Part shown: one piece after another, positions 1 through 64,000 of the stretch | Layout: every line of letters begins with the position of its first letter | How positions within the stretch are numbered: position 1 is the stretch's first letter | Source of the DNA: Mycobacteriales bacterium | GTDB lineage: Bacteria; Actinomycetota; Actinomycetes; Mycobacteriales; CADCTP01 | Assembly (NCBI GenBank): GCA_035995165.1 | Contig: DASYKU010000059.1 | Coordinates: forward strand, 1 to 64,000 | Direction: 5' to 3' | DNA length: 64,000 nucleotides | The notes under the pieces: generated by a model | Told to the model about the DNA's origin: nothing | Seen by the model: the letters and a program-made list of their open reading frames with translations, nothing else | Database searches by the model: none | Program-made: the position numbers and the translations under genes

Positions 1-604
1 GGATGGCCTGACGACGTGCTGAGCCGAGGACCGGCGCCCAGCGGTTCGGCCGTGAACGGCGGTGGCGGGCCGCCAGCCGGCGACTCGCCCGGCTCAGGCG
101 ATCGCTACTCGGATCCGGGCCCCCGTGCCGACTCGTCACCCTGGGCGCCGACCCTGCGGTGCGTCTCGATTACGGCCCCTGGCCCCGATCCGAGGCACGC
201 ACAGCCCGTCGTGCACGACCTGCGCAGGAGCCGGATGCGTCTCGGGGAGCGGCCACGCCTTGTCGCCAATACGAAGGGCCCTCAGATGGGGAGGTCACCG
301 AGCGGAGGCGCCGGCAGGAAGGCCCGAGCGGGAGCTGGGCGCGGGCGGACAGTGAGCCGCGTGCTAGGCCGGGCGCGCGGCGGTTGAGACGATCGGTATC
401 GCCGTGTCGCAGCCGCACGCCCGGTGGTTGTGGGGAGGTAGGGCCCTGGAGTCGTCGCGGAGTACGCGTGGTCGTGGTCTACCGGAGGCAATAACGGACG
501 GATCTGGAGTAGAGACATGGACATCAAGACGGAGAATGTCTAGGGGTGAGGTCGAGAATTGGCGATGTGGGGCGGTCGGTGTCCAGTGCGAGGGAGTGAG
601 CACA
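1..604. other. 604-base stretch without a convincing gene, upstream of cmk
   Basis: Several open frames cross this stretch on both strands, but none gives a recognisable protein, and the translations are dominated by Arg/Pro/Gly as expected of random high-GC frames. In related actinobacteria the segmentation genes scpA/scpB and rluB lie upstream of cmk, so this is probably the rluB-cmk spacer. Near its end an 8-codon frame (ATG at 517, stop at 541-543) follows a GGAG and lies inside a short AGACAT/ATGTCT inverted repeat. It could be a leader peptide or chance. Confidence 0.4.
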
Positions 605-1315
605 ATGTCGCCCGTGTGGTCGGAGCAGGCGCCGGAGGCGGGGCGCGACGTGATCGCCCTCGACGGGCCGTCGGGTACGGGCAAGTCCACCGTCGCCCGG
701 GGGCTGGCCCGTCGGCTGGGCTTCCGGTACCTGGACACGGGCGCGATGTACCGGGCGGTGACCTGGGCCGTGCTGCGTGAGGGTGTGGACCCCGACGACG
801 CCGCAGCCGTGACCGACCTCGCCGCGCGGACCGCCATCACGATCAGCACCGACCCGAACCACCAGCACGTCACGGTCGACGGCCACCCGGTGGACCGGGA
901 GATCCGGTCCAAGGCGGTGACGACGGCGGTGAGTCCGGTCTCGGCGGCCCCGGGCGTACGGGCGCTGCTGGTCGCGGCGCAGCGGGAGCTGATCGGCCCG
1001 GGCGCGGTCGTGGTGGAGGGCCGGGACATCGGCACCGTGGTCGCCCCGGACGCGCCGCTGAAGATCTTCCTCACCGCCTCCCAGGACGTCCGGGCCACCC
1101 GCCGCTCCCGCCAGGACGGCAGCGACGACCGGGCCACCGCGGCCGACCTCGACCGCCGCGACACGTACGACAGCAGCCGGGCGCACAGCCCGCTGCGGGC
1201 CGCGGACGACGCGGTGCATGTCGACACGACCACGATGGGCGTCGATGAGGTGATCCAGCGTCTTATCGACCTGGCCGGCGAGCGGGCGATCACCTACGCC
1301 AGCCCGGGGAAGTGA
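605..1315 (+). CDS. cmk: Cytidylate kinase
   Basis: Cytidylate kinase phosphorylates CMP and dCMP to the diphosphates with ATP, feeding CTP and dCTP pools in the cytoplasm. The 236-residue protein has the nucleotide-binding loop GPSGTGKST at about residues 21-29, the family segment MYRAVTW that follows it, and the GRDIGTVV segment of the substrate-binding region. Length matches the family (about 220-230). The ATG at 605 is chosen because GGGAG stands about 10 bases upstream and because the open frame farther upstream (to 404) has no family similarity. In actinobacteria cmk is followed by plsC and der, as here, although plsC is broken in this window. Confidence 0.96.
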   Translation: MSPVWSEQAPEAGRDVIALDGPSGTGKSTVARGLARRLGFRYLDTGAMYRAVTWAVLREGVDPDDAAAVTDLAARTAITISTDPNHQHVTVDGHPVDREIRSKAVTTAVSPVSAAPGVRALLVAAQRELIGPGAVVVEGRDIGTVVAPDAPLKIFLTASQDVRATRRSRQDGSDDRATAADLDRRDTYDSSRAHSPLRAADDAVHVDTTTMGVDEVIQRLIDLAGERAITYASPGK

Positions 1316-1334
1316 AGCCCCGGAACTGATTCCT

Positions 1335-1384
1335 CGGGAGGTCGGGGCTCGGGAGGTCCGGGGGCCCGGGAGGTCCGGGGGCCC
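1335..1384. repeat. Short tandem repeat, about 17-base unit, between cmk and the plsC remnant
   Basis: The unit CGGGAGGTCCGGGGGCC occurs at 1350-1366 and again, identical, at 1367-1383. A shortened, diverged copy occupies 1335-1349. The repeat lies just after the cmk stop and just before the decayed plsC-like gene. Replication slippage in such G-rich repeats is a plausible source of local instability. Confidence 0.8.
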
Positions 1385-1473
1385 GGGCACGGGAAACGGC
1401 CCGAGACAGGGTGGGGCGTGACCGAGGCGATGAAGGTCGGAGCGGATCAGCTCCGGATCACCCGGGGATCGGG

Positions 1474-2048
1474 CGCGGACTGGGCAAGACGCTGGCCCGG
1501 ATCGCGGTCCTCGGCTCGGTGCCTGACGGCACTGCCCTGCCCGCGGTCGACCACACCGCGCTGGTCGACGCCCGATGATCTACGGGCTGCTCCCGCGGCC
1601 GGTCGCGTTCCCGGTCAAGGCGGAGGTGTTCCGCGGGCCGCCCGGCACGCTGCGGCGCACCGGCCAGATCCCGGTCCGCCGGGGCACGGTCGAGACCGGC
1701 CCGCTGCGGGCGGCGCTGGGCGTGCTCGCCGCCGGCGGCATCGTCGGTGTCCTCCCGAGGGCACCCGGGGCGAGGGGACGGTCGAGCAGGTCCGGCACGG
1801 CATCGCGTACCTGGCCGTACGGTCCGGGGCGCCGGTCGCGCCGGTCGCCTGCCACAGCACCCGGGCCCCGCCGCGGCCGCTCGTTCCTCCGGTTCCGGCG
1901 GCCGCCGACCGTGGTCGCGTTCGGACCGCCGCTCCACCTGCCCAGCGGCGCCGCGTCCCGGCGTACCGTTGCCGCTGCCGCAGACGAGATCCACCGCACG
2001 CTCGCGGCCCCTGTCGCCGCCACGCGCCCGGAACCGGAGAGAGACCAA
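1474..2048 (+). pseudogene. plsC: Decayed 1-acyl-glycerol-3-phosphate acyltransferase (PlsC-like)
   Basis: No single frame gives an acyltransferase, but joining frames does. Frame 1 (about 1477-1570) reads [11 protein letters not shown] and then the catalytic HX4D box (H-TALV-D). Frame 3 (about 1575-1755) reads [17 protein letters not shown] and GGIVGV. Frame 2 (about 1755-1865) supplies the second family box PEGTRGEG and [10 protein letters not shown]. Frame 3 resumes to about 2048 with [17 protein letters not shown]. At least three indels are therefore needed, near 1571, 1755 and 1865. Intact PlsC would acylate lysophosphatidate in phospholipid synthesis. Its position between cmk and der is the usual actinobacterial one. 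Sequencing error is possible, but the flanking genes are clean. Another acyltransferase elsewhere in the genome would have to cover the function. Confidence 0.85.
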
Positions 2049-2050
2049 CC

Positions 2051-3394
2051 ATGACCATCGCCGAGGACAGCGAAGACGTCCTCGACCTGCCCGTGCTTGC
2101 CGTCGTCGGCCGGCCCAACGTCGGCAAGTCGACTCTGGTCAACCGGATCCTGGGCCGCCGCGAGGCGGTGGTGCAGGACGTGCCGGGCGTGACCCGGGAC
2201 CGGGTCGCGTACGACGCGCTGTGGTCGGGGCGCCGGTTCACGGTGGTCGACACCGGGGGCTGGGAGCCGGACGCGAAGGGTTTCGCGGCCCGGGTGGCGG
2301 CGCAGGCCGAGCGGGCGATGCGGACCGCGGACGCCGTGCTGCTGGTGGTCGACGCCAGCGTCGGCGCGACGGCCACGGACGAGGCGGTCGCGCGGGTGCT
2401 GCTCCGCGGCGGCAAGCCGGTCGTGCTCGCGGCGAACAAGGTCGACGACGAGCGGGTCGAGCCGGAGGCGGCGTCGCTGTGGTCGCTCGGGCTGGGGGAG
2501 CCGTACCCGGTCAGCGCGCTGCACGGGCGCAACTCCGGCGACCTGCTCGACGCGATCCTCAAGGCGCTGCCGGAGGCGCCGGAGGACCGGGACGACGAGG
2601 CCGGTGGGCCGCGCCGGGTCGCGCTCGTAGGCCGGCCGAACGTCGGCAAGTCGAGCCTGCTGAACAAGCTCACCGGCGAGGAGCGCGCGGTGGTCGACGC
2701 CGTCGCCGGCACCACCGTCGACCCGGTCGACTCGCTGGTCGAGATCGGTTCGGAGATCTGGCGGTTTGTCGATACAGCGGGATTGCGACGTCGGGTCTCG
2801 CATGCGAGCGGCGCCGAGTACTACGCGTCGCTCCGGACCGCGGCCGCGATCGAGGCGGCCGAGGTCGCGATCGTCCTGCTGGACGCGAGCGAGCCGATCA
2901 GCGAGCAGGACCAGCGGGTGATCAGCTCGGTCATCGAGTCCGGGCGGGCGCTGGTGATCGCGTTCAACAAGTGGGACCTGGTCGACGCCGATCGGCGGGA
3001 GCGGCTGGACAAGGAGATCGATCGCGAGCTGCTGCGGGTCCGGTGGGCGCAGCGGGTGAACGTGTCGGCCCTGACCGGCCGGAGCGTGGACCGGCTGGCG
3101 CCGGCGCTGCGGACGGCGCTCGAGTCGTGGGAGCGGCGGATCCCGACCGGGCGGCTCAACAGCTGGCTGGGGGAGCTCATCGCGGCGACGCCGCCGCCGG
3201 TGCGGGGCGGCAAGCAGCCGCGGGTGCTGTTCGCGACCCAGGCCGGGACCAAGCCGCCGCGGTTCGTGCTGTTCACGACGGGCTTCCTGGAGCCGGCGTA
3301 CCGCCGGTTCGTGGAGCGGCGGCTGCGGGAGGACTTCGGGTTCCCCGGCTCGCCGGTCGAGGTGTCGGTCCGCGTACGGGAACGGCGCAAGTAG
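2051..3394 (+). CDS. der: Ribosome-assembly GTPase Der (EngA)
   Basis: Der is an essential GTPase with two tandem G domains that acts in 50S ribosomal subunit maturation. The first G domain shows GRPNVGKS at about residue 20, DTGGW, and NKVD. The second begins at about residue 194 with GRPNVGKSS, followed by DTAG and NKWD. The last 100 or so residues form the KH-like domain typical of the family. The protein is 447 residues, normal for actinobacterial Der. The ATG at 2051 has GGAGAGA about 7 bases upstream. The same frame stays open upstream through the plsC remnant, but that part is not Der. Confidence 0.97.
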
Positions 3395-3610
3395 GCGCGC
3401 CGGAAGATCGCGGACGGATCCACGTGAAACACTGACCAAAGTCCGATCCTCCACTGCACGTCGAGACCGGCCGGAACTGAAGGTTCAGCACCTCGCCGCC
3501 TGAAACGTCCGGCCACCGGATCGGTCCTGCGGGGTGCCGTCGCCCGGGTCAGTGCCGGGCGTCCCGTCTCCGCGCGGACGGGAAGACGACCGCGCCGAGG
3601 GTGGCGCGGG

Positions 3611-3640
3611 GTCAAAGGGGGAGTAGCGCTGCGGTAGGCT
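3611..3640 (+). promoter_or_regulatory. Probable promoter of the tRNA-Pro gene
   Basis: A -35-like GTCAAA (3611-3616) and a -10-like TAGGCT (3635-3640) are separated by 18 bases. The predicted start lies near 3647, about 20 bases before the tRNA 5' end, as expected for a tRNA precursor. The rest of the 273-base gap between der and the tRNA holds GC-rich inverted repeats but no gene that I can see. Confidence 0.5.
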
Positions 3641-3667
3641 CGGGGCCGCACTCGTGAGGGTGCGGAT

Positions 3668-3741
3668 CGGGACGTGGCGCAGCTTGGTAGCGCACCTGAC
3701 TGGGGGTCAGGGGGTCGCAGGTTCAAATCCTGTCGTCCCGA
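3668..3741 (+). tRNA. tRNA-Pro (anticodon GGG)
   Basis: A complete 74-base cloverleaf can be folded. The acceptor arms are CGGGACG and CGTCCCG, the D stem GCGC/GCGC, the anticodon stem CCTGA/TCAGG around loop CTGGGGG, and the T arm GCAGG-TTCAAAT-CCTGT, with discriminator base A. Anticodon GGG reads CCC (and CCU) proline codons. The 3' CCA is not encoded. A proline tRNA after der and before pgsA is seen in other actinobacteria. Confidence 0.95.
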
Positions 3742-3775
3742 CAGAGCAACGCGGGACGGGGCCGAGGAGGGCGGG

Positions 3776-4399
3776 GTGCCGCCGAGCAGCGGGGAGCCAG
3801 CGACGGCCGCCCGGGGTAGTACCCCATCCGACCGTGTCGTCACGATCCCCAACATCCTCAGCGTCCTCCGGCTGGCCGGCGTTCCGGTCTTCCTCTGGCT
3901 GCTGCTGGGCCCGCACGCCGACGTCATCGCGCTCGTCGTGCTCATGGTCGCGGGGATCACCGACTACCTCGACGGCAAGATCGCCCGCGCGCTCGGTCAG
4001 ACCAGCCGGCTCGGTGTGCTTCTCGACCCGGCCGCGGACCGGCTCTACATCCTGGCCACGCTGGTCGCGTTCGTCCTGCGCGACGTCATCCCGTGGTGGC
4101 TGGCGGTGATCATCGTCGGCCGGGACGTGGTGCTCGCGCCGGGGGTGGCGCTGCTGCGCCGGCACCGCTACGGCCCACTGAACGTGAGCTACATCGGCAA
4201 GTCCGCCACCTTCTGCCTCCTGTATGCCTTCCCGCTGCTGCTCATCGGCGCGCACGACTGGGCCGTCTCGGACGTCTGCCGCCCGGTCGCGTGGGCGTTC
4301 GCGATCTGGGGGACGGTCCTCTACGTGCTGTCCGGCGTCCTGTACGGCCTGCAGGTCGCGCAGGTCGTCCGGGCCGACACCAGAGCGGCCGCCGGGTGA
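3776..4399 (+). CDS. pgsA: CDP-alcohol phosphatidyltransferase (PgsA-type)
   Basis: This integral membrane enzyme transfers a phosphatidyl group from CDP-diacylglycerol to an alcohol, most likely glycerol-3-phosphate, for phosphatidylglycerol synthesis. The family signature is complete: D-YL-DG-KI-AR, then eight residues, G, VLL, D, PAA, D (from DYLDG to DPAAD). Several hydrophobic helices follow. The frame is open back into the tRNA gene, so the true start must be later. GTG at 3776 is preferred because GAGGAGG precedes it by 6 bases, giving 207 residues. The next gene overlaps it by 4 bases. A cardiolipin-synthase or phosphatidylinositol-type specificity cannot be excluded from sequence alone. 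Confidence 0.9.
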   Translation: MPPSSGEPATAARGSTPSDRVVTIPNILSVLRLAGVPVFLWLLLGPHADVIALVVLMVAGITDYLDGKIARALGQTSRLGVLLDPAADRLYILATLVAFVLRDVIPWWLAVIIVGRDVVLAPGVALLRRHRYGPLNVSYIGKSATFCLLYAFPLLLIGAHDWAVSDVCRPVAWAFAIWGTVLYVLSGVLYGLQVAQVVRADTRAAAG

Positions 4400-5427
4400 C
4401 GAAGGGGGAGCACGCCGAGGGCGCTCCGGACCCGCTGGTGCAGCGGGCCCTGCGGCTGCGCGGCGAGGAGCACACCAAGCATCGGCCTCGATTCGGCAAC
4501 ATGTCGACTTCACTCCTCAACGAGCTGATGACCGATCACCTCGACAGCGGATATGCCGCCGCAGCGGCACGTCGACAAGAAGACGAGTCGGTGAATCCTG
4601 CGCCGGTCGCGGGCCGGAGGACGACGGCGATCCTCGCGGTCGGGCTGCTGCTGCTCGGCTTCGTGCTGGCGGCCGCGTACCGGGGGACGCTGCGGCAGGC
4701 GCCGGACTCGGAGCGGACCCGGCAGGCGCTCGTGCACGACATCCAGGACGGCTCGTCGCTCAGCGACTCGCTGCAGCGGCAGGCCGAGACCCTGTCCGGT
4801 CAGCTGTCCCGGCAGCGGGACGCGGCGCTGACCGCGAGCCGCAACGGCGACCGGGCCGCGGCCGACGTACGGCGCCTCGAGGAGGCGGCGGCCCAGCGCG
4901 CGGTGCACGGGCCGGGCGTCTCGGTCGCGGTCGGCGACGCGTCGGGCACCGACCAGGTCGACCCGACGACCGGGCAGCGGGTGCCGGTCCCGCCCGACGA
5001 CAACGGCCGGATCCGGGACCGCGACCTGCAGTCGCTGGTGAACGCGCTCTGGGCGGCCGGCGCGGAGGCGATGGCGATCGACGGTCAGCGGATGGCACCG
5101 ACGACGACGATCCGGGCCGCCGGGGAGGCGATCCTGGTCGACCTGCGGCCGGTGCAGAGCCCGTACACGATCGAGGCGGTGGGGGACCCGGTGACGCTGC
5201 TGCCGCGGTTCGCCGACAGCGAAGCGGCGCGGCGGTTCCAGTCCTACACCGGGCTCTACGGGATCCAGTTCACCGTGCACGACTCGGCCGACCTCACGCT
5301 GCGGGCCGCGACCGACCCGGACCTGCGGTACGCCACCCCGGTCCCGTCGCCGACTACTGTGACCCCCTCCGCGTCGGCCTCGCCCAGGGCGCCGACGCCG
5401 GTCAGAACCTCGGGAGGTGGACGGTGA
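4396..5427 (+). CDS. DUF881 membrane protein, first copy
   Basis: This is a 343-residue DUF881 protein with one membrane helix at about residues 77-95 (TAILAVGLLLLGFVLAAAY). A coiled-coil-like, Gln/Arg-rich extracytoplasmic segment and the DUF881 core follow; the core includes GPGVSVAVGDASG and the GAEAMAIDGQRM segment. The C-terminus is a Pro/Ser/Thr-rich tail. The GTG start overlaps the pgsA stop (GTGA). ATG at 4501 is an alternative start that would drop a 35-residue cytoplasmic piece. DUF881 proteins flank sbp in many Gram-positive genomes; their function is not established, and cell envelope or division roles are suspected. Confidence 0.88.
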   Translation: MTKGEHAEGAPDPLVQRALRLRGEEHTKHRPRFGNMSTSLLNELMTDHLDSGYAAAAARRQEDESVNPAPVAGRRTTAILAVGLLLLGFVLAAAYRGTLRQAPDSERTRQALVHDIQDGSSLSDSLQRQAETLSGQLSRQRDAALTASRNGDRAAADVRRLEEAAAQRAVHGPGVSVAVGDASGTDQVDPTTGQRVPVPPDDNGRIRDRDLQSLVNALWAAGAEAMAIDGQRMAPTTTIRAAGEAILVDLRPVQSPYTIEAVGDPVTLLPRFADSEAARRFQSYTGLYGIQFTVHDSADLTLRAATDPDLRYATPVPSPTTVTPSASASPRAPTPVRTSGGGR

Positions 5428-5756
5428 TCCCCGCGCTCGCCCTGGCGGTCGGGGTGGTGCTCGGCCTGCTGTTCGAGCCGGTGGTGCCGCTGTGGTTGCA
5501 GCCGTATCTGCCGATCGCGGTGGTGGCCGCGCTCGACGCCGTCTTCGGCGGGATCCGGGCCCGGCTCGACGGGATCTTCGACGCGAAGGTCTTCGTGGTC
5601 TCGTTCGTGTCCAACGTCCTGGTGGCGGCGCTGATCGTGTTCCTCGGGGACAAGCTCGGGGTGGGCGCGCAACTCTCGACGGGGGTCGTGGTCGTGCTCG
5701 GCATCCGCATCTTCGGCAACGCGGCCGCGATCCGCCGGCACGTGTTCCGGGCATGA
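5424..5756 (+). CDS. sbp: Small basic protein Sbp (DUF1290)
   Basis: A 110-residue, very hydrophobic protein with about three membrane helices and the family segment FGGIRARLDGIFDAKVF in the middle. Its start (GTG, preceded by GGGAGG) overlaps the upstream DUF881 gene by 4 bases, and its stop overlaps the next DUF881 gene by 4. The three genes are therefore translationally coupled and probably act together at the membrane. The biochemical function of Sbp is unknown. Confidence 0.9.
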   Translation: MIPALALAVGVVLGLLFEPVVPLWLQPYLPIAVVAALDAVFGGIRARLDGIFDAKVFVVSFVSNVLVAALIVFLGDKLGVGAQLSTGVVVVLGIRIFGNAAAIRRHVFRA

Positions 5757-7228
5757 GTTCGGACCGTATGTCCTCACCTCGACCCGAGGATGAGACCGGC
5801 TTGGTGAATTCGTCCACGAGCGGCTCGCGCAGCAGCGAAGGTGCGAAGGACGTTCCTGCTCGGGACGACCTCATGGCCGACGAGGCTCAAGACGACGTCA
5901 CAGCCGACGAGGCTCAAGACGCGCTCGCGGTCGGAGAGTCCCGGGACGACTCGGCGGGCGCGGAGGCCCGGGACGGCCTCGCGGGCGCGGACGCCCGGGA
6001 CGACTACTCGGGTGCGGACGCCCGGGACGACAACTCGGGCGCGCAGGCCCGGGACCCCTACACGGACGCGGAGACCCTGGACGCCTTCTCCGGCGCGCAG
6101 GCCCGGGACCCCTACACGGACGCGGAGACCCCGGCCGACTTCTCCGGCGCGCAGGCCCGGGACGGCTTCGCGGGCGCGGACGCCCGGGACGGCCTCGCGG
6201 GCGGAGAGGCCCGGGGCGACTCTGCGGGTGACGGCGTCTCGGGCGGACGGCAGGCGAGGGATCTGGGCCAGGAGACGGACGGTCTTCCGCTGCGGCCGGT
6301 TGCCGACGAGGAACAGTTCGCCGAGCCGGCCGACGCGGAGACGTCAGGGGCGTTGCCGGCGGTGGCCGGTGCGGAGGAGGAGCCGGGGGACGACGCCGGC
6401 GAGAACGCGGCCGGCGGCAGGAGCGCCAGGGACGGAAGCGGCGAGGGTGGGAGCGCCAGGGACGGGAGCGGCGAGGGTGGGAGCGCCGAGGACGGGAGCG
6501 GCGAGGGTGGGAGCGCGGCCGACGCGGGGAGTAAGGCGCGGGCGTTCGGGTGGAGCCGCTCGCCAGCAGCTCTCCTTGTCGGCCTGTTGATAGGACTCCT
6601 CGGTTTCGGCTTAGCGGTTCAGGTACGAAGCAATACGTCGACAAGCGGATTGCCTGCCGCCCGCCAGGAGGATCTGGTCCGGATCCTCGATGACCTCTCC
6701 TCCCGCGAGGACCGGCTCCGCCGCCAGATCGCCGACCTCGAGGCGGCCAGGACCCGGCTCTCGACCACCGGCGACACGACCAGCACCGCGCTGGAGGAAG
6801 CGCGCAAGCGCTCGGACGCGCTCGGCATCCTGGCCGGCACCGTGCCCGCGCAGGGCCCGGGCATCGTGCTGACCCTGACCGACCCGACCAGTGGGCTCGC
6901 GGCCGAGGACCTGCTCGACACCGTCGAGGAGCTGCGGGCGGCCGGGGCCGAGGCGATCCAGGTCGGCGGCGTCCGGATCGGTCTCGACTCGAGCTTCACC
7001 GCGGTCGGCCGCGGCATCGCCGTGGACGGGGTGGCCGTGACCGCGCCGTACACGATCCTGGCGATCGGCGATCCGCCGACGCTGGCGACCGCGATGCAGA
7101 TCCCGGGCGGGGTCTCGGACACGGCCAAGCGCGCCGGCGGGGACGCGCAGGCCGACCAGCGGCAGCAGGTCGTCATCCGGGCGCTGCGCGCGATCCGCAC
7201 CCCGCGCTACTCCCAGCCCACGAACTGA
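5753..7228 (+). CDS. DUF881 membrane protein with a long acidic repeat N-terminus
   Basis: This is a 491-residue DUF881 protein, much longer than usual. Residues 1-265 form a strongly acidic, low-complexity cytoplasmic extension. It includes eight or so copies of a 9-residue unit of the type GADARDxxx (residues 69-159) and three to four copies of a 10-residue unit GGSARDGSGE (about 222-257). A membrane helix (about 271-291) and a normal DUF881 domain follow, with GPGIVLTLTDP and GAEAIQVGGVRIG. ATG at 5753 overlaps the sbp stop. No internal start gives a shorter protein with an obviously better ribosome-binding site. The extension looks intrinsically disordered. Confidence 0.88.
   Translation: MSSDRMSSPRPEDETGLVNSSTSGSRSSEGAKDVPARDDLMADEAQDDVTADEAQDALAVGESRDDSAGAEARDGLAGADARDDYSGADARDDNSGAQARDPYTDAETLDAFSGAQARDPYTDAETPADFSGAQARDGFAGADARDGLAGGEARGDSAGDGVSGGRQARDLGQETDGLPLRPVADEEQFAEPADAETSGALPAVAGAEEEPGDDAGENAAGGRSARDGSGEGGSARDGSGEGGSAEDGSGEGGSAADAGSKARAFGWSRSPAALLVGLLIGLLGFGLAVQVRSNTSTSGLPAARQEDLVRILDDLSSREDRLRRQIADLEAARTRLSTTGDTTSTALEEARKRSDALGILAGTVPAQGPGIVLTLTDPTSGLAAEDLLDTVEELRAAGAEAIQVGGVRIGLDSSFTAVGRGIAVDGVAVTAPYTILAIGDPPTLATAMQIPGGVSDTAKRAGGDAQADQRQQVVIRALRAIRTPRYSQPTN
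5957..6229 (+). repeat. 27-base coding repeat array in the second DUF881 gene
   Basis: Degenerate tandem units of 27 bases (two of them doubled to 54 bases) encode GA[DEQ]ARD plus three variable residues. The two 18-residue copies (GAQARDPYTDAET...) are nearly identical in DNA, which indicates recent duplication. Confidence 0.8.
6416..6523 (+). repeat. 30-base coding repeat in the second DUF881 gene
   Basis: Three to four tandem 30-base units encode GGSARDGSGE with small changes (RD, ED, AD). Copies are nearly identical, so copy number may vary between strains. Confidence 0.8.
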
Positions 7229-7242
7229 ATACGATCTGCGCC

Positions 7243-7629
7243 GTGAACACGCCGGAGGACCTGAGGTACACCGCCGAGCACGAGTGGGTCCGGGTCGCCG
7301 AGGGCCATGCGTTGCGCGTCGGCATCACCGACTACGCGCAGAGCGCGCTCGGCGACATCGTCTTCGTCTCGCTGCCGACCGTCGGCACGGCCGTGACGCC
7401 GGGCCAGCCGCTGGGCGAGGTCGAGTCGACCAAGAGCGTCTCGGACGTCTTCGCCCCGGTGACCGGGACGGTGACGGCCCGCAACGACGCGCTGGAGGGG
7501 CAGCCGGAACTGCTCAACTCCGACCCGTACGGTGAGGGGTGGATCGTGGAGATCGAGGTCGCCGACATCGGCGTGCTCGACACGCTGCTGTCCGCGGACG
7601 CGTACATACAGCTCGTCGACGAATCCTGA
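7243..7629 (+). CDS. gcvH: Glycine cleavage system H protein
   Basis: GcvH is the lipoyl carrier that shuttles the aminomethyl group between the P, T and L proteins of the glycine cleavage system. The 128-residue protein has the usual length, and the lipoylated lysine is Lys64 in ESTKSVSDV. The GTG start at 7243 lies only 14 bases after the DUF881 stop. A TACGAT hexamer at 7230-7235 could be a -10 box giving a nearly leaderless transcript. gcvP lies 6 kb downstream behind a riboswitch; gcvT was not found in the window. Confidence 0.96.
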   Translation: MNTPEDLRYTAEHEWVRVAEGHALRVGITDYAQSALGDIVFVSLPTVGTAVTPGQPLGEVESTKSVSDVFAPVTGTVTARNDALEGQPELLNSDPYGEGWIVEIEVADIGVLDTLLSADAYIQLVDES

Positions 7630-7652
7630 TCGGCTTCACCCTCCACTACCGG

Positions 7653-7682
7653 TTGACCCTTGTGGAACGGGCTGACTAGGCT
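7653..7682 (+). promoter_or_regulatory. Probable promoter of garA
   Basis: TTGACC (7653-7658) and TAGGCT (7677-7682) are spaced by 18 bases. The predicted start near 7689 leaves a leader of about 40 bases with GGGAGG before the garA start. Confidence 0.6.
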
Positions 7683-7730
7683 CGCTCGACTCCGAAGAAG
7701 CATCCACCTGAGCGGGAGGCGAGCCCGACC

Positions 7731-8252
7731 GTGTTCTGCACCCGGTGCGGCCACGACAACCCCGACGACGCGCGCTTCTGCGCGCAGTGCGGCGCGCCGT
7801 TGTCCCGGGTCGAGTACGCGTCGTCGCCGGACGCCACGTCGATCTTCCAGCCCGGCGCCTTCGACGAGACGCCGGTCGACGACTCCGGCGACGAGGCCGC
7901 CGGCGCGGTCGACGCGCTGCCGCCGGGCTCGGCCCTGCTGGTGGTCAAGCGCGGGCCGAACGCCGGCAGTCGCTTCCTGCTCGACCAGGACGTGACCACG
8001 GCCGGGCGGCACCCGGACAGCGACATCTTCCTCGACGACGTGACGGTGTCCCGGCGGCACGCGGAGTTCCGCCGGGAGGGCGGCGGCTTCGTGGTGCACG
8101 ACGTCGGCAGCCTCAACGGGACGTATGTGAATCGTCAGCGCATCGACGTGGCCGCGCTGGCCGGCGGTGACGAGGTCCAGGTCGGCAAGTTCCGGTTGCT
8201 GTACCTCGCCGGCGCCCGCACCGGCGGTGAAGAGCCCGCCGTCAGCAGGTGA
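7731..8252 (+). CDS. garA: FHA-domain regulator, GarA/OdhI type, with N-terminal zinc ribbon
   Basis: GarA/OdhI proteins bind and inhibit 2-oxoglutarate dehydrogenase and control glutamate metabolism according to phosphorylation by Ser/Thr kinases. The 173-residue protein starts with a zinc ribbon (CTRC near residue 3 and CAQC near residue 17). A linker containing Thr36/Ser37 in DATSIF occupies the place of the phosphorylated TT/TS motif of GarA. The FHA domain follows, with GRHPDSDI (92-99), SRRHAEF (107-113) and GSLNGTYVN (126-134). Mycobacterial GarA lacks the zinc ribbon. The position next to gcvH and ftsR supports the GarA assignment. GTG at 7731 has GGGAGG upstream. Confidence 0.88.
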   Translation: MFCTRCGHDNPDDARFCAQCGAPLSRVEYASSPDATSIFQPGAFDETPVDDSGDEAAGAVDALPPGSALLVVKRGPNAGSRFLLDQDVTTAGRHPDSDIFLDDVTVSRRHAEFRREGGGFVVHDVGSLNGTYVNRQRIDVAALAGGDEVQVGKFRLLYLAGARTGGEEPAVSR

Positions 8253-8256
8253 TCCC

Positions 8257-9009
8257 GTGACGTCTGCGGCGGGGGCGCACGCCAGGTCCACCCTGAGCAT
8301 CGGGGAGGTCCTCGGGCAGCTGCGGCCGGAGTTCCCCGACATCACGATCTCCAAGATCCGTTTCCTCGAGGCCGAGGGGCTGATCCACCCGGAGCGCACA
8401 CCGTCCGGCTACCGGAAGTTCTCCTCCGGCGACGTCGCCCGGCTCCGTTTCGTGCTGGCCGAGCAGCGCGACCACTACCTGCCGCTGCGGGTGATCAAGG
8501 ACCACCTGGACGCGATCGACCGGGGGCTCGAGCCGCCGGAGGCCGGTCCGGGCACCACCACCCGGCGCGGGCCGCGGGCGGTCTCCGCGGTGCCGGACGG
8601 ACTGCCGGGCGCGGAGGCGTTCACGCCGGAGCCGTCCGAGGTCCGGATGACCCGCGACGAGCTGCTCGGCCACGCCGGCCTGGAGCCGGCCCAGCTCGAC
8701 CAGCTGGAGCAGTACGGGCTGCTGAGCAAGCGGGCCGGCGGCCAGTACGACGGGGACGCGCTGGTGGTCGCCACCTGCGCCGCCGAGATGGCGCGGTACG
8801 GGATCGAGCCCCGGCACCTGCGCGCGTACCGGACCGCGGCGGACCGGGAGATCGGCCTGTTCGAGCAGGTGGTGACCCCGATGATGCGGCAGCGCAACCC
8901 GGAGGCCCGGGGTCGGGCCGAGGAGGCCGTGCGCGAGCTGGCCGCCCTGTCCGTACGGCTGCACTCGACGCTGGTGAAGGCCGGCCTGCGGGCCGAGCTC
9001 GGCGGTTAG
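8257..9009 (+). CDS. ftsR: MerR-family regulator FtsR
   Basis: A 250-residue MerR-type DNA-binding protein. Its N-terminal winged helix (LSIGEVLGQLRPEFPDITIS, then KIRFLEAEGLI and RTPSGYRKF) is the conserved start of the actinobacterial FtsR family. FtsR regulates ftsZ and cell-wall growth in corynebacteria. A linker and a second helical domain (DELLGHAGLEPAQLDQLEQYGLL) follow. The start is GTG at 8257, 4 bases after an AGGTGA that overlaps the garA stop. garA and ftsR are adjacent in many actinobacteria and are probably cotranscribed. Confidence 0.88.
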   Translation: MTSAAGAHARSTLSIGEVLGQLRPEFPDITISKIRFLEAEGLIHPERTPSGYRKFSSGDVARLRFVLAEQRDHYLPLRVIKDHLDAIDRGLEPPEAGPGTTTRRGPRAVSAVPDGLPGAEAFTPEPSEVRMTRDELLGHAGLEPAQLDQLEQYGLLSKRAGGQYDGDALVVATCAAEMARYGIEPRHLRAYRTAADREIGLFEQVVTPMMRQRNPEARGRAEEAVRELAALSVRLHSTLVKAGLRAELGG

Positions 9010-9114
9010 TCCCGTCACCCCGGTGGCGGCGCCCCGCCCCCACCCGCCCGCAACCCGGGCCTGCACCGTGTAGCGTCGAAAGCGGCAGGTCTTGCTCCTT
9101 GGGGAGGCTCCGCT

Positions 9115-9582
9115 GTGAACGAGCTGCGTGTCGTGGGTGTCCGGGTGGAGCTGCCCGTCAACCAGCCGATCGTGCTGCTCAAGGAGGCCGACGGCGATCG
9201 TTACCTGCCGATCTGGATCGGCGCCGTCGAGGCGTCCGCGATCGCGTTCGAGCAGCAGGGTGTCCGCCCGGCCCGGCCGTTGACCCACGACCTGCTCCGC
9301 GACGTGATCGGCGCGCTGGGCGCCCGGCTGGAGGCCGTGCACATCACCGACCTGCGCGACGGCGTGTTCTATGCGGAGCTCGTGTTCGCCGGCGGGGCCC
9401 GGGTCAGCGCCCGCCCGTCGGACGCCATCGCGCTCGCGCTGCGGTCCGGGACGACCATCCTCGGCGAGGAGGCGGTGCTGGCCGAGGCCGGCATCTCCAT
9501 CCCGGACGAGCAGGAGGACGAGGTGGAGAAGTTCCGGGAGTTCCTGGACACCATCTCGCCCGACGACTTCGCTGGTCAATGA
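9115..9582 (+). CDS. Bifunctional nuclease family protein (DUF151)
   Basis: A 155-residue DUF151 protein. The family core is clear: EADGDRYLPIWIGAVEASAI near residue 25, TH-DLL, and RPSDAIALALR near residue 102. Members are reported to have RNase and DNase activity in plants, but the role of the bacterial proteins is poorly known. GTG at 9115 has GGGGAGG nine bases upstream. A TAGCGT hexamer at 9071-9076 could be its -10 box, though no good -35 is seen. In actinobacteria this gene regularly sits between two MerR genes, as here. Confidence 0.9.
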   Translation: MNELRVVGVRVELPVNQPIVLLKEADGDRYLPIWIGAVEASAIAFEQQGVRPARPLTHDLLRDVIGALGARLEAVHITDLRDGVFYAELVFAGGARVSARPSDAIALALRSGTTILGEEAVLAEAGISIPDEQEDEVEKFREFLDTISPDDFAGQ

Positions 9583-9611
9583 GCCGGTACCGGACACGCC
9601 GGGTCCGTGCG

Positions 9612-9640
9612 TTGACCTGGCGGCGCGCACCGCTTAGCGT
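9612..9640 (+). promoter_or_regulatory. Probable promoter of the second MerR gene
   Basis: TTGACC (9612-9617) and TAGCGT (9635-9640) are separated by 17 bases. The predicted start near 9647 gives a 45-base leader with GAGGAGGG before the GTG at 9692. Confidence 0.65.
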
Positions 9641-9691
9641 CCGAATCACCACCGTGCAACTCCCCGGCCGGTGCGTCGAGGAGGGCATCCT

Positions 9692-10270
9692 GTGAACGAT
9701 CCCGGCGGTCAACCACCGCTGCAGGAGATGCTGTTCACCGACGGTCTCGACGAGGTCCCGGACGATCTGCTCGGCTACCGCGGGACGACCGCGTGCAACG
9801 CCGCCGGCATCACGTACCGGCAGCTGGACTACTGGGCCCGCACCGACCTCGTCGCCCCCTCGATCCGCTCGGCGGCCGGCTCCGGCACCCAGCGGCTCTA
9901 CTCGTTCAAGGACATCCTCGTCCTCAAGGTGGTCAAGCGGCTGCTGGACACCGGGGTCTCGCTGCAGAACATCCGGGTCGCGGTCGAGCACCTGCGGGCC
10001 CGCGGGGTCCGGGACCTGGCCAACATCACGCTGCTGTCCGACGGTACGACCGTGTACGAGTGCACCTCGGCCGAGGAGGTCGTCGACCTGCTCGCCGGCG
10101 GCCAGGGCGTGTTCGGCATCGCGGTCAGCGGCGCGCTGAAGGAGCTGCACGGCTCGCTGGCGCAGCTGCCGGCCGAGCGGGCGGAGCCGGTCGAGGACGC
10201 GACCCCGGCGACGCCGACCGAGTCCGACGAGCTCGGCCAGCGCCGCCGGCGCCGTACTGCGTCCGCCTGA
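9692..10270 (+). CDS. MerR-family transcriptional regulator
   Basis: A 192-residue MerR-type regulator with the winged-helix core TACNAAGITYRQLDYWARTD near residue 30, the RLYSFKDILVLKVVKRLLD recognition/wing region and a C-terminal dimerisation segment. A basic tail ends in a run of Arg. It belongs to the conserved pair of MerR genes that flank the DUF151 gene in actinobacteria; its regulon is unknown. The GTG at 9692 is preferred over the upstream ATG because GAGGAGGG lies about 6 bases before it. Confidence 0.88.
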   Translation: MNDPGGQPPLQEMLFTDGLDEVPDDLLGYRGTTACNAAGITYRQLDYWARTDLVAPSIRSAAGSGTQRLYSFKDILVLKVVKRLLDTGVSLQNIRVAVEHLRARGVRDLANITLLSDGTTVYECTSAEEVVDLLAGGQGVFGIAVSGALKELHGSLAQLPAERAEPVEDATPATPTESDELGQRRRRRTASA

Positions 10271-10283
10271 ACTGAGATCCCAC

Positions 10284-10320
10284 CGCCCGCTCAGCCGCCC
10301 CGAGGTCGGCTGAGCGGGCG
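10284..10320. terminator. Bidirectional hairpin terminator
   Basis: A perfect 13-base-pair stem (CGCCCGCTCAGCC with GGCTGAGCGGGCG) with an 11-base loop lies between the convergent stops of the MerR gene (10270) and the beta-glucosidase gene (10329). There is no T-run, as is common in actinobacteria. Confidence 0.8.
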
Positions 10321-10328
10321 TCGGTGCG

Positions 10329-12761
10329 TCAGGCCAGCGGCAGGGTGGCGCGGACGTCGCCAAGCCCGCGGGCGATCAGCAGCTCGCCACCGGGCTCGAG
10401 CGCGCCCCAGCCGTTCGCGTCGGTGTCCCAGCGCCGCCAGAGCCGGGCGTCGGTGTCGATGCCGACCGTGACGGTCTCGCCCGGCCCGGCCGTGACCGCG
10501 CTCCAGCCGACCAGCCGGACCGGCTCGGTCGCCGCGGCCGGCCGCAGGTAGACCTGCACGACCTCGCGGCTGGTGCGGCTGCCGGTGTTCGTCACCGGCA
10601 CCGAGACCGCCGGGGAGGACCCGCCCAGCAGCGTCGCCGGACCGTACGACCAGCTCGCGTAGCCGAGGCCGTGCCCGAGCCAGAACGCGGGCGCCGGGGC
10701 GATCCCGGCGACGTGCCCGCGGTAGCCGATGAAGCGGCCCTCGGCGTACTCGACCTCGCCGTCGACCGGGGTGACCGACCAGGCCGGGGCGGCGCCGTCG
10801 GCGGCCGGGAACGTGCTGACCAGCCGGCCGGCCGGCTCGATGTCGCCGAGCAGCGCGGCCGCGATCGCCCGGCCCGCCTCCTGGCCCGGCAGCCCGGCCC
10901 AGAGCACCGCGTCGACCTCTGCCAGCCAGGGCATCAGCACCGGCGTTGCCGCATTCACCACGACCACGGTCCGCTGCGCCGCCGCCGCCGCCGCGACCGC
11001 GTGCACGAGCGCGTCCTGGGCGCCCGGCAGCCGCAGCGTGGTCTTGTCGACGGCCTCCGTCTCCTGCTCCTCGGTCAGGCCCACCACGAGGACCGCGACG
11101 TCCGCGGCCCGGGCGGCCTCGACCGCCTCGGCGATGACCGCCTCGTCGGCGCGCCGGGCCGGCCGGGCGACCAGCCGGAAGAGCCCGGCGTGGGCGAGCG
11201 GGGAGTCGCCGGCCGCCCGCAGGGTCGCGGTCGCGACCACCGAGGTCGCCGCCGGGTACGTGCCGACCGTGCTCGGCGGGGCCAGCAGCTCCTCGCCGAT
11301 CCCGGTACCGGAGGTGACCAGCGCGTGCGAGCTGAGGACGCCGTCGACGTCCAGCTCCCAGTCCGCCGCCCCGGAGACGCCGATCTCGATCGCGATCGGC
11401 TGACTCTCGACCACAGCTTCAAACTTCACGGCCGCGACGGTCTGCGGGAAGTCGTCGTCGAAGCCGACCGCGATGCTGGCCAGAGTGCTGTGCTGCTCCT
11501 GGATCACATCGCCGGCCGGGTCGTAGAGGGTGATGCGGACACCCGGTGCGCCGGTCCGCGGGTCGGTGACGAAGCCGGCCGCGGCGGGCACCGGCCGGGT
11601 CCGGACCTCGACCCCGTCGGTCACGGTGACCGCGTCGCCGAGCAGATCGGTCAGCCCCGCGGCCACGCTCACCTGGTACGGCGCGTTCACCTGGGCCGAG
11701 CCGCCGCCCATGCCGATCGTGTCGAGCGCGTGCCGGCCGATCAGCGCCACCCGGGCCGTGCGGTCCAGCGGCAGCGCCGGGCCGTCGTTGGCCAGCACGG
11801 TCATGCCGGCGGCGGCCAGCCGGGTCAGCTGCTCGCGCCGGGTCGGGCTGTCCGGAGCGGGGGTCTCGGGGTGCGGGTGGGCCGGGCCGAGCGCCCCGGT
11901 CCGTTCGGCCAGCCGCAGCAGCCGGTGCAGGTGGTCGTCGACCACCGACTCGGCGACCTCACCGGACTCGACCGCGGCGACCAGCGCCTCGCCCCAGGGG
12001 CCGTCCGGCCCCGGCATGACCAGATCGAGGCCGCCGTTGGCGGCCGGCCCGGCGGTCTTGGTCGCGAACCAGTCGGACATGACGAGCCCGTCGTAGCCCC
12101 ACTCGCCCTTGAGCACGCCGTTGATCACCGCGTCCTGCTCGGTCGCCGTGACCCCGTTCACGTCGTTGTACGCGGCCATCACCGACCACGGCTCGGACTC
12201 CGCGACCGCGATCTCGAATGGCAACAAGTAGAGCTCTCGCAACGTCGCTTCGTCGACAACACTGTTCATCGAGTTGCGCTCGGTCTCGGACTCGTTGGCG
12301 ACGAGGTGCTTCAGGCACCCGCCGACGCCGCGCTCCTGCAGCCCCCGGACGTACGCGGCGGCGAGCTTGCCGGTCAGCAGCGGGTCCTCCGAGTACGCCT
12401 CGAACAACCGGCCGCCCAGCGCCGAGCGGTGCAGGTTGATCGTCGGGCCGAGCACCACGTGGATGTCCTGGGCCTGCGCCTCTTCGGCCAGCAGCCCGCC
12501 CACCTCGTACGCGGTGTCCTCGCTCCAGGCCGAGGCCAGCAGCGTCGCGTTCGGGAACAGCGCGACCACCCGGCCGCCGGAGAACTTCAGCCCGCGTACC
12601 CCGGTCGGGCCGTCGGACAGCCGCAGCACGCCGAGGTCGATCTCCGGCGCCGGCGCCAGCGTGAACGAGGTCGCCCCGGTCAGCAGCCGCACCTTGGCCC
12701 GCAGGTCGAGGGTGGCGATCCTGGCGTCGAGGTCGAGCGGGGTCGTGGTCATGGTGGTCAT
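10329..12761 (-). CDS. Glycoside hydrolase family 3 beta-glucosidase
   Basis: An 810-residue GH3 enzyme that would hydrolyse beta-glucosides or related plant oligosaccharides. The (beta/alpha)8 domain includes LSDGPTGVRG near residue 48, KH at 151-152, and the nucleophile Asp230 in GLVMSDW. The second alpha/beta domain follows from about residue 300 and is interrupted by a PA14-like insertion (about 380-520). The protein ends in a fibronectin III-like domain. There is no signal peptide, so it is cytoplasmic. The ATG at 12761 has AAGGTGAAG upstream; ATG 9 bases later is an alternative. Immediately upstream, in the same direction, is the relic of a sugar/MFS transporter, its likely former partner. 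Confidence 0.93.
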   Translation of the reverse strand: MTTMTTTPLDLDARIATLDLRAKVRLLTGATSFTLAPAPEIDLGVLRLSDGPTGVRGLKFSGGRVVALFPNATLLASAWSEDTAYEVGGLLAEEAQAQDIHVVLGPTINLHRSALGGRLFEAYSEDPLLTGKLAAAYVRGLQERGVGGCLKHLVANESETERNSMNSVVDEATLRELYLLPFEIAVAESEPWSVMAAYNDVNGVTATEQDAVINGVLKGEWGYDGLVMSDWFATKTAGPAANGGLDLVMPGPDGPWGEALVAAVESGEVAESVVDDHLHRLLRLAERTGALGPAHPHPETPAPDSPTRREQLTRLAAAGMTVLANDGPALPLDRTARVALIGRHALDTIGMGGGSAQVNAPYQVSVAAGLTDLLGDAVTVTDGVEVRTRPVPAAAGFVTDPRTGAPGVRITLYDPAGDVIQEQHSTLASIAVGFDDDFPQTVAAVKFEAVVESQPIAIEIGVSGAADWELDVDGVLSSHALVTSGTGIGEELLAPPSTVGTYPAATSVVATATLRAAGDSPLAHAGLFRLVARPARRADEAVIAEAVEAARAADVAVLVVGLTEEQETEAVDKTTLRLPGAQDALVHAVAAAAAAQRTVVVVNAATPVLMPWLAEVDAVLWAGLPGQEAGRAIAAALLGDIEPAGRLVSTFPAADGAAPAWSVTPVDGEVEYAEGRFIGYRGHVAGIAPAPAFWLGHGLGYASWSYGPATLLGGSSPAVSVPVTNTGSRTSREVVQVYLRPAAATEPVRLVGWSAVTAGPGETVTVGIDTDARLWRRWDTDANGWGALEPGGELLIARGLGDVRATLPLA

Positions 12762-12762
12762 G

Positions 12763-13010
12763 TCACTTCACCTTCCGCACCGGCACAATGGCCAGGGCAC
12801 CGAGGAATGTCAGCGCGGCCGCGCCCAGGTAGAGGAGGTCGTGGTTGGCACCGCCGCCGACGGCCAGCAGCGCGGCACCCGGGAACGGGGCCAGCGACTG
12901 CGGCGCGGCGTTGGCGATGGTGAACACGCCCGGTTCGTTGGCGCGGCTCGCCGTCCGGCAGGAGCCCGGCACGAGTGCCATGTCGATCCCGTACGCGGCA
13001 CCTGGCCGAG
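12763..13010 (-). pseudogene. 3' remnant of an MFS transporter
   Basis: The last 55 codons read VFTIANAAPQSLAPFPGAALL, then LLYLGAAALTFLGALAIVP, and end VRKVK. This is the typical C-terminal two-helix end of MFS transporters. Just upstream, AYGIDMALV is readable in the same frame. The connecting segment (LLPDGEPRQRTG) is readable only in another frame, so at least one frameshift lies near 12950-12975. Nothing before about 13010 resembles a transporter, so the first 350 or so codons are missing. The fragment ends one base before the beta-glucosidase start, indicating a former transporter-glucosidase operon. Confidence 0.75.
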
Positions 13011-13200
13011 TCGATCGTGCGGGCGCCGGCGGGCCGCCCGGACTCGGGAGTGGTCGAGTTGATCGCCCCGGACTCGACCTGAACCTGAGGCCTGGTCGCC
13101 CATGAGCCCCATGGGTTACTGCGGCATGACAGCCATGACAGCAGGCTCGGAGTACGAGCCTCCCGGGCGCCCACTGGTAGCCTGAATCCCGCTGCAAAAC
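13011..13200. other. 190-base spacer between the transporter relic and the glycine riboswitch
   Basis: No gene is seen. The spacer contains a short direct repeat (CATGACAGC twice near 13124-13142) and a TAGCCT hexamer at 13178-13183. The hexamer is a plausible -10 box for gcvP, placing the transcript start near 13190, just before the riboswitch. No convincing -35 box is visible. Confidence 0.35.
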
Positions 13201-13345
13201 CCGCGTGGGAGAGTCTCCGGCCGCCAGCCGGAGCGCCGAAGGGGCAACCTCCCCGGAACCTCTCAGGCGCACGGACCACGCGGGCGAGGCGACTCTGGAC
13301 GGCTACGGACAGAGGGGGAACGCCGGGCGTCGATGCCCGGAGACC
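13201..13345 (+). promoter_or_regulatory. Glycine riboswitch in the gcvP leader
   Basis: An aptamer spans 13201-13283. Its P1 helix is perfect over 8 pairs (CCGCGTGG with CCACGCGG). Inside are the signature elements GGGAGAGTC, the hairpin CTCCGGCCGCCAGCCGGAG, GCGCCGAAGGGGCAA, CCTCCCC and CTCTCAGGC followed by ACGGACC, all typical of glycine aptamers. Downstream is CTCTG-loop-CAGAG and then CCGGGC/GCCCGG (13323-13340), which may be the partner element of a single-aptamer riboswitch and its expression platform. It lies 36 bases before gcvP and would switch expression on when glycine is abundant. Confidence 0.92.
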
Positions 13346-13380
13346 GTCGACCCCCCGGCCCTGTCACTAGCGAGGATTCC

Positions 13381-16251
13381 ATGTCGGATCGCAGCACTCT
13401 GGCCGAGCTCGAGTCGGCCGCGCCCTTCTCCGGGCGGCACATCGGCACCAACGCCGAGGACCAGGCGACCATGCTGGCCGCGGTCGGGTACGGCTCGATC
13501 GAGGAGCTGGTCTCCGCCGCCGTCCCGGGCTCGATCGCGGACCGCTCGCTGGAGCTGCCCGCGGCCGCCGACGAGGCCGCCGTGCTGGCCGAACTGCGGG
13601 CCCTGGCCGGGCGGAACAGCACCGCCACGTCCATGATCGGGCTGGGCTACTCGGACACGGTGACGCCGCCGGTCATCCGCCGCACGATCTTCGAGAACCC
13701 GTCCTGGTACACGGCGTACACGCCGTACCAGCCGGAGATCTCGCAGGGGCGGCTGGAGGCGTTGCTCAACTTCCAGACGATGGTGGCCGACCTGACCGGG
13801 CTGCCGACCGCGAACGCCAGCCTGCTGGACGAGGCGACCGCGGCGGCCGAGGCGGTCGCGCTGGCCCGGCGGGTGTCCAAGGCCCCCGCGGACGCGCCGA
13901 TCGTGCTCGACGCGGACTGCCTGCCGCAGACGATCGCGGTGATCCGGACCCGGGCCGTGCCGATGGGCATCCCGGTCGTGGTCCGCGACGTCGCCGCCGA
14001 GGGGCTGCCGGAGGGGGAGCTGGCCGGGCTGCTGCTGCAGTACCCGGGGGCATCCGGCGCGGTCCGCTCGTACGCGGAGCTGGCCGCGGAGGCCAAGGAG
14101 CGGGGCGCGGTCGTGGCGGTCGCGGCCGACCTGCTGGCGCTGACCCTGCTGCCGGCCCCGGGTGAGTGGGGCGCGGACGTCGTGGTCGGCTCGGCCCAGC
14201 GCTTCGGCGTGCCGCTCGGCTTCGGCGGGCCGCACGCCGGCTACATGTCGGTCCGGGACGGGCTGCAGCGGCAGCTGCCCGGCCGGCTGGTCGGGGTGTC
14301 GGTCGACGCCGACGGGGCGCCGGCGTACCGGCTGGCGCTGCAGACCCGGGAGCAGCACATCCGCCGGGAGAAGGCGACCAGCAACATCTGCACCGCGCAG
14401 GTGCTGCTCGCGGTGATGGCCGGGGCGTACGCGGTCTACCACGGGCCGGACGGACTGCGGGCGATCGCCCGCCGGGTGCACCGGTACACCGCCATCCTGG
14501 CGGCCGGGCTGCGCGCGGGCGGGGTCGAGCTGTCGACAGAGAGCTTCTTCGACACGCTGACCGTACGGGTCCCTTCAGCGGCAAAGAGTGTTGTCGACAA
14601 GGCGGTAAGCGGTGGAATCAACCTACGGCTGGTGGACGACGACACGGTCGGGATCGCCTGCGACGAGGTGACCCGGCGCGAGCACGTCGCCGCCGTGTGG
14701 GCCGCGTTCGGCGTGACCGCGGACCTCGACGCGCTCGACGCCGGCACCCCGGACGCGTACGGGCCGGCGCGGACCTCGGAGTTCCTCACCCATCCGGTCT
14801 TCTCCGCCCACCACAGCGAGACCGCGATGCTGCGCTACCTGCGCCGGCTCGCCGACTACGACTACGCGCTGGACCGCGGCATGATCCCGCTCGGGTCCTG
14901 CACGATGAAGCTCAACGCGGCGGCCGAGATGGAGCCGGTGTCGCTGCCCGGCTTCTCGTCCGTGCACCCGTTCGCGCCGGCGGAGCAGGTGCCGGGTTAC
15001 CTCGACCTCATCTCGGATCTGGAGCGCTGGCTGGCCGAGATCACCGGGTACGACGCGGTCTCGCTGCAGCCGAACGCGGGCTCGCAGGGCGAGCTGGCCG
15101 GGTTGCTGGCGATCCACGCGTACCACGCCGCGAACGGGCAGGAGGGCCGGGACGTCTGCCTCATCCCGCAGTCCGCGCACGGCACCAACGCGGCGTCCGC
15201 GGCGATGGCCGGGATGCGGGTGGTCGTGGTCGCGACCCGGGAGAACGGCGACGTCGACCTGGACGACCTGCGGGCCAAGATCACCGAGCACGCCGACCGG
15301 CTCGGCGCGCTGATGATCACGTACCCGTCCACGCACGGGGTGTTCGAGCAGGACATCGCCGAGATCTGCGCGGCCGTGCACGACGCCGGCGGCCAGGTGT
15401 ACGTCGACGGTGCCAACCTCAACGCGCTCGTCGGGCTGGCCAAGCCGGGCCGGTTCGGGGCGGACGTCTCGCACCTGAACCTGCACAAGACGTTCTGCAT
15501 CCCGCACGGGGGCGGCGGTCCCGGCATCGGGCCGGTGGCGGCTCGGACGCACCTGGCGCCGTATCTGCCCAACCACCCGCTGCAGCCGCTGGCCGGGCCG
15601 GCGACCGGACCCGGGCCGGTGTCGGCGGCGCCGTGGGGGAGCGCGTCGATCCTGCCGATCTCCTGGGCGTACGTGCGGCTGATGGGTCCGGACGGGCTCG
15701 CGGCGGCGACCCGGGCGGCGATCCTCGCGGCCAACTACGTGGCGGCCCGGCTACGGCCGCACTTCCCGGTGCTCTACACCGGCAACGGCGGGCTGGTCGC
15801 ACACGAGTGCATCGTCGACCTGCGGGCCATCACCAAGGCGACCGGCGTGAGCGTCGACGACGTGGCCAAGCGGCTGATCGACTACGGCTTCCACGCGCCG
15901 ACGATGTCGTTCCCGGTGGCCGGCACGCTGATGATCGAGCCGACCGAGTCCGAGGACCTGGCCGAGCTGGACCGGTTCGCCGACGCGATGATCGCGATCA
16001 AGGGGGAGATCGACCGGGTCGCGTCCGGGGAGTGGGACGCGTCGGACAACCCGCTGCGCAACGCGCCGCACACGGCGTCGATGGTCACCGCCGACAAGTG
16101 GGACCGGCCGTACGAGCGGGAGCTGGCGGCGTACCCGGGCTCGGTCGACCGCACCGCGAAGTACTGGCCGCCCGTCCGCCGGATCGACGGCGCCTACGGC
16201 GACCGCAACCTCGTCTGCGCCTGCCCGCCCATCGCAGCCTACGAGGACTGA
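13381..16251 (+). CDS. gcvP: Glycine dehydrogenase (decarboxylating), P protein
   Basis: The P protein decarboxylates glycine using pyridoxal phosphate and passes the aminomethyl group to lipoyl-GcvH. The 956-residue single-chain form has the N-terminal half ([16 protein letters not shown] near residue 18, [13 protein letters not shown] near residue 88) and the C-terminal half with the cofactor lysine at about residue 703 ([18 protein letters not shown]). Length is normal. The ATG at 13381 follows GAGGA and the glycine riboswitch; the upstream open frame runs through the riboswitch and is not coding. Confidence 0.97.
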
Positions 16252-16260
16252 GAAACGCGA

Positions 16261-16292
16261 GAACCGGGTCACCTGAGGTGGTGGCCCGGTTC
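16261..16292. terminator. Hairpin terminator after gcvP
   Basis: GAACCGGGTCACC and GGTGGCCCGGTTC form a 13-pair stem with one T-G wobble and a 6-base loop. It starts 9 bases after the gcvP stop, between convergent genes. Confidence 0.75.
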
Positions 16293-16356
16293 GGGAATGG
16301 CGGTAGTCGGGAATGGGGCCCGGCGGCTCAGTGCCGGGCGGCGAGACCCACGGGTC

Positions 16357-16554
16357 TCAGGCGACGCGTAGCACCTTGGTGGCGCGTCGAGCACCGATGC
16401 AGCGTCCGTCCGGCAGGATCTCGCCGCAGTCCTCGAACAGCACGATCCCGTTGCAGAGGAGGCTCCACCCCTGCTCCGGATGGCTGGCGACGACAGCAGC
16501 GGCGTCGCGGTCGGCGGCGTCCGAGGTTGGACACGCTGGGTGATGCGGGCACAT
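16357..16554 (-). CDS. Small DUF5999 protein
   Basis: A 65-residue protein of the actinobacterial DUF5999 type. It has MCPHHPACP at the start, then AADRDAAAVVASHPEQGWSL, LLCNGIVLFEDCGEILPDG and a basic end. The Cys/His pattern (C2, H4, H5, C8, C34, C43) suggests a metal site, though this is not proven. An upstream CGGAGC serves as ribosome-binding site. Function is unknown; such proteins often occur as isolated single genes. Confidence 0.85.
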   Translation of the reverse strand: MCPHHPACPTSDAADRDAAAVVASHPEQGWSLLCNGIVLFEDCGEILPDGRCIGARRATKVLRVA

Positions 16555-16730
16555 GGCTTGTTGCTCCGGTCGGCTGTCAGTTCTGGTTGTCGTATGTGGT
16601 CACGGTCACAGTACTTACGAGGTTCGACGCCGGGGACTGATACGCGCAACTTTCCCGGCAACGACTTGGTAAATCTTGCAACGCCAGATCCGGTCAGACT
16701 CTTCCGTTGCGCCGTCCGTACGAAGAGGTG

Positions 16731-17774
16731 CTACACCGCCCGCAGCAACGTCGCGTACAGCGTCAGACCTGGGCCGAAAGCGAGCGCGACCAGATACCGC
16801 CCCGGAGCGACTACGCCGGCCGCCCGCATCCGCTCCAGCACCAGGAGCACGGTGGCGGAGGAGCAGTTGCCGTGATCGCGGAGCACCCCGTACGAGTGCT
16901 CCAGCGCACCGTCCGTGAGCTCCAGCCGGCGCTGCACGACCTCGAGGATCCGCCGCCCGCCCGGGTGCACCGCCCACCCGTCCACGTCGGCCGCGGCGAG
17001 CCCGTGCGCGCCGAGCAGGTCGTCGACGACGCCCCGGACGTGCTTGGCCAGCACCGCCGGCACCCGCGGCGAGAGCCCCATCCGGAAGCCGAGATCGGTC
17101 ACGTCCCAGGTCATGTACTCGGCCGTGCTCACGTCGGTCTGCGCGACCACGTCGACCACCTCGAACCCCGGCCGGGCCGAGGGCTCCAGCACCACCGCGG
17201 CCGCCGCGTCCGCGAACAGCGCGTGCGCCACGACCTGGTCCACGTCCGTGGTCGGCGGCTGGATGTGCAGGCTGGTCAGCTCCAGGCAGAGCAGCACCGA
17301 CGGGCGGTCCCGGGCCGCGGTGAAGTCGGCGACCGTGCCGAGCCCGGGCAGCGCGGCGTAGCAGCCCATGTGCCCGACGAACAGCCGCCGGACCCGGTCG
17401 GACATGCCGAGGTCGCGGGCCAGCCGGATGTCGACGCCGGGGGTCACGTACCCGGTGCAGGAGGCGACCGCGAACAGCCCCACGTCGGCGGCGGCCAGCC
17501 CGGCGTCGGCCAGCGCGGTGGCGACCGCGTCCTTGCCCAGCGGCAGCGCCTCGGCCAGATAGCGCTCCATCCGGGCCGCGGTGCCCCAGCGGGAGACGTC
17601 CTCGTGCACGGGGTTGGCCACGGTGTGCCGGGTCCGGACGCCGGAGCGGGTGAACAGCTGCTCGGCCAGCGGCACGTCCCGGAAGTGCTCGGCGAAGAAC
17701 CCGTCCCAGACCGACTGCTGCGAGTACGCGGCGGGCAGCGCGTGCCCCATCCCGACGATGCGCGCCGTGCTCAC
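16731..17774 (-). CDS. Type III polyketide synthase
   Basis: A 347-residue chalcone/stilbene-synthase-fold enzyme that would extend an acyl-CoA starter with malonyl-CoA and cyclise the product. The catalytic triad is visible: Cys106 in VASCTGYVTPGVDI, His270 in AVHPGGRRI and Asn303 in DHGNCSSATV. The GTG start overlaps the stop of the acyl-CoA dehydrogenase-like gene by 4 bases. It is the last gene of a three-gene coupled operon with a methyltransferase and a flavoprotein. This is the composition of phenolic-lipid (alkylresorcinol or alkylquinone) gene sets. Product and starter unit cannot be predicted from sequence. Confidence 0.92.
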   Translation of the reverse strand: MSTARIVGMGHALPAAYSQQSVWDGFFAEHFRDVPLAEQLFTRSGVRTRHTVANPVHEDVSRWGTAARMERYLAEALPLGKDAVATALADAGLAAADVGLFAVASCTGYVTPGVDIRLARDLGMSDRVRRLFVGHMGCYAALPGLGTVADFTAARDRPSVLLCLELTSLHIQPPTTDVDQVVAHALFADAAAAVVLEPSARPGFEVVDVVAQTDVSTAEYMTWDVTDLGFRMGLSPRVPAVLAKHVRGVVDDLLGAHGLAAADVDGWAVHPGGRRILEVVQRRLELTDGALEHSYGVLRDHGNCSSATVLLVLERMRAAGVVAPGRYLVALAFGPGLTLYATLLRAV

Positions 17775-18961
17775 CAACGCGACACCCCGGTCGCCTCCGG
17801 GTCGAGGCCGAGCGCGGCGGCGCCGAGCCAGTCCGCGCACACGTCCGAGGTGGCCGGCTGCAACGAGCCGCAGCGGGCGTCCCGGTAGATCCGCTCCAGC
17901 GGGGAGCCGCGCCGGGTCGCCGACGTGCCGGCCGCCTCCAGCATCGAGGCCGCGACCTCCATCGCGGTCTCGCCGGCCAGCAGCTTGGCCCGCCAGACCC
18001 AGCGGTTGGTCTCCGGATCGCCCGGCGCGGCGTCGACCCGCCGGGCCGCCTCCAGCACGGTCAGCCGGGCCGCCTCGACCCGGGTCTCGGCCCGGCCGAC
18101 CCTGGCCCGGACCGCCGGCAGGTGGGTCAGGTTGCGCTTCTGCAGGTGCTCGACCGCGGCGGTCACCGCGGACTCGGCCACGCCCACGTACACGGCCGCG
18201 TACGAGGCGACGAGCCACTGCGGCATCACCTGGGCCAGCAGCAGGGTCAGCCCCTCGATCCCGCCGAGCAGCGCGTCCGCGCCGATCTCGACGTCCAGGT
18301 GCAGGTCGTCGCTGCCGGTGGCGCGCATGCCCATCGAGTCCCAGGTCCGCTCGACGGTCAGCCCGTCGCCGGCCGGGACCAGGAAGTGCGACACCTGCGC
18401 CGGGTCCGAACCGGCGCGCTTGGCCGCGACGAGGTAGAGATCGGCGTGCCCGGCCCCGGACACGAACGTCTTCGACCCGGTGATCCGGAACCCCTTCTCC
18501 ACCGGCTCGTACGCGGTGGTGAGCTTCGACAGCCGGCTGCCGGCGCCGCGCTCGCTCATCGCCACCGCGAACAGCGCCCCGGCGGCCGCCCGGCGCAGCG
18601 CCTCGTCCCGCATCGCGAAGTACGACTCCGGCACGCCCAGCGCCCGGGCCACGTCGTCCGGGGTCCCGGCCAGCGCGCCGGTGACCGAGGCGTGCATGTT
18701 GTAGACCAGCGCGGTCGCCCCGGCCCCGGCGCCGAGCGCCATCGCGATCCGGGCGTAGTCGGTGAAGCCGGCCCCGGGACCGCCGAGCCGGGTGGGAACC
18801 ATCAGCCCGAGCAGGCCGGCCGCGCGCAGGTCGTCGAAGTCGGCGGCCGGGAACGTGCCGGCGGCGTCGTGGGCCGCGGCCCGCTCGGCCAGCGCCGGGA
18901 CCAGGCCCCGGGCGGCGGTCAGGGCCGCGCCGGGGTCGGTCAGTGCGGCGGGAACGGTCAC
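17771..18961 (-). CDS. Acyl-CoA dehydrogenase family protein
   Basis: A 396-residue flavoprotein of the acyl-CoA dehydrogenase fold. The N-terminal helical domain (FPAADFDDLRAAGLLGLMVP), the middle beta domain (VAMSERGAGSRLSKL, GFRITGSKTFVSGAGHADLYLV) and the C-terminal helical bundle are all present. The usual catalytic glutamate region is not obvious to me. It could therefore dehydrogenate a starter acyl-CoA or be a flavin-dependent hydroxylase of the polyketide. GTG at 18961 follows GGAGGG and overlaps the methyltransferase stop (GTGA). It is coupled to the polyketide synthase gene downstream. Confidence 0.85.
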   Translation of the reverse strand: MTVPAALTDPGAALTAARGLVPALAERAAAHDAAGTFPAADFDDLRAAGLLGLMVPTRLGGPGAGFTDYARIAMALGAGAGATALVYNMHASVTGALAGTPDDVARALGVPESYFAMRDEALRRAAAGALFAVAMSERGAGSRLSKLTTAYEPVEKGFRITGSKTFVSGAGHADLYLVAAKRAGSDPAQVSHFLVPAGDGLTVERTWDSMGMRATGSDDLHLDVEIGADALLGGIEGLTLLLAQVMPQWLVASYAAVYVGVAESAVTAAVEHLQKRNLTHLPAVRARVGRAETRVEAARLTVLEAARRVDAAPGDPETNRWVWRAKLLAGETAMEVAASMLEAAGTSATRRGSPLERIYRDARCGSLQPATSDVCADWLGAAALGLDPEATGVSRW

Positions 18962-19674
18962 GCGCCCTCCTTGATGCCGTGGCCCTGGAAGAGCACGGCG
19001 GTGGTCCGGACGGGCCGCATCCGCGGCTCCGGGTCGCGGCGGGCCAGCCACCGCAGGGTGCCCAGGATCGGCGGCCGCATGCCGGTCAGCGTCAGCGCGA
19101 CACCGTGCCGGGCCGCCTCGGCGACGAGCTCGGCCCGGTCGACGAACAGGGCCGGGTCGTGGATGCCGGGCGGCGCGCCGCCGGGCAACCGCTCGGCGAT
19201 GTCGACCGCGATCAGCTTGGCCAGCCGGGTGGCCGCGATCGTGTCCAGCACCAGCGTCCCGCCCGGGCGCAGCACCCGGCAGGCCTCGGCCACCGCGGCC
19301 CGCAGGTCCGGGACGTGCTCGAGGATCTCGCCGGCCGAGACCGCGTCGGCGGCCCCGTCCGCGATCGGCAGCCGCTGGACGTCCCCCCGGACGGCGTGGA
19401 CCCCGTGCTCGGCGGCCAGCCGGAGCGAGGTGTCGACCAGGTCGACGCCGACGTGCCGGTAGCCGAGCCGGGCCGCGTGCGGCGCCAGCAGGCCGGCTCC
19501 GCAGCCCATGTCGACCAGCACGGCGCCGGGCCGCGGCGCCGGCGGGATCAGCTCGGCCCGGGCGGCGGCGATCCAGCGCAGCATCGCGAACTTCCCGTAC
19601 GGCTGCCACCACTGGTCGGCCAGGCCTTCGTACTGCCGGACGTCGTTGCGCGGCAGCGCGAGCGTCGGGGACAT
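18958..19674 (-). CDS. Class I SAM-dependent methyltransferase
   Basis: A 238-residue methyltransferase of the UbiG/UbiE type. Motif I is VLVDMGCGAGLLAPHAA near residue 52, followed by VDLVD, a DVQRLP segment, EILEHV and the VLRPGGTLVL strand-turn. It is the first gene of the operon and overlaps the next gene by 4 bases. It probably methylates the polyketide or a quinol derived from it. O- versus C-methylation cannot be told from sequence. Confidence 0.85.
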   Translation of the reverse strand: MSPTLALPRNDVRQYEGLADQWWQPYGKFAMLRWIAAARAELIPPAPRPGAVLVDMGCGAGLLAPHAARLGYRHVGVDLVDTSLRLAAEHGVHAVRGDVQRLPIADGAADAVSAGEILEHVPDLRAAVAEACRVLRPGGTLVLDTIAATRLAKLIAVDIAERLPGGAPPGIHDPALFVDRAELVAEAARHGVALTLTGMRPPILGTLRWLARRDPEPRMRPVRTTAVLFQGHGIKEGA

Positions 19675-19743
19675 ACCGACAGGCTATGTCGGCGGCCGGT
19701 CCGCCGCCCGAGCGCGGCCGGTCCGCCGCGCGAGGTCGGCCGG

Positions 19744-20226
19744 TCAGGTCCGGCCGTCGGACTCCTGGGCCTTGCGCAGCGTCGGGGTGTGCGGCAGCCA
19801 GTCGGCCAGCTTGGTCGGGAAGCCGTCCGCGGCCAGCATGTCGATCACGTCCGGGTCGTCGTCGACCACGACCGCGACGTCCCGGGTCGTGCGGAGCTTG
19901 CGCAGCTCGTCCCGTTTGGTCAGGCGGGCCGGCCGGAAGTCCCGGTCCGGGCGCATGAGCAGCGGCTCGGCCGGCAGCCCCTGGGCGGCCAGCCAGTCCC
20001 GGGTCAGCCGCCGGGTGCGCTCCGGGCGGCCGGTCAGCCAGAGGACGTCGTGGTCGGCGCCGAGCTCCTGGACCAGCGTGACACCGTCGGCCAGCGGCGG
20101 GTCCTCGCCGGCGGCGAGGAAGAACTCGTCCCAGCGCCGGGGCTTGTCCTGGATGAGGTGCAGGCGGTGGCGCACGTCGGCGACCACCCCGTCGATGTCG
20201 ATCACCGCGAGCGGCCGGGAGTCCAC
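19744..20226 (-). CDS. HAD-superfamily phosphatase, polynucleotide-kinase 3'-phosphatase-like
   Basis: A 160-residue HAD protein with motif I as DIDGVVADVRHRLHL (residues 8-22), the WLTGRPE motif II and a late DDDPDVIDML motif. The layout resembles the phosphatase domain of T4-type polynucleotide kinase, but no kinase domain is attached. GTG at 20226 is chosen so that motif I lies at the N-terminus; the frame upstream runs antisense through the zinc-finger gene. Substrate unknown. Confidence 0.75.
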   Translation of the reverse strand: MDSRPLAVIDIDGVVADVRHRLHLIQDKPRRWDEFFLAAGEDPPLADGVTLVQELGADHDVLWLTGRPERTRRLTRDWLAAQGLPAEPLLMRPDRDFRPARLTKRDELRKLRTTRDVAVVVDDDPDVIDMLAADGFPTKLADWLPHTPTLRKAQESDGRT

Positions 20227-20267
20227 GGCGGGCCAGTCTGCCAGTCCCGCCTCGGGCCAGGACCGCC

Positions 20268-20531
20268 TCAGACCAGGATCTGGTCGACGAAGCACCAGCG
20301 CCAGTCCTCGCCCGGCTGGAACGAGCGGATCACCGGGTGGCCGTCGGCGTCGGCGTGCTTGCTGGCGTGCCGCTGCGGCGAGGAGTCGCAGCAGCCGACC
20401 TTGCCGCAGGTCAGGCAGAGCCGCAGGTGGACCCACGAGGTGCCGGCGGCCAGGCACTCCTCGCAGCCCTGGGTGGTGCTCGGGGCCGGCGCGGGGCTGG
20501 GCAGCTCGGCGACGTGCGGGCAGGCGGTCAC
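20268..20531 (-). CDS. UBP-type zinc finger protein
   Basis: An 87-residue single-domain zf-UBP protein. Likely zinc ligands are the early CPH, the CEEC pair, CLTC, CC and the HASKH / GHP histidines. In eukaryotes this fold recognises ubiquitin C-termini; bacterial versions are of unknown function. A GGAGGA precedes the GTG. It is divergent from the Na+/H+ antiporter gene and close to the response-regulator flavoprotein. From memory, bacterial zf-UBP genes often neighbour both of these families, which suggests a link. Confidence 0.88.
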   Translation of the reverse strand: MTACPHVAELPSPAPAPSTTQGCEECLAAGTSWVHLRLCLTCGKVGCCDSSPQRHASKHADADGHPVIRSFQPGEDWRWCFVDQILV

Positions 20532-20674
20532 GGGTTCCTCCTCAGGTCTGCTCTGGGCGAACCTACGCCCCGGCAGTTCCGCCTCCGCCGCCGATGCGGG
20601 AACCTTCGCAGGTCGACGCGTGTTGCGGGCGGCTGTGGCCGGCATCGCCCGGGTCGAGCTGGAGGAGGCTGCCC

Positions 20675-22264
20675 ATGCTGTTCGAGACGATGTTGCTGGT
20701 CGCGGCGGCGGCCGCCGTGGCCGGTGTCGCCCGCCGGTTCACCCTGTCCGCACCGCTGCTGCTGGTGGTGGCCGGCATCGCCGCGTCGTTCATCCCCGGC
20801 GTCGACGACTACCACCTGGAGCCGGAGCTCGTCCTCTACTTCATCCTGCCGCCGCTGTTGTTCGCCGCGGCCTGGCAGAGCTCGGTGATCAACTTCCGGC
20901 AGAACCTGCGGCCGATCGGGCTGCTCTCGGTCGGGCTGGTGTTGTTCACCACGCTCGCGGTCGGCTTCGCCGTGCACGCGGTGCTGCCGGACCTGCCGCT
21001 GGCGGCTGCGTTCGCGCTCGGTGCGATCGTCTCGCCGCCGGACGCGGTCGCCGCCACCGCGGTCGGCCGTACGGTCGGGCTGCCGCGCCGGCTGGTCACG
21101 ATCCTGGCCGGCGAGAGCCTGGTGAACGACGCGACCGGGCTGACCGCGTACCGCGTCGCGGTCGGGGCGGCGGTGGCCGGCGGGTTCTCGATCTGGAAGG
21201 GGATCGCCGAGTTCGCCGTCGCCGCGATCGGCGGGGTCGTCGTCGGGATCGTGCTGGCGGTGGCGGTCGAGTGGCTGCTGCAGTACCTGCACGACCCGGT
21301 GCTGGAGAACACGCTGGTCCTGCTGCTGCCGTTCCTCGCCTTCGCCGCCGCCGAGCAGCTCGGCTGGGCCGGCTACCACGGGTCCGGGGTGCTCGCGGTC
21401 GTCACCGCCGGGCTGTACCTCGGGCACAACTCGCCGCGCCGGCAGACCGCGGCCACCCGGCTGCAGGGCACCGAGGTCTGGCGGGTGATCGAGTTCCTGC
21501 TCGAGTCGGTGGTGTTCGCGCTGATCGGGCTGCAGCTGCCGGCCGTGCTGGACGCCCTGTCCGGGCGGGATCCGGGCACGCTCGTGCTGGCCTCGGCGGT
21601 CGCGCTGGTGACCACGATCGCGGCCCGGTTCGCCTGGATGTACCCGGGGACCTACCTGCCGTTGCTGATCCCGAAGGTGGCCGGGCGGGACACCCGGCCG
21701 CCGTGGACGTACCCGACCGTGCTGGCGTGGGCGGGGATGCGCGGGGTGGTGTCGCTGGCGGCGGCGTTCGGGTTGCCGGAGTCGTTCCCGGAGCGGGACC
21801 TGATCCAGTTCCTCACGTTCGTGGTGGTGGTCGGGACGCTGCTCATCCAGGGCCTGACGCTGCCCAAGCTGATCCGCCGGCTCGGGGTGACCGGGTCGGA
21901 GGAGCAGCAGGACCTGATCCGGGAGGCCGGCGCGCAGCATGCGGCCGCGAACGCGGCGCTGGCCCGGCTCGACCAGGAGCTGGCCAACAACGGCACCGTG
22001 CCCGAGGACGTGGTGTCCCGGCTGCGGGAGAAGGCCGAGATCCGGCAGCTGGGCGCGTGGGAACGGCTCGGCGGCCGCGGTGCGGCGGACGGGTCGGCGA
22101 TGGAGCCGCCGACGGTCTCGTTCCGGCGGCTGCGCCGGGCGATGATCGAGGCCGAGCGCGAGGTCTTCATCGACCTGCGTGACCGCGGTCAGATCGACGA
22201 CGAGGTGCTCCTCCGGGTCCAGCGCGAACTCGACCTCGAGGAATCCATCCTCCAGCGCGAGTGA
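20675..22264 (+). CDS. Na+/H+ antiporter (CPA1 family)
   Basis: A 529-residue cation:proton antiporter with about 12 membrane helices. The NhaP/CPA1 segments LPPLLFAAAWQSS, GAIVSPPDAVAATAV, the ND pair in GESLVNDATGL, and WAGMRGVVSLAAA are present. A hydrophilic C-terminal tail of about 120 residues (from about 410) is predicted to be cytoplasmic and helical. ATG at 20675 has GGAGGAGG upstream. It shares its upstream region with the divergent zf-UBP gene. A paralogue of similar build lies at 48674-50278. Confidence 0.93.
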   Translation: MLFETMLLVAAAAAVAGVARRFTLSAPLLLVVAGIAASFIPGVDDYHLEPELVLYFILPPLLFAAAWQSSVINFRQNLRPIGLLSVGLVLFTTLAVGFAVHAVLPDLPLAAAFALGAIVSPPDAVAATAVGRTVGLPRRLVTILAGESLVNDATGLTAYRVAVGAAVAGGFSIWKGIAEFAVAAIGGVVVGIVLAVAVEWLLQYLHDPVLENTLVLLLPFLAFAAAEQLGWAGYHGSGVLAVVTAGLYLGHNSPRRQTAATRLQGTEVWRVIEFLLESVVFALIGLQLPAVLDALSGRDPGTLVLASAVALVTTIAARFAWMYPGTYLPLLIPKVAGRDTRPPWTYPTVLAWAGMRGVVSLAAAFGLPESFPERDLIQFLTFVVVVGTLLIQGLTLPKLIRRLGVTGSEEQQDLIREAGAQHAAANAALARLDQELANNGTVPEDVVSRLREKAEIRQLGAWERLGGRGAADGSAMEPPTVSFRRLRRAMIEAEREVFIDLRDRGQIDDEVLLRVQRELDLEESILQRE

Positions 22265-22322
22265 GCGGCGGACATGCGGTGGCCGGGAGGACCGGTGGCG
22301 TGGACGCTCAACGGGGCCGGGA

Positions 22323-22339
22323 GGCCTCGTGTCGAGGCC
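22323..22339 (+). terminator. Possible hairpin terminator after the antiporter gene
   Basis: GGCCTCG and CGAGGCC form a 7-pair stem with a 3-base loop about 60 bases after the stop. It is the best hairpin I see in the 183-base gap before the next gene. Confidence 0.35.
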
Positions 22340-22447
22340 GGCGGAGTCCGGCCTCGCCGTCTTCGCGCCCGAGTCCTGACGGTGTTCGCTGTGCGCGAAG
22401 GGCAACGGGGAAGACGTGGGGGGCCTGCGCTGATTGACTAGGGCACC

Positions 22448-24130
22448 ATGACTGCTCCCGACACCGGCCGCGTCGCTCGACCGGCGATCCTGACGGTCGA
22501 CGACGACCCCAGCGTGTCCCGCGCGGTCGCCCGTGACCTGCGCCGCAAGTACGGCGAGGGCTACCGCATCGTCCGGGCCGAGTCCGGCCCGCAGGCGCTG
22601 GAGGCGGTGCGGGAGATCAAGCTGCGCGGCGAGCAGGTGGCCGTGCTGCTGGCGGACTACCGGATGCCACAGATGAGCGGCATCGAGTTCCTGGAGCAGG
22701 CGATGGACCTGTTCCCGCTGGCCCGCCGGGTCCTGCTGACGGCGTACGCGGACACCGACGCGGCGATCCAGGCGATCAACGTGGTCGACCTCGACCACTA
22801 CCTGCTCAAGCCCTGGGACCCGCCGGAGGAGAAGCTGTATCCGGTGGTCGACGGGCTGCTGGCGTCCTGGGCCGCGGTGGACCGGCGGCCGGCCCGGGAG
22901 ATCCGGGTCATCGGCCACCGCTGGTCGGCCCGCTCGTTCGAGGTCCGCGACTTCCTGGCCCGCAACTCCGTCCCGTTCCGGTGGTATCTGGCCGACGACG
23001 CCGAGGCGGTCCGGCTGCTGTCCGCGGCCGCCGTCGGCGACGACCGGCTGCCGGTCGTGATCACCGCCGAGGGCGCCGCGATGATCGAGCCGTCCGACGC
23101 CGAGCTCGCCGCCCACGTCGGCCTGGCCACGAACCCCTCCACCGACTTCTACGACCTGGTCGTGGTCGGCGGCGGACCGGCCGGTCTCGGCGCCGCGGTG
23201 TACGGCGGCTCCGAGGGGCTGCGGACGGTGCTGGTCGAGCGGCGCGCCACCGGCGGCCAGGCCGGCACCAGCTCGCGGATCGAGAACTACCTCGGATTCC
23301 CCGACGGCGTGTCCGGCGAGCAGCTGACCGAGCGGGCCCGCCGGCAGGCGCTGAAGTTCGAGGTCGAGATGCTCACCACCCGCGACGTGGTCGGGCTGGA
23401 GCAGCGCGGCAACGCCCGGGTCGTCCGGTTCGAAGACGGCTCGGAGCTGGCCGCGCACACGGTGATCCTGGCGACCGGGGTGTCGTACCGGATGCTGGAG
23501 GCGCCGGGACTGTCGGAGCTGGCCGGCCGGGGCGTCTTCTACGGCGCCGCCACCACCGAGGGCCCGTCCTGCCGCAGCCAGGACGTCTACATCGTCGGCG
23601 GCGCCAACTCCGCCGGCCAGGCCGCCATGTACTTCTCCCGGTACGCGGACAAGGTCACCCTGCTCGTCCGCGGCGGCAGCCTGGACTCCTCGATGTCGCG
23701 CTACCTCATCGACCAGATCGACAAGGTCCCCAACATCGAGGTCCGCACCTGCACCGAGGTCGTCGGCGGCAGCGGCGATGAGCATCTGGAGACGCTGGAG
23801 CTGCGCAACAACGCGAGCGGCAGCACGGAAACAGTCCCGGCGTCCTGGTTGTTCGTCTTCATAGGAGCGGCACCGCGCACCGACTGGCTCGACGGCTGCC
23901 TCGACCGGGACCCCCGGGGCTTCGTGCTCACGGGTCCGGATCTGGTCGTGGAGGGCCGGCGACCGGCCGGCTGGGCGCTGGACCGCGACCCGTACCACCT
24001 GGAGGCCAGCGTGCCCGGCGTGTTCGTGGCCGGCGACGTACGGTCGGACTCGGTGAAGCGGGTCGCGTCCGCGGTCGGCGAGGGCGCGATGGCCGTCACG
24101 CTGGTGCACCGGTACCTGGAGAAGCTGTGA
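22448..24130 (+). CDS. Response regulator fused to a thioredoxin-reductase-like flavoprotein
   Basis: A 560-residue three-part protein. Residues 1-135 are a receiver domain: acidic residues DDD at 18-20, phospho-acceptor Asp70 in LADYRMP, LLTAY, and Lys in LLKPWD. Residues about 140-220 resemble a glutaredoxin/thioredoxin fold without its cysteines (RVIGHRWSARSFEVRDF ... LPVVI). Residues 230-560 are an FAD/NAD(P)H module with GGGPAGLGAA near 240, ATGVSYRML, YIVGGANSAGQAA and AGDVRSD. The redox-active CxxC of true thioredoxin reductase is absent; only one cysteine (about Cys375, in SCRSQD) is nearby. It is coupled by a 4-base overlap to the histidine kinase downstream. It probably links phosphorylation to a flavin redox reaction. 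Confidence 0.9.
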   Translation: MTAPDTGRVARPAILTVDDDPSVSRAVARDLRRKYGEGYRIVRAESGPQALEAVREIKLRGEQVAVLLADYRMPQMSGIEFLEQAMDLFPLARRVLLTAYADTDAAIQAINVVDLDHYLLKPWDPPEEKLYPVVDGLLASWAAVDRRPAREIRVIGHRWSARSFEVRDFLARNSVPFRWYLADDAEAVRLLSAAAVGDDRLPVVITAEGAAMIEPSDAELAAHVGLATNPSTDFYDLVVVGGGPAGLGAAVYGGSEGLRTVLVERRATGGQAGTSSRIENYLGFPDGVSGEQLTERARRQALKFEVEMLTTRDVVGLEQRGNARVVRFEDGSELAAHTVILATGVSYRMLEAPGLSELAGRGVFYGAATTEGPSCRSQDVYIVGGANSAGQAAMYFSRYADKVTLLVRGGSLDSSMSRYLIDQIDKVPNIEVRTCTEVVGGSGDEHLETLELRNNASGSTETVPASWLFVFIGAAPRTDWLDGCLDRDPRGFVLTGPDLVVEGRRPAGWALDRDPYHLEASVPGVFVAGDVRSDSVKRVASAVGEGAMAVTLVHRYLEKL

Positions 24131-25596
24131 CTGAGACGCGCGAGACGCTGGGCCGCGACGAGCTGCGGCGGCTGTTCCTGTTCGAGTCGCTGAGCGATGA
24201 GCAGCTGGACTGGATCTCCGAGCACGGCGAGGTCAGGACGGTGCCGGCCGGCGACGTGGTGGTCGCCGAAGGCGACCCGCCCACCTGCTTCTTCGTGCTG
24301 CTGTCGGGCACGCTCGTGCTGTCCCGGCTGGCCGGGGGCGAGCGGGTGCAGATCAACCGGACCGACCACGTCGGGTCCTACTTCGGCGCCACCCAGTCCT
24401 ACCTGAGCACCGACCGGGCCTCCAAGACGTACGGGGCGACGGTCGAGGCCGCGACCGAGATGCGGATCTTCCAGCTGCCGGCGGACGAGTGGGGTACCCA
24501 GGTCCGCGAGTGGTTCCCGATGGCGATCCACCTGCTCGACGGGATCTTCCTCGGGATGCAGAACAGCCAGCGGCTGGTCAACGAGCGGGAGCGGCTGCTC
24601 GCGCTCGGGTCGCTGTCCGCCGGCCTGACCCACGAGCTGAACAACCCGGCCGCGGCCGCCGTGCGGGCCACCGCCGCGCTGCGCGAGCGGGTCGCCGGGA
24701 TGCGGCACAAGCTGGCCATGCTGGCCGGCGGCGCGATCGCGCCGGCCAACATGCCGGCGCTGGTGAAGCTGCAGGAGGAGGCGGTCGAGCGGGTCGCGAA
24801 GGCGCCGAAGCTCGGCCCGATCGAGGCCAGCGACGCCGAGGACGAGCTCGGTGACTGGCTGGAGGACCACGGCGTCAGCGGCGGCTGGGACCTGGCCCCG
24901 ACGCTGGTCAACGCGGGGCTGGACGTCGAGTGGTTGGCCGAGGCGGTGCAGAAGTGCCCGGGCACGGCCACCGAGGGCGCGATCCGCTGGCTGGCGTACA
25001 CGGTCGAGACCGAGATGCTGATGAACGAGATCGAGGACGCCACCACCCGGGTGTCCACGCTCGTCGGCGCGGCCAAGCAGTACTCGCAGATGGACCGGGC
25101 CCCGTTCCAGGTCGTCGACGTGCACGAGCTGCTCGACTCGACGCTGGTGATGCTGGCCCGCAAGATCGGCGACAAGGTCACGGTGGTCAAGGACTACGAC
25201 CGGACGCTGCCGCCGCTGCCGGCGTACGCGGCCGAGCTCAACCAGGTCTGGACCAACCTCATCGACAACGCGGTGCAGGCGATGGCGGGGGAGGGCACGC
25301 TGACCGTGCGGACCTCCCGCGAGGACGACTGCATCGTCGTCGCCATCGGGGACACCGGTCCGGGCGTGCCGCCGGAGATCGCCGGGCGGATCTTCGAGCC
25401 GTTCTTCACCACCAAGCCGGTCGGCGAGGGTACCGGCCTGGGCCTGGACATCTCCTGGCGGATCGTGGTCAAGAAGCACCACGGCGACATCCAGCTGGAC
25501 TCCGAGCCGGGCGCGACCTGGTTCCTGGTCCGCCTCCCGCTCGCCTCCGACGCCGACATGCCGGACCTGTCGGCCGCCGAGGGCATCGACGACTAG
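24127..25596 (+). CDS. Cyclic-nucleotide-domain sensor histidine kinase
   Basis: A 489-residue soluble histidine kinase. Residues 1-135 form a cNMP-binding-like beta roll (VPAGDVVVAEGDPPTCFFVL). The dimerisation/phospho-acceptor region has His169 in GLTHELNNPAAAA. The ATPase domain has the N box near Asn381 (TNLIDNAVQAM), DTGPG, PFFTTKPVGEGTGLGL. No membrane helix is seen. GTG at 24127 overlaps the response-regulator gene (GTGA), so the two are a cognate pair. A ligand cannot be assigned. Confidence 0.92.
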   Translation: MTETRETLGRDELRRLFLFESLSDEQLDWISEHGEVRTVPAGDVVVAEGDPPTCFFVLLSGTLVLSRLAGGERVQINRTDHVGSYFGATQSYLSTDRASKTYGATVEAATEMRIFQLPADEWGTQVREWFPMAIHLLDGIFLGMQNSQRLVNERERLLALGSLSAGLTHELNNPAAAAVRATAALRERVAGMRHKLAMLAGGAIAPANMPALVKLQEEAVERVAKAPKLGPIEASDAEDELGDWLEDHGVSGGWDLAPTLVNAGLDVEWLAEAVQKCPGTATEGAIRWLAYTVETEMLMNEIEDATTRVSTLVGAAKQYSQMDRAPFQVVDVHELLDSTLVMLARKIGDKVTVVKDYDRTLPPLPAYAAELNQVWTNLIDNAVQAMAGEGTLTVRTSREDDCIVVAIGDTGPGVPPEIAGRIFEPFFTTKPVGEGTGLGLDISWRIVVKKHHGDIQLDSEPGATWFLVRLPLASDADMPDLSAAEGIDD

Positions 25597-25621
25597 CCCG
25601 TCGGGGGCGGTCCACTACCCG

Positions 25622-25653
25622 GCGACCGCGACCGCGATCGGGGTCGCGGTCGC
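25622..25653 (+). terminator. Hairpin terminator after the kinase gene
   Basis: A perfect 12-pair stem (GCGACCGCGACC with GGTCGCGGTCGC) and an 8-base loop lie 25 bases after the kinase stop and before csbD. Confidence 0.75.
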
Positions 25654-25687
25654 GGATAGAGCGGAATTTGGTGGGTAGACCAGTGTC

Positions 25688-25882
25688 ATGGGACTCGACG
25701 ACAAGATCGGCAATGCCGCTGACCGTGCGGCCGGACGCGGCAAAGAGGCGGTCGGCGCGGCCACCGACGACGAGGAGATGCGCAACGAGGGTCGCGGCCA
25801 GCAGACCGAGGCGGACGTGAAGGACGCCGGCGAGAAGGTCAAGGACGCCGGCGACAAGGTCAAGGACGCGTTCAAGCGCTGA
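25688..25882 (+). CDS. CsbD-family stress protein
   Basis: A 64-residue, highly charged, Asp/Lys/Gly-rich protein with the CsbD pattern (MGLDDKIGNAADRAAGRGKE, then repeated VKDAGEK / VKDAGDK). CsbD-like proteins are general-stress proteins of unknown activity. A GGGTAG at 25673-25678 resembles a stress-sigma -10 box, but no matching GTTT -35 is seen at the right distance. Confidence 0.9.
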   Translation: MGLDDKIGNAADRAAGRGKEAVGAATDDEEMRNEGRGQQTEADVKDAGEKVKDAGDKVKDAFKR

Positions 25883-25893
25883 TCGGCGACCTG

Positions 25894-25934
25894 CCGGAAG
25901 GGCACCAGCCGCGACCCGGCCGGTGCCCTTCCGG
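25894..25934 (+). terminator. Strong hairpin terminator after csbD
   Basis: A perfect 13-pair stem (CCGGAAGGGCACC with GGTGCCCTTCCGG) with a 15-base loop is followed by CTTT. Confidence 0.85.
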
Positions 25935-25972
25935 CTTTCCGGGGTATGACCCGGTCCAGGAGGTGAGGGTCG

Positions 25973-26380
25973 ATGCCCGCCAAGAAGGACCTGCCGGCGA
26001 CGCTCCAGCGGTCGCCCAAGAAAGCGCAGGAGACGTGGTCGAAGACGCACGACTCGGCCGTCGAGGAGTACGGGGAGGGTGAGCGCGCCCATCGCACCGC
26101 GTTCTCCTCGCTCAAGCACTCGTACGAGAAGGTCGGCGACCACTGGGAGCAGAAGGACGAGAAGGGTCCGTCGGACGCTCAGGCGGCCCGGTCCGGCCGC
26201 GCGTCCCGCAAGTCCCGGCCGACCCCGGGCGGCGTGGACGCCAACGCGTCCAAGGCCCACCTGATGGAGCTGGCGAAGCGCCTGGACGTCCGGGGCCGGT
26301 CCCGGATGACCAAGGACGAGCTCGTCGAGGCCCTCCGGAAGGCGAACAACCGGGAGAGCGCGCGGTCCCTCCGGAAGTGA
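25973..26380 (+). CDS. ChaB-domain protein with C-terminal Rho-N/SAP-like domain
   Basis: A 135-residue protein. The N-terminal half is a ChaB domain (KDLPATLQRSPKKAQETWSK, HRTAFSSLKHSYEKVGDHW). The C-terminal 40 residues (KAHLMELAKRLDVRGRSRM, TKDELVEAL) resemble the Rho N-terminal/SAP-type helical nucleic-acid-binding motif. Such small proteins are abundant in stress regulons of actinobacteria. ATG at 25973 has a GGAGGTGAGG upstream. Function not established. Confidence 0.88.
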   Translation: MPAKKDLPATLQRSPKKAQETWSKTHDSAVEEYGEGERAHRTAFSSLKHSYEKVGDHWEQKDEKGPSDAQAARSGRASRKSRPTPGGVDANASKAHLMELAKRLDVRGRSRMTKDELVEALRKANNRESARSLRK

Positions 26381-26436
26381 CCGCGGAGCCGCATCCGACC
26401 GCGCACCCAGAGTAGTCGAAGATCACCCACCGTCCT

Positions 26437-26463
26437 GTTTGGACAGTCATTTTCAGGGGGTAA
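26437..26463 (+). promoter_or_regulatory. Possible stress-sigma (SigB-like) promoter
   Basis: GTTT (26437-26440) and GGGTAA (26458-26463) are spaced by 17 bases, close to the actinobacterial SigB-type consensus. The start codon at 26473 is so near that the transcript would have a very short leader. Confidence 0.4.
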
Positions 26464-26472
26464 CAAGACGCC

Positions 26473-26616
26473 ATGGAATTCATCCTCTGGATCCTCGCAG
26501 TCATCCTGGTCATCGCCGGGATCGTCCAGATCGTCCGCGGCGCGCTGCTGTTCGGCATCGTGCTCATCGTGGTGGGCCTGCTTGTCGGGCCGGGCGGGGT
26601 GAGCATCTTCACCTAA
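26473..26616 (+). CDS. 47-residue membrane protein with C-terminal GPGG motif
   Basis: A 47-residue, almost entirely hydrophobic protein with two membrane helices (LWILAVILVIAGIVQIV and LLFGIVLIVVGLLV) ending in GPGGVSIFT. I recognise this as a widespread small actinobacterial protein with a conserved GPGG end; its function is unknown. An AGGGGG stands about 15 bases upstream, inside the possible promoter. Confidence 0.8.
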   Translation: MEFILWILAVILVIAGIVQIVRGALLFGIVLIVVGLLVGPGGVSIFT

Positions 26617-26927
26617 GGCCTGGCATCAGTCGGGGATGACGAGGTTGGAAGCCGGCGCTGTCTGAGTCCCGGTGGTGATACCTCACGGCCCGGTTCCCCT
26701 CGCGGGGGACCGGGCCGACGCCTGTCCGCGGTCGGGCCGCCGCAGGGTCCCCCGCAAAGGTCTCTTCCGGGCGCGCTGAGTAGCGGTTCTCGTCCGTTCG
26801 GGTTTGACTGGCGGGTGCGCCGGGGAACCATTACGGCGCCGATGCTTGAGCCGCAGGCATCCCCCCGTGTCTCGGCGCCGGTTCATCTCTGTGACGGCGC
26901 CGAGATCGCCTACCGGAGGTTTCCTGC
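26617..26927. other. 311-base gap before the glycan operon
   Basis: No gene is seen on either strand. It contains the terminator hairpin at 26686-26717, a TTGACT near 26812 that could be a -35 box of the operon promoter, and GGCGCCG repeats. A GGAGG lies just before the first operon gene. I could not fix a -10 box with confidence. Confidence 0.4.
26686..26717 (+). terminator. Hairpin terminator after the small membrane gene
   Basis: CGGCCCGGTTCCCC pairs with GGGGGACCGGGCCG over 14 positions (one G-T wobble) around a TCGC loop. There is no T-run. Confidence 0.75.
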
Positions 26928-28562
26928 GTGCGTGTCCTCGGCATCAACGCGATCTACCACGACCCGGCCGCCGCCCTCGTCGTCGACGGCGAGGTCGTCG
27001 CCGCGGCCGAGGAGGAGCGGTTCAGCCGCCGCAAGCACGGCAAGCGGCCGGTGCCGTTCGCGGCCTGGGAGCTGCCGGAGCTGGCCGCGGCCTGGTGCCT
27101 GGAACGGGCCGGGCTGACCGCCGCGGACGTGGACGTCGTGACGTACTCGTTCGACCCGGCGCTGGTCCGCCCGCCGGCCGAGGTCGGGGTCGAGGACCCC
27201 TGGGACTCGCTGCGGACCACGTACGCGCAGCGGGCGCCGCAGTTCCTGGCCACCGCGCTTCCCGGGCTGGACCCGGACGCCGTGCGCTACGTCCCGCACC
27301 ACATCGCCCACGCCGCCTCGGCCGGGTTGGCCGCGCCGCAGCGCGAGTCCGCGGTGCTCGTGCTCGACGGCCGCGGCGAGGCCGTCTCCCACCTCGCCGG
27401 GCGGTACGCGGCCGACGGCACGCTGACCGTCCTGGCCTCCCAGTCGCTGCCGCACTCGCTCGGCCTGCTCTACGAGGACGTCACCGAGCACCTGGGCTTC
27501 CTGCGCTCCTCCGACGAGTACAAGGTGATGGCGCTGGCCTCGTACGGGACGCCGCGGCACCTGCCGCTGCTGCGCGAGGCGATCCGGGCCACCGGCGACG
27601 GCGGCTTCCGGACCGACCCGGTCGCCTGGGACGCGCTGGCCAAGCGCCGGGCCGCGGCCGACGAGTTCACCGCCGAGCACGCCGACCTGGCCGCGAGCGT
27701 GCAGGTCCGCCTGGAGGAGGTGCTGCTGGAGCTGGCGACCTGGCTGCACCGGCAGACCGGGGAGAAGGCGCTGACGATGGCCGGCGGGGTCGCGCTGAAC
27801 TGCGTGGCCAACTCGCGGCTGGCGGCCGAGGGGCCGTACGAGACGGTCTGGGTGCAGCCGGCGGCCGGGGACGCCGGCACCGCGCTCGGCGGCGCGCTGC
27901 ACGTGGCCGCGGCCGCGGGGGAGCGGGCCGAGCCGATGGCCGGCGCCGACCTCGGCCGGGGCTGGACCGACGCCGAGCTCGCGGCCTGGCTGGACACCGC
28001 CCGCTGGCCGTACACGCGACCGGCCGACCTGGCCGGTGAGGTCGCCGACGTGCTGGCCGCGGACGGGGTGGTGGCCTGGTTCGCCGGTCGCGCCGAATAC
28101 GGCCCGCGCGCGCTCGGGCACCGCTCCCTGCTGGCCAACCCCGGCCGGCGGGAGACCCTGACGAAGCTCAACGACGTCAAGGGCCGGGAGCAGTTCCGGC
28201 CGGTGGCGCCGATGATCCGGCTGGACCGGGCGGCGGACGTGTTCGAGGGGCCGCTGCCCTCGCCGTACATGCTGTTCGTGCACCGGGTCCGGGACGAGTG
28301 GCGGGACCGGATCCCGGCCGTCGTGCACGTCGACGGCACGGCCCGGGCCCAGACGGTCGACCCGGAGCGGGAGCCCGGGGTGGCGGCGCTGCTCACCGCG
28401 TTCGAGCGGCGGACCGGGCTGCCCTGCCTGGTGAACACGTCGCTGAACACGGCCGGGCGGCCGATCGTGGACGACCCGCGGGACGCGCTGGAGCTGTTCG
28501 GGTCGGCCCCGGTGGACGTGCTCGTCCTCGGGCCGTACCTGGTCCGGCGGCCGCTCTCGTGA
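26928..28562 (+). CDS. Carbamoyltransferase, NodU/CmcH family
   Basis: A 544-residue O-carbamoyltransferase that would move a carbamoyl group from carbamoyl phosphate, via carbamoyl-adenylate, to a sugar hydroxyl. The Kae1-like domain opens with VLGINAIYHDPAAALV and AAEEERFSRRKHGKR, and HHIAHAASAG supplies metal-binding histidines. DEYKVMALASYG and the C-terminal YrdC-like/NodU segment (GRAEYGPRALGHRSLLANP, FRPVAPM, NTSLNTAGRPIVD) are present. GTG at 26928 follows GGAGG. It is the first gene of a nine-gene overlapping run, so the sugar acceptor is probably made by that operon. Confidence 0.93.
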   Translation: MRVLGINAIYHDPAAALVVDGEVVAAAEEERFSRRKHGKRPVPFAAWELPELAAAWCLERAGLTAADVDVVTYSFDPALVRPPAEVGVEDPWDSLRTTYAQRAPQFLATALPGLDPDAVRYVPHHIAHAASAGLAAPQRESAVLVLDGRGEAVSHLAGRYAADGTLTVLASQSLPHSLGLLYEDVTEHLGFLRSSDEYKVMALASYGTPRHLPLLREAIRATGDGGFRTDPVAWDALAKRRAAADEFTAEHADLAASVQVRLEEVLLELATWLHRQTGEKALTMAGGVALNCVANSRLAAEGPYETVWVQPAAGDAGTALGGALHVAAAAGERAEPMAGADLGRGWTDAELAAWLDTARWPYTRPADLAGEVADVLAADGVVAWFAGRAEYGPRALGHRSLLANPGRRETLTKLNDVKGREQFRPVAPMIRLDRAADVFEGPLPSPYMLFVHRVRDEWRDRIPAVVHVDGTARAQTVDPEREPGVAALLTAFERRTGLPCLVNTSLNTAGRPIVDDPRDALELFGSAPVDVLVLGPYLVRRPLS

Positions 28563-30049
28563 CAGCTTTCTCGGTGGTCGTCCCGACCGTCGGGCGCCCG
28601 TCGCTGCGGGTCCTGCTCGACGCGCTCGCGGCCGGGACCGGGCCGGTTCCCGCGGCGGTGCTGGTGGTGGACGACCGCCGGGTGACCGACCGCGCCCTGG
28701 ACCTGCCGGCCTGGGCGCCGATCCGGGTCGTGCCGGGTACGGCCCGCGGGCCGGCCGCGGCCCGCAACCTCGGCTGGCGGGCGGCGACGACGCCCTGGGT
28801 CGCCTTCCTCGACGACGACGTACGGCCGGGGCCGTCCTGGACGGCGGACCTGGTCCGGGACCTGGCCGGGCTGCCCGCGGCGGTGGCCGGGTCGCAGGGC
28901 CGGCTGCGGGTGCCGCTGCCGGCCGGCCGCCGCCCGACCGACTGGGAGCGGGTGACCGCGGGGCTGGCCGGCGCGGCCTGGGCGACGGCGGACATGGCCT
29001 TCCGGCGCCCGGCGCTGGTCCGGGTCGGCGGCTTCGACGAGCGGTTCCCGCGGGCGTACCGGGAGGACGCCGACCTGGCCCTGCGGCTGCTGGACGCCGG
29101 CTTCACGCTGGTCCGGGGTGCGCGGCAGGTCGAGCACCCGGTCCGGCCGGCCTCGCGCTGGGTGTCCGTACGGACCCAGGCCGGCAACGCAGACGACGCG
29201 CTGCTGCGCCGGCTGCACGGGCGGACCTGGCGGGAGCGGGCCGGTGCCGGCCGCGGGCGGCTGCCCCGGCACGTCATGGTCACCTCGGCCGCGCTCGTCT
29301 CGTTGGTCGGTGTCGTGACACGAAACAGGAAGCTGGCGGTCGGGGCGGGGCTGGCGTGGCTGGCCGGGACGGCGGAGTTCGCCCGGGCCCGGATCGCGCC
29401 CGGGCCCCGGACGCCGGCCGAGGTGGCCACCATGCTGGCGACCTCGGCGGTGATCCCGCCGGTCGCGGTGGCGCACCGGGTCCGGGGCGAGCTCACCGCC
29501 CGGGGGGAGCGGCCGCTGCGCGCGCCGCGGTACGCGGTCCTCTTCGACCGGGACGGCACGCTCGTGCACGACGTCCCGTACAACGGCGACCCGGCGCTGG
29601 TGGAGCCGGTGCCGGGGGCGCTGGCGGCGCTGGACCGGCTGCGGGCCGGCGGGGTGCCGCTCGGGGTGGTGACCAACCAGTCCGGCATCGGCCGCGGGTA
29701 CGTCACCCGCGACCAGGTCGACCTCGTCAACGCGCGGGTCGAGGAGCTGCTCGGGCCGTTCGACACCTGGCAGCTGTGCCCGCACCGGCCGGACGCCGCC
29801 TGCGGGTGCCGCAAGCCGCAGCCGGGGCTGGTGCTGGCCGCGGCGGCCGCGCTCGGCGTGCCGCCGGAGCGGTGCGTGGTGATCGGGGACATCGGCGGGG
29901 ACCTCGGCGCGGCCCGGGCCGCCGGCGCGCGGTCGGTGCTGGTGCCGACCGCGGTGACCCGGCCCGAGGAGGTGGCGGCCGCGCCGGTGGTCGCGGCCGA
30001 TCTCGCGTCCGCGGTGGAGGTCGCCCTGGCGATGGTGGGGCGGTCGTGA
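28559..30049 (+). CDS. Fusion: family 2 glycosyltransferase + GmhB-like HAD phosphatase
   Basis: A 496-residue fusion. Residues 1-215 form a GT-A family 2 domain (VVVPTVGRPSL, PAAARNLGWRAAT, metal-binding FLDDDV with Asp85-87, GGFDERFPRAYREDADLALR). Residues 230-315 are a hydrophobic linker. From about residue 325 comes a HAD-IIIA phosphatase with FDRDGTLV (Asp330/Asp332), VVTNQSGIGRGY, the zinc-type CPHRPDAACGCRKP loop and GDIGGDL. This is the GmhB/HisB pattern for removing the 7-phosphate of heptose 1,7-bisphosphate. GTG at 28559 overlaps the carbamoyltransferase stop. The frame runs continuously through both halves, so the fusion is real as sequenced. Confidence 0.9.
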   Translation: MTAFSVVVPTVGRPSLRVLLDALAAGTGPVPAAVLVVDDRRVTDRALDLPAWAPIRVVPGTARGPAAARNLGWRAATTPWVAFLDDDVRPGPSWTADLVRDLAGLPAAVAGSQGRLRVPLPAGRRPTDWERVTAGLAGAAWATADMAFRRPALVRVGGFDERFPRAYREDADLALRLLDAGFTLVRGARQVEHPVRPASRWVSVRTQAGNADDALLRRLHGRTWRERAGAGRGRLPRHVMVTSAALVSLVGVVTRNRKLAVGAGLAWLAGTAEFARARIAPGPRTPAEVATMLATSAVIPPVAVAHRVRGELTARGERPLRAPRYAVLFDRDGTLVHDVPYNGDPALVEPVPGALAALDRLRAGGVPLGVVTNQSGIGRGYVTRDQVDLVNARVEELLGPFDTWQLCPHRPDAACGCRKPQPGLVLAAAAALGVPPERCVVIGDIGGDLGAARAAGARSVLVPTAVTRPEEVAAAPVVAADLASAVEVALAMVGRS

Positions 30050-31134
30050 ACGCTCCGTCCGCCTCGGCCGGTCCGCAGCGGGTGCTGGTGGCGCGGTTGG
30101 ACAATGAGGGCGACGTGCTGCTGGCCGGGCCGGCGGTGCGGGCCGTCGCCGCCGCGGCCGAGGTCGTGCTGCTGACCGGACCGCGCGGCCGGCAGGCGGC
30201 GGCGCTGCTGCCCGGGGTGACCGAGACGATCGAATGGCGGGCGCCGTGGATCGACCCGGCGCCCGAGCCGGTCGAGCGGTCCGATGTGGACGGTCTGGTC
30301 GCGACGCTGCGGTTCCTGCGGCTGGATGCGGCGGTCGTGCTCACCTCGTACCACCAGTCGGCGTTGCCGCTGGCGTTGCTGCTGCGGCTGGCCGGGGTCC
30401 GGCATGTGACCGCGATCAGCGCGGACTACCCGGGCTCGCTGCTGGACGTCCGGCACCGCGTCGAGGAGGACCTGCCGGAGGCCGAGCGGGGACTGTCGAC
30501 CGCGGCGGCGGCCGGGTTCGGGCTGCCGCCCGGGGACGACGGGCGGCTGCGGGTGCGCCGGCCGCTGCCGGCGGTGGACCACCTCACCGGACCCGGGCCG
30601 TACGTGGTGCTGCACCCGGGCGCGTCGGTGCCGGCCCGGGCCTGGTCGCCGGACCGGTGCGCCGGCGCGGTGCGGGCGTTGGCCGCGGCCGGGCATCGCG
30701 TCCTGGTCACCGGCGGGCCGGCCGAGACCGCCCTGACGGCCGCCGTCGCTGGGCCGGCCGCGGCGGCTGGGCCGGGGCCGGGTGCCGGCGCGCGGGCGGG
30801 TGCCGGGGCGGGCGTGCTGGATCTGGGTGGGCGGACGAGTTTCGCGGAGCTGGCGGCGGTGCTGGCCGGGGCAGCAGTGGTGGTGGTCGGCAACACCGGC
30901 CCGGCGCACCTCGCCGCCGCGGTCGGCACCCCGGTCGTCTCGCTGTTCGCCCCGGTCGTCCCGGCCGCCCGCTGGGCCCCGTACGGCGTGCCGAGCGTCC
31001 TGCTCGGCGACCAGGACGCGCCCTGCCGGGCCACCCGGGCGACGGTCTGCCCGATCCCCGGGCACCCCTGCCTGGACACGGTGACCGCGGACGACGTCGT
31101 CGTCGCGGTCGAGAAGCTGGCCGGTGCGGCATGA
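30046..31134 (+). CDS. Glycosyltransferase family 9 (heptosyltransferase-like), first copy
   Basis: A 362-residue GT-B protein of the ADP-heptose:LPS heptosyltransferase type (GT9). Visible are VLVARLDNEGDVLLAGPAVRA at the start, VVLHPGASVPARAWSP before the C-terminal domain and VVGNTGPAHLAAAVGTPVVSLFAP near the end. An Ala/Gly/Pro-rich run (about residues 235-262) interrupts the C-terminal domain and looks like an expansion. GTG at 30046 overlaps the fusion gene. In a Gram-positive cell the acceptor cannot be LPS, so a wall- or lipid-linked glycan is likely. Confidence 0.9.
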   Translation: MNAPSASAGPQRVLVARLDNEGDVLLAGPAVRAVAAAAEVVLLTGPRGRQAAALLPGVTETIEWRAPWIDPAPEPVERSDVDGLVATLRFLRLDAAVVLTSYHQSALPLALLLRLAGVRHVTAISADYPGSLLDVRHRVEEDLPEAERGLSTAAAAGFGLPPGDDGRLRVRRPLPAVDHLTGPGPYVVLHPGASVPARAWSPDRCAGAVRALAAAGHRVLVTGGPAETALTAAVAGPAAAAGPGPGAGARAGAGAGVLDLGGRTSFAELAAVLAGAAVVVVGNTGPAHLAAAVGTPVVSLFAPVVPAARWAPYGVPSVLLGDQDAPCRATRATVCPIPGHPCLDTVTADDVVVAVEKLAGAA

Positions 31135-32072
31135 GGGTCCTCAGCTGGCACGTGCACGGGGCCTGGAGCACCGCGTTCGTCCGGGGCGCGCACGACCACC
31201 TCGTCCCGGTCGTCCCGGACCGCGGCCCGGACGGCCGCGGCCGGGCGCGGACGTACGACTGGCCGGCGGCGGTCCGGGAGGTGACCCCGGCGCAGCTGGC
31301 CGCCGAGCCGGTCGACGTGGTCGTGCTGCAGCGCCCGCGCGACCTGGAGCTGGCCGACACCTGGCTCGGCGGCCGGCGGGTCGGCCGCGACGTCCCGGCC
31401 GTGTACGTCGAGCACGACTGCCCGCGCGGGGACGTGCCGCGCACCCGGCACCCGCTGGCCGACCGGGATGACATCCCGATCGTGCACGTGACCCACTTCA
31501 ACGCGCTGATGTGGGACTCGGGCCGGGCGCCCACGGTGGTGATCGAGCACGGCGTACCGGACCCGGGTCCACTGTGGACCGGCGAGCTGGCCCGGGCCGC
31601 GGTGGTGGTGAACGACCCGGTCCGGCGCGGCCGGCTGGTCGGGGCCGATCTGCTGCCGGTCTTCGCCGGGATCGCCCCGCTCGACCTGTTCGGCATGAAC
31701 ACGGACCAGGTGGAGGGTGTCGTCGCTCACGATCTGCCCCAGCTCGAGATGCACGATGCGCTCGCACGGCGCAGGGTGTATCTGCACCCGTTCCGATGGA
31801 CATCGCTCGGCCTGTCGCTGGTCGAGGCCATGCACCTCGGGATGCCGGTGGTGGCGTTGGCCACCACCGAGGCGGTCGAGGCGGTGCCGCCGGGTGCCGG
31901 GGTCTGTTCGAACCGGATGGACGTGCTGAGCGATGGAGTACGCCGGCTGCTCGCCGACCGTGACGCGGCCGCTGCGGCGGGCCGCGTGGCCCGCCGCGCT
32001 GCCCTGGACCGGTACGGGCTGTCCCGCTTCCTGCACGACTGGGACCGACTTCTCAAGGAGGTGACCCGATGA
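31131..32072 (+). CDS. GT-B fold glycosyltransferase
   Basis: A 313-residue glycosyltransferase without a closely recognisable family. It has a short N-terminal Rossmann domain (VLSWHVHGAWSTAFVRGAHD) and a C-terminal donor domain with HPFRWTSLGLSLVEAMHLGM, PVVALATTE, resembling the E-x7-E region of retaining GT4 enzymes. ATG at 31131 overlaps the previous stop, and the next start overlaps its stop (both ATGA). Substrates unknown. Confidence 0.82.
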   Translation: MRVLSWHVHGAWSTAFVRGAHDHLVPVVPDRGPDGRGRARTYDWPAAVREVTPAQLAAEPVDVVVLQRPRDLELADTWLGGRRVGRDVPAVYVEHDCPRGDVPRTRHPLADRDDIPIVHVTHFNALMWDSGRAPTVVIEHGVPDPGPLWTGELARAAVVVNDPVRRGRLVGADLLPVFAGIAPLDLFGMNTDQVEGVVAHDLPQLEMHDALARRRVYLHPFRWTSLGLSLVEAMHLGMPVVALATTEAVEAVPPGAGVCSNRMDVLSDGVRRLLADRDAAAAAGRVARRAALDRYGLSRFLHDWDRLLKEVTR

Positions 32073-33292
32073 GGATCGCCATGGTGTCCGAGCACGCCAG
32101 CCCGCTTGCCGTGGTCGGGGGGGTCGACGCGGGTGGTCAGAACGTGCACGTCGAGGCCCTGTCCCGCGCGCTGGCGCGGGCCGGGCACGAGGTGACCGTC
32201 TACACGCGACGCGATTCGGCCGACCTGCCGGCCCAGATCCGGACGGCGGACGGGGTGCTCGTCACGCACCTGGACGCCGGGCCGGCGACGCCGCTGCCCA
32301 AGGACGACCTGCTGCCGCTGATCGGCAAGTTCGGCTCGGCCCTGGCGGCGCAGCTGGCCGCGGCCCCGCCGGACCTCGTGCACGCCCACTTCTGGATGTC
32401 CGGGCTGGCCGCGCTGGCCGCCACCCGGGAGCTGGACGTGCCGGTGGTGCAGACCTTCCACGCGCTGGGGGTGACCAAGCAGCGCTTCCAGGGCCAGCAG
32501 GACACCAGCCCGCCGACCCGGATCCGGTTCGAGCGGGCACTGGCGCACGACGCCGCCCGGATCATCGCGCTGTCCTCCGACGAGGTCGGCGAGCTGCTGG
32601 CGATGGGCGCGACCCGCGACCGGATCGCGGTGGTGCCGTCCGGGGTGGACGTCGAACAGTTCCGGCCGGACGGGCCGGTCGCCGAACGGGGCGAGCGGCC
32701 GCGGGTGCTGTGTGTCGGCCGGCTGGTGCCGCGCAAGGGTTTCGACACCGTCATCCGGGCGCTGGCCGCGGTCCCGGAGGCAGAGCTGATCATCGCCGGT
32801 GGCCCGGTCGCGGACCGGATGACCACCGATCCGGAGGCGGCCCGGCTGATGCGGCTGGCCGAGCGGTTCGGCGTGGCCGACCGGGTCCGGCTGGCCGGCG
32901 CGGTGTCCCGGGCGGACATGCCCGTGCTGATGCGCTCGGCCGACGTCGTCGTCTGCACGCCCTGGTACGAGCCGTTCGGGATCGTGCCGCTGGAGGCGAT
33001 GGCCTGCGGGGTGCCGGTGATCGCCGGCGCGACCGGCGGGTTCCTGGACACGGTCGTGGACGGCGCGACCGGCACGCTGGTGCCGTCCCGCCGGCCGGAC
33101 CGGCTGGCCGCCGCCATGCGGCAACTGCTGGCCGAGCCGTTCTGGCGGGAGGCGTACGGGACCGCGGGCGTGGACCGGGCCCGCTCCCGCTACTCCTGGG
33201 ACCGCATCGCCGCCGGCACCCTGGCCGTGTACGAGGACGTGCTCGGCCGGGTCGAGCCCGCCGCCGACGCGCTCGAGACCACGCCCGCGTGA
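32069..33292 (+). CDS. Glycosyltransferase family 4
   Basis: A 407-residue GT4 enzyme. The acceptor domain opens MRIAMVSEHASPLAVVGGVDAG and GQNVHVEALSRAL. The donor domain has VPSGVDVEQFRP, VLCVGRLVPRKGFDTVI and the E-x7-E motif in YEPFGIVPLEAMACGVPVI. Overall it resembles MshA/SucP-type enzymes that use nucleotide-activated hexoses. It overlaps both neighbours by 4 bases. Confidence 0.9.
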   Translation: MRIAMVSEHASPLAVVGGVDAGGQNVHVEALSRALARAGHEVTVYTRRDSADLPAQIRTADGVLVTHLDAGPATPLPKDDLLPLIGKFGSALAAQLAAAPPDLVHAHFWMSGLAALAATRELDVPVVQTFHALGVTKQRFQGQQDTSPPTRIRFERALAHDAARIIALSSDEVGELLAMGATRDRIAVVPSGVDVEQFRPDGPVAERGERPRVLCVGRLVPRKGFDTVIRALAAVPEAELIIAGGPVADRMTTDPEAARLMRLAERFGVADRVRLAGAVSRADMPVLMRSADVVVCTPWYEPFGIVPLEAMACGVPVIAGATGGFLDTVVDGATGTLVPSRRPDRLAAAMRQLLAEPFWREAYGTAGVDRARSRYSWDRIAAGTLAVYEDVLGRVEPAADALETTPA

Positions 33293-34833
33293 GGGGCCCG
33301 CTGGTCGTCGTCGGCGACGTGCTGCTGGACCGGGACCTGTCCGGACGGGCCGACCGGCTCAGCCCGGACGCCCCGGTGCCGGTGGTCAGCGCGCTGACCG
33401 AGGCCGAGCGGCCGGGCGGGGCCGGGCTGGCGGCGCTGCTGGCCGCCCGGGACGCGGGCGAGGTCGTGCTCGTCACCGCGCTCGGCGACGACCCGGCCGG
33501 GGAGCGGGTCGCCGCGCTGCTGGCCGCCGCGGGCGTGACCGTGATCGCCGGCCGGTTGCCGGGGCGGACGCCGGTGAAGGAGCGGATCCGGGTCGCCGGG
33601 CAGTCGCTGCTGCGGCTGGACCGGGAGGAGGCCGCACCCGGGCCGCCGGTGGTCACCGCGGCGATGCGGGCAGCCGTCCACGGTGCCGGGGCGCTGCTGG
33701 TCTCCGACTACGGCCGGGGGCTGAGCGCGGACGCCAGGCTGCGCTCGGCGCTGGCCGCGGCGACCGCGTCGGTGCCGGTGGTCTGGGACCCGCACCCGCG
33801 CGGGGCCGAGCCGGTGCCCGGAGTCCGGGTGGCGACGCCGAACCTGGCCGAAGCGCTGCGGTTCACCGGCCTGTCCGCGGACGGCGGGACGGTCGCCGCG
33901 GCGGCGCGGGCGGCCCGGCTGCTGGCCCGGCGGTGGCGGGCGGCCGGGGTCGCGGTGACGCTCGGCCCGCGCGGCGCGCTGCTGGCCGGACCGGACGACG
34001 TACCGCTGGCCGTGCCGGTGTCGCAGGCAGCGGGCGGGGACCCGTGCGGAGCGGGGGACCGGTTCGCCGCGACGGTGACGGTCCGGCTCGCGGCCGGGGC
34101 GCTGCCGAGCGAGGCCGTCACCGCCGGCGTGGCGGCCGCGTCGGCCTACGTCGCCGCCGGTGGGCCGGCCTCGCTGGCCCCTGTCCTGTCGGCGCCGTCC
34201 GGCAGTCCGTCGGCGGCGCCGGGCGGATCGGTGGCGTCGGCTGCCGGCTCGGCACTGTCCATGGTGGATCCGGGACTGGCTGTTCCGGACCGGCCCGGCC
34301 CTGTCGGGGTGGGCCGGTCCGGGACGGCCGCGGTGAGCCGGCCGGCGGCCGAGGTGGTCCGCCGGACCCGGGCCGCCGGCGGCGTCGTGGTCGCCACCGG
34401 CGGCTGTTTCGACCTTCTGCACGCCGGGCACGTCGCGACCCTGGAGGCGGCCCGGCGGCTCGGGGACTGCCTGGTCGTCTGCCTCAACTCCGACGAGTCG
34501 GTCCGCCGGCTCAAAGGTGCGGGCCGGCCGCTGGTGCCGGCCCGGGACCGGGTCCGGGTGCTGGAGGCGCTCGGCGCCGTCGACGCGGTGACCGTGTTCG
34601 CCGAGGACACCCCGCTGGCGGTGCTCGACGCGATCCGGCCCGACGTGTGGGTGAAGGGCGGCGACTACGCCGCACCGGCGCTGCCGGAGACCGAGCTGCT
34701 GGCCGGCTGGGACGGGCAGGTCGTGGTCGTGCCGTACCTGGCCGGCCGCTCGACCACCCGCCTGGTGGAGACGGCCGGCGGCGAGCTGAGTGGGAACGAC
34801 GAGATGACTACTGCTGGGAGGCAGGATGGCTGA
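33289..34833 (+). CDS. hldE: Bifunctional sugar kinase / nucleotidyltransferase, HldE (RfaE) type
   Basis: A 514-residue two-domain enzyme. Residues 1-305 are a PfkB-family kinase (VVGDVLLDRDLSGRADRLSPDAPVPVV; catalytic GAGD with Asp257). A 55-residue Gly/Ala/Pro/Ser linker follows. Residues 355-500 are a cytidylyltransferase-fold domain (ATGGCFDLLHAGHVATLEAA with HAGH at 378-381, VKGGDYA, STTRLVE). In the heptose pathway this enzyme phosphorylates heptose 7-phosphate at C1 and later adenylates heptose 1-phosphate. The GmhB-like phosphatase that acts between these steps is encoded two kilobases upstream. GTG at 33289 overlaps the GT4 gene. Confidence 0.9.
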   Translation: MRGPLVVVGDVLLDRDLSGRADRLSPDAPVPVVSALTEAERPGGAGLAALLAARDAGEVVLVTALGDDPAGERVAALLAAAGVTVIAGRLPGRTPVKERIRVAGQSLLRLDREEAAPGPPVVTAAMRAAVHGAGALLVSDYGRGLSADARLRSALAAATASVPVVWDPHPRGAEPVPGVRVATPNLAEALRFTGLSADGGTVAAAARAARLLARRWRAAGVAVTLGPRGALLAGPDDVPLAVPVSQAAGGDPCGAGDRFAATVTVRLAAGALPSEAVTAGVAAASAYVAAGGPASLAPVLSAPSGSPSAAPGGSVASAAGSALSMVDPGLAVPDRPGPVGVGRSGTAAVSRPAAEVVRRTRAAGGVVVATGGCFDLLHAGHVATLEAARRLGDCLVVCLNSDESVRRLKGAGRPLVPARDRVRVLEALGAVDAVTVFAEDTPLAVLDAIRPDVWVKGGDYAAPALPETELLAGWDGQVVVVPYLAGRSTTRLVETAGGELSGNDEMTTAGRQDG

Positions 34834-35533
34834 GCGTCCACTGGGGACGGTGCTGGTGACCGGAGGAGCGTCCGGGCTCGGCGCGGCGACCGCGCTGGCG
34901 GTGGCACAGGCGGGCGGGACCGCGCTGGTGCTGGACCGGGTGCCGCCACCGGCGGAGGTGAAGGACGCGATCGCCGACTTCGAGGTGGTCGACCTGGCCG
35001 ACGCCCGGGCGGCCGAGGCCGCGGTCCGGGCGATCGCGGAGCGGGCCGGCGGTCTGGATGCCGTCTTCACCCCGGCCGGTACGGACAAGTGCGGCATGCT
35101 GGCCGACGTCGACGGTGCCGACTGGGACCGGGTGATCCTGGTCAACCTGATCGGCACCGCCGCGGTGGTGCGGGCCGCGCTGCCGTACCTGACCGCGTCG
35201 CACGGCCGGGTCGTCACCTGCGCCTCGACGCTGGGGTTCCGGGCGCTGTCGGACGCCACCGCATACTGTGCGTCGAAGTTCGGGGTGGTCGGGTTCACCC
35301 GGGCGCTGGCGGCCGAGCTGCAGGGCACGGTCGGCGTGACGATGCTGGTGCCGGGCGGGATGCAGACCGCGTTCTTCGACGACCGGGACGAGAAGTACAA
35401 GCCGCCGGCGGACGCGAAGCTCAACGACCCGGCGAACGTGGCCGCGACCGTGCTGTTCGCGCTGCGCCAGCCCGCCGGCTGCGAGGTGCGCGAGCTGGTG
35501 GTGACGCCGTCGGTGGAGAGCTCGTGGCCGTAG
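34826..35533 (+). CDS. Short-chain dehydrogenase/reductase
   Basis: A 235-residue classical SDR with cofactor loop TGGASGLG (residues 13-20), catalytic Ser in CASTLGF and the Tyr-x3-Lys pair in AYCASK. It is not of the extended type, so it is not a simple HldD epimerase. It may oxidise or reduce a sugar intermediate. ATG at 34826 overlaps the hldE stop by 8 bases and is preceded by GGGAGG. Cotranscription with the glycan genes is very likely. Confidence 0.9.
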   Translation: MAERPLGTVLVTGGASGLGAATALAVAQAGGTALVLDRVPPPAEVKDAIADFEVVDLADARAAEAAVRAIAERAGGLDAVFTPAGTDKCGMLADVDGADWDRVILVNLIGTAAVVRAALPYLTASHGRVVTCASTLGFRALSDATAYCASKFGVVGFTRALAAELQGTVGVTMLVPGGMQTAFFDDRDEKYKPPADAKLNDPANVAATVLFALRQPAGCEVRELVVTPSVESSWP

Positions 35534-36411
35534 CCGACCTGCTGGTGCTGCGGGCGCTCGGGCTGGGCGATCTGCTGACCGCGGTGCCGGCGCTGCGGGG
35601 ACTGCGGCGGGCCCGGCCCGGGCACCGCCTGGTGCTGGCCGGGCCGGCCGCGCTGGAACCCTTGGCCCGGCTGTCCGGCACGGTCGACGCGGTGCTGCCG
35701 CGGTCCGGATTGGACGGTCCACTCCGGACGGACGGGCCGGCCCTCGCGGTGAACCTGCACGGCCGCGGGCCGCAGTCGACCCGGCTGCTGCGGGCGACCG
35801 GGCCGGCCGAGCTCTGGTCGTACGGCCTCGGTCCGATGTGGACGGACGGGGAGCACGAGGTCGACCGCTGGTGCCGGCTGCTGTCCTGGTACGGCGTCCC
35901 GGCCGATCCGGGCGACCTCCGGCTGGACCGGCCGGACGAGCCGAGCCCGGCGCCGGGGGCGGTGGTGGTCCACCCGGGCGCGGCGTCGGGGTCGCGGCGC
36001 TGGCCGGTCGACCGGTTCGCCGCGGTGGCCCGGGAACTGGCCGCGGACGGGCACCGGGTCGTGGTCACCGCCGGACCGTCCGAACGCGACCTGGCCGCCG
36101 CGGTCGGGGCCGAGTGGGTGCCGACCGGGCTGACCGGGCTGGCCGCGCTGGTGGCCGAGGCCGCGCTGGTGGTCTGCGGGGACACCGGCGTCGCCCACCT
36201 CGCCACCGCGTACGGGACGCCGTCGGTGCTGCTGTTCGGCCCGACCCCGCCGGCCGAGTGGGGCCCGCGCTCCGGGCCGCACACCGTGCTCTGGTCCGGC
36301 GGCCGGGGCGACCCGCACGGCGCCGAGCCCGACCCCGGCCTGCTGCGGATCACCGTGGCCGAGGTGCTGGCCGCGGCCCGGAGGGGGATCCGTGCCCCGG
36401 CTGCGCCGTAG
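35524..36411 (+). CDS. Glycosyltransferase family 9 (heptosyltransferase-like), second copy
   Basis: A 295-residue GT9 protein with VLRALGLGDLLTAVPALRGLR at the start, VVVHPGAASGSRRWPVDRF in the middle and VVCGDTGVAHLATAYGTPSVLLFGP near the end. It is somewhat shorter than typical WaaC/WaaF. GTG at 35524 (GGAGAG upstream) overlaps the SDR gene by 10 bases. Two GT9 genes in one operon suggest sequential heptosyl-type transfers. Confidence 0.9.
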   Translation: MAVADLLVLRALGLGDLLTAVPALRGLRRARPGHRLVLAGPAALEPLARLSGTVDAVLPRSGLDGPLRTDGPALAVNLHGRGPQSTRLLRATGPAELWSYGLGPMWTDGEHEVDRWCRLLSWYGVPADPGDLRLDRPDEPSPAPGAVVVHPGAASGSRRWPVDRFAAVARELAADGHRVVVTAGPSERDLAAAVGAEWVPTGLTGLAALVAEAALVVCGDTGVAHLATAYGTPSVLLFGPTPPAEWGPRSGPHTVLWSGGRGDPHGAEPDPGLLRITVAEVLAAARRGIRAPAAP

Positions 36412-37399
36412 CGACCCGAACCGGCCCGGCTTCACCCGCCGCCGGGCCGGCACCGGCTGGACGTACCGGGACGTGGACGGGAGCCGGATCACCGACCGGG
36501 GCGCGGTCGAGCGGATCCGGGCGCTGGTGATCCCGCCGGCCTGGCAGGACGTCTGGATCAGCCCGTATCCGAACGGGCACATCCAGGCGGTCGGGACCGA
36601 CGCCGCCGGCCGCCGGCAGTACCGCTACCACGACGCCTGGCGGGAGCACCGGGACCGGGTCAAGCACCTGCGGGTGCTGCAGGTGGGGGAGAAGCTGCCG
36701 GCGCTGCGCCGGCGCTGGGCCCGGGACCTGCGCCGCGAGGACCTCGACCGCAACCGGGTGCTGGCCGCCGCGGCGACGCTGCTGGACCTCGGCCTGTTCC
36801 GGGTCGGCGGCGAGGAGTACGCCGAGGAGCACAGCACGTACGGGCTGGCCACCCTGCGCCGGGAGCACGTCACCGTCAGCGGCGCCCGCCTCGTCTTCGA
36901 CTACACCGCCAAGGCCGGCATCCGCCGCCAGGAGGAGGTCCGCAACGCCCGCGTGGCCGCGGTCGTCACCGCGCTGCACGACCGGGCCGACGACCCCAAC
37001 CCGGAGCTGTTCGCCTACCGGCACGGGGACTCCTGGAACGACGTGAAGAGCGCGACGGTCAACGAGTACCTGCGCGAGGTGTCGGGGCTGGACATGTCGG
37101 CCAAGGACTTCCGCACCTGGCACGCGACCGTGCTCATGGCCACCGTCCTCGGCCGGACGGCCGTCCCGGCCAGCCGGCGCGGCCGGGACAAGGCCGTGCG
37201 GGCCGGGTACGTCGCGGTCGCCGAGGCGCTCGGCAACACGCCGGCCGTGAGCAAGGCGTCCTATGTGGACCCGCGGGTGGTCGACCTCTACCACGGCGGC
37301 ACCACGATCGCGGTCCCGCCGACGAGGCGCTCCGACGACGCGATGCGCTCGGCCCTGGAGAAGGAGGTCCTGGACCTCCTGCACGTGGAGCCCGACTAG
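36392..37399 (+). CDS. DNA topoisomerase IB
   Basis: A 335-residue poxvirus/bacterial type IB topoisomerase that relaxes supercoils through a 3'-phosphotyrosyl intermediate. It has the N-terminal domain (GFTRRRAGTGWTYRDVDG, WQDVWISPYPNGHIQ), LGLFRVGGEEYAEEHSTYGL with the catalytic-pocket arginine, and the nucleophile at about Tyr291 in SKASYVDPRVV. GTG at 36392 (GGAGGGG upstream) lies 20 bases inside the GT9 gene, an odd coupling to a glycan operon. Its stop shares a CTAG with the convergent CYTH-CHAD gene. Confidence 0.92.
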   Translation: MPRLRRSDPNRPGFTRRRAGTGWTYRDVDGSRITDRGAVERIRALVIPPAWQDVWISPYPNGHIQAVGTDAAGRRQYRYHDAWREHRDRVKHLRVLQVGEKLPALRRRWARDLRREDLDRNRVLAAAATLLDLGLFRVGGEEYAEEHSTYGLATLRREHVTVSGARLVFDYTAKAGIRRQEEVRNARVAAVVTALHDRADDPNPELFAYRHGDSWNDVKSATVNEYLREVSGLDMSAKDFRTWHATVLMATVLGRTAVPASRRGRDKAVRAGYVAVAEALGNTPAVSKASYVDPRVVDLYHGGTTIAVPPTRRSDDAMRSALEKEVLDLLHVEPD

Positions 37400-38910
37400 A
37401 GCCAGCCGGTCGCCTTCGGGCGGGCGATCGCCTTGCGGGCGGCGGGCAGCCCGGCCTCCAGGTCGGCCGCCTCGGTGGCCATCTCCGCGTGCAGCAGGCC
37501 GTAGGTGAAGCCGTTCTCGCCGGCGCCATGCGCCTGCATGCCGGCCGCGCGCAGCAGCTCGCGGGTGACGACCGAGTCGTGCTGGTCGCCGAGCAGCTCC
37601 TGCAGGTCCTCCATCGCCGCGGCCAGCGCGGCCGGGCCGGGGCCGCCGACCGGAGCGGCCGCCTCGGCCCCGTACCGCGACCGCTTGGCCGCCTTGCGGG
37701 CCTCGTGCAGCGCGGTGTCCCGGCCCAGCACGCCCGGCAGCGGCGGACCGTGCGGCTCGGCCTTCTCCGCGGTGTCCAGCAGCCGGTCCACCTCGGCCAC
37801 GGTCCGCTTCACCCGGTGCGGCACGTACGTCTTCGCCGGCCGCCGGCCGTGCTCGGTCGGCGGCGCGGCCAGCAGCGCGTCGAGCTCGTCCAGCAGCGCC
37901 GCGTACCGCCGCCCGTTCAGGGCGGTGACCAGCGCCTTGTGGTCCTTGACCCCCCGCGCGCGGACGCCGTCGGTGAGCCGGGCCGAGACCGGGCCGACGA
38001 CCAGCTCCGGCGGCAGCGTGTGCAGCGTGGCCTCCAGCCGGCCCGCCATCACCTCGGCGTCGCGGACCCGGCCGAGTACGTCGGCCAGCCACTTCAGCTC
38101 GGCCCGCAGGTGGTCGCCGGCGGCCCGGTCCCACAGCGGCCGGAACGTCTTCAGCGTGCTGCGCAGCCGCCGGGTCGCCACCCGCATCTTGTGCACGGCG
38201 TCCGGCTCGTCCCGGCGGACCCGCGGGTCGTACGCGACGATCGTGTCCCGCTGGGCCCGCACGTACGCGCCGACGACCGCGGCGGCGCTGCCCTTCGGGC
38301 CGGGCTCGGGCTCGGCCTCGGGCCAGCGGCCGTCGAGGGCGCGGGCGATCTTGGCCGGGTCGGCCGAGCGGGCCGCGCCGGCCTTGCGCAGCTTCTTGTC
38401 CACCGTGCGCAGCAGCTCGCGGTCGCCGTCGACGAGCTCGACCTCCAGCTCGCGCCAGCGCTGCGCCGCGGCCGGGTCGGCGACCACCTCGGAGGCGACC
38501 TCGTCGTCGGCGACCAGCGCCAGCACCCGGCCGTCCGGGTCGAGCAGCGGCCACTCGGTCCGGCGGGTGGCCATCTTCACCGTCGGGCGCAGGGTGGCGC
38601 CGCGGCTGATCGCGCGGACCTCGGCCCCGACCGCGGCCGGCACCGCGGCGGTCCGCCCGGCCGGCAGCTGGACCTCGTCCCGCTCGTCCGGGGCGCGGTA
38701 GCGCTTGACGTGCCAGCCGGCGTCGGTCCCGCCGGTACGCCGGCGCAGCGCGACCTTGTCCGCGGCCAGCCGCAGGTCGGCGGTGTCGTAGTAGACGGCG
38801 ACCAGGTCGTGGGTGGCCGGCTCGCCGAGCGTGGTGCCGGCGGGGGCGAGGCGCGGGTCGACCGCGAAGTCCGGCGGAACCTCGTACTTACGCTCGATCT
38901 CGCTCGCCAC
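37396..38910 (-). CDS. CYTH and CHAD domain protein
   Basis: A 504-residue protein. The N-terminal CYTH (triphosphate tunnel) domain starts with EIERKYEV and contains YYDTADLRLAADKVALRRR and EVELVDGD. The C-terminal CHAD domain (from about residue 215) has the histidine-rich helices DAVHKMRVATRRLRSTLKTF and DTALHEARKAAKRSRY. CYTH-CHAD proteins are associated with inorganic polyphosphate and triphosphate hydrolysis. The second GTG (38910) is chosen because GGGAGGCGG lies about 8 bases upstream; an upstream GTG would add 6 residues. Confidence 0.92.
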   Translation of the reverse strand: MASEIERKYEVPPDFAVDPRLAPAGTTLGEPATHDLVAVYYDTADLRLAADKVALRRRTGGTDAGWHVKRYRAPDERDEVQLPAGRTAAVPAAVGAEVRAISRGATLRPTVKMATRRTEWPLLDPDGRVLALVADDEVASEVVADPAAAQRWRELEVELVDGDRELLRTVDKKLRKAGAARSADPAKIARALDGRWPEAEPEPGPKGSAAAVVGAYVRAQRDTIVAYDPRVRRDEPDAVHKMRVATRRLRSTLKTFRPLWDRAAGDHLRAELKWLADVLGRVRDAEVMAGRLEATLHTLPPELVVGPVSARLTDGVRARGVKDHKALVTALNGRRYAALLDELDALLAAPPTEHGRRPAKTYVPHRVKRTVAEVDRLLDTAEKAEPHGPPLPGVLGRDTALHEARKAAKRSRYGAEAAAPVGGPGPAALAAAMEDLQELLGDQHDSVVTRELLRAAGMQAHGAGENGFTYGLLHAEMATEAADLEAGLPAARKAIARPKATGWL

Positions 38911-38985
38911 CGTCCCCGCCTCCCGCACCGTCGCCGTCGCCGTCGTTCACCTGCAGGCTACCCGGCGTACATCAGCGGACGGGCG

Positions 38986-39399
38986 TCAGAAGCGCTCGCC
39001 CTCCTCGTGCAGGCCGAGGGCCTGCACGACCTCGCCGAGCTGCTCGTACACCTGGCCGGTGGGCAGCTGCCGGACCAGCTGCTGCAGCCGCTCCGGCGCG
39101 TTGGTGTCGACGAGGTGCCCGAGCAGGCCGGACTCGTCGTTCGGGAACACCGAGCGGGGCAGGTGCTCGCCCAGCTCGCTGCGCAGCTCCACGTCCTGCT
39201 GGGTCATGCCGGCCGGCACGCCGGGCTGCAGGCCCTCGGGCGCCTCGAGACGACCCGGGTCGACCTGGTCCTCGCCGGTGGGCTCGGTCTCCTTCCACTC
39301 CTCGGCCCGCGTCGGCCGCTCCGCCGTCATGAATCCCTGGACCTCCTGCTCCATCTCGTCGTCGAGACGGGCCGAGTGCTTGCTGCTGCCGCGCTCCAT
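38986..39399 (-). CDS. DUF2795 domain protein
   Basis: A 137-residue, acidic protein. The N-terminal half is rich in Glu and probably disordered. The C-terminal 65 residues (DVELRSELGEHLPRSVFP, PTGQVYEQLGEVVQALGL) are the DUF2795 domain found in small actinobacterial stress proteins. ATG at 39399 follows GGGGAGGAG. Function unknown. Confidence 0.82.
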   Translation of the reverse strand: MERGSSKHSARLDDEMEQEVQGFMTAERPTRAEEWKETEPTGEDQVDPGRLEAPEGLQPGVPAGMTQQDVELRSELGEHLPRSVFPNDESGLLGHLVDTNAPERLQQLVRQLPTGQVYEQLGEVVQALGLHEEGERF

Positions 39400-39463
39400 G
39401 GTCAGTGCTCCTCCCCGAGTAGGGCCCCCACCGAACATCCTCGTCCAGATCGGCCGCGGGCGC

Positions 39464-39925
39464 TCAGGGGGTCTGGCGGTCGACCTGGCCGCGCCAGCCG
39501 CCCTCGGCGGTCCCGCGGGACTCGATGAACTTCTTGAAGCGCTCGAGGTCGCCCTCGACCCGGCGCCCGACGAAGCCGAGCTTGTCGCCGACCGTCTCCA
39601 CCAGGCCGGCCGGCTCGAAGTCGACGACGAGGATCACCCGGCTCGTGCCCGCGTCCACCGGGTGGAAGGAGACCACCCCGGCCTGCTTGGGTCCGTCCAC
39701 CGAGGTCCAGGCGATCCGCTCGTCCGGGCTCTGCTCGGTGATCTCGGCCTCGAACTGCCGGTGCACGCCGCCGATCGAGGTCACCCAGTGCGTCCGGGTG
39801 GGGGAGAGCTGGTCGACGCGGTCGACGCCCTCCATGAACTGCGGGAAGGACTCGAACTGGGTCCACTGGTCGTACGCGGTGCCGACCGGGACGTCGACGT
39901 CGATCGACTTCTCGACGGTGCTCAT
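39464..39925 (-). CDS. SRPBCC (START-like) family protein
   Basis: A 153-residue helix-grip protein of the cyclase/dehydrase type, starting STVEKSIDVDVPVGTAYDQW and containing FPQFMEGV, ITEQSPDERIAWTS and FHPVDAGTSRV. Such proteins bind hydrophobic ligands; the ligand is unknown here. AGGAGGA stands upstream of ATG 39925. It faces the same way as the DUF2795 gene, with 64 bases between them. Confidence 0.88.
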   Translation of the reverse strand: MSTVEKSIDVDVPVGTAYDQWTQFESFPQFMEGVDRVDQLSPTRTHWVTSIGGVHRQFEAEITEQSPDERIAWTSVDGPKQAGVVSFHPVDAGTSRVILVVDFEPAGLVETVGDKLGFVGRRVEGDLERFKKFIESRGTAEGGWRGQVDRQTP

Positions 39926-40029
39926 CAGGACGGTCCTCCTCCCTTCTGCTACCACGCAGGGATGCCCGGACCGGATCACTCCAAACAGCGCCGGTGTGCC
40001 GCCGGGCCGGCGCGGGTACCGCTCCGGCC

Positions 40030-40614
40030 GTGAGCACTCCCGAGCAGGTCGCCGAGGCCACCGACGCCGTCGTCGACGCCGACCTGCTGGAGACGGTGAA
40101 GAAGGCCGCGGTCGAGCTCAAGCGGGCGGGGGTCACCTTCGCGCTCTGCGGCGGCTGGGCCACGTACGCGCGGGGCGGTCCGCGCTCCGAGCACGACGCC
40201 GACTTCGCGCTGCTGGAGCGGGACGTGGCCCACGCGGTCGACGCGATGACCGCCACCGGGTTCGAGGCCGACACCGAGGCGCCCGAGGACTGGCTGACCA
40301 AGCTCTGGGATCGCGGCAACCTGGTCGACCTGATCTTCCGGCTGTCCGGGAAACCGGTCACCGAGGACATCCTGGGCCGGGCCGAGGAGATCGAGGTCGG
40401 TTCGGTGCAGATGCCGGTGCTGGCCGCGACCGACCTCGTGGTGACCAAGCTGCTGACGTACCGGGACCACTACGCGGACTTCGGCAGCGCGCTGCCGATG
40501 GTGCGGGCGCTGCGGGAACAGGTCGACTGGGGCCAGGTCCGGGAGCGGACCGCGCAGTCGCCGTTCGCGGAGGCGTTCCTGCTGCTGGCCGACCGCCTCG
40601 GGCTGACCGACTGA
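40030..40614 (+). CDS. Nucleotidyltransferase-fold protein (AbiEii-like)
   Basis: A 194-residue protein of the minimal nucleotidyltransferase superfamily. CGGWATYARGGPRSEHDADF near residue 45 gives the GG and the D-x-D metal motif, and VDLIF later provides the third acidic residue. Relatives include the AbiEii toxin and aminoglycoside adenylyltransferases. No antitoxin-like partner lies next to it, so a toxin role is not supported. The GTG start at 40030 has no strong ribosome-binding site. Confidence 0.78.
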   Translation: MSTPEQVAEATDAVVDADLLETVKKAAVELKRAGVTFALCGGWATYARGGPRSEHDADFALLERDVAHAVDAMTATGFEADTEAPEDWLTKLWDRGNLVDLIFRLSGKPVTEDILGRAEEIEVGSVQMPVLAATDLVVTKLLTYRDHYADFGSALPMVRALREQVDWGQVRERTAQSPFAEAFLLLADRLGLTD

Positions 40615-40617
40615 GCC

Positions 40618-40655
40618 CGCCGCCCGGTCCCGGAGTCGGACGGAGCCGGGCGGCG
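40618..40655 (+). terminator. Hairpin terminator after the nucleotidyltransferase gene
   Basis: CGCCGCCCGG (40618-40627) pairs perfectly with CCGGGCGGCG (40646-40655) around an 18-base loop, 4 bases after the stop codon. Confidence 0.7.
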
Positions 40656-40680
40656 CGCGGCCGCCTGCCGCCCGGTCCGG

Positions 40681-40869
40681 GTGCACGCCGGCCTCCGGCT
40701 GGCCATCGTGCGGCAGATCGCGGGGAGCCACGGCGGCTCCGTCGCCCTGCACAACGTGCCCGCAGTGGGCAGCACGGTCGTGGTCTGGCTGCCCTCGGCC
40801 GCCCGGACCGGCGCACAGGATGCGCTCAGCCCGCCCACAGCCGATCCGGTGCCGCGTCCTTCACACTGA
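40681..40869 (+). pseudogene. 3' remnant of a sensor histidine kinase
   Basis: The 62-codon frame reads GLRLAIVRQIAGSHGGSVAL, then NVPAVGSTVVVWLP. This is the G2-box end of a histidine-kinase ATPase domain (normally GLGLAIVRQIAEAHGG). Everything upstream (H box, N box, G1 box) is missing, and a terminator hairpin sits just before it. The glycine after GL is changed to Arg. I see no partner response regulator next to it. It is a relic of a deleted two-component gene. Confidence 0.8.
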
Positions 40870-40898
40870 TTTTCGTGGACATCAGGCACAGTGGACGC

Positions 40899-41258
40899 AT
40901 GGGTTTGTTCGATCGGCGGCGCCGGTCCGGACGCGGCCGGTCGGCCGCGGGTGCCGGTGGGGTGCGGACCCTCCTGGACCGCGAGGCGACCAAGGAGGAT
41001 CTGGCCCACCTGCGCGAGTTCGCCTCGACCAAGGTCGGGGTGGAGTTCTACGTCGAGCCGGAGACCACGGCCACCGACACCACGGCGGTCGCGGTCGCCT
41101 CGGACGGGGAGTGGACCCGCCGCCGGGTCGGCTCGCCGGCCGCGATCGGCAAGCTGGCCCGCGACCTGCGGCTGCCGGTGTACGAGGCCGCCGTCGTCGG
41201 CTACCCGCAGCGGATGCGGGACTGGAACGCCAGGCGCAAGCGCGAGAGCGGACTCTAG
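40899..41258 (+). CDS. Conserved actinobacterial protein of unknown function
   Basis: A 119-residue protein starting MGLFDRRRR. A core reads LREFASTKVGVEFYVEPET, then VAVASDGEWTRRRVGSP, LPVYEAAVVGYPQRMRDWNARRK. I recognise the GEWTRRRV and GYPQRMRDWN blocks as a recurrent actinobacterial family without a known function. No membrane helix is seen. It lies 26 bases before nadK in the same direction, so cotranscription is likely. Confidence 0.8.
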   Translation: MGLFDRRRRSGRGRSAAGAGGVRTLLDREATKEDLAHLREFASTKVGVEFYVEPETTATDTTAVAVASDGEWTRRRVGSPAAIGKLARDLRLPVYEAAVVGYPQRMRDWNARRKRESGL

Positions 41259-41284
41259 GTCGCGACGGCCAGTACGTTGGGGCC

Positions 41285-42166
41285 ATGCATTCGCCCAAGC
41301 GGGTCGGCCTGGTCCTGCACCCGCGCCGCGACTCCGAGCCGGCGGTCAAGGCCATCGAGGACTGGGCCCGCCGCAACAACCACACGCTGGTCGGCGTGCC
41401 CGGCGAGGTCGACCGCATCGGCTACGACATCGAGCAGGTCGAGCCGGGCGAGCTGTCCGGACTGGACCTGCTGATCAGCCTGGGCGGGGACGGCACGATG
41501 CTGCGGGCGCTGCGGCTGTCCCAGCCCAGGGCCGTGCCGGTGCTCGGGGTGAACTTGGGCCGGCTCGGCTTCCTGGCCGAGATCGACGTGCCCGACCTGC
41601 CGGACGCACTGACCGAGATCGACGCGGGCAACTCGACCGTGGAGACCCGGGTCGCGGTCCAGGTCGACTTCGACGACTCGACCGCGTTCGCGTTCAACGA
41701 CGTCGCGGTGGTGCGGCACCCGGGCCAGCCGGTCGCCGCGGTCGAGGTCAAGGTCGAGGGCCAGCCCTTCGTGCGGTACGCGGCCGACGCGATCGTGATC
41801 GCCACGCCGACCGGGTCCACCGCGTACAGCTTCTCGGCCGGCGGGCCGATCGTCTCGCCCCGGGCCGAGGGGCTGCTGGTCATCCCGGTCGCGCCGCACT
41901 CGGCGTTCAACCGGGCGGTGTTCCTGTCCGCGGGGGAGCCGGTCGGGCTGGACCTGCTGCCGACCAGCGGCCGGCTCGCGGTCGAGGTCGACGGGCTGCT
42001 GGCCGGCACGGTCGAGCCGGGCCAGTCCGTGAACGTGTTCCTCTGCGCCCGGGCCGGGCGGGTGGTCCGGCTCGGGACGACGACGTTCTACCAGCGGGCC
42101 CGGCGCAAGCTGCGGCTGGCCGACCCGGCCGAGCTGGACGAGGTCGACGTCACGAAGACCGGGTGA
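41285..42166 (+). CDS. nadK: NAD kinase
   Basis: NAD kinase phosphorylates NAD to NADP. The 293-residue protein has the GGDGT motif at residues 67-71 (LISLGGDGTMLRALR), GVNLGRLGFLAEI, FNDVAV and ATPTGSTAYSFSAGGPIV. All are hallmarks of the family. ATG at 41285. Its 3' end overlaps the end of the convergent spermidine-synthase-like gene by 17 bases. Confidence 0.96.
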   Translation: MHSPKRVGLVLHPRRDSEPAVKAIEDWARRNNHTLVGVPGEVDRIGYDIEQVEPGELSGLDLLISLGGDGTMLRALRLSQPRAVPVLGVNLGRLGFLAEIDVPDLPDALTEIDAGNSTVETRVAVQVDFDDSTAFAFNDVAVVRHPGQPVAAVEVKVEGQPFVRYAADAIVIATPTGSTAYSFSAGGPIVSPRAEGLLVIPVAPHSAFNRAVFLSAGEPVGLDLLPTSGRLAVEVDGLLAGTVEPGQSVNVFLCARAGRVVRLGTTTFYQRARRKLRLADPAELDEVDVTKTG

Positions 42167-43682
42167 ACTGGGTGATCAGCTGATCGACCGGCGCGTGCGC
42201 GTCGGTCAGCACCTCGGCGGCGCCGGCGAACCGGGTCGTGGCCTGCTCGTCGGCGACCAGCCAGGCGTTGCGGGTGGCCAGGTCGCGCTGGATGCCGGCC
42301 AGCGGCAGCGGCTGCCGGGAGGCGACCAGGATGTGGTTGCCGCCGCCCTGCCCGGCCACCGTGACCGGCGCGCCGATGAGCGCGACATGGCCGAAGACCG
42401 ACTTCAGGGTGGCGATCTCGGCCCGGGCGAACCGGTCGGGCTGGTAGTCGATGACGTTCACCGCGTACACGCCGTCGTCGTGCAGGACGTCGCGGACCTG
42501 CTCGGCGACCTCCTTCGTGGTCAGGTGCCAGGGCACCGCCAGGCCGCCGAACGCGTCGCCGACGACGAAGTCGTAGCCATCCCGGGGCTGCTCCCGCAGC
42601 CCGGTCCGCCCGTCCCCGACCCGTACGGACAGGTTCGGGATGGCGTCGACGCCGAGCCGCTGCCGGCCGAGGGAGACCACGCCGCCGTCGATCTCCAGCA
42701 CGGTGCCGCGGGTGCCGGGGCGGCTGGCGGCCAGGTAGCGCGGCATCGTGAAGCCGCCGCCGCCGATGTGCAGCGCGGTCATCGGCGTCCCGGCCGGCCG
42801 GATCGAGTCGGCCACCGCGGCCAGCGCCTTCGTGTAGTCGAACTCCAGGTACCGCGGGTCGGCCAGGTCCACGTACGAGTGGCGCAGGGTGTCCAGCTCC
42901 AGCGTCCGGCCGGTGGACCGCTCCGGGTCGGCGACCACCCGGGCGCAGTGGTACTCGGTCTCCTTCTGGCACGGGTTCGGCGCCACCGCGACCAGCAGGA
43001 TCGACAGCGGCAGCAGCGCGATCGCGGCCCCGGGCAGCGGGCCGGTGCCCGCGCCGCCGGGCAGCCGGCGGTCCCAGAGGAACACCAGCGCGCCCACGAC
43101 CGCCACGACGACGCCGGTGCCGATGAGGATCGTGCTGGTCCGGAACGCCGCGACCAGGATGAAGCCGGTCGCGAACGTCGCGACGATGCCGCCGAGGGTG
43201 CCGATCCCGGACAGCTTGCCGACGATCGTGCCGGTCTCGTGCAGGTCGCGCAGCTGCAGCTTGGCCACGATCGGCGCCACCGCGGACAGCAGCCCGGCCG
43301 GCAGGATCACCGCGGCCATCGCCAGCAGCAGGGTCGCCGAGGCGTCGCCGGTGCCCTGGGTGGCGGTGCCGACCCAGCGCACCACCGGCAGGGTGAGCAG
43401 GGTCAGGCAGGCGCCGACCAGCAGCAGCGGGCCGAGCAGCCGCTGCGGCCGGTCCACCCGGTCCGCGGCCCGGCCGCCGGCCCAGGCGCCGACCGCGATC
43501 GCCATCAGCGCGGCGCCGATCACGGCGGTGTTCGTCTGCAGCGTCACCCCGACGTACGGGGCGATCAGCCGCAGCGCCAGCGTCTCCAGCACCAGCACCG
43601 CGGCGGCCGCGACGAACACGATGACCGCGGCGAACGCGGGCGGCAGGGCGAGGGTCGGGCGCTCGGTGCGGGTGTCGCTCAC
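42150..43682 (-). CDS. Membrane-anchored spermidine-synthase-like protein
   Basis: A 510-residue protein. The first 215 residues carry about seven membrane helices of an MFS-like anchor (VLETLALRLIAPYVG, AIAVGAWAGGRAADR). The rest is a spermidine-synthase-fold domain with LHIGGGGFTMPRYLAA, the acidic VLEIDGGV end of strand 2 and VRVGDGRT. Such fused proteins are common in actinobacteria and often do not make polyamines; methyltransferase-like activity on another acceptor is possible. Convergent with nadK. Confidence 0.88.
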   Translation of the reverse strand: MSDTRTERPTLALPPAFAAVIVFVAAAAVLVLETLALRLIAPYVGVTLQTNTAVIGAALMAIAVGAWAGGRAADRVDRPQRLLGPLLLVGACLTLLTLPVVRWVGTATQGTGDASATLLLAMAAVILPAGLLSAVAPIVAKLQLRDLHETGTIVGKLSGIGTLGGIVATFATGFILVAAFRTSTILIGTGVVVAVVGALVFLWDRRLPGGAGTGPLPGAAIALLPLSILLVAVAPNPCQKETEYHCARVVADPERSTGRTLELDTLRHSYVDLADPRYLEFDYTKALAAVADSIRPAGTPMTALHIGGGGFTMPRYLAASRPGTRGTVLEIDGGVVSLGRQRLGVDAIPNLSVRVGDGRTGLREQPRDGYDFVVGDAFGGLAVPWHLTTKEVAEQVRDVLHDDGVYAVNVIDYQPDRFARAEIATLKSVFGHVALIGAPVTVAGQGGGNHILVASRQPLPLAGIQRDLATRNAWLVADEQATTRFAGAAEVLTDAHAPVDQLITQFTRSS

Positions 43683-43724
43683 CGGGTCAGGATCCCCGAC
43701 AGCGCTGTGACGCGCGGGAGCGGG

Positions 43725-44438
43725 TCAGGACCCGGATGAGCCGTACCGCTCCAGCTTGATCCGGCTCCGGTCGTAGCCCTGCTGCGCCAGCAGGGTCGCG
43801 GCGGCCTCGACGAAGCCGGTGGAGCCGCAGACGTACGCGGGGCCGTCGTCGAAGGCGACCGCCGCGACGTCGTCCGCGGTGATCCGGCCGGCCGGTCTCG
43901 TCGCGGCCGGCGGCGTCCGTCGCGTGTAGACGACCGTGGTCTCGGGGCCGAGCTCGGTGGCGAAGATCAGCTCCTCCGGCGCCCGCACCGAGAACAGCAG
44001 CCGGACCGGGACGTCCGGGTGCGACAGCCGGCGCGAGCGCAGCATCGCCATCACCGGCGCCACCCCGGACCCGCCGGCCACCAGCAGCAGCGGGCTCTCG
44101 CCGCGCCAGACGAAGTAGCCGCCGACCGGCCCGCGCACCTCGACCTCGTCGCCCGCGACCACGTCCTCGGTCAGGTACGGCGAGACCTCGCCCGCGGGCA
44201 GCCGGTCCACGGTCAGCTCGACCACGCCCGCGTCCTCCGGCGGCGAGGCCACCGAGTACGACCGGCTGGCGCTGTAACCGTCCTCGGCGGTGAGCCGGAC
44301 GATGTAGTGCTGTCCGGGCAGGTGCGCGCGCCGGTCCGGCACCCGCAGCCGCAACGTGGCCACGTGCGCGTTCTCCGGCCGCACCGACTCCACCGTCGCG
44401 AACGTCCACGGCCCCGGCGTCGGCGCCGGCTCAGTCAC
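43725..44438 (-). CDS. Ferredoxin-reductase-type FAD/NAD(P)H oxidoreductase
   Basis: A 237-residue FNR-fold protein with FAD-binding SRSYSVASPPE, nucleotide-binding VAGGSGVAPVMAML and the C-terminal YVCGSTGFVEAA. It lacks a ferredoxin domain. The start overlaps the sulfite-oxidase-like stop by 8 bases. The two form a widely conserved actinobacterial pair in which this protein probably delivers or accepts electrons for the molybdoenzyme. Confidence 0.9.
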   Translation of the reverse strand: MTEPAPTPGPWTFATVESVRPENAHVATLRLRVPDRRAHLPGQHYIVRLTAEDGYSASRSYSVASPPEDAGVVELTVDRLPAGEVSPYLTEDVVAGDEVEVRGPVGGYFVWRGESPLLLVAGGSGVAPVMAMLRSRRLSHPDVPVRLLFSVRAPEELIFATELGPETTVVYTRRTPPAATRPAGRITADDVAAVAFDDGPAYVCGSTGFVEAAATLLAQQGYDRSRIKLERYGSSGS

Positions 44439-45039
44439 CCTGGTAGCGCTGCTCGCGCCAGGGGTCGCCGCGGTCGTGGTAGCCGCGGACCTCCCAGAAA
44501 CCGGGCTCGTCGTGGTCGAGCAGCGTGATCGTCTCGATCCACTTCGCGCTCTTCCAGAAGTACAGGTGCGGCACGATCATCCGCACCGGCCCGCCGTGCT
44601 CGACCGGCAGCGGCCGGCCCTCGTGCTCCCAGACGATCCAGGCCTTGCCGCCGGTGATGTCCGCCAGCGGCAGGTTGGTCGTGTAGCCGGTGCTGCTCGT
44701 CGCCACCGCGAACGTCGCCTCCGGCGTCGGCCGGGCCTCGGCCAGCAGCGTGTCGACCGAGATGCCGGCGAAGGACGTGTCCAGTTTGGACCACGTGGTG
44801 ACGCAGTGGATGTCGCCGCTGAAGCGGTCCGGCGCCAGCTGCTGGACCTCTTTCCAGGTCCACGTCATGGGCTTCTCGACGCGCCCGTTGACGGTGATCG
44901 ACCACGAGTCGAGGTCGAGGCGCGGAGTCAGCTCCGCGGTGAGGACGGGCCACCCCGAGCCCACGTCGTACTGACCCGGGGGAAGACGGCCGGGCTCGCC
45001 GCCGCGGCGACGACCGGTGAAACCACGCGAAGCTCGCAC
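44431..45039 (-). CDS. Sulfite-oxidase-like molybdopterin oxidoreductase
   Basis: A 202-residue enzyme of the sulfite oxidase/YedY fold. The molybdenum-ligating residue is Cys79 in GDIHCVTTWSKLD. GGPVRMIVPHLYFWKSAKW contributes to cofactor binding. No Tat or Sec signal is present, so it is cytoplasmic, unlike YedY/MsrP. GTG at 45039 is chosen by homology to the region before PGQYDVG; no good ribosome-binding site is seen, so the start is uncertain. The substrate is unknown. Confidence 0.88.
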   Translation of the reverse strand: MRASRGFTGRRRGGEPGRLPPGQYDVGSGWPVLTAELTPRLDLDSWSITVNGRVEKPMTWTWKEVQQLAPDRFSGDIHCVTTWSKLDTSFAGISVDTLLAEARPTPEATFAVATSSTGYTTNLPLADITGGKAWIVWEHEGRPLPVEHGGPVRMIVPHLYFWKSAKWIETITLLDHDEPGFWEVRGYHDRGDPWREQRYQGD

Positions 45040-45049
45040 GGGAAGGAAT

Positions 45050-45694
45050 CTACTCGGCCCGCAGCCGGACGGACCGGCGTACGCCGATGGCGAGCGCCAC
45101 ACCGCCGGCCGGCGCGACGACCACCCCGGTGACCAGCAGCCCCAGCGCGAGCCGGCGCAGGAAACCGGCCCGCAACGCCAGCGCGGCGGTCACCTCCAGG
45201 CCGGCGGACCCGTCGGCGTTCATCACCACCAGCCGCTGGCCGCCCGTACGCACCGGTACGTCGATCGTCTGCTGTCCGCTGCCGGTCGCGCTGACCGTCC
45301 ACACCCGCTGACCGGCCGGCCGGGCCGGGCCGCCGGCGCCCTCGTGCGGGACCAGCGTCGCCCGCAGCGGGGACAGCCGGACCGCGGTCAGCTCGTCGTA
45401 CCCGACGCCGGACAGGTAGCGGTCGACCGCCGCGGCCGGCCCGACGCCGAGGAAGACCGGGCCGCCGTCGGTGGACTCGACCCGGACCCGCACGGTCGCG
45501 TCGAGGCCACCGGTGCCCAGGCCCGCGGCGTCGGAGACCAACGCGTACCGCTGGGTGGACAGCGTGCCGGCGCTGCCGCCGAAGGCGCCGTCGCGGCCGG
45601 TCAGCAGGAGCAGCACGACACCGGTGACGCCGAGCGCGAGACCGATCAGCGCACAGACCGCGCCGAGCGCCACCAGCAGCACTCTTCCGGTCAC
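45050..45694 (-). CDS. Membrane protein of unknown function
   Basis: A 214-residue protein with one N-terminal membrane helix (VLLVALGAVCALIGLALGV), an extracytoplasmic beta-rich domain of about 140 residues and a second helix near the C-terminus (LALGLLVTGVVVAPAGGVAL), ending in a basic tail. I do not recognise a family with confidence. It lies 10 bases upstream of the sulfite-oxidase-like gene in the same direction, suggesting an operon of three. Confidence 0.7.
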   Translation of the reverse strand: MTGRVLLVALGAVCALIGLALGVTGVVLLLLTGRDGAFGGSAGTLSTQRYALVSDAAGLGTGGLDATVRVRVESTDGGPVFLGVGPAAAVDRYLSGVGYDELTAVRLSPLRATLVPHEGAGGPARPAGQRVWTVSATGSGQQTIDVPVRTGGQRLVVMNADGSAGLEVTAALALRAGFLRRLALGLLVTGVVVAPAGGVALAIGVRRSVRLRAE

Positions 45695-45797
45695 CGCACA
45701 CCATCCGGGCTCGTCGCGGACGGCCGCCGGAGCCCCGGCGTGCCGTAGCCGAGGACACTACTGGCGGGACGATGATCTCCCTTTGCCGACCGGTTAG

Positions 45798-45826
45798 TTG
45801 TGGCCCCTCGGGGGCACGCCTAGGGT
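45798..45826 (+). promoter_or_regulatory. Probable promoter of the Asp-repeat / JmjC locus
   Basis: TTGTGG (45798-45803) and TAGGGT (45821-45826) are spaced by 17 bases. The predicted start near 45833 gives a 45-base leader ending in GAGGAGG before the ATG at 45878. No other promoter is needed for the two genes behind it. Confidence 0.55.
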
Positions 45827-45877
45827 CGGCGCGGGCCTGGTCGGCCCGTACCCCGACTCGACGAGGAGGCTGCGCTG

Positions 45878-46279
45878 ATGGCGCTGGACGATGACGACAT
45901 GGTGACGTCCGGACCGGGGAGCGAGGGTCCGGCTGACGGTGGCGCCGACGGCGTCGCGGGCGTGCACGACGGTGGTGCCGACGGTGGCGCGGACGGCGGT
46001 GCCGATTCCGGTGCCGACTCCGGTGCCGGCGGCCCGGCCGACTCGGGCGCGGCCGACGGTGTGGCCGGGACGCACGATGGTGGCGCGGACGGCGGCGCCG
46101 AGGGTCCGGCCGACTCGGGCGCGGGCGGCGGCGCGTCGGGCGTGTCCGACGGTGGTGCCGACGGCGGCGCCGACTCCGGTGCCGAGGGTCCGGCCGACTC
46201 CGGTGCCGGTGACTCCGGCGCGGCCGGTGTCCACGACGGCGGCGCCGATGGCGGAGCGGACGGCGGGGCACAGCGCTGA
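45878..46279 (+). CDS. Asp/Gly/Ala repeat protein, possible substrate of the adjacent oxygenase
   Basis: A 133-residue protein built from four-residue units of the type D-G-G-A or D-S-G-A, so that Asp recurs every fourth position. After a short N-terminus (MALDDDDMVTSGPGSEGPAD), higher-order units begin at residues 28, 64, 88 and 117 with G-[VT]-[HS]-DGGADGGA. It contains no Lys, Cys, Tyr, Phe or Trp, only one Arg (last residue) and three His. A strong GAGGAGG precedes the ATG. It is followed 20 bases later by the JmjC/cupin gene. The regular Asp spacing suggests a modified repeat peptide. Whether it is cleaved or secreted is unknown; there is no signal peptide. Confidence 0.82.
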   Translation: MALDDDDMVTSGPGSEGPADGGADGVAGVHDGGADGGADGGADSGADSGAGGPADSGAADGVAGTHDGGADGGAEGPADSGAGGGASGVSDGGADGGADSGAEGPADSGAGDSGAAGVHDGGADGGADGGAQR

Positions 46280-46299
46280 GCACGGAATCCGGCGTCGCG

Positions 46300-47526
46300 G
46301 TGCCGGGCGGTCCCACTCCGGACCGCCCGGCCCTGCGCCGCTGCATCGGCATCTCCCCGGCCGAGTTCGCGGCCTCGCACTGGGCGGCCAAGCCCCTGCT
46401 GACGCCCGCCGCCGGGAACTTCGCGGACCTCTTCAGCCTGGCCGCGGTGGACGAGCTGGTCTCCACCCGCGGGCTGCGTACGCCGTTCCTGCGGGTGGCC
46501 AACCAGGGCAAGGTCGTCGAGCCGGCCCGGTTCACCCGCGGTGGCGGCGCCGGCGCCGAGGTCTCCGACCAGCTCGCCGACGACCGGCTGACCGAGCTGT
46601 TCGCCGACGGCTCCACCCTGGTGCTGCAGGGACTGCACCGGACCTGGCCGCCGCTGGTCGACTTCGGCGGCCGGCTCGCCGCCGAGCTCGGGCACCCGGT
46701 CCAGATCAACGCGTACGTGACACCCCCGCAGAACAAGGGGTTCTCGGCGCACTTCGACGTCCATGACGTGTTCGTGCTGCAGGTCGCCGGCGAGAAGCGG
46801 TGGACCATCCACGCGCCGGTGCACGAGGCGCCGCTGCGGGACCAGGAATGGAACCGCTACCGCACCGCGGTGGCGGCGCGGGCGGCCGAGGAACCGGCCA
46901 TCGACACCATGCTGCGCCCGGGTGACGCGCTCTACCTGCCGCGGGGCTGGCTGCACTCGGCCGAGGCGCTCGGCGACGTGTCCGTACACCTGACGATCGG
47001 CATCCACTCCGTCACCCGGTACGCGTTGGTGGAGGCGTTGACCGCGCTGGCGGCGGAGGAACCGGAGCTGCGGACCTCGCTGCCGCTCGGCGTCGACGTG
47101 GCCGACCCGGACCAGCTCGGGCCCGATCTGGCCGCGACCGTCGAGGCGCTGACCGGCTGGCTCGGCAAGGCCGACCCGGCTCAGGTCGCCGACCGCGTGC
47201 GGCGTCGCGTGTGGACACAGACCCGGCCGGAGCCGGTCGGCCCGCTGGCCCAGGCGGCCGCGGCCCGCTCGGTCACCGACGGCACGACCGTCCGGGTGCG
47301 CGGGGGACTGCGGCACCGGCTGCGGCCGGTCGACGGCGGCACCGTGGTGCTGGAGCTGCCGGACCGGACGCTCTCGCTGCCGGCCGCGACCGCGGACGCG
47401 CTGCGGGCGTTGCTGTCCGGACAGGTTCTGGCCGCGGGTGAGCTGCCCGGTCTGGACGCGGCCGACGGGCGGACGCTGACCGCCCGGCTGCTGCGCGAGT
47501 CGATCGTGGTGCCGTCGGCCGAATGA
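46300..47526 (+). CDS. JmjC-type cupin oxygenase (ROX-like)
   Basis: A 408-residue Fe(II)/2-oxoglutarate-dependent oxygenase related to ribosomal-oxygenase (YcfD/MINA) proteins. The JmjC domain (about 95-230) has the iron ligands His151 and Asp153 in SAHFDVHDVF and His219 in LPRGWLHSAEA, with NAYVTPPQNKGF before and VAGEKRWTIH after. A C-terminal winged-helix-like part (about 255-405) probably mediates dimerisation or substrate binding. Known relatives hydroxylate protein side chains. GTG at 46300 has only a weak ribosome-binding site. It lies between the repeat protein and the [2Fe-2S] protein, with a 4-base overlap to the latter. Confidence 0.9.
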   Translation: MPGGPTPDRPALRRCIGISPAEFAASHWAAKPLLTPAAGNFADLFSLAAVDELVSTRGLRTPFLRVANQGKVVEPARFTRGGGAGAEVSDQLADDRLTELFADGSTLVLQGLHRTWPPLVDFGGRLAAELGHPVQINAYVTPPQNKGFSAHFDVHDVFVLQVAGEKRWTIHAPVHEAPLRDQEWNRYRTAVAARAAEEPAIDTMLRPGDALYLPRGWLHSAEALGDVSVHLTIGIHSVTRYALVEALTALAAEEPELRTSLPLGVDVADPDQLGPDLAATVEALTGWLGKADPAQVADRVRRRVWTQTRPEPVGPLAQAAAARSVTDGTTVRVRGGLRHRLRPVDGGTVVLELPDRTLSLPAATADALRALLSGQVLAAGELPGLDAADGRTLTARLLRESIVVPSAE

Positions 47527-48509
47527 GCGAGCCGCCCGCTCCCGGAGTCCCCGTGGATGCGGGACCTCCGGCGGCGGTCTCGGCGGTGTTCCGGCTGGGC
47601 CAGGCGCTGGAGCGGCTCGGGAGCGGGCCGGGCGGGATCTCCGAGCGGTGTGCCCCCTCGGCCGAGCGGCGGGGTGACCTCCGGCTCGGCTCGGCCTCGC
47701 CGACGGCGCGCTGGCTGCTGGTCGAGCAGCCCGGCGGCTGGGGGTCCGACGCGCTGCTGGAGTCCACTCTGGACCGTACTGTCGGGGCGGAGCTCCTGCG
47801 CCGCTGGGAGGACGGGGCCGGCATCCGGGTGCTGCTGATCCGCCGGCCCGGCCGCCGACCGGCCCCGGCCCGCCGCGCCTGGGCCGTGGTCGACTCCCGG
47901 GCCGGCCGGGAACGGGTCGGCTGGGGCAGCTGGGAACGCCCCGACGAGCTGCTGGACCTCCCGGTCGGCGCCGACGCGGGCGAGCCCGGCGGCCCGCTCT
48001 ACCTGGTCTGCGCGCACGGCCGGCACGACGCCTGCTGCGCGATCCGCGGTCGCCCGGTGGCGCAGTCGCTGGAGGCGGCCCGGCCGGGCGCGGTCTGGGA
48101 GTGCTCGCACATCGGCGGCGACCGGTTCGCCGCGAACGTCGTCGCCCTGCCGCACGGGCTGTTCTACGGGCACGTCACCCCGGCCACGGCGCCGGCGGTG
48201 GCGACCGCGTACGAGCAGGGCGAGGTCCGTACCGACCTGCTCCGCGGCCGGTCCGCGTTCGCGCCGCCGGCCCAGGCGGCCCAGCACCACGCCCGGCTCG
48301 CGCTGGGGGAGACCCGGGTGGACGCGCTGCGCCCGCTCGGCATGGCCGCGCTGGCCGACCGGACCTGGCGCGTCCGCCTGGCCGCGCCCGGCGGCGCCCT
48401 GCTGGTGACGGTCCGGGCCGCGCTCGGCGCGCCGGTCCGGCTCACCTGCTCCTCGATACGGGCCGAGCGCCCGCGCACCTGGGAGCTGCTCCGCCTCGAA
48501 CGGGCCTGA
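47523..48509 (+). CDS. Sucrase/ferredoxin-like thioredoxin-fold [2Fe-2S] protein
   Basis: A 328-residue Suc_Fer-like protein. The thioredoxin-like ferredoxin core has LVCAHGRHDACCAIRGRPVA and VWECSHIGGDRFAANVVALP, supplying the Cys/His residues expected for an iron-sulfur cluster. The N-terminal half (about 1-150) is a variable related domain. ATG at 47523 overlaps the oxygenase stop (ATGA). Co-translation with a 2-oxoglutarate oxygenase suggests a reductase or electron-supply role, which is inferred. Confidence 0.88.
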   Translation: MSEPPAPGVPVDAGPPAAVSAVFRLGQALERLGSGPGGISERCAPSAERRGDLRLGSASPTARWLLVEQPGGWGSDALLESTLDRTVGAELLRRWEDGAGIRVLLIRRPGRRPAPARRAWAVVDSRAGRERVGWGSWERPDELLDLPVGADAGEPGGPLYLVCAHGRHDACCAIRGRPVAQSLEAARPGAVWECSHIGGDRFAANVVALPHGLFYGHVTPATAPAVATAYEQGEVRTDLLRGRSAFAPPAQAAQHHARLALGETRVDALRPLGMAALADRTWRVRLAAPGGALLVTVRAALGAPVRLTCSSIRAERPRTWELLRLERA

Positions 48510-48582
48510 GCGTGTCGTGCCGGGAGCATGTCGCAGCGTGACGCATGCTGGTCGGGACGTCGACAGTCTCGGGGGAGACCGC

Positions 48583-48673
48583 ATGTTCCGTGCCACCAAG
48601 GTCCGCGGGCGGGCACTGGTTCGACGCGGAGCACGCCGACCGCGACGGCGGCAACTGCGTCGTCCACCTCTAG
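48583..48673 (+). pseudogene. Short frameshifted open frame of unknown family
   Basis: ATG at 48583 has an excellent GGGGGAG 7 bases upstream and starts MFRATKVR. In that frame the rest is Arg-rich nonsense running antisense through the antiporter gene. A shift of one base in the G-run near 48606-48613 gives GGHWFDAEHADRDGGNCVVHL and a stop at 48671-48673, directly before the antiporter stop. This suggests a 30-residue protein broken by one indel, or a sequencing error. I do not recognise the family. Confidence 0.4.
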
Positions 48674-50278
48674 TCAGGAGGGCTCGCTGCGGGACAGCAG
48701 CCGCTCCTCGTGATCCAGCTCCCGCTGCAGCGTGCGCAGGTCGGCGTCCCGCAGCTGCCCGGAGTCGCGGCGGCGCAGCAGCTCCCGCCGTTCGGCCTCG
48801 ATCATGGCCCGGCGCAGCTCCGCCACCTCCAGGCCCGGGCCGACGCCGTCGGCCTCGTCGACGTCGGCCCGGTCCAGCAGCCGCAGCCGCTCCTTGCGCC
48901 GGTGCAGCCGCCGCTCGTTGTCCTGCCGCACCCGCTCCAGCACGTCGGCGTCGAAGTCCGCGCCGGCGGACAGGTCGTCCAGCTGCCGCAGCGCCGCCTC
49001 GGCCGCGGCGACCCGGGCCTCGCCGCGGGCCCGCAGCCGCCCGGCCCGGTCGTCGCGCAACCCCAGCAGTCGCAGGATCGGCCCGAGCGTCAGCCCCTGC
49101 CCGACCAGCGTCACCAGCACGACCAGGTACGCGCACAGCAGCATCAGCTCCCGCCCCGGCAGCGGCCGCCCGTCCCCGGTCGTCAGCGGCAGCGCGAACG
49201 CCGCCGCCAGCGTGATCACCCCGCGGGTGCCGGCCCAGGACAGCGCGATCAGCTCGCGGCCGCCGAGGGCCGCCGCGTTCTCCCCGAGCATCCGGCCGGG
49301 CAGGTGCACGAGCAGGTAGAGCCAGAGCGGCCGGACCAGCAGCACCCCGGCCAGGGTCAGTACGCAGGCCAGCACCGTACGGCCCGGGGTGATGTCGTCC
49401 AGCCCGCCCAGCACGACCGGCACCTGCTGGCCGATGAGCAGGAAGACCAGGCCCTCCAGCAGCAGCGCGACCAGTCGCCAGACCGACAGCGCCTGCAGCC
49501 GGGTCGCGGCCGAGATCACCGTGGGCGAGGAGTGGCTGATCAGGAGCCCGGCCACCACGACCGCGAGCACGCCGGACGCGTGCACCTCCTCGGCGGCCAG
49601 GTACGCCGCGAACGGCGTCGCCAGCGACACCACCGTCTCCAGCAGCGAGTCGTCCAGCCGCCGGTAGAGCTGCCGGGACAGCCAGGCGATCAGCAACCCG
49701 ACCGCGATCCCGCCCAGCGCCGCCAGCGCGAACTGCCCGGACGCATGCAGCAGGGAGAATCCGGCGCCGGCCACCGAGGCGACCGCGACCTGGTAGACGG
49801 TCAGCGCGGTCGCGTCGTTGAGCAGCCCTTCGCCCTCGACCAGCGTCATCAGCCGCGGCGGCAGGCCGGCCCGGCGGGCCACCCCGAGCGCGGCCACCGG
49901 GTCCGGCGGCGCCACCGCCGCGCCCAGCGCCAGCGCGGCCGCGAACGGCAGCCCCGGCACGATCAGCTGCAGCAGCCCGCCGACCGTGAACGCCGTCGCC
50001 AGCACCAGCCCGACCGAGAGCGAGGCCACCGGCCGGCGGCTGGCCCGGATGTCGACCAGGCTGGCCTCGATCGCGGCGGAGTAGAGGAGCGGCGGGATGA
50101 TCACCGCCAGCACCAGGTCCGGTTCGAGGCCGACGTTGCGCCCGGGCAGCGCCGCGTACGCCAGGCCGGCCAGCACGAGCACCACCGGCACCGGGATGCG
50201 CAGCCGCCGGGCCACCAGCGAGCCGAGGACGACCACCCCGACCGCGGCGAGCACGAAGGCCACCTGGTGCTCGATCAC
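48674..50278 (-). CDS. Na+/H+ antiporter (CPA1 family), second copy
   Basis: A 534-residue CPA1 antiporter with about 12 helices. Visible are IIPPLLYSAAIEASL, GAAVAPPDPVAALGVA, the ND pair in EGEGLLNDATALT and SWAGTRGVITLAAAFALP. A long charged C-terminal tail of about 130 residues ends in a Glu/Arg-rich helix (RRAMIEAERRELLRRR) that closely resembles the tail of the antiporter at 20675-22264. The two are paralogues rather than a recent duplication. GTG start at 50278. It is divergent from the flippase-like gene. Confidence 0.93.
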   Translation of the reverse strand: MIEHQVAFVLAAVGVVVLGSLVARRLRIPVPVVLVLAGLAYAALPGRNVGLEPDLVLAVIIPPLLYSAAIEASLVDIRASRRPVASLSVGLVLATAFTVGGLLQLIVPGLPFAAALALGAAVAPPDPVAALGVARRAGLPPRLMTLVEGEGLLNDATALTVYQVAVASVAGAGFSLLHASGQFALAALGGIAVGLLIAWLSRQLYRRLDDSLLETVVSLATPFAAYLAAEEVHASGVLAVVVAGLLISHSSPTVISAATRLQALSVWRLVALLLEGLVFLLIGQQVPVVLGGLDDITPGRTVLACVLTLAGVLLVRPLWLYLLVHLPGRMLGENAAALGGRELIALSWAGTRGVITLAAAFALPLTTGDGRPLPGRELMLLCAYLVVLVTLVGQGLTLGPILRLLGLRDDRAGRLRARGEARVAAAEAALRQLDDLSAGADFDADVLERVRQDNERRLHRRKERLRLLDRADVDEADGVGPGLEVAELRRAMIEAERRELLRRRDSGQLRDADLRTLQRELDHEERLLSRSEPS

Positions 50279-50475
50279 GCGTGCACTATCCCCTTTCCGC
50301 GGTGCGGGGTGAGGTCAGCCCCACCGGCAGTACGGGCGCTGGCCCGGTTCTCCGGCGTACCCGTCCGGCCGACGATCAACAGGTGACTCTTCTCGCCCCA
50401 TATCCGGGAGAACCCCGAGTCCGGTTCGGCACGTTCCCCGATGCGGGGGCGCGTCCGGCTGAGCAGGGTGAGGAC

Positions 50476-51615
50476 ATGGTCCTCACCGCCCCCGCGCCCA
50501 CGGTCACCCGGCCCGTTCCCCGGCCGAGGCGCGCCCCGCGACCCGGATCGCGGCCCGGGCCGCGCCCCGGTCCGGGCGTCGGCCCGGCCCTCGTTCCGGC
50601 CCTCGTTCCGGGCGTCGTTCCGGGCGTCGGGTCGGTCTCCGGGTCGGTCGCCGGGACGGCGGCCGGGCGGGGCTTCGGGTCGGGCGTCCGGGCCGGAGGG
50701 TGGGCGCGGGCGTCGAAGTGGGTGGCCGGGGGCGTGCTGGTCGCCGCGGTGACCATGCTCGTGCTGCAGTTGCGGGACGCCGAGCTGGACGCCGCGTTCG
50801 CCGCGGTGGACCCGGTCGCGCTGGCCGGCGCGTTCGGCTGGTTCGCGCTGTCGCTGGTTGCCGCCGCGTACACGGTGACCGGGTTCTCCCCGCTGCCGCT
50901 GCGGTTCGGGCAGACGCTGCTGGCCCAGCTCGCGGTCGGCGGGCTGCGGCTGGTGATGCCCTCGGCGGCCGGGATGCCGGCGGTGATCGTGCGCTACCTC
51001 ACCCGGTCCGGGGCCGGCGTCGCCGACGCGGCCGCCACCGTCGCCGCGGGCCAGGCCGCGCAGCTGGTCGCGACCGTGGCCGTGGTCGCCGCGCTCGGAG
51101 CCGGCTCGGCCGCCGGGCCCTCGCTGCCCAGCGGCACGATCGTCCTGGTCGTCCTGGCCGTGCTGGCCGTGCTCGTCCTGGCCGGCTGGATCGCGGCCCG
51201 GGTCAGCGCCCGGGTCCGGGCCGTACTGGCCGCGACCTGGCGCGGGCAGCTCGCGCTGGCCGCGCACGCCCGCCGGCACCCCGGGCGGGTCGCGGGCGGG
51301 CTGGCCGCCTCGGCCGCGCTCACCCTGTTCCACGTGCTCGCGTTCGCGGCCTGCGTCTCGGCCGCGGGCGGTTCGCTGCCGCTGGTCACGCTGGCCGCGA
51401 TCTACCTGGGCGCGGCCACCGCCGGGTCGCTGATCCCGACCCCGGGCGGCATCGGCCCGGTCGAGGCGGCGCTGGTCGCGGGGCTCACCGCGGCCGGCAT
51501 GCCGCTGCCGGCCGCAACCGCCGCGGCGCTGCTGTCCCGGCTGGTCTCGGTCTGGCTGCCGGCCGTGCCGGGGCTGGTCGCCGCCGGCGTACTCCGCCGC
51601 CGCGCCCTGCTCTAG
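50476..51615 (+). CDS. Flippase-like membrane protein (lysylphosphatidylglycerol synthase TM family)
   Basis: A 379-residue membrane protein of the UPF0104/LPG-synthase transmembrane family, with about eight helices. Typical segments are LAVGGLRLVMPSAAGMPAVIVRYL and LIPTPGGIGPVEAALVAGL near the end. The first 75 residues are a Pro/Arg/Gly/Val-rich low-complexity tail from an imperfect DNA repeat. ATG at 50476 follows AGGGTGAGGAC; the frame is open farther upstream without similarity. No synthetase domain is attached. Its stop shares CTAG with the convergent PASTA gene. Confidence 0.86.
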   Translation: MVLTAPAPTVTRPVPRPRRAPRPGSRPGPRPGPGVGPALVPALVPGVVPGVGSVSGSVAGTAAGRGFGSGVRAGGWARASKWVAGGVLVAAVTMLVLQLRDAELDAAFAAVDPVALAGAFGWFALSLVAAAYTVTGFSPLPLRFGQTLLAQLAVGGLRLVMPSAAGMPAVIVRYLTRSGAGVADAAATVAAGQAAQLVATVAVVAALGAGSAAGPSLPSGTIVLVVLAVLAVLVLAGWIAARVSARVRAVLAATWRGQLALAAHARRHPGRVAGGLAASAALTLFHVLAFAACVSAAGGSLPLVTLAAIYLGAATAGSLIPTPGGIGPVEAALVAGLTAAGMPLPAATAAALLSRLVSVWLPAVPGLVAAGVLRRRALL

Positions 51616-52202
51616 AGCCCGTCGGTCACCAGGATGACGGTGGACCCGGCCCGGACCACGGACCCGGCGGTGGGCCGCTGCGAGGTCACCCGCCGGTCGT
51701 CCCGGTCGGTGGTGAACAGCCCGCCGAGCACCTGGACCTTGAGGCCGGCGGCGGTGAGGGCAGCCGTCGCCGGCTTCACCCGCAGCCCGGTCACGTCCGG
51801 GACCGTCACCAGCTTCCCGACCGGCGTGGACAACGTCGGCCGCGGCGTGGGCTTCGGCTTGGGCTTCGGCGGCGCCACCGTGTGCGCGGACGGCAGCGGC
51901 TTCACCGGCACCGTGAACGTCGCGGTCGGCGGGGCCGGCACGGTCGTGGTCGGCGGGGCCGGCTCGCCGGTGGCCGCGGCCGCGGTGGTCGCCGGCGCCG
52001 CCACCGAGGTCGCGGGCGGCTGCGGCGTCGCGGCGGCCGAGACCGTGCCGCCCCGGCCGGTCACCGAGGAGACCATCCAGAACACCCCCACCACCGCGAG
52101 CAGCGCGACCACCACCGCGCCGGAGAGCAGCAGCCAGAGCGGGCGCCGCGCAGGCGGCGTGGATCGCGGGGATTCCCGGAACAGGTCGAACTCGTCGTCC
52201 AC
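51612..52202 (-). CDS. Single-pass PASTA-domain protein
   Basis: A 196-residue protein with a short cytoplasmic N-terminus, one membrane helix (LWLLLSGAVVVALLAVVGVFWM), a long Pro/Thr/Ala/Lys-rich spacer and one C-terminal PASTA domain (VTVPDVTGLRVKPATAALTAAGL, RVTSQRPTAGS). PASTA domains bind peptidoglycan fragments or beta-lactams. No kinase domain is present. GTG at 52202 with GGGAGA upstream is chosen over the in-frame GTG 45 bases farther upstream. Confidence 0.85.
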   Translation of the reverse strand: MDDEFDLFRESPRSTPPARRPLWLLLSGAVVVALLAVVGVFWMVSSVTGRGGTVSAAATPQPPATSVAAPATTAAAATGEPAPPTTTVPAPPTATFTVPVKPLPSAHTVAPPKPKPKPTPRPTLSTPVGKLVTVPDVTGLRVKPATAALTAAGLKVQVLGGLFTTDRDDRRVTSQRPTAGSVVRAGSTVILVTDGL

Positions 52203-52406
52203 CGGATCTCCCGCCACGCCGTCAGGTCGCCGAGGACGATAACCCACGCCCGGCCCGGACGGGACCGATCAGTACGTCCGGGTCCGGTCCGGGACGTCCC
52301 CGCCCATCCCGCCGGAGCAACGGAAGACTGCCCGTCCGGACCGCGCCAGGACCCGTACGGCAGTGGCAGGGTGAAGGCCGACACCGTCATCCCTGGAGGT
52401 CAGCGC

Positions 52407-52808
52407 ATGCCCGCGTTCCCGTCCCTCGCCCACGTCGCCGTCACGGTGACCGACCTCGACCGCAGCACTCGCTGGTACTCGGCGCTGTTCGACGCCGAAC
52501 CCGTGCTGGACGAGGACGAGCAGTCGGGCACGTTCCACCACACCGTGTACCTGCTCGACGGCGGGCAGCTGTTCGGCCTGCACAAGCACGTCGACGCCGG
52601 CTCGGTGGACTTCAACGAGCGGGACGCCGGGCTGGACCACGTCGCGTTCGCCTGCGCCGACCGGGCCCAGCTGGAGAGCTGGGCCGCCCGGCTGGACGAG
52701 CTCGGGATCAAGCACGGCGGTGTGGTCGACGCGACCTACGGCTCCGGGTTGTCCTTCCGCGACCCCGACAGCATCGCGCTGGAGTTCTTCGCCCCGCCCG
52801 CCGGCTGA
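52407..52808 (+). CDS. VOC-family (glyoxalase-like) protein
   Basis: A 133-residue vicinal-oxygen-chelate protein with HVAVTVTDLDRSTRWYSALF at the start, the second-half LDHVAFACADRAQLESWAARL and the closing FRDPDSIALEFFAPP. His and Glu metal ligands are in place (HVAV, LDHVAF, LEFF). GGAGG stands before the ATG. Substrate unknown. Confidence 0.9.
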   Translation: MPAFPSLAHVAVTVTDLDRSTRWYSALFDAEPVLDEDEQSGTFHHTVYLLDGGQLFGLHKHVDAGSVDFNERDAGLDHVAFACADRAQLESWAARLDELGIKHGGVVDATYGSGLSFRDPDSIALEFFAPPAG

Positions 52809-52814
52809 GCCTGC

Positions 52815-52876
52815 GCGTCCGGCCGGACCGCCGCCGCGGCCGGCAGCCTGCGTCCGGCCGGACCGCCGCCGCGGCC
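52815..52876. repeat. 27-base direct repeat between convergent genes
   Basis: An identical 27-base block starting GCGTCCGGCCGGACC occurs at 52815-52841 and 52850-52876, a 35-base period. Each copy contains the perfect 10-base palindrome TCCGGCCGGA. It fills the space between the stops of the VOC and TauE/SafE genes and may serve as transcription terminator in both directions. Confidence 0.75.
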
Positions 52877-52886
52877 CGGCCGGCGT

Positions 52887-53648
52887 TCAGCGCAGCGCCA
52901 GGTAGGGCGCCAGCGCCAGCAGCACCACGACCAGGATCCCGCGCAGCGTCGCGGTCGGCAGCGCCCGGGCGATCCGCCAGCCCACGATCACCCCGGCCAG
53001 CTCGGGCGCGCCGATCAGCAGCACCAGACCCCAGTCGACGCTGCCGTGGATCGCGTACCCGATCGTGCCGACGGACGCGATCACGATCGACTGGACCTGG
53101 GCCGCGGCCAGCGACTCCAGCACGCCGACGCCGATCGCCAGCAGCAGCGGCACGGTCAGCATCGGACCGCCGAGCCCGAGGACGCCGCTGACCAGGCCGA
53201 CCGCGGCGCCGAGCACGACCAGCACCCAGGTCCGCGGGTGCGCGTGCCCGGCAGCGGCCTCCTGCCGCCCGCGCCACCAGACGAGCACCGCGACCGCGAC
53301 CGCGAAGACCGCCAGCAGGATCCCGAACGCCTTCTTCGACACGTGGGTGTTGATCACCACGCCCGGGGGAGTGCCGAGCACCGCCGCGGCCGCGAGGATC
53401 AGGGCCGTCCGGCGGGTGGCCGCGTCCCGCAGCTGCCCGGACGCGGTGAACGCGGCGGTCCCGGCGATCCCGCAGGCGATGTTCGTCGCGATCGCGGTCC
53501 CGGCCACCACCGCGGGCGCGAGCGGGGTCAGCGCGAACAGCCCGATCGTCGGCAGCACCCCGCCCGGCCCGACCGCGCTGATCCCGACCCCGCCGACCAC
53601 GCCGATCAGCGCGAGCAGGACGAGTACGCCGGCGGACAGATCTGCCAC
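52887..53648 (-). CDS. TauE/SafE-family anion exporter
   Basis: A 253-residue membrane protein with about eight helices in two halves. It has the family's GVGISAVGPGGVLPTIGLFAL in the first half and GAAVGLVSGVLGLGGPMLTVPLLLAIG at the start of the second. Such proteins export sulfite, sulfoacetate or related organosulfur anions; the substrate here is unknown. It is divergent from the ABC exporter genes across a 77-base region containing two palindromes. Confidence 0.9.
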   Translation of the reverse strand: MADLSAGVLVLLALIGVVGGVGISAVGPGGVLPTIGLFALTPLAPAVVAGTAIATNIACGIAGTAAFTASGQLRDAATRRTALILAAAAVLGTPPGVVINTHVSKKAFGILLAVFAVAVAVLVWWRGRQEAAAGHAHPRTWVLVVLGAAVGLVSGVLGLGGPMLTVPLLLAIGVGVLESLAAAQVQSIVIASVGTIGYAIHGSVDWGLVLLIGAPELAGVIVGWRIARALPTATLRGILVVVLLALAPYLALR

Positions 53649-53652
53649 ACCC

Positions 53653-53666
53653 CCACCCTAGGGTGG
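53653..53666. promoter_or_regulatory. 14-base palindrome with overlapping divergent -10-like boxes
   Basis: CCACCCTAGGGTGG is a perfect palindrome. It contains TAGGGT on both strands, so it could be a bidirectional -10 element for the TauE/SafE and ABC genes, or an operator. It lies 4 bases before the TauE/SafE start codon. Confidence 0.5.
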
Positions 53667-53675
53667 ACCGCCGAC

Positions 53676-53689
53676 CAACCGATCGGTTG
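53676..53689. promoter_or_regulatory. 14-base palindromic operator, TetR-type
   Basis: CAACCGATCGGTTG is a perfect palindrome of the kind bound by TetR-family repressors. It lies in the divergent region 37 bases before the ABC ATPase start. No TetR gene is encoded nearby, so the regulator would act from elsewhere. Confidence 0.6.
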
Positions 53690-53725
53690 ATCAGCCGCCG
53701 GTCCGGACACGGCAGGCTCGGGGAC

Positions 53726-54481
53726 ATGACGGCCCTGCAGCTCTCGAAGCTCACCAAGACGTACGGGCCGACGACGGCCGTCGCCGGGATCGACCTGGAG
53801 GTGCCGGCCGGGTCGTTCTTCGGCCTGGTCGGGCCGAACGGCGCCGGCAAGACCACGGCGCTGTCGATGGCCGTCGGGCTGCTGCGGCCGGACTCCGGCA
53901 CGGCGCGGATCTTCGGCGTCGACGTCTGGGCCAGGCCCGCCGAGGCGAAGGCGCTGGTCGGTGTGCTGCCGGACGGGCTGGCCATGCCGGAGCGGCTGAC
54001 CGGCCGGGAGGTCCTGACGTACCTGGGCCTGCTGCGCGGGCTGCCCGAGGCCGAGGTCCGCCGCCGGGCCGAGGACCTGCTGCGCGTCCTGGAGCTGGAC
54101 AGGGCCGAGCGCACGCTGGTGCTGGAGTACTCCACCGGCATGCGCAAGAAGATCGGCCTGGCCGTCGCGCTGCTGCACGCGCCGCGGCTGCTGGTGCTGG
54201 ACGAGCCGTTCGAGTCGGTGGACCCGGTCTCGGCCGCGACGATCCGGCAGATCCTGCACCGGTTCGTGGCCGGCGGCGGCTCGGTCGTGCTGTCCAGCCA
54301 CGTCATGTCGCTGGTCGAGGAGGTCTGCGACACGGTCGGGGTGATGGCCGCCGGGGCGGTCGTCGCCGCCGGCCCGCTGGCCGGGGTACGGGGCGCCGCC
54401 GCCAGCCTGGAGGACTCGTTCGTGCACCTGGTCGGCGCGAAGACCGCGTCGCTGGAGGGGCTGTCGTGGTTGTCGTCCTGA
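53726..54481 (+). CDS. ABC transporter ATP-binding protein
   Basis: A 251-residue ABC ATPase with Walker A GPNGAGKTT, signature YSTGMRKK, Walker B LLVLDEPFESVD and switch His in VLSSHVMS. The DrrA/CcmA-like domain layout and the signature variant fit exporters. The permease gene starts 16 bases before its stop. ATG at 53726 is used; upstream starts in the same frame lie within the palindromic region. Confidence 0.93.
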   Translation: MTALQLSKLTKTYGPTTAVAGIDLEVPAGSFFGLVGPNGAGKTTALSMAVGLLRPDSGTARIFGVDVWARPAEAKALVGVLPDGLAMPERLTGREVLTYLGLLRGLPEAEVRRRAEDLLRVLELDRAERTLVLEYSTGMRKKIGLAVALLHAPRLLVLDEPFESVDPVSAATIRQILHRFVAGGGSVVLSSHVMSLVEEVCDTVGVMAAGAVVAAGPLAGVRGAAASLEDSFVHLVGAKTASLEGLSWLSS

Positions 54482-56289
54482 TCCGGATGAAGGTCGCGCT
54501 GCTGCGCAACAGCTGGCGCGGCGAGCGGGTCTTCACGGTCTTCGCCGGCGGCGCCGTCGGCGTGCTGGCCGCGATCGGGACGCTGCTGCTGGCCGGGCTG
54601 CGGCCGGACCTGCTGGCCTCGGCGTACCTGGTCTGGGCGTTGGGCTGGGTGATCGGGCCGGTCCTCATGGGCGGCGGCGACGAGACGCTGCGCCCGGAGT
54701 ACGTCGCCTCGATCGGCCTGCGGCCGCGCACGCTCGCGACCGGGCTGCTGGCCGGCGGCCTGGTCGGGATCACCGCCGCGGTCAGCCTGCTCGCGCTGCT
54801 CGGGCTGGTGGTCCGCGGCGCCCAGCTCGGGGTCGGTCCGGCGCTGGTCGCCGTCCCGGTCGCGCTGCTGGCGCTGGCGGTGCTGGTGCTGGCGTCGCGG
54901 GTGGCGGTGGCGCTGTTCGGGATGCTGCTGCGGTCGCGGACCGGCGCGGTCGTGATGGGCCTGCTCACCGGCGTCGTGCTGGCGCTGAGCGCGCAGGGCT
55001 GGTGGCTGATCGTGCCGCTGACCGAGGCCGGGGTGGCCGCCGACTTCGGCACGGTCCTGCGCGCGCTGCCGTCGGGCTGGCCGGTCGTCGCGGTCGACGG
55101 CAGCTCGTGGGGTCTCCGGATGGCGGCGTTCGGCGGCCTGCTCGGGCTCGGCGGCGTGCTGCTGCTGGCCTGGAGCGCCCTGCTCGTGCGGCGGATCGCG
55201 GCCGGCCGGGCGTCCGCCGGGGTCGGCGCGCCGCGGGGGAGCGGGCGGCCGCTGCGCGGCACCGGCCCGCTCGGCGCGGTCGTCGGCAAGGAGCTGCGCA
55301 GCTGGGGCCGGGACCTGGTCCGGATCAACACGCTGGTCTTCTCGCTCTGCTACGGCCTGGCGATCGCCGCGCTGCCGCTGGCCGCCGGGATCCCGGACAT
55401 GCTGCCGTTCGCCGCGCCGATCGCGGTGATCATGGCCGCCGGCACCAGCGCCAACCTGTACGGCGGCGACGGCACCGCGCTCTGGCTCACCCTGCTCACG
55501 CCCGGCGCCGAGCGCACCGACGTCCGCGGCCGGCAGCTGGCCTGGCTGCTCGTCGTCGGCCCGGCCGCGCTGCTGCTCACCGTGGTACTCACGGTCGTGT
55601 CCGGACAGTACTGGGCCTGGCCGTGGGTGCTGGCCGCGCTGCCCGCGCTGGCCGGCGGCGGGATCGGGCTGGCGCTGGTGCTGTCCGTGGTCGCGACCGT
55701 GCCCGGCACCGACCCGCAGAAGCGGGCCGGCAACCCGCTCGCCACGTCCGAGGAGGACGGTGCCGCGGCCGGGCTGGTGATGGCGATGATCCTGCTGGTG
55801 CCGCTGGCCGCCGTACCGGCGATCGGCGTCGTGCTGGCCGGCTATCTGAGCGGGCTGGCCGTGCTGGAGTGGGCCGGGGTCCTGGTCGGTGTCGCCAGTG
55901 GGGCCGCGGCCGCGTGGTGGCTCGGCCGGGTGGCGGGGGACCGGCTGGTCCGGCGCGGCCCGGAGGTGCTGACGCTGCTGCGGACCGGGCGGTCCGACGC
56001 GGTCGTGCCCTGGGCCGGGCGGTCCAACGCCCGGCCTGGGGTGACGCTGCCGCCGTGGGCGACCGTCGTGATCGGGACGTGCTGGTCGCTCGGCGCGATC
56101 CCGCTGTTCCCGCAGGGCCTGGTGGCCGGGACGCTGCTGCTGTTCGCGCCGCAGGTCCGGTCCTGGTTCCTCGCGCTCTACCTGCCCGCGCCCTGGAACT
56201 GGCTCGTCGTCGTCGCCATGGTCGCGCTCGGCCTGGGCATGTACGCGGTCGCCTGGAGGCTGCCCGCCCGGTACGCCGCCGCCACCTGA
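54466..56289 (+). CDS. ABC transporter permease
   Basis: A 607-residue membrane protein with about 14-16 hydrophobic helices in two similar halves, starting VVVLIRMKVALLRNSWRG. A central soluble loop reads GPLGAVVGKELRSWGRDLVRIN. No substrate-binding domain or other recognisable family motif is seen. The overlap with the ATPase gene indicates a two-gene exporter. Substrate unknown. Confidence 0.85.
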   Translation: MVVVLIRMKVALLRNSWRGERVFTVFAGGAVGVLAAIGTLLLAGLRPDLLASAYLVWALGWVIGPVLMGGGDETLRPEYVASIGLRPRTLATGLLAGGLVGITAAVSLLALLGLVVRGAQLGVGPALVAVPVALLALAVLVLASRVAVALFGMLLRSRTGAVVMGLLTGVVLALSAQGWWLIVPLTEAGVAADFGTVLRALPSGWPVVAVDGSSWGLRMAAFGGLLGLGGVLLLAWSALLVRRIAAGRASAGVGAPRGSGRPLRGTGPLGAVVGKELRSWGRDLVRINTLVFSLCYGLAIAALPLAAGIPDMLPFAAPIAVIMAAGTSANLYGGDGTALWLTLLTPGAERTDVRGRQLAWLLVVGPAALLLTVVLTVVSGQYWAWPWVLAALPALAGGGIGLALVLSVVATVPGTDPQKRAGNPLATSEEDGAAAGLVMAMILLVPLAAVPAIGVVLAGYLSGLAVLEWAGVLVGVASGAAAAWWLGRVAGDRLVRRGPEVLTLLRTGRSDAVVPWAGRSNARPGVTLPPWATVVIGTCWSLGAIPLFPQGLVAGTLLLFAPQVRSWFLALYLPAPWNWLVVVAMVALGLGMYAVAWRLPARYAAAT

Positions 56290-56327
56290 CGGAGATGGGC
56301 GCCGGCCGGAGTGCTTTGCTTCCGGTG

Positions 56328-57743
56328 ATGGCTGAGCGACGGCAGGGAGCGAACGCGGTCGGCTTCCGTACCGAACGCGGGCCGATCCTCATCGCGGTGA
56401 TGCTCGCGACCGGCCTGGTCGCCGTCGACTCGACGATCATCGCGACCGCGGTGCCCTCGATCGTGGCCGACGTCGGCGGGTTCTCCGCGTTCCCCTGGCT
56501 GTTCTCGATCTACCTGCTGGCCCAGGCCGTCTCCGTCCCCGTGTACGGCAAGCTCGCCGACCTCTTCGGCCGCAAGCCGGTGATCCTCTTCGGCATCGGC
56601 CTGTTCCTGTTCGGCTCGATCCTCTGCGGTGCGGCCTGGAGCATGGGCACGTTGATCGGTGCCCGGGTCGTGCAGGGCCTCGGTGCGGGCGCGATCGCCC
56701 CGGTCACGATCACGATCGTCGGCGACCTCTACTCGACCGAGGAACGGGCCAAGGCCCAGGGCTACATCGCCAGCGTCTGGGGAATCGCCTCGGTGGTCGG
56801 GCCGACGCTGGGCGGTGTCCTGTCCGAGTACGCGTCCTGGCGCTGGATCTTCTTCGTCAACATCCCGCTCTGCCTGCTGGCCGCGGCGATGCTCGTCCGG
56901 AACTTCGCCGAGCGGGTCGAGCGCAGCCGCCCGCACATCGACTACCGCGGCGCCGCGCTGCTCACCGCCGGGCTCACGCTGGTGATCCTGGCCGTGCTCG
57001 AGGGCGGGCAGGCCTGGGCCTGGGACGCCCCCGCCTCGATCGGCGTCCTCGCGGCCGGGGTGGCGCTGCTGGTCGCCTTCTGGTTCGCCGAGCGGGTCGC
57101 GCCGGAGCCGGTGCTGCCGCTGTGGGTGTTCCGGCGTCGGCTGCTGGTGGCCAGCGGGCTGGTCGCCGTCGGTGTCGGCGCGGTCGTGCTCGGCCTGACC
57201 TCGTACGTGCCGACGTACGTGCAGGAGGTCCTCGGGCACGGGCCGCTGGTGGCCGGGTTCGCGCTGGCGACGCTGTCGATGGGCTGGCCGATCGCGGCGT
57301 CCCAGGCCGGCAGGATCTACCTGCGGGCCGGCTTCCGGACCTGCGCGCTGATCGGGACCTCGATCATCGTCGTCGGCACGGTGCTGTTGTTGCTGCTGGG
57401 CCGGGACTCCAGCGTCTGGCAGGTCGCCGCGACCTGCCTGGTGATCGGCTTCGGCATGGGCCTGACCGTGAGCCCGACGCTGATCGCGGCCCAGTCCAGC
57501 GTGGGCTGGAACCAGCGTGGCGTGGTCACGGCCAACAACCTGTTCCTGCGCTCGCTCGGCAGCTCGGTCGGGGTCGCGGTGTTCGGCGCACTGGCGAACG
57601 CGGTGGTGGGCTCGGCCGGGGGAGCCGACCCGGGTCGGCTCACCACGGCCGTGCACCACATCTTCCTGACCGTCGTGGTCGTCTCGGCGCTGATGCTGCT
57701 GACCGCCACGACGCTGCCGCGCCAGGTCGTCGCCGCGGACTAG
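56328..57743 (+). CDS. MFS drug transporter, EmrB/QacA (DHA2) family
   Basis: A 471-residue, 14-helix transporter. VAVDSTIIATAVPSIVADVGG is the DHA2 motif in helix 1, GKLADLFGRKPV the motif A loop, and VVGPTLGGVLSEYASWRWIFFVNIP the motif C and helix-5 region. Such proteins expel drugs or metabolites by proton antiport. ATG at 56328 is preferred; a GTG one codon earlier is possible. The stop shares CTAG with the convergent GH25 gene. Confidence 0.92.
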   Translation: MAERRQGANAVGFRTERGPILIAVMLATGLVAVDSTIIATAVPSIVADVGGFSAFPWLFSIYLLAQAVSVPVYGKLADLFGRKPVILFGIGLFLFGSILCGAAWSMGTLIGARVVQGLGAGAIAPVTITIVGDLYSTEERAKAQGYIASVWGIASVVGPTLGGVLSEYASWRWIFFVNIPLCLLAAAMLVRNFAERVERSRPHIDYRGAALLTAGLTLVILAVLEGGQAWAWDAPASIGVLAAGVALLVAFWFAERVAPEPVLPLWVFRRRLLVASGLVAVGVGAVVLGLTSYVPTYVQEVLGHGPLVAGFALATLSMGWPIAASQAGRIYLRAGFRTCALIGTSIIVVGTVLLLLLGRDSSVWQVAATCLVIGFGMGLTVSPTLIAAQSSVGWNQRGVVTANNLFLRSLGSSVGVAVFGALANAVVGSAGGADPGRLTTAVHHIFLTVVVVSALMLLTATTLPRQVVAAD

Positions 57744-58576
57744 CCGAGTGCGAACGCCTGGAGCCGGTCGAGCGCGCCGTTGAAGCGGTCCTGGTCCAGG
57801 GGAGTGTCGGTCCACTGCCAGACCGTGCGGACGCCCCAGCCGGCCGGCAGGGTGCCGACGGCCGTGGCGTACCGGGCGATCCAGAGCGGGTTGGTCGCGC
57901 CGAAGGAGGCGTCGTTGCCGGTGCAGGTCGTCCACCAGTCGGTGGTCGTGTAGATGACCGCGTCCCGCCCGGTCCGGGTCCGGTACGTGTTCGCGAAGTC
58001 CCGGATCCAGGCCGACATGGCCGCCTTGGTCAGCCCGTAGCAGGTCGCGCCGTACGGGTTGTACTCGATGTCGAGCGTCGCCGGCAGCGTGCGCCCGTCC
58101 GCGGACCAGCCGCCGCCGTGCGCGAGCAGGAAGTTGGCCTGGGTGGCGCCGGAGGAACGGTCCGGCAGCGCGAAGTGGTACGCGCCCCGGATCACCCCGG
58201 CGTTGAACGCGCCGGTGTAGTTGGCCCCGAACGCCGAGTCGACGAACGTGACCCCCTCGGTCGCCTTGATCCAGGTGAACCGGATGCCGGAGGAGAACTT
58301 CGAGGCCCAGTTCACGGTGCCCTGGAAGTGCGACACGTCGATGCCGGGGGTCTGGGTGACGGCCTCGGTGGTGCCGCCGGTGTGGGGGCCCTGGGTGCCG
58401 CGGCGGCTCCAGCCCAGGAAGTCGAGGTCGGGGTGGGTGACCCCGCTGGCGGCCGGGCCGCCGATGCCGTCCGGGATCGGGGCGGCAGACGCGGCGGTCG
58501 CGCCGATCGTCCCCGGGACGACGAGGGAGAGCACCACGATGGCGAGGCGGGCGAACAGGCGGGCAGATCGGGTCAC
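57740..58576 (-). CDS. Secreted GH25 muramidase (lysozyme)
   Basis: A 278-residue secreted protein with a Sec signal peptide (basic MTRSARLFAR, hydrophobic core, cleavage after about Ala31). A 40-residue linker follows, then a GH25 domain with the catalytic-site Asp80 in PGIDVSHFQG, AYHFALPD, the DIE motif in ATLDIEYNP and closing VWQWTD. GH25 enzymes cleave the MurNAc-GlcNAc bond of peptidoglycan. GTG at 58576 has GGAGG upstream. No separate cell-wall-binding repeats are present. Confidence 0.93.
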   Translation of the reverse strand: MTRSARLFARLAIVVLSLVVPGTIGATAASAAPIPDGIGGPAASGVTHPDLDFLGWSRRGTQGPHTGGTTEAVTQTPGIDVSHFQGTVNWASKFSSGIRFTWIKATEGVTFVDSAFGANYTGAFNAGVIRGAYHFALPDRSSGATQANFLLAHGGGWSADGRTLPATLDIEYNPYGATCYGLTKAAMSAWIRDFANTYRTRTGRDAVIYTTTDWWTTCTGNDASFGATNPLWIARYATAVGTLPAGWGVRTVWQWTDTPLDQDRFNGALDRLQAFALG

Positions 58577-58714
58577 GTCGACCTCCTGACGGTGAGTGCG
58601 CCGGACGGAGGCGATCGCTACGCCGGACGGCGTACTAGGGATACCGTGGACAGCCTCGCCGCACTAGTCCTCCCGCCGAGTGACGCAGTGTCCGGTTCGG
58701 TGACGCACTGTGAT

Positions 58715-59293
58715 TCAGGCCGCGGCCGCGAGCTGGGCGAGGACCGTCGCGGAGAGGCCGGCGACGGTGCTGCCGGCGCGCTCGACGATGCCGGTGACGA
58801 GCTCGTCGTCCAGGCGCAGCAGGCCGAGCAGCAGGTGGCCGGGCTCGATGCGCCGGTGGTGCAGTTCGGTGGTGACGCGCAGCGCCTGCTCCAGCGCGCG
58901 CTTCGCCTCGGGGGTGAAGCGGGGCTTGCGGGGCCGGCCGGCCGGCAGCCGGCGGTCCGGCGCTCCGTCCAGCGCGCCGGCGCCGAAGGTTCGCTCGGTC
59001 GCGGCCCGGATCCCGTCGTAGTCGACGCCGATCGCCCGCAGCGCGTCCGGGTCGATCTGCGGCCCGGACGCGCCCGGGCCCGTCGCCGTCTCCGGACCGC
59101 GGGGGAGCGCGGCCCGGATCACGAGCCCGGTGATCCCGGCGTCCCGCAGCGGCCGCCCGGCGGTGTCGTGCCGGACCTCGGCGCAGCCGTAGAGCAGGTG
59201 GCCCGGCGCGAGCACGCCCGAGCGCAGCTCGAACGCGAGGTCCTCGGCCTCGACCAGCACCGCCCGGGAGGACTCGGTGAATCGCTCGAACAT
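58715..59293 (-). CDS. Clp N-terminal-domain protein
   Basis: A 192-residue protein containing two Clp-N (ClpC/ClpA N-domain) repeats and no AAA+ ATPase module. It starts MFERFTESSRAVLVEAEDLA and later has TPEAKRALEQALRVTTELHH followed by IEPGHLLLGLLRLDD. Clp-N domains bind adaptors or substrates, so this may be an adaptor or decoy for ClpC. It starts one base after the stop of the small HTH gene. Confidence 0.88.
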   Translation of the reverse strand: MFERFTESSRAVLVEAEDLAFELRSGVLAPGHLLYGCAEVRHDTAGRPLRDAGITGLVIRAALPRGPETATGPGASGPQIDPDALRAIGVDYDGIRAATERTFGAGALDGAPDRRLPAGRPRKPRFTPEAKRALEQALRVTTELHHRRIEPGHLLLGLLRLDDELVTGIVERAGSTVAGLSATVLAQLAAAA

Positions 59294-59294
59294 C

Positions 59295-59501
59295 TCAATG
59301 CCCCTTCCGGCCGTGCTTCTGGTGTGCGGCCTGCTTGGAGACGCCGAGCTCGGCCGCGATCTGCGCCCAGGACCAGCCGAGATCCCGGGCCCGGTCGACC
59401 TGCAGCGACTCCAGCTGCTCGGCCAGCCGGCGCAGCGAGGCCACCGCCCGCAGCCCGACCGCCGGGTCGTCACTCCCGAGCTCCTCCGCACGTCCCGTCA
59501 T
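59295..59501 (-). CDS. Small helix-turn-helix protein
   Basis: A 68-residue protein. A helical N-terminus (LRAVASLRRLAEQLESLQVD) is followed by a helix-turn-helix (LGWSWAQIAAELGVSKQAAHQKH). It is probably a transcription regulator of itself and the Clp-N gene; the two form an actinobacterial pair. The promoter sits so close to the ATG that the mRNA should be almost leaderless, which fits the lack of a ribosome-binding site. Confidence 0.85.
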   Translation of the reverse strand: MTGRAEELGSDDPAVGLRAVASLRRLAEQLESLQVDRARDLGWSWAQIAAELGVSKQAAHQKHGRKGH

Positions 59502-59507
59502 ATCGTC

Positions 59508-59536
59508 AATGTACGTTGACCATCTATCGCCGTCAA
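59508..59536 (-). promoter_or_regulatory. Promoter and probable operator of the HTH / Clp-N operon
   Basis: On the minus strand TTGACG (59536-59531) and TACATT (59513-59508) are spaced by 17 bases, and the ATG follows 6 bases after the -10 box. The same stretch contains GTCAA-N6-TTGAC, an inverted repeat overlapping the -10 box, which is a likely binding site for the HTH protein. Confidence 0.65.
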
Positions 59537-59659
59537 GTAAACCTGACGGATGTGGGGTCGCGGTTCCGGCCGTACCGCTGGCTCTGACCGCCTCCCAGCC
59601 GCGGGTCAGGGGTCGAGCAGCTGGGCGGGAGCTTGCAGAGCGGGAGCGCACGGGCTCAG

Positions 59660-59911
59660 CTAGAACCGCACCAGGATGCGACCTTCGTTGTCGCCACTCG
59701 CGTCCACCGTCCGATACAGCTTCCGGAGGTGCGGCTGACCGAGCATCGCGAGCACCCGCTTCCGCAGTACGCCGGAACCCTTGCCGCAGACGATCTCCAC
59801 GACCTCGACCTGCTCTCGGGCCGCGCGGAAGATCGCTGCCCGGACGGCGTTGTCGATCGCCCGGTCGTTCCGGAAGAACGGATGCAGGTCGACCGTGAGC
59901 TGCGTGGGCAC
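59660..59911 (-). CDS. Smr-domain protein
   Basis: An 83-residue single-domain Smr protein. LTVDLHPFF replaces the usual LDLHG start, and EIVCGKGSGVLRKRV matches the GxGxxxL loop; RILVRF ends the domain. Smr domains nick or bind DNA/RNA. GTG at 59911 starts the frame. Function as a stand-alone protein is unclear. Confidence 0.82.
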   Translation of the reverse strand: MPTQLTVDLHPFFRNDRAIDNAVRAAIFRAAREQVEVVEIVCGKGSGVLRKRVLAMLGQPHLRKLYRTVDASGDNEGRILVRF

Positions 59912-60019
59912 GCGACCTCCTCGATGTCTCGGCAGGCGTTCGACGGATGGCGCCCATGATTCGCTTGCCCATTGTCGGCTCGCCGGTCTGGCGGCCGCGT
60001 CTGCTCGCCCGGACCTGGG

Positions 60020-62032
60020 TCAGACGCTGATGTGGGAGCTGATGACCACGGTCCGGTCGGCCGGTAGCTCGAAAGCCCGTGCGGCATCGGCGGTGAGCGA
60101 GGACAGGGCGAGGAACAGCTGGGTCCGCCACCGCGGCATCGTCGGGTGCCGGCTGGGTTCCAGGCGGATGGTCGACAGGAAGTACGAGGCATCCGCCAGG
60201 TCGACCGGGGACTCGAACGCCTCCGCGGGCAAGGCGGCGAGCATCCCGGGGATGTCCGTACGCTGCATGAAGCCGAAGCGGGCGGTGACCAGCGTGATGC
60301 CGTCGTCCCGGTAGCCGAGGTCGTCGACGGTGGCGACGTCCTGCGGGGCGACGAGGGGGACCGGGGCGGTCTGGATCGAGACGATGAGCACGCGTTGCTG
60401 CAGCACCGCGATGCGCTCGACGCTGGCCCGCATCGCCAGCGGCGCGGTGTCCCTGTCGCGGTTGAGGAAGACGGCAGTGCCGGGTACGCGGTGCACGGCC
60501 GGGCGGCGCTCGTGCAGCTCGTCGACGAACGTGCGCAGCGGGCCCTCCCGCTGCTCGCGTCGTTCGGAGACCAGCCGGCGGCCCTGTTGCCAGGTGGTCA
60601 TGACGGTGAAGATGGTCAGGCCGATGAGCAGCGGTAGCCACGCACCGCTGATCAGCTTGGTGAGGTTCGCGGCCAGGAACATCAGCTCGATCAGCAGGAA
60701 TCCGCCGCCGGCGAGCAGCACGGCCCAGGTGGGCCAGCCCCATTGCTGCCGGGCGACGTAGAACAGGAGCGTGGTGGTGACGGTGATCGTGCCGGTCACC
60801 GCCATCCCGAAGGCGAAGGCGAGCGCGGCGGACGTCTGGAAGGACAGTACGAGGACGATCACCATGACCATCAGCGCCCAGTTCACCGCGGGCACGTAGA
60901 TCTGGCCGATGGTCTGCATCGACGTGTGGAGGATCCGCAGTCGCGGCAGGTAACCCAGCTGCACGGCCTGCCGGGCGACCGAGAACGCTCCGGTGATGAC
61001 GGCCTGCGAGGCGATGACGGTGGCGGCGGTGGCGAGCAGCACCAGCGGGATCAACGCCCAGGACGGCACCAGCAGGAAGAACGGCGCCCGGATCGCGCCG
61101 TCGGGTCCCGGGTCGTGCAGCACGAGCGCGCCCTGCCCGAAGTAGGACAGCGTGCAGGCCGGGAACACGAGCGCGAGCCAGGCGCGGCTGATGGGGGCGC
61201 GACCGAAGTGCCCGAGGTCCGCGTAGAGCGCCTCGGCGCCGGTGACAGCGAGCACCACCGCGGCCAGGGCGAAGAAGGCGATGCCGAAGTGCCCGACGAA
61301 GAAGCCGAGCGCGTAGGTGGGCGAGAGGGCCTTCAGTATGCCGGGTTCGGCGGTGATGCCCGCGATCCCGGCGGCGCCGATCGCCAGGAACCACAGGGTC
61401 ATCACCGGTCCGAACACCCGGCCGACGCGAGCGGTCCCTATTCGCTGGGCCGCGAACAGCGCCAGGATGATGACGATCGTGACCGGGATGACGAGCGGCT
61501 CGAAGCCGGGCCGGACCACCTTCAGCCCCTCGACGGCGGACAGCACCGAGATGGCCGGCGTGATCATGCTGTCGGCGAGGAACAGCGAAGCGCCGAGGAC
61601 ACCCAGGGCGGTCAGCACCGTGAGCGTCCGGGCCCGGGATCTCCGGCCCGGGCGGCGGCCCGGCCGGGCGACCAGCGTGATGAGCGAGAGGATGCCGCCC
61701 TCGCCGTCGTTGTCCGCCCGCAGCACCAGGCCGACGTAGAGGACGGTGACGATGACCGTGACCGACCAGAAGACCAGCGACACCAGGCCGTACACGTTGT
61801 CCGTGGTCAAGGGCACGGGATGCGGGTCGTCCGGGCTGAAGATCGTCTGGATCGTGTAGATGGGACTGGTGCCGATGTCACCGAAGACGATTCCGAGGGC
61901 GCCCAGCGTCGCCGCGGCGCGACCCGGATGCCGGATCGTTCCTTCGTGCGGGGCCGTCGCCGCGGCGGCGGCCCGAGGCCCCGGACCCGGTTGCGGGCCG
62001 GCGGCCGGCGTCGGCGGTGGGCCTGCGCTCAC
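60020..62032 (-). CDS. kup: KUP-family potassium transporter
   Basis: A 670-residue potassium/proton symporter. After a Pro/Ala-rich N-terminus come LGALGIVFGDIGTSPIYTIQTIF, RADNDGEGGILSLITLV and about 12 helices. The cytoplasmic C-terminal domain follows from about residue 480. All these segments are hallmarks of the Kup family. GTG at 62032 is preceded by GGGGGACGAG. It lies 120 bases downstream of kdpE in the same direction and may be under KdpDE control. Confidence 0.95.
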   Translation of the reverse strand: MSAGPPPTPAAGPQPGPGPRAAAAATAPHEGTIRHPGRAAATLGALGIVFGDIGTSPIYTIQTIFSPDDPHPVPLTTDNVYGLVSLVFWSVTVIVTVLYVGLVLRADNDGEGGILSLITLVARPGRRPGRRSRARTLTVLTALGVLGASLFLADSMITPAISVLSAVEGLKVVRPGFEPLVIPVTIVIILALFAAQRIGTARVGRVFGPVMTLWFLAIGAAGIAGITAEPGILKALSPTYALGFFVGHFGIAFFALAAVVLAVTGAEALYADLGHFGRAPISRAWLALVFPACTLSYFGQGALVLHDPGPDGAIRAPFFLLVPSWALIPLVLLATAATVIASQAVITGAFSVARQAVQLGYLPRLRILHTSMQTIGQIYVPAVNWALMVMVIVLVLSFQTSAALAFAFGMAVTGTITVTTTLLFYVARQQWGWPTWAVLLAGGGFLLIELMFLAANLTKLISGAWLPLLIGLTIFTVMTTWQQGRRLVSERREQREGPLRTFVDELHERRPAVHRVPGTAVFLNRDRDTAPLAMRASVERIAVLQQRVLIVSIQTAPVPLVAPQDVATVDDLGYRDDGITLVTARFGFMQRTDIPGMLAALPAEAFESPVDLADASYFLSTIRLEPSRHPTMPRWRTQLFLALSSLTADAARAFELPADRTVVISSHISV

Positions 62033-62152
62033 GTCTCGTCCCCCTGGTGTGTCCGCGCCCTTCCTCGCCCGGGCGTTGCCGAGGATGACAGGTCGCCGGT
62101 GCTGGGTCCGGGACCTCGCACGAGCCGCCGCGTCGGAGTGCCGGCGGACAGG

Positions 62153-62839
62153 TCAGGGCTGGAATCGGTAGCCCATGCCTGGTTCGGTGATCAGGTACCG
62201 GGGCCGGCTCGGATCCGGTTCGAGCTTGCGGCGCAGGCGGTTGAGGTGGAACCGCAGGGACGAGCTGTCCTCGGATCCGACCGGACCCCAGACGTCGGTG
62301 ATCAGCTGCTGGCGGGCGATCAGCTTGCCCGGGTGCCGGACCAGTGCGTCGAGCAGGCGCCACTCGGTCGGGGTGAGCCGTACGTCCCCGCGGTCGCCGT
62401 CCTGCCGGGCGGAGACCCGCCTGGCGCCCAGGTCGACCAGGTAGTCGCCGAGCTCGAACGCGGGCGCGGGGCCGTCGGCGGCGGCTCGCCTGGTCACGGC
62501 CCGAATCCGGGCGAGGAGCTCCTCGATGCCGAAGGGCTTGGTGATGTAGTCGTCGGCCCCGGCGTCCAGGGCGGCCACCTTGTCGCCACCCGAGGTGCGT
62601 CCGGACAGGACGATGATCGGGACGGAGCTGTGCTCGCGCAGGCTGCTGATGACCTCGGCGCCGTCGATGTCGGGCAGGCCGAGGTCGAGGATCACCAGGT
62701 CCGGCGGCCGGGCAGCGGCCTCGGCGATCGCCCGCCGTCCGGTGGCGGCCGTGTGCACGTCGTGGCCGCGGGCGCTCAACGTGATCTGGAGCGCCCGCAG
62801 CAGCTGCGGTTCGTCGTCGACGACCAGGACCACGCTCAT
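62153..62839 (-). CDS. kdpE: Response regulator KdpE
   Basis: A 228-residue OmpR-type regulator. The receiver domain has Asp8/Asp9, phospho-acceptor Asp52 in VILDLGLPDIDG, and Lys in YITKPFGIEELLAR. The C-terminal winged helix has LTPTEWRLLDALVRHPGKLI and the YLITEPGMGYRF wing. KdpE classically activates the kdpFABC K+ uptake operon under low potassium. Its ATG overlaps the kdpD stop (ATGA). Confidence 0.94.
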   Translation of the reverse strand: MSVVLVVDDEPQLLRALQITLSARGHDVHTAATGRRAIAEAAARPPDLVILDLGLPDIDGAEVISSLREHSSVPIIVLSGRTSGGDKVAALDAGADDYITKPFGIEELLARIRAVTRRAAADGPAPAFELGDYLVDLGARRVSARQDGDRGDVRLTPTEWRLLDALVRHPGKLIARQQLITDVWGPVGSEDSSSLRFHLNRLRRKLEPDPSRPRYLITEPGMGYRFQP

Positions 62840-64000
62840 GCCTCGGCCACCTCCTCGCTGCGCGGCCGGGCCGCGACCGCGCGCGCCGGCAGCGACAGCA
62901 CCATGGTCAGCCCTCCGCCCGGGGTGTGCTCCGGCTCCAGCGTGCCGCCCATCGCCTCGGCCAGGCCTCGGGACAGGGCGAGGCCGAGCCCGACGCCGGT
63001 GGTGTTGTCGCGGTCGCCCAGGCGCTGGAACGGGACGAAGATCCGTTGCCAGTCGGACTCCGCGACGCCGGGGCCGCGGTCGACCACCCGCAGCTCCACC
63101 CGGTCACCGAAGGCGCTGCCGGACACGAGCGGGGGCCGGTCGGCGGGGGAGTGGCGCAAGGCGTTGCCGATCAGGTTCGCCAGGATGCGTTCGAGCAGAC
63201 CGGGGTCGGCGTAGAGCTCCGGGAGGTCGTCCGGGAGCCGCACCTGCACGGGCAGGCTGGCCGGGCCGAGCTCGCCCAGCACCCCGGGCAGCACGTCGTC
63301 GATGCCGATCTGCGCGGGGTGGACCGCGAGGGCGCCGGCCTGCAGCCTGCTCATGTCGAGCAGGTTGTTCACCAGCCGGGTGAGCTGGTCGAGGGACTCG
63401 TCGGCCGTGGCCAGCAGCTCGGCCCGCTCGCTGTCCTTCCATTGCATCCCCGGGCTGCGCAGCGCGGTGACCGAGGCCTTCGCGGATGCCAGCGGGGTGC
63501 GCAGGTCGTGGCTGACGGCCGCGAGCAGCGCCGTGCGGGTGCGGTCGACCTCGGCGAGCGGTCCGGCCTCGGCGGCGGCGTCGGCGAGCCGCCGTTGCCG
63601 TAGCGCGACCACGACCTGGGCGGCGAACGCGGCCAGCACCCGGCGGTCCTCGGCCGGGAGGACACGACCCCGCAGGACCAGGACCAGATCGTCGATCGGG
63701 ACCTCCGTGTCGCCCTCCTCGGGTCGGGCGCAGGGCTGGGTGCCGGACGTCGCCACCACCGTCCAGCCGGCCCGCCCGGCCGCGGACCGGCTCGCCTCCG
63801 GTACGGCTGAGACCCGGCCGGCCGGTCCGCGCCCGGCCGGCGCCGCGGGTGGGTTCCCGTCCCGTTCCAGCAGGGTCGCGGACGTCATGCCGAACGTCTC
63901 CCGGACGCGGTCGAGCAGTGCCGGCAGCGCCCGCTCGCCGCGCAGCACGTCGCCGGCGGCGGTCGAGAGCGCCTCCGCCTCGGCCGTCGCCCGGGCGGCC
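62836..64000 (-). CDS. kdpD: Sensor kinase KdpD, 3' part (runs off the window)
   Basis: The frame is open to the window edge, so only the C-terminal 387 residues are seen. They contain a GAF-like segment (ALPALLDRVRETFGM, where KdpD has its conserved pattern), the phospho-acceptor His in AAVSHDLRTPLASAK, the N box NLIGNALRHSPADR, DRGPGV, PFQRLGD and GVGLGLALSRGLAEAMGG. The N-terminal KdpD and Usp domains and the membrane helices must lie beyond 64000. Overlaps kdpE by 4 bases. Confidence 0.92.
   Translation of the reverse strand, partial: AARATAEAEALSTAAGDVLRGERALPALLDRVRETFGMTSATLLERDGNPPAAPAGRGPAGRVSAVPEASRSAAGRAGWTVVATSGTQPCARPEEGDTEVPIDDLVLVLRGRVLPAEDRRVLAAFAAQVVVALRQRRLADAAAEAGPLAEVDRTRTALLAAVSHDLRTPLASAKASVTALRSPGMQWKDSERAELLATADESLDQLTRLVNNLLDMSRLQAGALAVHPAQIGIDDVLPGVLGELGPASLPVQVRLPDDLPELYADPGLLERILANLIGNALRHSPADRPPLVSGSAFGDRVELRVVDRGPGVAESDWQRIFVPFQRLGDRDNTTGVGLGLALSRGLAEAMGGTLEPEHTPGGGLTMVLSLPARAVAARPRSEEVAEA

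Follow-up and report, generated by a model that had tools for sequence, protein, structure and literature searches.

A response regulator fused to a glutaredoxin-like and thioredoxin reductase-like body that lacks both CxxC pairs, and its probable zf-UBP partner

Introduction

Fusions of a receiver domain (REC) to a thioredoxin reductase (TrxR) are already in print. According to the available text of PMC5847659, such proteins, called "Mycobacterium-like", occur in two Heimdallarchaeota and unite in one polypeptide the same domain pair as the gene described here. A second group is known in NCBI under the name "Cyclic nucleotide-binding domain-containing thioredoxin-disulfide reductase"; its members share the same CxxC-less body, made of a glutaredoxin-like (Grx-like) and a TrxR-like domain, and often have a zf-UBP gene as a neighbor. 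The same Grx-TrxR order is found in the stand-alone mycoredoxin-TrxR fusion. Among other comparable systems, AhpF works through a dithiol relay.

Here, we describe a two-gene locus within a 64,000-nucleotide stretch of a Mycobacteriales genome (the window), in which a two-component system appears to end in a flavoprotein stripped of its dithiols.

Results

Gene 1 (22448..24130, + strand), recognized from its open reading frame, Pfam matches and a structural model, encodes a 560-amino-acid REC-Grx-like-TrxR-like fusion. It overlaps by 4 bp with gene 2 (24127..25596, +), which has a GTG start and whose reading frame and Pfam matches identify a soluble histidine kinase of 489 amino acids. When the open reading frames were rederived, the coordinates, frames and kinase overlap given in an initial annotation were all recovered. 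On the other side of gene 1 lie a CPA1 Na+/H+ antiporter gene (20675..22264, +; Pfam) and, separated from gene 1 by this one gene, the gene of an 87-amino-acid zf-UBP zinc finger protein (20271..20531, − strand).

The receiver domain (residues 14 to 126; 22487..22825, +) matched Pfam Response_reg with an E value of 3e-15. It is complete, as had been claimed, with the acidic pair D18 and D19, the predicted phospho-acceptor D70 (codon 22655-22657, +), T98 and K121 all in place. The description of gene 2 as a soluble kinase with a cyclic-nucleotide-like sensor likewise held, given its matches to HATPase_c (residues 369 to 473; 25231..25545, +; E = 4e-24) and cNMP_binding (residues 37 to 122; 24235..24492, +; E = 2e-10, 40.7 bits against a cut-off of 27.5). 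Across 99 kinase rows, conservation of at least 90% was seen for the H box at H169, the predicted phospho-acceptor within HELNNP (24631..24633, +), and for the N and G boxes at 377, 409 and 435. Domains that bind cNMP have a phosphate-binding cassette with Glu and Arg. Because the usual Glu/Arg of this cassette is absent from the window kinase (YFGATQSYLSTDRASKTYGAT), its residues make cAMP or cGMP sensing unlikely; a GE...R pattern is present in distant kinases, such as L054-L056. At some loci (L048 and L049), two or three related kinases stand in tandem.

Kinase linkage was assessed in the 80 best-matching named loci, which, being the best matches listed for a single receiver pattern and a single pattern for the FAD domain, represent close receiver-type relatives, with neighboring genes called by a simple codon-bias gene caller. 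The kinase was the next gene in 78 of them, and REC-TrxR genes also directly adjoin genes for ATP-binding proteins in Deinococcus, Caballeronia and Gloeothece. A Pfam search of the gene 1/gene 2 pair found no DNA-binding domain. We therefore rejected a transcriptional output, and the proposal that the output is something other than transcription is a reasonable inference.

The middle domain of gene 1 (residues 146 to 228; 22883..23131, +) adopted a glutaredoxin/NrdH fold when modeled alone (pLDDT 88). Its best Foldseek match was the mycoredoxin Mrx1 (2lqo), it superposed on 3zit with a VIA Z of 12.2 and an rmsd of 1.7 Å over 76 residues, and it is homologous to the Pfam Glutaredoxin/mycoredoxin domain of a stand-alone relative (L080). 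This domain contains no cysteine at all, and the catalytic site, which reads CPDC in stand-alone relatives, is S160-A-R-S163 (22925..22936, +), neither CxxC nor CxxS. Model, fold search and residue check thus agree with the earlier description of a glutaredoxin fold without cysteines.

The TrxR-like module (residues 233 to 560; 23144..24127, +) matched Pfam Pyr_redox_2 over residues 235 to 546 (E = 1.5e-32) and, by structure, both 3r9u and 5mh4 (VIA Z of 35.7 to each). The gene 1 model lay within an rmsd of 1.8 Å of 5mh4, a TrxR labeled FR, versus 7.9 Å for 5mjk, that protein in its FO form, although the FR-like conformation of an AlphaFold model is weak evidence for the resting state. The full model had a pTM of 0.72, with the placement of the domains relative to each other uncertain. 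As predicted, the CxxC pair of this module is lost: the CATC positions of stand-alone relatives align with A367-A368-T369-T370 (23546..23557, +), followed by E371 in place of their Asp. All four relay cysteines are thus replaced, by S160, S163, A367 and T370, as read from the alignment with stand-alone relatives (other alignments shifted the CxxC replacement by one residue). The initial annotation had noted a single Cys near 375. C375 (23570..23572, +; by alignment) is indeed the sole cysteine near the lost pair, but the module has three (375, 435 and 484).

The cofactor sites appear to have been kept, as the annotation had also proposed, judging by the Pyr_redox_2 match, the conserved FAD motif and an NAD(P)H region that is conserved but remodeled. 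The GxGxxG motif was present in 121/123 receiver-type rows, and R408 and M416-S417 in all 123. Recognition of the NADPH 2'-phosphate involves a basic motif, HRRxxxR, and this motif is gone from gene 1. A family-specific insertion at about residues 497 to 518 (23936..24001, +), containing W509, R513 and P515, is absent from stand-alone relatives. In a 72-row alignment spanning several phyla, 40 columns were invariant, nearly all of them within the TrxR-like module. A functional thioredoxin-disulfide reductase was rejected on its residues, the redox CxxC being gone. Gene 1 scored 221.3 bits against NCBIfam TIGR01292 (thioredoxin-disulfide reductase), below the equivalog cut-off of 343.45.

We sampled 396 genomes of the phylum and found matches to gene 1 at E ≤ 1e-60 in 97 of them; its architecture is therefore no chance feature. 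We aligned 164 rows (6 removed as duplicates) and assigned groups by domain score, such that a few labels are approximate (e.g., L065 and L033). With the stand-alone group and canonical TrxR set apart, both CxxC pairs were absent in 149/149 distinct relatives, none of which kept either pair. Both were kept in 8/8 stand-alone mycoredoxin-TrxR relatives; the loss is general, and the only CxxC in the "none/unclear" group belongs to a canonical TrxR (L003) sorted there. A tree split the fused clade from the stand-alone group and canonical TrxR with support of 100/99. Of the stand-alone relatives (L080, L081 and L175-L180), the three that were aligned share 37 to 38% identity with the window protein, and by sequence and tree the body of gene 1 is related to the mycoredoxin-TrxR fusion. 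Two other arrangements exist. In a degenerate-receiver subfamily there is no adjacent kinase, implying that phosphorylation is not essential for the flavoprotein body. In other relatives, one of them (L064) encoded by the window's own genome, a cNMP-like domain is fused directly to the flavoprotein, with no such kinase nearby. This direct fusion, the zf-UBP partner and the fact that, compared with a mycoredoxin-TrxR fusion, the two CxxC pairs were lost together had been missed by the initial annotation.

The zf-UBP protein matched PF02148 at 49.4 bits (cut-off, 22.7). A zf-UBP gene was the third gene in 38 of the 80 best-matching named loci and absent from the flank in 40, some flanks being short. 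Across the 396 genomes, a zf-UBP gene was present in 69/89 genomes with the family (lacking in 20) versus 26/307 without it, while a control family gave a far weaker signal (28/89 versus 40/307). The 89 exclude 8 of the 97 genomes whose only matches are stand-alone, CxxC-keeping proteins; putting these back gave two-by-two counts of 69/28/26/273. Given that these counts are not phylogenetically independent, we also collapsed them to genera (47/11/17/162; p = 9e-25). Genes for zf-UBP proteins adjoin cNMP-type relatives as well, and are adjacent to the family in Rhizobium, Agrobacterium and Burkholderia; none was found on seven plasmids of other phyla or in the eight genomes of stand-alone mycoredoxin-TrxR relatives that we searched. 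Linkage and co-occurrence make this protein a probable third component of the window system. Other shared neighbors were each confined to a small number of loci, a pattern that resembles lineage synteny. The antiporter was rejected as a conserved component, with a counterpart (phmmer E ≤ 1e-15) in 1 of the 80 best-matching named loci (L144). It is a possible target of the system, given that in Deinococcus ficus an antiporter is fused to zf-UBP.

Discussion

Judging from its motifs, the soluble kinase would use its cNMP-like domain to sense a state or a small ligand, autophosphorylate on H169 and then phosphorylate D70 of the receiver. Receiver phosphorylation could in turn gate NAD(P)H-dependent flavin reduction, after which the reduced flavin would either pass electrons to a non-disulfide partner or set a binding state for one. 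The Grx-like domain may offer a surface for docking; the most likely partner or adaptor would be the zf-UBP protein, whose gene is linked. In the alternative wiring, the fused sensor would replace the two-component system in setting the state of the flavin module. Our preferred reading, to which we assign a probability of about 0.45, is that the output of this two-component system is a thiol-free flavoprotein, a gated NAD(P)H:flavin reductase or switch that works with zf-UBP. Between reductase turnover and pure binding, we consider turnover slightly more likely.

In a binding switch without turnover, the flavin/NAD(H) pocket would serve to sense the cofactor. Phosphorylation and occupancy by NAD(H) would together determine the conformation, and through it whether a partner such as zf-UBP is bound or released, with no electrons leaving. 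Such a device would fit the concerted loss of both dithiols, the retention of a Grx fold without catalytic residues and the sensor-type domains in front (REC, degenerate REC or cNMP-like); moreover, the PDB relatives of the zf-UBP protein are HDAC6 and USP5, and eukaryotic zf-UBP domains are binding modules. We nevertheless find it rather unlikely: the strong conservation around FAD and of M416-S417 fits catalysis at least equally well, and TrxR-like FNRs without CxxC are real reductases, according to the accessible text of PMC10294844. It is quite improbable that the flavoprotein serves for input or feedback, with its redox or NAD(H) state governing the flow of phosphoryl groups at D70, and hence the kinase, and with the true output elsewhere. 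Both the absence of a DNA-binding output from the pair and the tandem kinases would agree with this, but the same body is fused to cNMP-like domains where no such kinase is nearby.

We are similarly skeptical that thiol chemistry survives through the single conserved C375, in the manner of one-cysteine flavin peroxidases or CoA-disulfide reductases. Although this residue was kept in 115/123 receiver-type and 8/11 cNMP-type rows, it was missing from the remaining 8 receiver-type rows and from 8/10 degenerate-receiver rows. Finally, the loss of the catalytic cysteines might suggest an inactive remnant, a mere phosphate sink for the kinase. We regard this as very improbable, as the invariant columns and the retained cofactor motifs both point to a reductase body under selection.

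Beyond the preferred gated flavoprotein reading, the family may represent a widespread module, in which a dithiol-stripped redox body serves as an NAD(H)/flavin switch, read by phosphorelay or directly by a sensor. The switch would govern a tail-binding adaptor of the zf-UBP type and, by way of this adaptor, targets that might include cation/proton antiporters or substrates linked to chaperones. This extension is speculative and, in our estimation, unlikely; if true, it would constitute a class of response-regulator output based on the state of the flavin, not on DNA binding or thiol exchange. A flavin-based switch would provide a direct case of a flavoprotein controlled by phosphorylation, give an orphan bacterial family of ubiquitin-type zinc fingers a partner, and offer, in three soluble proteins, a clean experimental system for thiol-free redox signaling. 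More generally, these observations point to redox cofactors being used for signaling without thiol chemistry. They also conflict with database names (thioredoxin-disulfide reductase, generic FAD oxidoreductase), given that, stand-alone and canonical reductases aside, 0/149 distinct relatives have the cysteine pairs needed.

In the literature searched, which covered few subscription papers, we found no paper on the combination of a Cys-less REC-TrxR with zf-UBP. The joint loss of both cysteine pairs and the zf-UBP partnership thus seem to be unreported, although priority for the zf-UBP link may lie elsewhere: a comparative genomics study of prokaryotic treble-clef and RING domains by Burroughs, Iyer and Aravind from 2011 may describe bacterial zf-UBP neighborhoods.

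Each known system differs from the window locus in at least one part. The available text on the REC-TrxR fusions (PMC5847659) does not refer to lost cysteines, to a domain of Grx type, to a kinase with a cNMP domain or to zf-UBP, all of which are features here. TrxR-like FNRs also have a TrxR fold without CxxC (VIA Z of 27.0 to 28.9 to 6gar, 8c3m and 8c16), but they carry a C-terminal subdomain that stacks on FAD, placed at residues 321 to 347 in the accessible text of PMC10294844. The last residue of gene 1, 560, aligns with residue 322 of FNR1 6gar, a chain of 346 residues; gene 1 thus ends at the TrxR terminus, closer to TrxR, and identity as a TrxR-like FNR was set aside. In AhpF, Trx-fold domains precede the TrxR-like module as in gene 1 (Foldseek E = 2.6e-32 to 4o5q), which, unlike the AhpF relay, is without any dithiol. 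The stand-alone mycoredoxin-TrxR fusion keeps both CxxC pairs and has neither the W509/R513 insertion nor an input domain. In the cNMP-fused proteins, for which the name "disulfide reductase" is unsupported by their residues, the sensor is joined directly to the flavoprotein body, whereas the window has a receiver and a kinase instead.

Features of the receiver flavoprotein and its kinase

Gene 1 (22448-24130, plus strand) encodes 560 residues in which Pfam recognizes a receiver (14-126) followed by a pyridine nucleotide-disulphide oxidoreductase module (235-546). The GTG start of gene 2 (24127-25596, plus strand; 489 residues) overlaps the gene 1 stop by four bases, and its product combines a cNMP-binding-like domain (37-122) with HATPase_c (369-473). 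Hydropathy maxima over 19-residue windows were only 1.2 and 1.5, respectively, suggesting that both proteins are soluble. These observations agree with the initial annotation, which had proposed an overlap with a soluble kinase bearing a cNMP-like domain, as well as a complete receiver with Asp70; D70 is indeed accompanied by D18, D19, T98, and K121. In the kinase, H169 lies within an HELNNP box and the N, G1, and G2 motifs are intact. Judged from these residues, both the receiver and the kinase are complete.

Residues 145-229, modelled alone, gave a beta-alpha-beta-alpha-beta-beta-alpha fold (pLDDT 88). The top Foldseek match of this model was the mycoredoxin Mrx1 (2lqo; E 2.5e-3, weak as an E-value), and VIA-align returned Z scores of 12.2 against 3zit and 10.7 against NrdH (1h75). 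Independently, the aligned stretch of L080, a stand-alone relative without an input domain, matched Pfam Glutaredoxin at E 1.5e-10, and also matched TIGR02200, a model for mycoredoxins, at E 1.4e-21, under that model's cut-off. Fold matches and profile scores together bear out the glutaredoxin (Grx) fold first proposed for the middle domain, which belongs, more exactly, to the mycoredoxin/NrdH kind.

Joint loss of both CxxC pairs

Eight stand-alone Grx-thioredoxin reductase (TrxR) proteins from the same phylum (L080, L081, and L175-L180) retain the Grx CxxC, as CPDC in seven and CGDC in L177, and the reductase CATC. When the window protein was aligned to three of them, S160-A-R-S163 fell at the Grx pair and A367-A-T-T370 at the reductase pair, with E371 where all three carry Asp. 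Among 158 distinct rows (164 minus six duplicates), both pairs were present in 8/8 stand-alone proteins, while neither was found in any of 123 receiver-type, 10 degenerate-receiver, 11 cNMP-type, or 5 unassigned relatives. The loss that the initial annotation had described for one reductase is general, shared by 149/149 rows outside the stand-alone group and the canonical TrxR. L003, the canonical TrxR of the window genome, keeps its own CxxC. The tree split the Cys-less group (support 100/99) from canonical TrxR together with the stand-alone group (100/97); because the root is a midpoint only, the direction of cysteine change is argued from CxxC being what TrxR and Grx generally carry.

Unlike the stand-alone proteins, the Cys-less receiver-type rows share an insertion ahead of the GD motif (W509 in 121/123, R513 in 123/123) and, within the NAD(P)H region, M416-S417 (123/123). 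C375 is kept in 115/123 of these rows but absent from the other eight, and is therefore not strictly required. HRRxxxR, an NADPH motif, was not found in the gene 1 protein sequence. The alignments show that gene 1 has lost both dithiols and kept its cofactor motifs.

An AlphaFold model of gene 1 (68 sequences; mean pLDDT 89.9, pTM 0.72) placed the reductase part closest to TrxR structures (Z up to 35.7), above the TrxR-like FNRs (Z 27.0-28.9), whose C-terminal FAD-covering subdomain (PMC10294844) the gene 1 protein lacks. The model superposed at 1.8 A on 5mh4 (labelled FR conformation) versus 7.9 A on 5mjk (that same protein in its FO conformation), weakly suggesting that the module adopts the state where NAD(P)H meets the flavin.

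A zf-UBP protein often accompanies the Cys-less flavoprotein

We surveyed neighbours in the 80 best-matching named actinomycete loci among the matches listed (39 genus or group labels). The kinase was the next same-strand gene in 78/80 and lay 1.3 and 3.9 kb downstream in the other two. A zf-UBP gene was third on the same strand in 38/80 (14 labels); in two others (Umezawaea and Dactylosporangium) it lay immediately upstream in divergent orientation. In the window, zf-UBP (20271-20531, minus strand) is separated from gene 1 by a CPA1 antiporter (20675-22264, plus strand). The window genome additionally encodes a second cNMP-kinase (L010), as well as L064, a cNMP-Grx-TrxR relative adjoined by zf-UBP.

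In a set of 396 genomes from this phylum, zf-UBP occurred in 69/89 with the Cys-less family versus 26/307 without (odds ratio 37; 47/11/17/162 when collapsed to genera). As a control, Carbam_trans_C, an unrelated patchy family of the same window, gave an odds ratio of 3.1 when paired with the flavoprotein and of 4.0 when paired with zf-UBP. Of the zf-UBP matches, 32/131 shared a contig with a family member and lay no more than 10 kb from it, and none occurred in eight genomes holding only stand-alone CxxC proteins. These genome comparisons show that zf-UBP is linked to the Cys-less flavoprotein.

Other arrangements were also seen. Two or three related cNMP-kinases follow the receiver-type flavoprotein in tandem at L048 and L049, and a fusion subfamily with a degenerate receiver (L058-L068) has no adjacent kinase, most members lacking the phospho-Asp. 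In the window, the kinase is followed by genes for a CsbD-like stress protein (25688-25879) and a ChaB plus Rho_N protein (25973-26377), and farther on by a carbamoyltransferase and a glycosyltransferase-HAD phosphatase fusion (26928-30046). On the minus strand, a HAD/PNKP-type phosphatase gene (19747-20226) adjoins zf-UBP, and an apparent operon (16734-19674) encodes a methyltransferase and an acyl-CoA dehydrogenase together with a chalcone synthase-like type III polyketide synthase.

Beyond Actinomycetota, zf-UBP directly adjoins the flavoprotein in Rhizobium leguminosarum, Agrobacterium, and Burkholderia pyrrocinia. Plasmids of Deinococcus aetherius, Caballeronia, and Gloeothece carry receiver-type flavoprotein genes immediately next to ATP-binding-protein genes; the ATP-binding-protein gene of Nostoc is ~2.6 kb downstream. 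No zf-UBP was found on seven family-bearing plasmids searched, and in Variovorax, Deinococcus KNUC1210, and Streptomyces NBC_01558 zf-UBP was present with no flavoprotein found within the 10-kb stretch. In Rhodococcus PD04 and Streptomyces angustmyceticus (L169 and L188), a grpE-dnaJ-cbpM-clpB-trxA chaperone run, including dnaK in the former, ends with zf-UBP and a cNMP-type flavoprotein. In Deinococcus ficus, one CDS of plasmid pDFI2 (L181:3213-5249) fuses Na_H_Exchanger and TrkA_N to a C-terminal zf-UBP. These gene associations with chaperones and Na+/H+ exchangers point to stress physiology, without naming a target.

Proposed mechanism and comparison with known systems

Since the Grx-TrxR body also occurs fused to a cNMP-like domain, with no such kinase nearby, the input appears interchangeable, and we take the body as the output. 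Phosphorylation would gate the gene 1 flavoprotein, whose Grx-like domain may dock a partner; zf-UBP could be that partner or an adaptor. CxxC-less TrxR-like enzymes of known function are reductases (PMC10294844), and by this analogy we lean slightly toward flavin turnover, with electrons leaving the flavin.

Within the literature searched, we found neither the joint loss of both CxxC pairs nor the zf-UBP company of the Cys-less form, and both appear to be new. The zf-UBP link may be known already, as a 2011 paper on prokaryotic treble-clef domains is reportedly a possible earlier source. The REC-TrxR fusion itself has been published, under the description 'Mycobacterium-like' (PMC5847659), and the cNMP-type form carries the NCBI product name thioredoxin-disulfide reductase.

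Follow-up and report, generated by a model that had tools for sequence, protein, structure and literature searches.

How would a Gram-positive actinobacterium run a heptose pathway from an operon that lacks both gmhA and hldD, and what would that pathway make? The question is raised by a 64,000-nucleotide stretch of contig DASYKU010000059.1 from a Mycobacteriales bacterium (the whole stretch is called the window here), where codon-usage gene finding together with start sites places eight overlapping genes on the plus strand at positions 26928 to 36411. An earlier note, made from the sequence alone, had described eight such genes for a carbamoyltransferase, two GT9 heptosyltransferase-like proteins, three other glycosyltransferase domains, GmhB-like and HldE-like enzymes, and an SDR; all were found where it had placed them, with family matches far above chance, and the three other glycosyltransferase domains are GT2, GT4a, and GT4b. 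Mechanically called open reading frames start too early in several of these genes; 4-nucleotide ATGA or GTGA overlaps can be read at most junctions and are likely the true starts. Elsewhere in the window, a gene for a response-regulator/pyridine-nucleotide oxidoreductase fusion is followed, with a 4-nucleotide overlap, by one for a cNMP-binding histidine kinase (22448 to 25596), and genes for a type III polyketide synthase and a methyltransferase lie on the minus strand at 16731 to 19674.

The first gene of the operon (26928 to 28562) encodes a NodU/TobZ-type O-carbamoyltransferase of 544 amino acids (CarbT) that matches the Pfam Carbam_trans N and C families (PF02543/PF16861, E values of 1e-51 and 6e-64); its phmmer relatives among solved carbamoyltransferases are 7xb6, 9s2t, TobZ, and GdmN, and its HHIAHAAS motif, the metal/active-site region, is kept in relatives. 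The second gene (28559 to 30049), which begins in a GTGA overlap with the CarbT stop, carries a GT2 domain (PF00535) and then a GmhB-like HAD-IIIA domain in a single frame, the phosphatase half matching the D,D-heptose-1,7-bisphosphate phosphatases 4pnh and 2gmw and containing both the DRDGT motif and the CxH...CxC residues. It is followed by genes for the heptosyltransferase-like GT9a (30046 to 31134), for GT4a (31131 to 32072), a GT4-type glycosyltransferase recognized only by a C-terminal GT1/GT4 match, and for the MshA-like GT4b (32069 to 33292; PF00534/PF13439), whose best NCBIfam model is MshA at 257 bits, under the MshA cut-off. A second heptosyltransferase-like protein, GT9b, is encoded at 35524 to 36411. 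Both GT9 proteins match PF01075 (E values of 6e-21 and 6e-23). In GT9a the Asp at the catalytic position (D11, within GD) and the NTGPAH motif are at least 95% conserved among 72 sequences, with NTG standing family-wide where WaaC has DTG, and in GT9b GD and DTG are conserved among 84 sequences; we take the roles of the GD residues (catalysis) and of DTG (binding of ADP-heptose) to be those that they have in WaaC. Relatives of GT9b found with phmmer include 2gt1/6dfe (WaaC), 3tov, and 1psw (WaaF), but both GT9 proteins are remote from WaaC and WaaF and match them only partially, so that a non-heptose donor is possible.

HldE (33289 to 34833) combines PfkB and cytidylyltransferase domains (NCBIfam HldE, E value of 5e-82, and HldE/rfaE domains I and II) and is a putative D,D-heptose-7-phosphate kinase and heptose-1-phosphate nucleotidyltransferase, with structural relatives in PDB entries 4e84, a heptose-7-phosphate kinase, and 5x9q. 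The GAGD motif of the kinase and the HxGH motif of the nucleotidyltransferase are present and invariant. In its YLAGRSTT motif position 5 is Arg and position 1 is Tyr, as against Phe or Leu in the (F/L)XXGRSTT motif defined previously (PMC11573728); among the 99 operon-type HldE proteins examined Arg5 occurs in 74, and position 1 is mostly Tyr rather than Phe or Leu. Since Arg5 of this STTR motif marks nucleotidyltransferases that also use CTP or UTP (PMC11461863, PMC11573728), CDP- or UDP-heptose may be made as well. A classical SDR oxidoreductase gene (34826 to 35533; PF00106, with TGGxSGLG and YxxxK motifs) separates hldE from the GT9b gene. A ninth gene, for a topoisomerase IB (36392 to 37399, plus strand; PF01028), overlaps the GT9b gene by 20 nucleotides and probably lies outside the heptose pathway; topoisomerase IB adjoins the operon in Micromonosporaceae too, several of which encode ChaB a few genes upstream.

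This gene set resembles the cwg ("cell wall glycan") operon of Streptomyces coelicolor, a 12-gene operon spanning SCO6179-6190 (Hong, Paget and Buttner 2002, as described in later papers), and the annotations of SCO6180-6188 agree with a cwg-type gene order. The published sigmaE promoter of cwg lies 147 bp upstream of the 12-gene operon (PMC6767563). We searched for the promoter sequence in 394 genomes and found it, with 2 mismatches, in genome G186, where the site ends 148 bp ahead of an operon of 12 genes (locus L160) in the order NAD-epimerase-like, CarbT, GT2, GmhB, GT9a, GT4a, GT4b, GmhA, HldE, GT9b, GT2, GT2. A second site, with 3 mismatches, lies away from the operon in genome G312 and was taken as a chance occurrence. 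The promoter, together with named Streptomyces loci of identical 12-gene order (L152 and L157), suggests that G186 is itself a Streptomyces. Because the promoter stands 148 bp before an operon that is co-linear with that of the window, the latter can be assigned to the cwg type: it has counterparts of cwgB (CarbT), cwgC and cwgD (GT2 and GmhB), cwgE (GT9a), cwgF and cwgG (GT4a and GT4b), cwgI (HldE), and cwgJ (GT9b) in the same order, and its proteins are 53 to 72% identical to those of the promoter-linked copy. It differs from the Streptomyces operon in lacking gmhA (cwgH), cwgA, cwgK, and cwgL, in the fusion of GT2 and GmhB, in the addition of the SDR, which is absent from L160, and in the downstream topoisomerase IB. 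The first gene and the terminal GT2 genes (cwgA, cwgK, and cwgL) are also absent from many other members of the operon family, and in the genome of the window a cwgA match of 61% identity lies on contig C61 and a GT2 match of 41% on contig C48. A scan for the sigmaE-type pattern AAC-N15-18-[CG]GTC gave no site within 400 bp upstream of the window operon, but it missed the Streptomyces copies too and is thus a weak test. By gene content and order, then, the window operon is an actinobacterial cwg-type variant with gene loss rather than a standard cwg operon. The streptomycete relatives suspected by the earlier note do exist, although it had not recognized in them the described cwg operon; the operon itself has been known since 2002, and the window copy departs from it by the clean absence of gmhA.

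Relatives of HldE occur in 27 of the 61 genomes searched within the order, and operon-type HldE (E value of 1e-60 or lower) in 59 of 246 genomes of a class-wide sample, or about a quarter. Fetched neighborhoods and 80 named loci, which include Streptomyces, Micromonospora, Actinoplanes, Nocardioides, Modestobacter, Parafrankia, Actinomadura, Arthrobacter, and Curtobacterium, share the common order CarbT-GT2-GmhB-GT9a-GT4a-GT4b-GmhA-HldE-(SDR)-GT9b. Among the 89 comparable loci, defined as those holding HldE, GT4b, and GT9a, GmhA is present in all 89, GT4a in 87, GmhB in at least 85, GT9b in at least 76, and the SDR in at least 65, the lower counts being lower bounds where contig ends cut some loci. 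The cwg-type operons of Micromonosporaceae, Geodermatophilaceae, Nocardioidaceae, Parafrankia, Microbacteriaceae, and Micrococcaceae thus have their core in common with the window, and those of Micromonosporaceae also the downstream topoisomerase IB, but all six groups keep gmhA inside the operon. Three-domain GmhA-HldE fusions or GmhA-GT4b fusions are also seen (loci L049, L086, L092, L090, L102, and L129; L051 and L073). Candidate loci where gmhA does not adjoin hldE all carry a different, divergent paralogue of HldE. The one exception is L111, in which the two genes are separated by a spurious call on the minus strand. At L089 (12148 to 17503) such a divergent HldE, with 32 to 42% identity in the kinase half, belongs to a second heptose-type set with a GT9, an aldehyde dehydrogenase, and a GT2 beside the cwg-type operon, and similar second sets occur in many Arthrobacter, Curtobacterium, and Microbacteriaceae loci.

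The window operon is therefore the only one without gmhA, against 89 of 89 comparable loci with it. Its GT4b stop and HldE start join by a 4-nucleotide GTGA (33289 to 33292) exactly where gmhA stands in relatives, and tblastn detected no GmhA remnant in the window. The genome, rated 100% complete, has two gmhA genes elsewhere, both on contig C124. One (50495 to 51088) lies in a polysaccharide region between a GmhB-like gene (49875 to 50498) and hddA (51076 to 52086), and this gmhB-gmhA-hddA cluster with its WecG/TagA-type glycosyltransferase gene (49875 to 52892; locus L013) is likely a GDP-heptose branch. The other (92414 to 93082) is an orphan next to a gene for an Rrf2-like regulator. The two proteins are 72% identical over 173 residues, and both retain the zinc ligands H/E/Q/H, whose positions we take to be those of B. 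pseudomallei GmhA. In a phylogenetic tree 90 operon GmhAs form a group that includes neither of them (branch support of 100/99); two outgroup rows were long-branched, and only this separation was used. The tree rejects the orphan as a relocated operon copy, and relocation is also disfavored by a congener without operon-type HldE that carries the orphan too, likewise beside an Rrf2-like regulator (G001, contig C117; L192, 4217 to 4831). From these comparisons, the operon's own gmhA is lost, and GmhA of another type is available in the genome and may serve the operon in trans.

These observations bear on whether the pathway works at all. Loss of gmhA could be a first step of decay, or HldE could act on another sugar phosphate, as might be suggested by the precise absence of gmhA in this copy alone, by the congener without any operon-type HldE, and by a few GT4b residues that are conserved in relatives and changed here. 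We regard a non-functional heptose pathway as unlikely, however: the eight reading frames are uninterrupted and linked through overlaps, the catalytic residues are intact, and two GmhAs with zinc ligands are encoded elsewhere, so that the absence of gmhA from the operon is no proof of a broken pathway. The earlier statement that the operon lacks gmhA is correct for the operon itself, but a search elsewhere in the genome, which it had proposed, recovers gmhA twice and no hldD above cut-off.

That hldD is missing from the window also stands, and its absence is normal for the group, with none of the 61 related genomes, that of the window included, encoding an HldD above the TIGR02197 cut-off of 274.6 (E. 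coli and Caulobacter were among the positive controls). The best score in the window's genome, 123 bits for C124:32615-33595, belongs to a protein for which GalE and LegB/RmlB-type models give better scores, and CwgA, at 75 bits to TIGR02197, falls under several dehydratase and epimerase models; both were rejected as the missing HldD. Since hldD is ordinarily absent in the group, D-glycero-D-manno-heptose is the predicted sugar.

A cwg-type operon whose product is a carbamoylated cell-envelope oligosaccharide or glycolipid containing D-glycero-D-manno-heptose, with GmhA supplied in trans, is in our judgment the likely reading. GmhA would convert sedoheptulose-7-phosphate to heptose-7-phosphate, the HldE kinase domain would form the 1,7-bisphosphate, the GmhB domain would remove the 7-phosphate to leave heptose-1-phosphate, and the HldE nucleotidyltransferase domain would yield ADP-heptose, perhaps also CDP- or UDP-heptose. 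On an acceptor in the cytoplasm or the membrane, GT9a and GT9b would then add heptoses and GT2, GT4a, and GT4b other sugars, and CarbT would carbamoylate the product. The residues required for catalysis are conserved across the operon enzymes examined, which we count in favor of a heptose glycan, and carbamoylation of heptose is already known from the lipopolysaccharide core of Pseudomonas, where WapO acts (PMC8005017). Counting against this reading are the lack of a described product for any cwg operon in the literature searched, the negative promoter scan, the absence from the operon of cwgA and of flippase, polymerase, and lipid-carrier transferase genes, and the remoteness of the GT9 proteins from WaaC and WaaF. 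The acceptor, the export route, the role of the SDR, and the identity of the supplying GmhA are the least certain parts.

The regulation known from Streptomyces points to where the product resides. There cwg is an envelope-stress target induced by vancomycin and sigmaE (PMC6767563), a regulation that favors a product of the envelope over a secreted metabolite, and by analogy we infer a cell-envelope glycan. A secreted, heptose-containing specialized metabolite resembling septacidin or hygromycin B would be in keeping with the use of NDP-heptose in Streptomyces natural products such as septacidin (PMC11461863) and with the TobZ/NovN/GdmN-type carbamoyltransferases that modify antibiotics. It is nonetheless improbable given the conservation of the operon over many actinobacterial families, its five glycosyltransferases, the lack of any scaffold-making, resistance, or export genes seen with it, and the sigmaE-dependent response of the Streptomyces operon to envelope stress. 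The operon also has no flippase, polymerase, or lipid-carrier transferase gene, and the lack of lipid-carrier enzymes would suit transferases that glycosylate a protein, comparable to heptosylation of the Aah autotransporter, as would the use of NDP-heptose in E. coli protein heptosylation (PMC11461863). With several different glycosyltransferases suggestive of an oligosaccharide, and no gene in the operon for an adhesin-like protein or another evident target, we give protein glycosylation little credence. For the envelope glycan, then, a nucleotide-activated heptose with its transfer and a carbamoylated product, as first proposed, remain the best reading: the enzyme set and the carbamoyltransferase gene are present, while the heptose in the product and its decoration are predicted. 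Of the two acceptors initially entertained, an envelope molecule or a secreted metabolite, the former is favored and likewise predicted.

Compared with the ADP-L,D-heptose pathway and heptosyltransferases of Gram-negative lipopolysaccharide (GmhA, HldE, GmhB, HldD, and WaaC/WaaF, with the carbamoyltransferase WapO), the window system has the same predicted NDP-heptose chemistry, GT9 proteins, and a carbamoyltransferase, but its GT9 proteins are distant and it is without HldD and genes for lipid A or Kdo. The GDP-D-alpha-D-heptose pathway (GmhA, HddA, and GmhB), which we take to be that of Rv0113-0115 in Mycobacterium, shares the GmhA step with the window operon and differs in kinase, anomer, and nucleotide; in this genome it has its separate locus in the polysaccharide region of contig C124.

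Searchable literature yielded no described product of any cwg operon, and looking there for a characterized actinobacterial heptose glycan was likewise unproductive; although cwg has been known in Streptomyces since 2002, its product is termed only a putative cell wall glycan in the parts of the literature available to us. The conserved enzyme set predicts a composition for this glycan, D,D-heptose plus carbamoyl, that is directly testable, and the window copy, with gmhA cleanly gone and supply in trans needed, is a natural experiment. We tentatively suggest, as a possibility short of an even chance, that the sigmaE- and vancomycin-induced product of cwg is a carbamoylated D,D-heptose envelope oligosaccharide of Gram-positive bacteria built from ADP-, CDP-, or UDP-heptose, whose committed precursor step is here carried out by the GmhA of the GDP-heptose pathway. 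If this is true, one entry enzyme, GmhA, would be common to two heptose glycans.

Follow-up and report, generated by a model that had tools for sequence, protein, structure and literature searches.

A three-gene operon was characterized on the + strand (45878–48509) of the window, a 64,000-nucleotide stretch of contig DASYKU010000059.1 from a Mycobacteriales bacterium. It encodes, in order, an Asp-repeat ORF, a JmjC oxygenase and a Suc_Fer-like protein. Relatives of the oxygenase gene are almost universally preceded by an Asp-repeat ORF, Asp is retained as the repeat varies, the catalytic residues of the oxygenase are intact, and the JmjC and Suc_Fer-like proteins match known folds. Because the Asp-repeat gene sits directly before a dedicated oxygenase, the enzyme probably modifies the repeat Asp residues many times. 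We consider it rather probable that the operon is a RiPP-like module in which a leader-guided ROX-type oxygenase hydroxylates many of these residues at C3, a reading in which the pairing of the genes is observed and the chemistry is what we infer.

Anatomy of the locus

The features of the operon are as follows.

45878..46279, + strand: Asp-repeat precursor protein, 133 aa (ORF; orthologous upstream repeat ORF in 71/72 close JmjC homologues)
45878..45913, + strand: leader-like N-terminus MALDDDDMVTSG, kept as M-x-[LIF]-[ND]-D-D-D-[IM]-x-T-S (alignment of 9 precursors)
45923..46027, + strand: repeat unit 1, EGPADGGADGVAGVH followed by DGGADGGADGGADSGADSGA (sequence)
46028..46099, + strand: repeat unit 2, GGPADSGAADGVAGTH followed by DGGADGGA (sequence)
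46100..46183, + strand: repeat unit 3, EGPADSGAGGGASGVS followed by DGGADGGADSGA (sequence)
46184..46276, + strand: repeat unit 4, EGPADSGAGDSGAAGVH followed by DGGADGGADGGAQR (sequence)
46300..47526, + strand: JmjC_2/ROX-type Fe(II)/2-oxoglutarate oxygenase, 408 aa, GTG start (PF08007, 8.5e-27; NO66, 1.4e-30 by profile; AF2 model)
46750..46758, + strand: iron ligands H151-x-D153, CAC TTC GAC (sequence; 100% conserved in all three family groups)
46954..46956, + strand: third iron ligand H219, CAC (sequence; 100% conserved)
47290..47523, + strand: C-terminal beta/alpha winged-helix-like domain of the oxygenase, candidate leader-binding domain (AF2 secondary structure; aligns with the end of NO66)
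47523..48509, + strand: Suc_Fer-like thioredoxin-fold predicted [2Fe-2S] protein, 328 aa, ATG start (PF06999, 3e-20; AF2 model; conserved Cys/His)

The operon is flanked at either end by genes on the opposite strand. The initial annotation described three same-direction genes behind one promoter, starting at 45798. Its gene content and the shared + strand stand, but the repeat ORF begins at 45878, so that the earlier start lies 80 nt too early, and a crude scan gave no sigma-70-like promoter, nor a terminator, for the operon, although such a negative says little when the genome is rich in GC.

The first gene is an ATG ORF of 133 residues, as annotated, and its product contains 24 Asp and indeed no Lys or Cys. 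The four larger units were also recovered, each starting with [E/G]GPAD[G/S]GA and closing with a DGGA run. Asp at every fourth position holds within the DGGA runs but not elsewhere, where spacers break them; Asp pairs four residues apart number 10, against 4.1 in shuffled sequences, and at least 10 such pairs were reached by 26 of 20,000 shuffles. The core carries a single Arg, at its C-terminal end. Neither this protein nor the divergent precursors gave a Pfam or NCBIfam match above cut-off. Across the 11 DGGA units, third codon positions diverge by 0.53 per site, indicating that the repeat is maintained at the protein level rather than by recent DNA slippage. Recent tandem slippage and a chance or low-complexity artefact were each ruled out by cross-genome conservation, by saturation at third codon positions and by the control at random positions described below. 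Longer overlapping GTG ORFs (e.g. 45939–46766, +) were rejected, as relatives keep the Asp frame.

The JmjC protein scored 93.6 bits against PF08007 (gathering cut-off 22), and the top structural matches of its AF2 model were NO66, MINA53 and YcfD. The match to NO66 had a Z of 25.2 over 368 residues with an rmsd of 9.2, which probably reflects domain placement. All three iron ligands reported in the initial annotation are present and are 100% conserved in the family. In the AF2 model the C-terminal domain consists of strands (330–361) followed by helices. A search of this domain with sequence profiles gave no RRE match, which does not exclude an RRE; the winged helix typical of ROX enzymes such as NO66 also accounts for this fold.

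The Suc_Fer-like gene does overlap the JmjC gene by 4 bases (ATGA at 47523). Its product scored 73.6 bits against PF06999 (cut-off 34.9), and the AF2 model matched the Aquifex thioredoxin-like ferredoxin (1m2a) with a Z of 12.1 and an rmsd of 2.1 over 87 residues. Residues C43, C163, C171, C172, C309 and H196 are invariant across 94 linked copies.

Pairing with Asp-rich repeats across genomes

Absence of the repeat gene, or loss of its repetition, in most genomes with the JmjC and Suc_Fer genes was the outcome that the initial annotation had set against its own proposal. The reverse was found. An Asp-rich ORF ended no more than about 350 nt upstream of 71 of the 72 JmjC homologues with a profile score of at least 345, and for 67 of these 72 the upstream repeat was of DGGA type. 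Among intermediate homologues (score 180–345), 43 of 48 had an Asp-rich upstream ORF; of the five that did not, two lie where the contig stops. At random positions drawn from the flanks of the fetched loci, the background was 56/11,071 (0.5%) for Asp-rich ORFs and 0/11,071 (0%) for DGGA arrays. An ORF was counted as Asp-rich at 20% Asp in its last 45 residues, a threshold chosen after viewing examples and applied identically to the control. When 396 genomes of the phylum were searched with a DNA pattern for DGGADGGA, those with at least three matches (G000, G086, G108 and G215) all had them at the JmjC locus. The module was present in 63 of 395 sampled genomes of the class, about 16%.

No other conserved gene was found within 7 kb of 62 clustered loci, and no dedicated leader protease or exporter was conserved over the same distance. 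With no protease or exporter nearby, the product may be a protein that is modified but not processed in the manner of a classical RiPP. Not every RiPP locus includes a protease or exporter, so their absence weighs only against the classical processed type. More distant JmjC relatives without Suc_Fer often lie behind short peptides with SDGxD tails, and at three Pseudomonadota loci the JmjC gene follows TDSDPxD repeats that bear a Tat-like signal peptide (RRSF). In a plasmid collection the only JmjC relatives were distant ones, labelled 'cupin domain-containing protein'. A defence system was also considered and was dropped, with no PADLOC match.

Tight linkage to the Suc_Fer-like gene was seen at 54 of the 67 DGGA loci and at 40 of the 51 other Asp-rich loci. 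The repeat/JmjC pair also occurs in four genomes (G205, G279, G280 and G398) that have no Suc_Fer homologue of this type anywhere, so that the Suc_Fer-like protein is a usual but dispensable partner. A role for the iron-sulfur protein as a required electron source, as first proposed, is not upheld: 2OG oxygenases require no electron-donor protein, and these genomes do without this one.

The repeat type differs by lineage (DGGA, DADGTD, DSDASD and DTDTTD), and repeat number and spacing differ widely between precursors. Asp is the constant residue; Gly, Ala, Ser and Thr replace one another. Asp was present in all 118 precursor tails, at a minimum of 9% and a median of 20%; residues absent from tails were Ser (13 tails), Thr (24), Glu (50), Asn (84), His (59), Lys (103) and Arg (87). 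No tail lacked Ala and 117 of the 118 contained Gly; both fall to 0–2% in some. The divergent precursors have a related N-terminal motif, L-[ST]-[DE]-[DE]-[DE]-I-x-T. Of the marks of a RiPP module, a small precursor gene adjoining the enzyme, a conserved leader and a variable core are found here.

Proposed activity and alternatives

The central proposal of the initial annotation makes the repeat protein a substrate dedicated to the oxygenase, with Asp as the target. It draws strong comparative-genomic support from the pairing, Asp retention and ROX membership; the chemistry itself is inferred. The JmjC oxygenase would recognise the conserved N-terminal leader of the repeat protein, possibly through its winged-helix domain, and would use Fe(II), 2-oxoglutarate and O2 to hydroxylate many Asp residues, at C3 (beta) as the predicted position. 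The product would be a multi-site 3-hydroxyaspartyl protein. The Suc_Fer-like accessory would plausibly keep the oxygenase iron reduced, or act in a later redox step. 3-Hydroxy-Asp is a good ligand for hard metals, and metal binding would therefore be a likely use of the product.

It is unlikely, though worth weighing, that the oxygenase takes the Asp repeats beyond hydroxylation, to a cross-link, macrocycle, dehydration or decarboxylation, with Suc_Fer serving a second step. The tight linkage of Suc_Fer in both classes of Asp-rich loci would suit such a step, and a 2OG-dependent RiPP macrocyclase is named in the title of a paper (Xia 2025, doi 10.1021/jacs.5c07332) cited in PMC12710340. However, several genomes have the repeat/JmjC pair and no Suc_Fer of this type, and the variable number and spacing of repeats fit a defined ring less well than they fit modification of each site on its own. 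That Asp serves recognition or charge, the modified residue being an intervening Ala, Gly, Ser or Thr, appears improbable. The near-constant occurrence of Ala and Gly in the tails would allow it, but both fall almost to nothing in some tails, Ser and Thr are missing from others, Asp never drops below 9%, and the known ROX reaction is C3 hydroxylation (PMC4543633).

Slightly less probable again is a repeat protein that stays unmodified and binds metal (Fe or Ca) for the oxygenase and its Fe-S partner. Dense Asp arrays, the DxDxxD spacing of divergent precursors and the presence of two iron proteins in a single operon are consistent with metal binding, but a conserved leader-like N-terminus joined to a variable repeat is the pattern of an enzyme substrate, and the short Asp peptides paired with distant JmjC relatives are too small for metal storage. 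The closest structural matches, NO66, MINA53 and YcfD, would fit a ribosomal oxygenase with a regulator or bystander as its neighbour. This we regard as very improbable, as the repeat ORF accompanies the JmjC clade over many families and two phyla and ribosomal gene linkage is absent; the genomic context points to a substrate other than a ribosomal protein.

If multi-site Asp hydroxylation is correct, the JmjC_2 oxygenases of many actinobacteria gain a substrate, the ROX family is no longer confined to single ribosomal residues but also modifies a low-complexity protein at many sites, and an Asp-directed RiPP-like class is defined in about 16% of the sampled genomes of the class. Repeated 3-hydroxy-Asp would then constitute a genetically programmable metal-binding polymer. 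Tentatively, and with somewhat less than even confidence, we extend this to a widespread and as yet undescribed kind of gene-encoded poly-(3-hydroxyaspartyl) repeat protein in many Actinomycetota: Asp arrays would be converted to multidentate hydroxy-Asp polymers, probably metal binders, by a JmjC enzyme of ROX type together with a ferredoxin of thioredoxin fold, with a Tat-exported counterpart in some Pseudomonadota and the SDGxD peptides as a small-molecule branch of the enzyme family.

Comparison with known systems

No papers were found in literature searches on the repeat strings or on Suc_Fer with RiPPs, and no report of Asp-repeat substrates was found in the literature searched. The statement in the initial annotation that no system of this composition has been described thus agrees with that literature, although JmjC enzymes in RiPP-like loci are known (PMC12707348, PMC12257519, PMC12710340). 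In biphenomycin RiPP clusters the JmjC enzyme is an Orn hydroxylase (PMC12707348, PMC12257519). Like BipG, BpmG and PbsQ of these biphenomycin-type RiPPs, the present operon combines a JmjC/cupin Fe/2OG enzyme with a ribosomal precursor, hydroxylation being presumed here. Those enzymes hydroxylate one Orn and work alongside many other maturases, whereas here no primary enzyme except JmjC is conserved, and the core consists of an Asp array nearly free of Arg and Lys; a BipG-type Arg/Orn target does not fit, as Lys is absent from 103 of 118 cores and Arg from 87. PMC12710340 describes JmjC proteins of PF08007 that carry RRE-like domains and occur in RiPP-like contexts. They have in common with the present enzyme the Pfam family, the C-terminal beta/alpha domain and the RiPP-like neighbourhood, but the searched text of that paper names no Asp-repeat precursor or Suc_Fer partner, and the window protein has no RRE sequence match.

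With the ROX enzymes NO66, MINA53 and YcfD, the oxygenase shares PF08007, the HxD...H triad and the overall fold, including the C-terminal part. It differs from these enzymes, which act on ribosomal His or Arg, in its adjacent dedicated Asp-repeat ORF and in R65, R114 and H155, conserved in the present clade. That JmjC/ROX relatives hydroxylate protein side chains, as the initial annotation held, is borne out by the characterised ROX members, which carry out C-3 hydroxylation (PMC4543633). Asp is the target neither of the characterised ROX enzymes, which modify His or Arg, nor of BipG, a RiPP enzyme that acts on Orn, and this counts against the proposed target.

The Suc_Fer-like protein resembles other Suc_Fer and thioredoxin-like [2Fe-2S] ferredoxins in PF06999 membership, in its thioredoxin-like ferredoxin fold and in a Cys set common to unlinked paralogues. 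It differs from them in being translationally coupled to JmjC and in keeping the H196...D200 pair, at which a second His stands in some paralogues. The proposed activity resembles that of FIH (ankyrin repeats) and ASPH (EGF-like repeats), 2OG enzymes that place C3-hydroxyls on Asp/Asn of repeat proteins, FIH hydroxylating Asp in AnkyrinR (PMC4543633). FIH and ASPH are eukaryotic, act on many folded or secreted targets and are not close relatives, whereas the present oxygenase lies beside a dedicated low-complexity candidate substrate.

The repeat/JmjC/Suc_Fer unit

Three genes on the forward strand encode an Asp-repeat protein, a JmjC protein and a Suc_Fer-like [2Fe-2S] protein.

Genes of the unit in the window
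45878-46279, +, Asp-repeat ORF of 133 codons with an ATG start (ORF reading, no Pfam family)
46300-47526, +, JmjC ORF (JmjC_2, PF08007, 8.5e-27)
47523-48509, +, Suc_Fer-like ORF with an ATGA overlap with the JmjC ORF (PF06999, 3e-20)

The genes flanking the set on either side have the opposite orientation, indicating that the three form an isolated unit. Upstream of it, on the opposite strand (43725-45102), two genes lie together whose translations, judged by eye, predict a sulfite-oxidase-like molybdopterin protein and a protein resembling ferredoxin reductases.

The repeat protein starts with MALDDDDMVTSGPGS and continues as four units, each opening with [E/G]GPAD[G/S]GA and running through a spacer into terminal DGGA/DSGA runs. 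It contains 10 Asp-to-Asp+4 pairs; shuffled sequences average 4.1, and 26 of 20,000 reach as high a count. At the DNA level its 11 exact DGGA units are spelled in 8 ways, with third-position differences between DGGA units of 0.53 per site in the window and 0.44 across 62 DGGA loci. This variation indicates that it is the protein sequence that is conserved.

Pairing of JmjC homologues with Asp-rich ORFs

JmjC homologues were taken from GTDB species contigs and from even draws of 396 phylum genomes and 395 class genomes, and the DNA surrounding 157 of them was inspected. The ORF directly upstream was scored as Asp-rich at 20% Asp in its last 45 residues, a threshold set once examples had been seen. 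The initial annotation had placed a repeat gene with the JmjC/Suc_Fer pair, and this association held in most genomes: an Asp-rich repeat was present at 71/72 loci of the close group (profile score at least 345) and at 43/48 intermediate loci (180-345 bits). The sampled genomes are non-independent, yet the labels switch many times along the JmjC tree. Random flank positions scored by the same criteria were Asp-rich in 56/11,071 cases and DGGA-type in 0/11,071.

In the close group the repeat was of DGGA type at 67/72 loci and of another Asp-rich type at 4/72. The single exception, L183, carries an acidic ORF of another type, shared by L062, one of the four non-DGGA loci, which narrowly passed the threshold. 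At both, an acidic Asp/Glu ORF of DDPELAGADLDEDQSEGRGPTIEPGA type replaces the repeat protein and there is no linked Suc_Fer. Of the five intermediate exceptions, L090 and L095 are contig ends, and the repeat at L097 is poorer in Asp. Named carriers among the GTDB species contigs are Actinokineospora, three Kribbella, two Micromonospora, an Intrasporangiaceae MAG and a Mycolicibacterium MAG. In a reverse search of the 396 phylum genomes with a DGGADGGA DNA pattern, at least three matches were found only in G000, G086, G108 and G215, and in every case the match cluster lay at the JmjC locus; two further genomes with a pair of overlapping matches were left out of this comparison. The JmjC frame is disrupted by an in-frame stop or split at four loci of one family code (L157, L161, L164, L189), which retain the repeat and Suc_Fer genes; this reflects either recent decay or sequencing error.

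Repeats are DGGA/DGSA/DGTA in the close group, and DADGTDGDATD, DADASDADA, DTDTTDSTDTD, DADADSTDADADST and similar strings in other classes of the phylum. Across 118 tails, the Asp share ranged from 9% to 42%; the lowest shares of Gly and Ala were 0% and 2%, and Ser, Thr, Glu, Asn, His, Lys and Arg were each missing from many tails. An N-terminal motif is retained, reading M-x-[LIF]-[ND]-D-D-D-[IM]-x-T-S in the close group and L-[ST]-[DE]-[DE]-[DE]-I-x-T-[VST] in the other repeat proteins; in some close-group families (e.g. L064, L171-L176) the N-terminus is shorter and less similar. A conserved N-terminal motif followed by changing repeats is the arrangement of an enzyme substrate with leader and core. 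Together with this pattern, the retention of Asp while other residues vary points to Asp as the likely target of the JmjC enzyme.

Clustering of all ORFs at 62 loci gave only JmjC, Suc_Fer, the repeat gene and antisense shadows as conserved families, any other family being common to at most 9 loci, and revealed no dedicated protease, exporter or regulator. The product could remain inside the actinobacterial cell or rely on general machinery.

The JmjC and Suc_Fer proteins

The top profile-search match of the JmjC protein was NO66 (1.4e-30). Its AF2 model (pLDDT 77.7) matched NO66 (Z 25.2), MINA53 (24.3), YxbC (19.5) and YcfD (19.5), and FIH more weakly (13.2). H151, D153, H219, K166, N137, Y139, H155, D156, H230, T232 and R65 are at least 90% conserved in all three groups of the family. 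Enzymes of the ROX family carry out C-3 hydroxylation, and FIH, of JmjC fold, hydroxylates Asp in AnkyrinR (PMC4543633), which makes C-3 hydroxylation of Asp the nearest prediction in chemical terms. The C-terminal domain is winged-helix-like, and a 2025 study describes RRE-like folds in PF08007 proteins, with bacterial homologues in RiPP-like contexts (PMC12710340). A profile of the domain gave no RRE match, so leader binding is put forward as a hypothesis, with this domain as the candidate site.

The Suc_Fer model matched thioredoxin-like [2Fe-2S] ferredoxins (Z 12.1, rmsd 2.1, 87 residues). C43, C163, C171, C172, C309 and H196 are invariant in 94/94 linked copies from the two repeat groups; the Cys set also occurs in unlinked paralogues, indicating an ordinary family member. 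Suc_Fer directly follows JmjC at 54/67 DGGA loci and 40/51 other Asp-rich loci, and the linked type is absent genome-wide from G205, G279, G280 and G398. This incomplete linkage argues for an accessory protein, and the role of required partner is not supported.

Divergent relatives and known systems

None of the divergent actinobacterial JmjC_2 genes (score below 180) has a Suc_Fer. They are often preceded by short Asp-tailed peptides (...ITAGGDSDGTDSSSDFI, ...GRSDLND, ...SDSDGSDG); at L063, L066, L205, L208, L212, L215 and L216-L219, peptides with GRSDGND, GRSDLND, DPDGSDG or SDSDGSDG tails lie directly upstream. Peptides such as MDPIEVEVEDLAEVTSRDITAGGDSDGTDSSSDFI (L198, L200-L203, L206, L207, L209-L211, L213), encoded between a gene with a prolyl-oligopeptidase-like C-terminus and the divergent JmjC_2 gene, form a putative second RiPP-like family. 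In G001, from the window's genus, a JmjC_2 paralogue (L003, 38% identity) follows an ORF of 84-88 aa ending in ISASTGCISNPSGPSC; this ORF resembles a RiPP precursor that contains Cys.

JmjC matches were found in 8/249 genomes drawn from the phylum of a Sphingomonas record (G757). Upstream of JmjC_2, three of the eight carry an Asp-repeat ORF whose product bears a Tat-like signal peptide (RRSF); the DNA inspected there contains no Suc_Fer of the linked type.

Pseudomonadota Asp-repeat proteins with TDSDPxD...GRG units (coordinates in reverse-strand orientation)
L229, 5277-5898
L230, 5093-5960
L231, 4394-5879

L231 encodes two such proteins in tandem. A Tat signal, as predicted from sequence, would place any modification in the cytoplasm, before export.

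The component parts of the window system are known families apart from the repeat protein, for which a Pfam and NCBIfam search gave 0 Pfam families and 0 NCBIfam models near cut-off. No published account of the repeat strings or the gene combination was found in literature whose coverage leaves out most subscription journals. 2OG macrocyclases were reportedly described by Xia in 2025. Oxygenase-modified ribosomal products are an already known kind, of which the window system is a probable member, and there is a reasonable chance that the repeat/JmjC system defines a new class. The JmjC/cupin hydroxylases BipG, BpmG and PbsQ modify RiPP precursors in biphenomycin-type clusters and differ in that the residue hydroxylated is one Orn (PMC12707348, PMC12257519).
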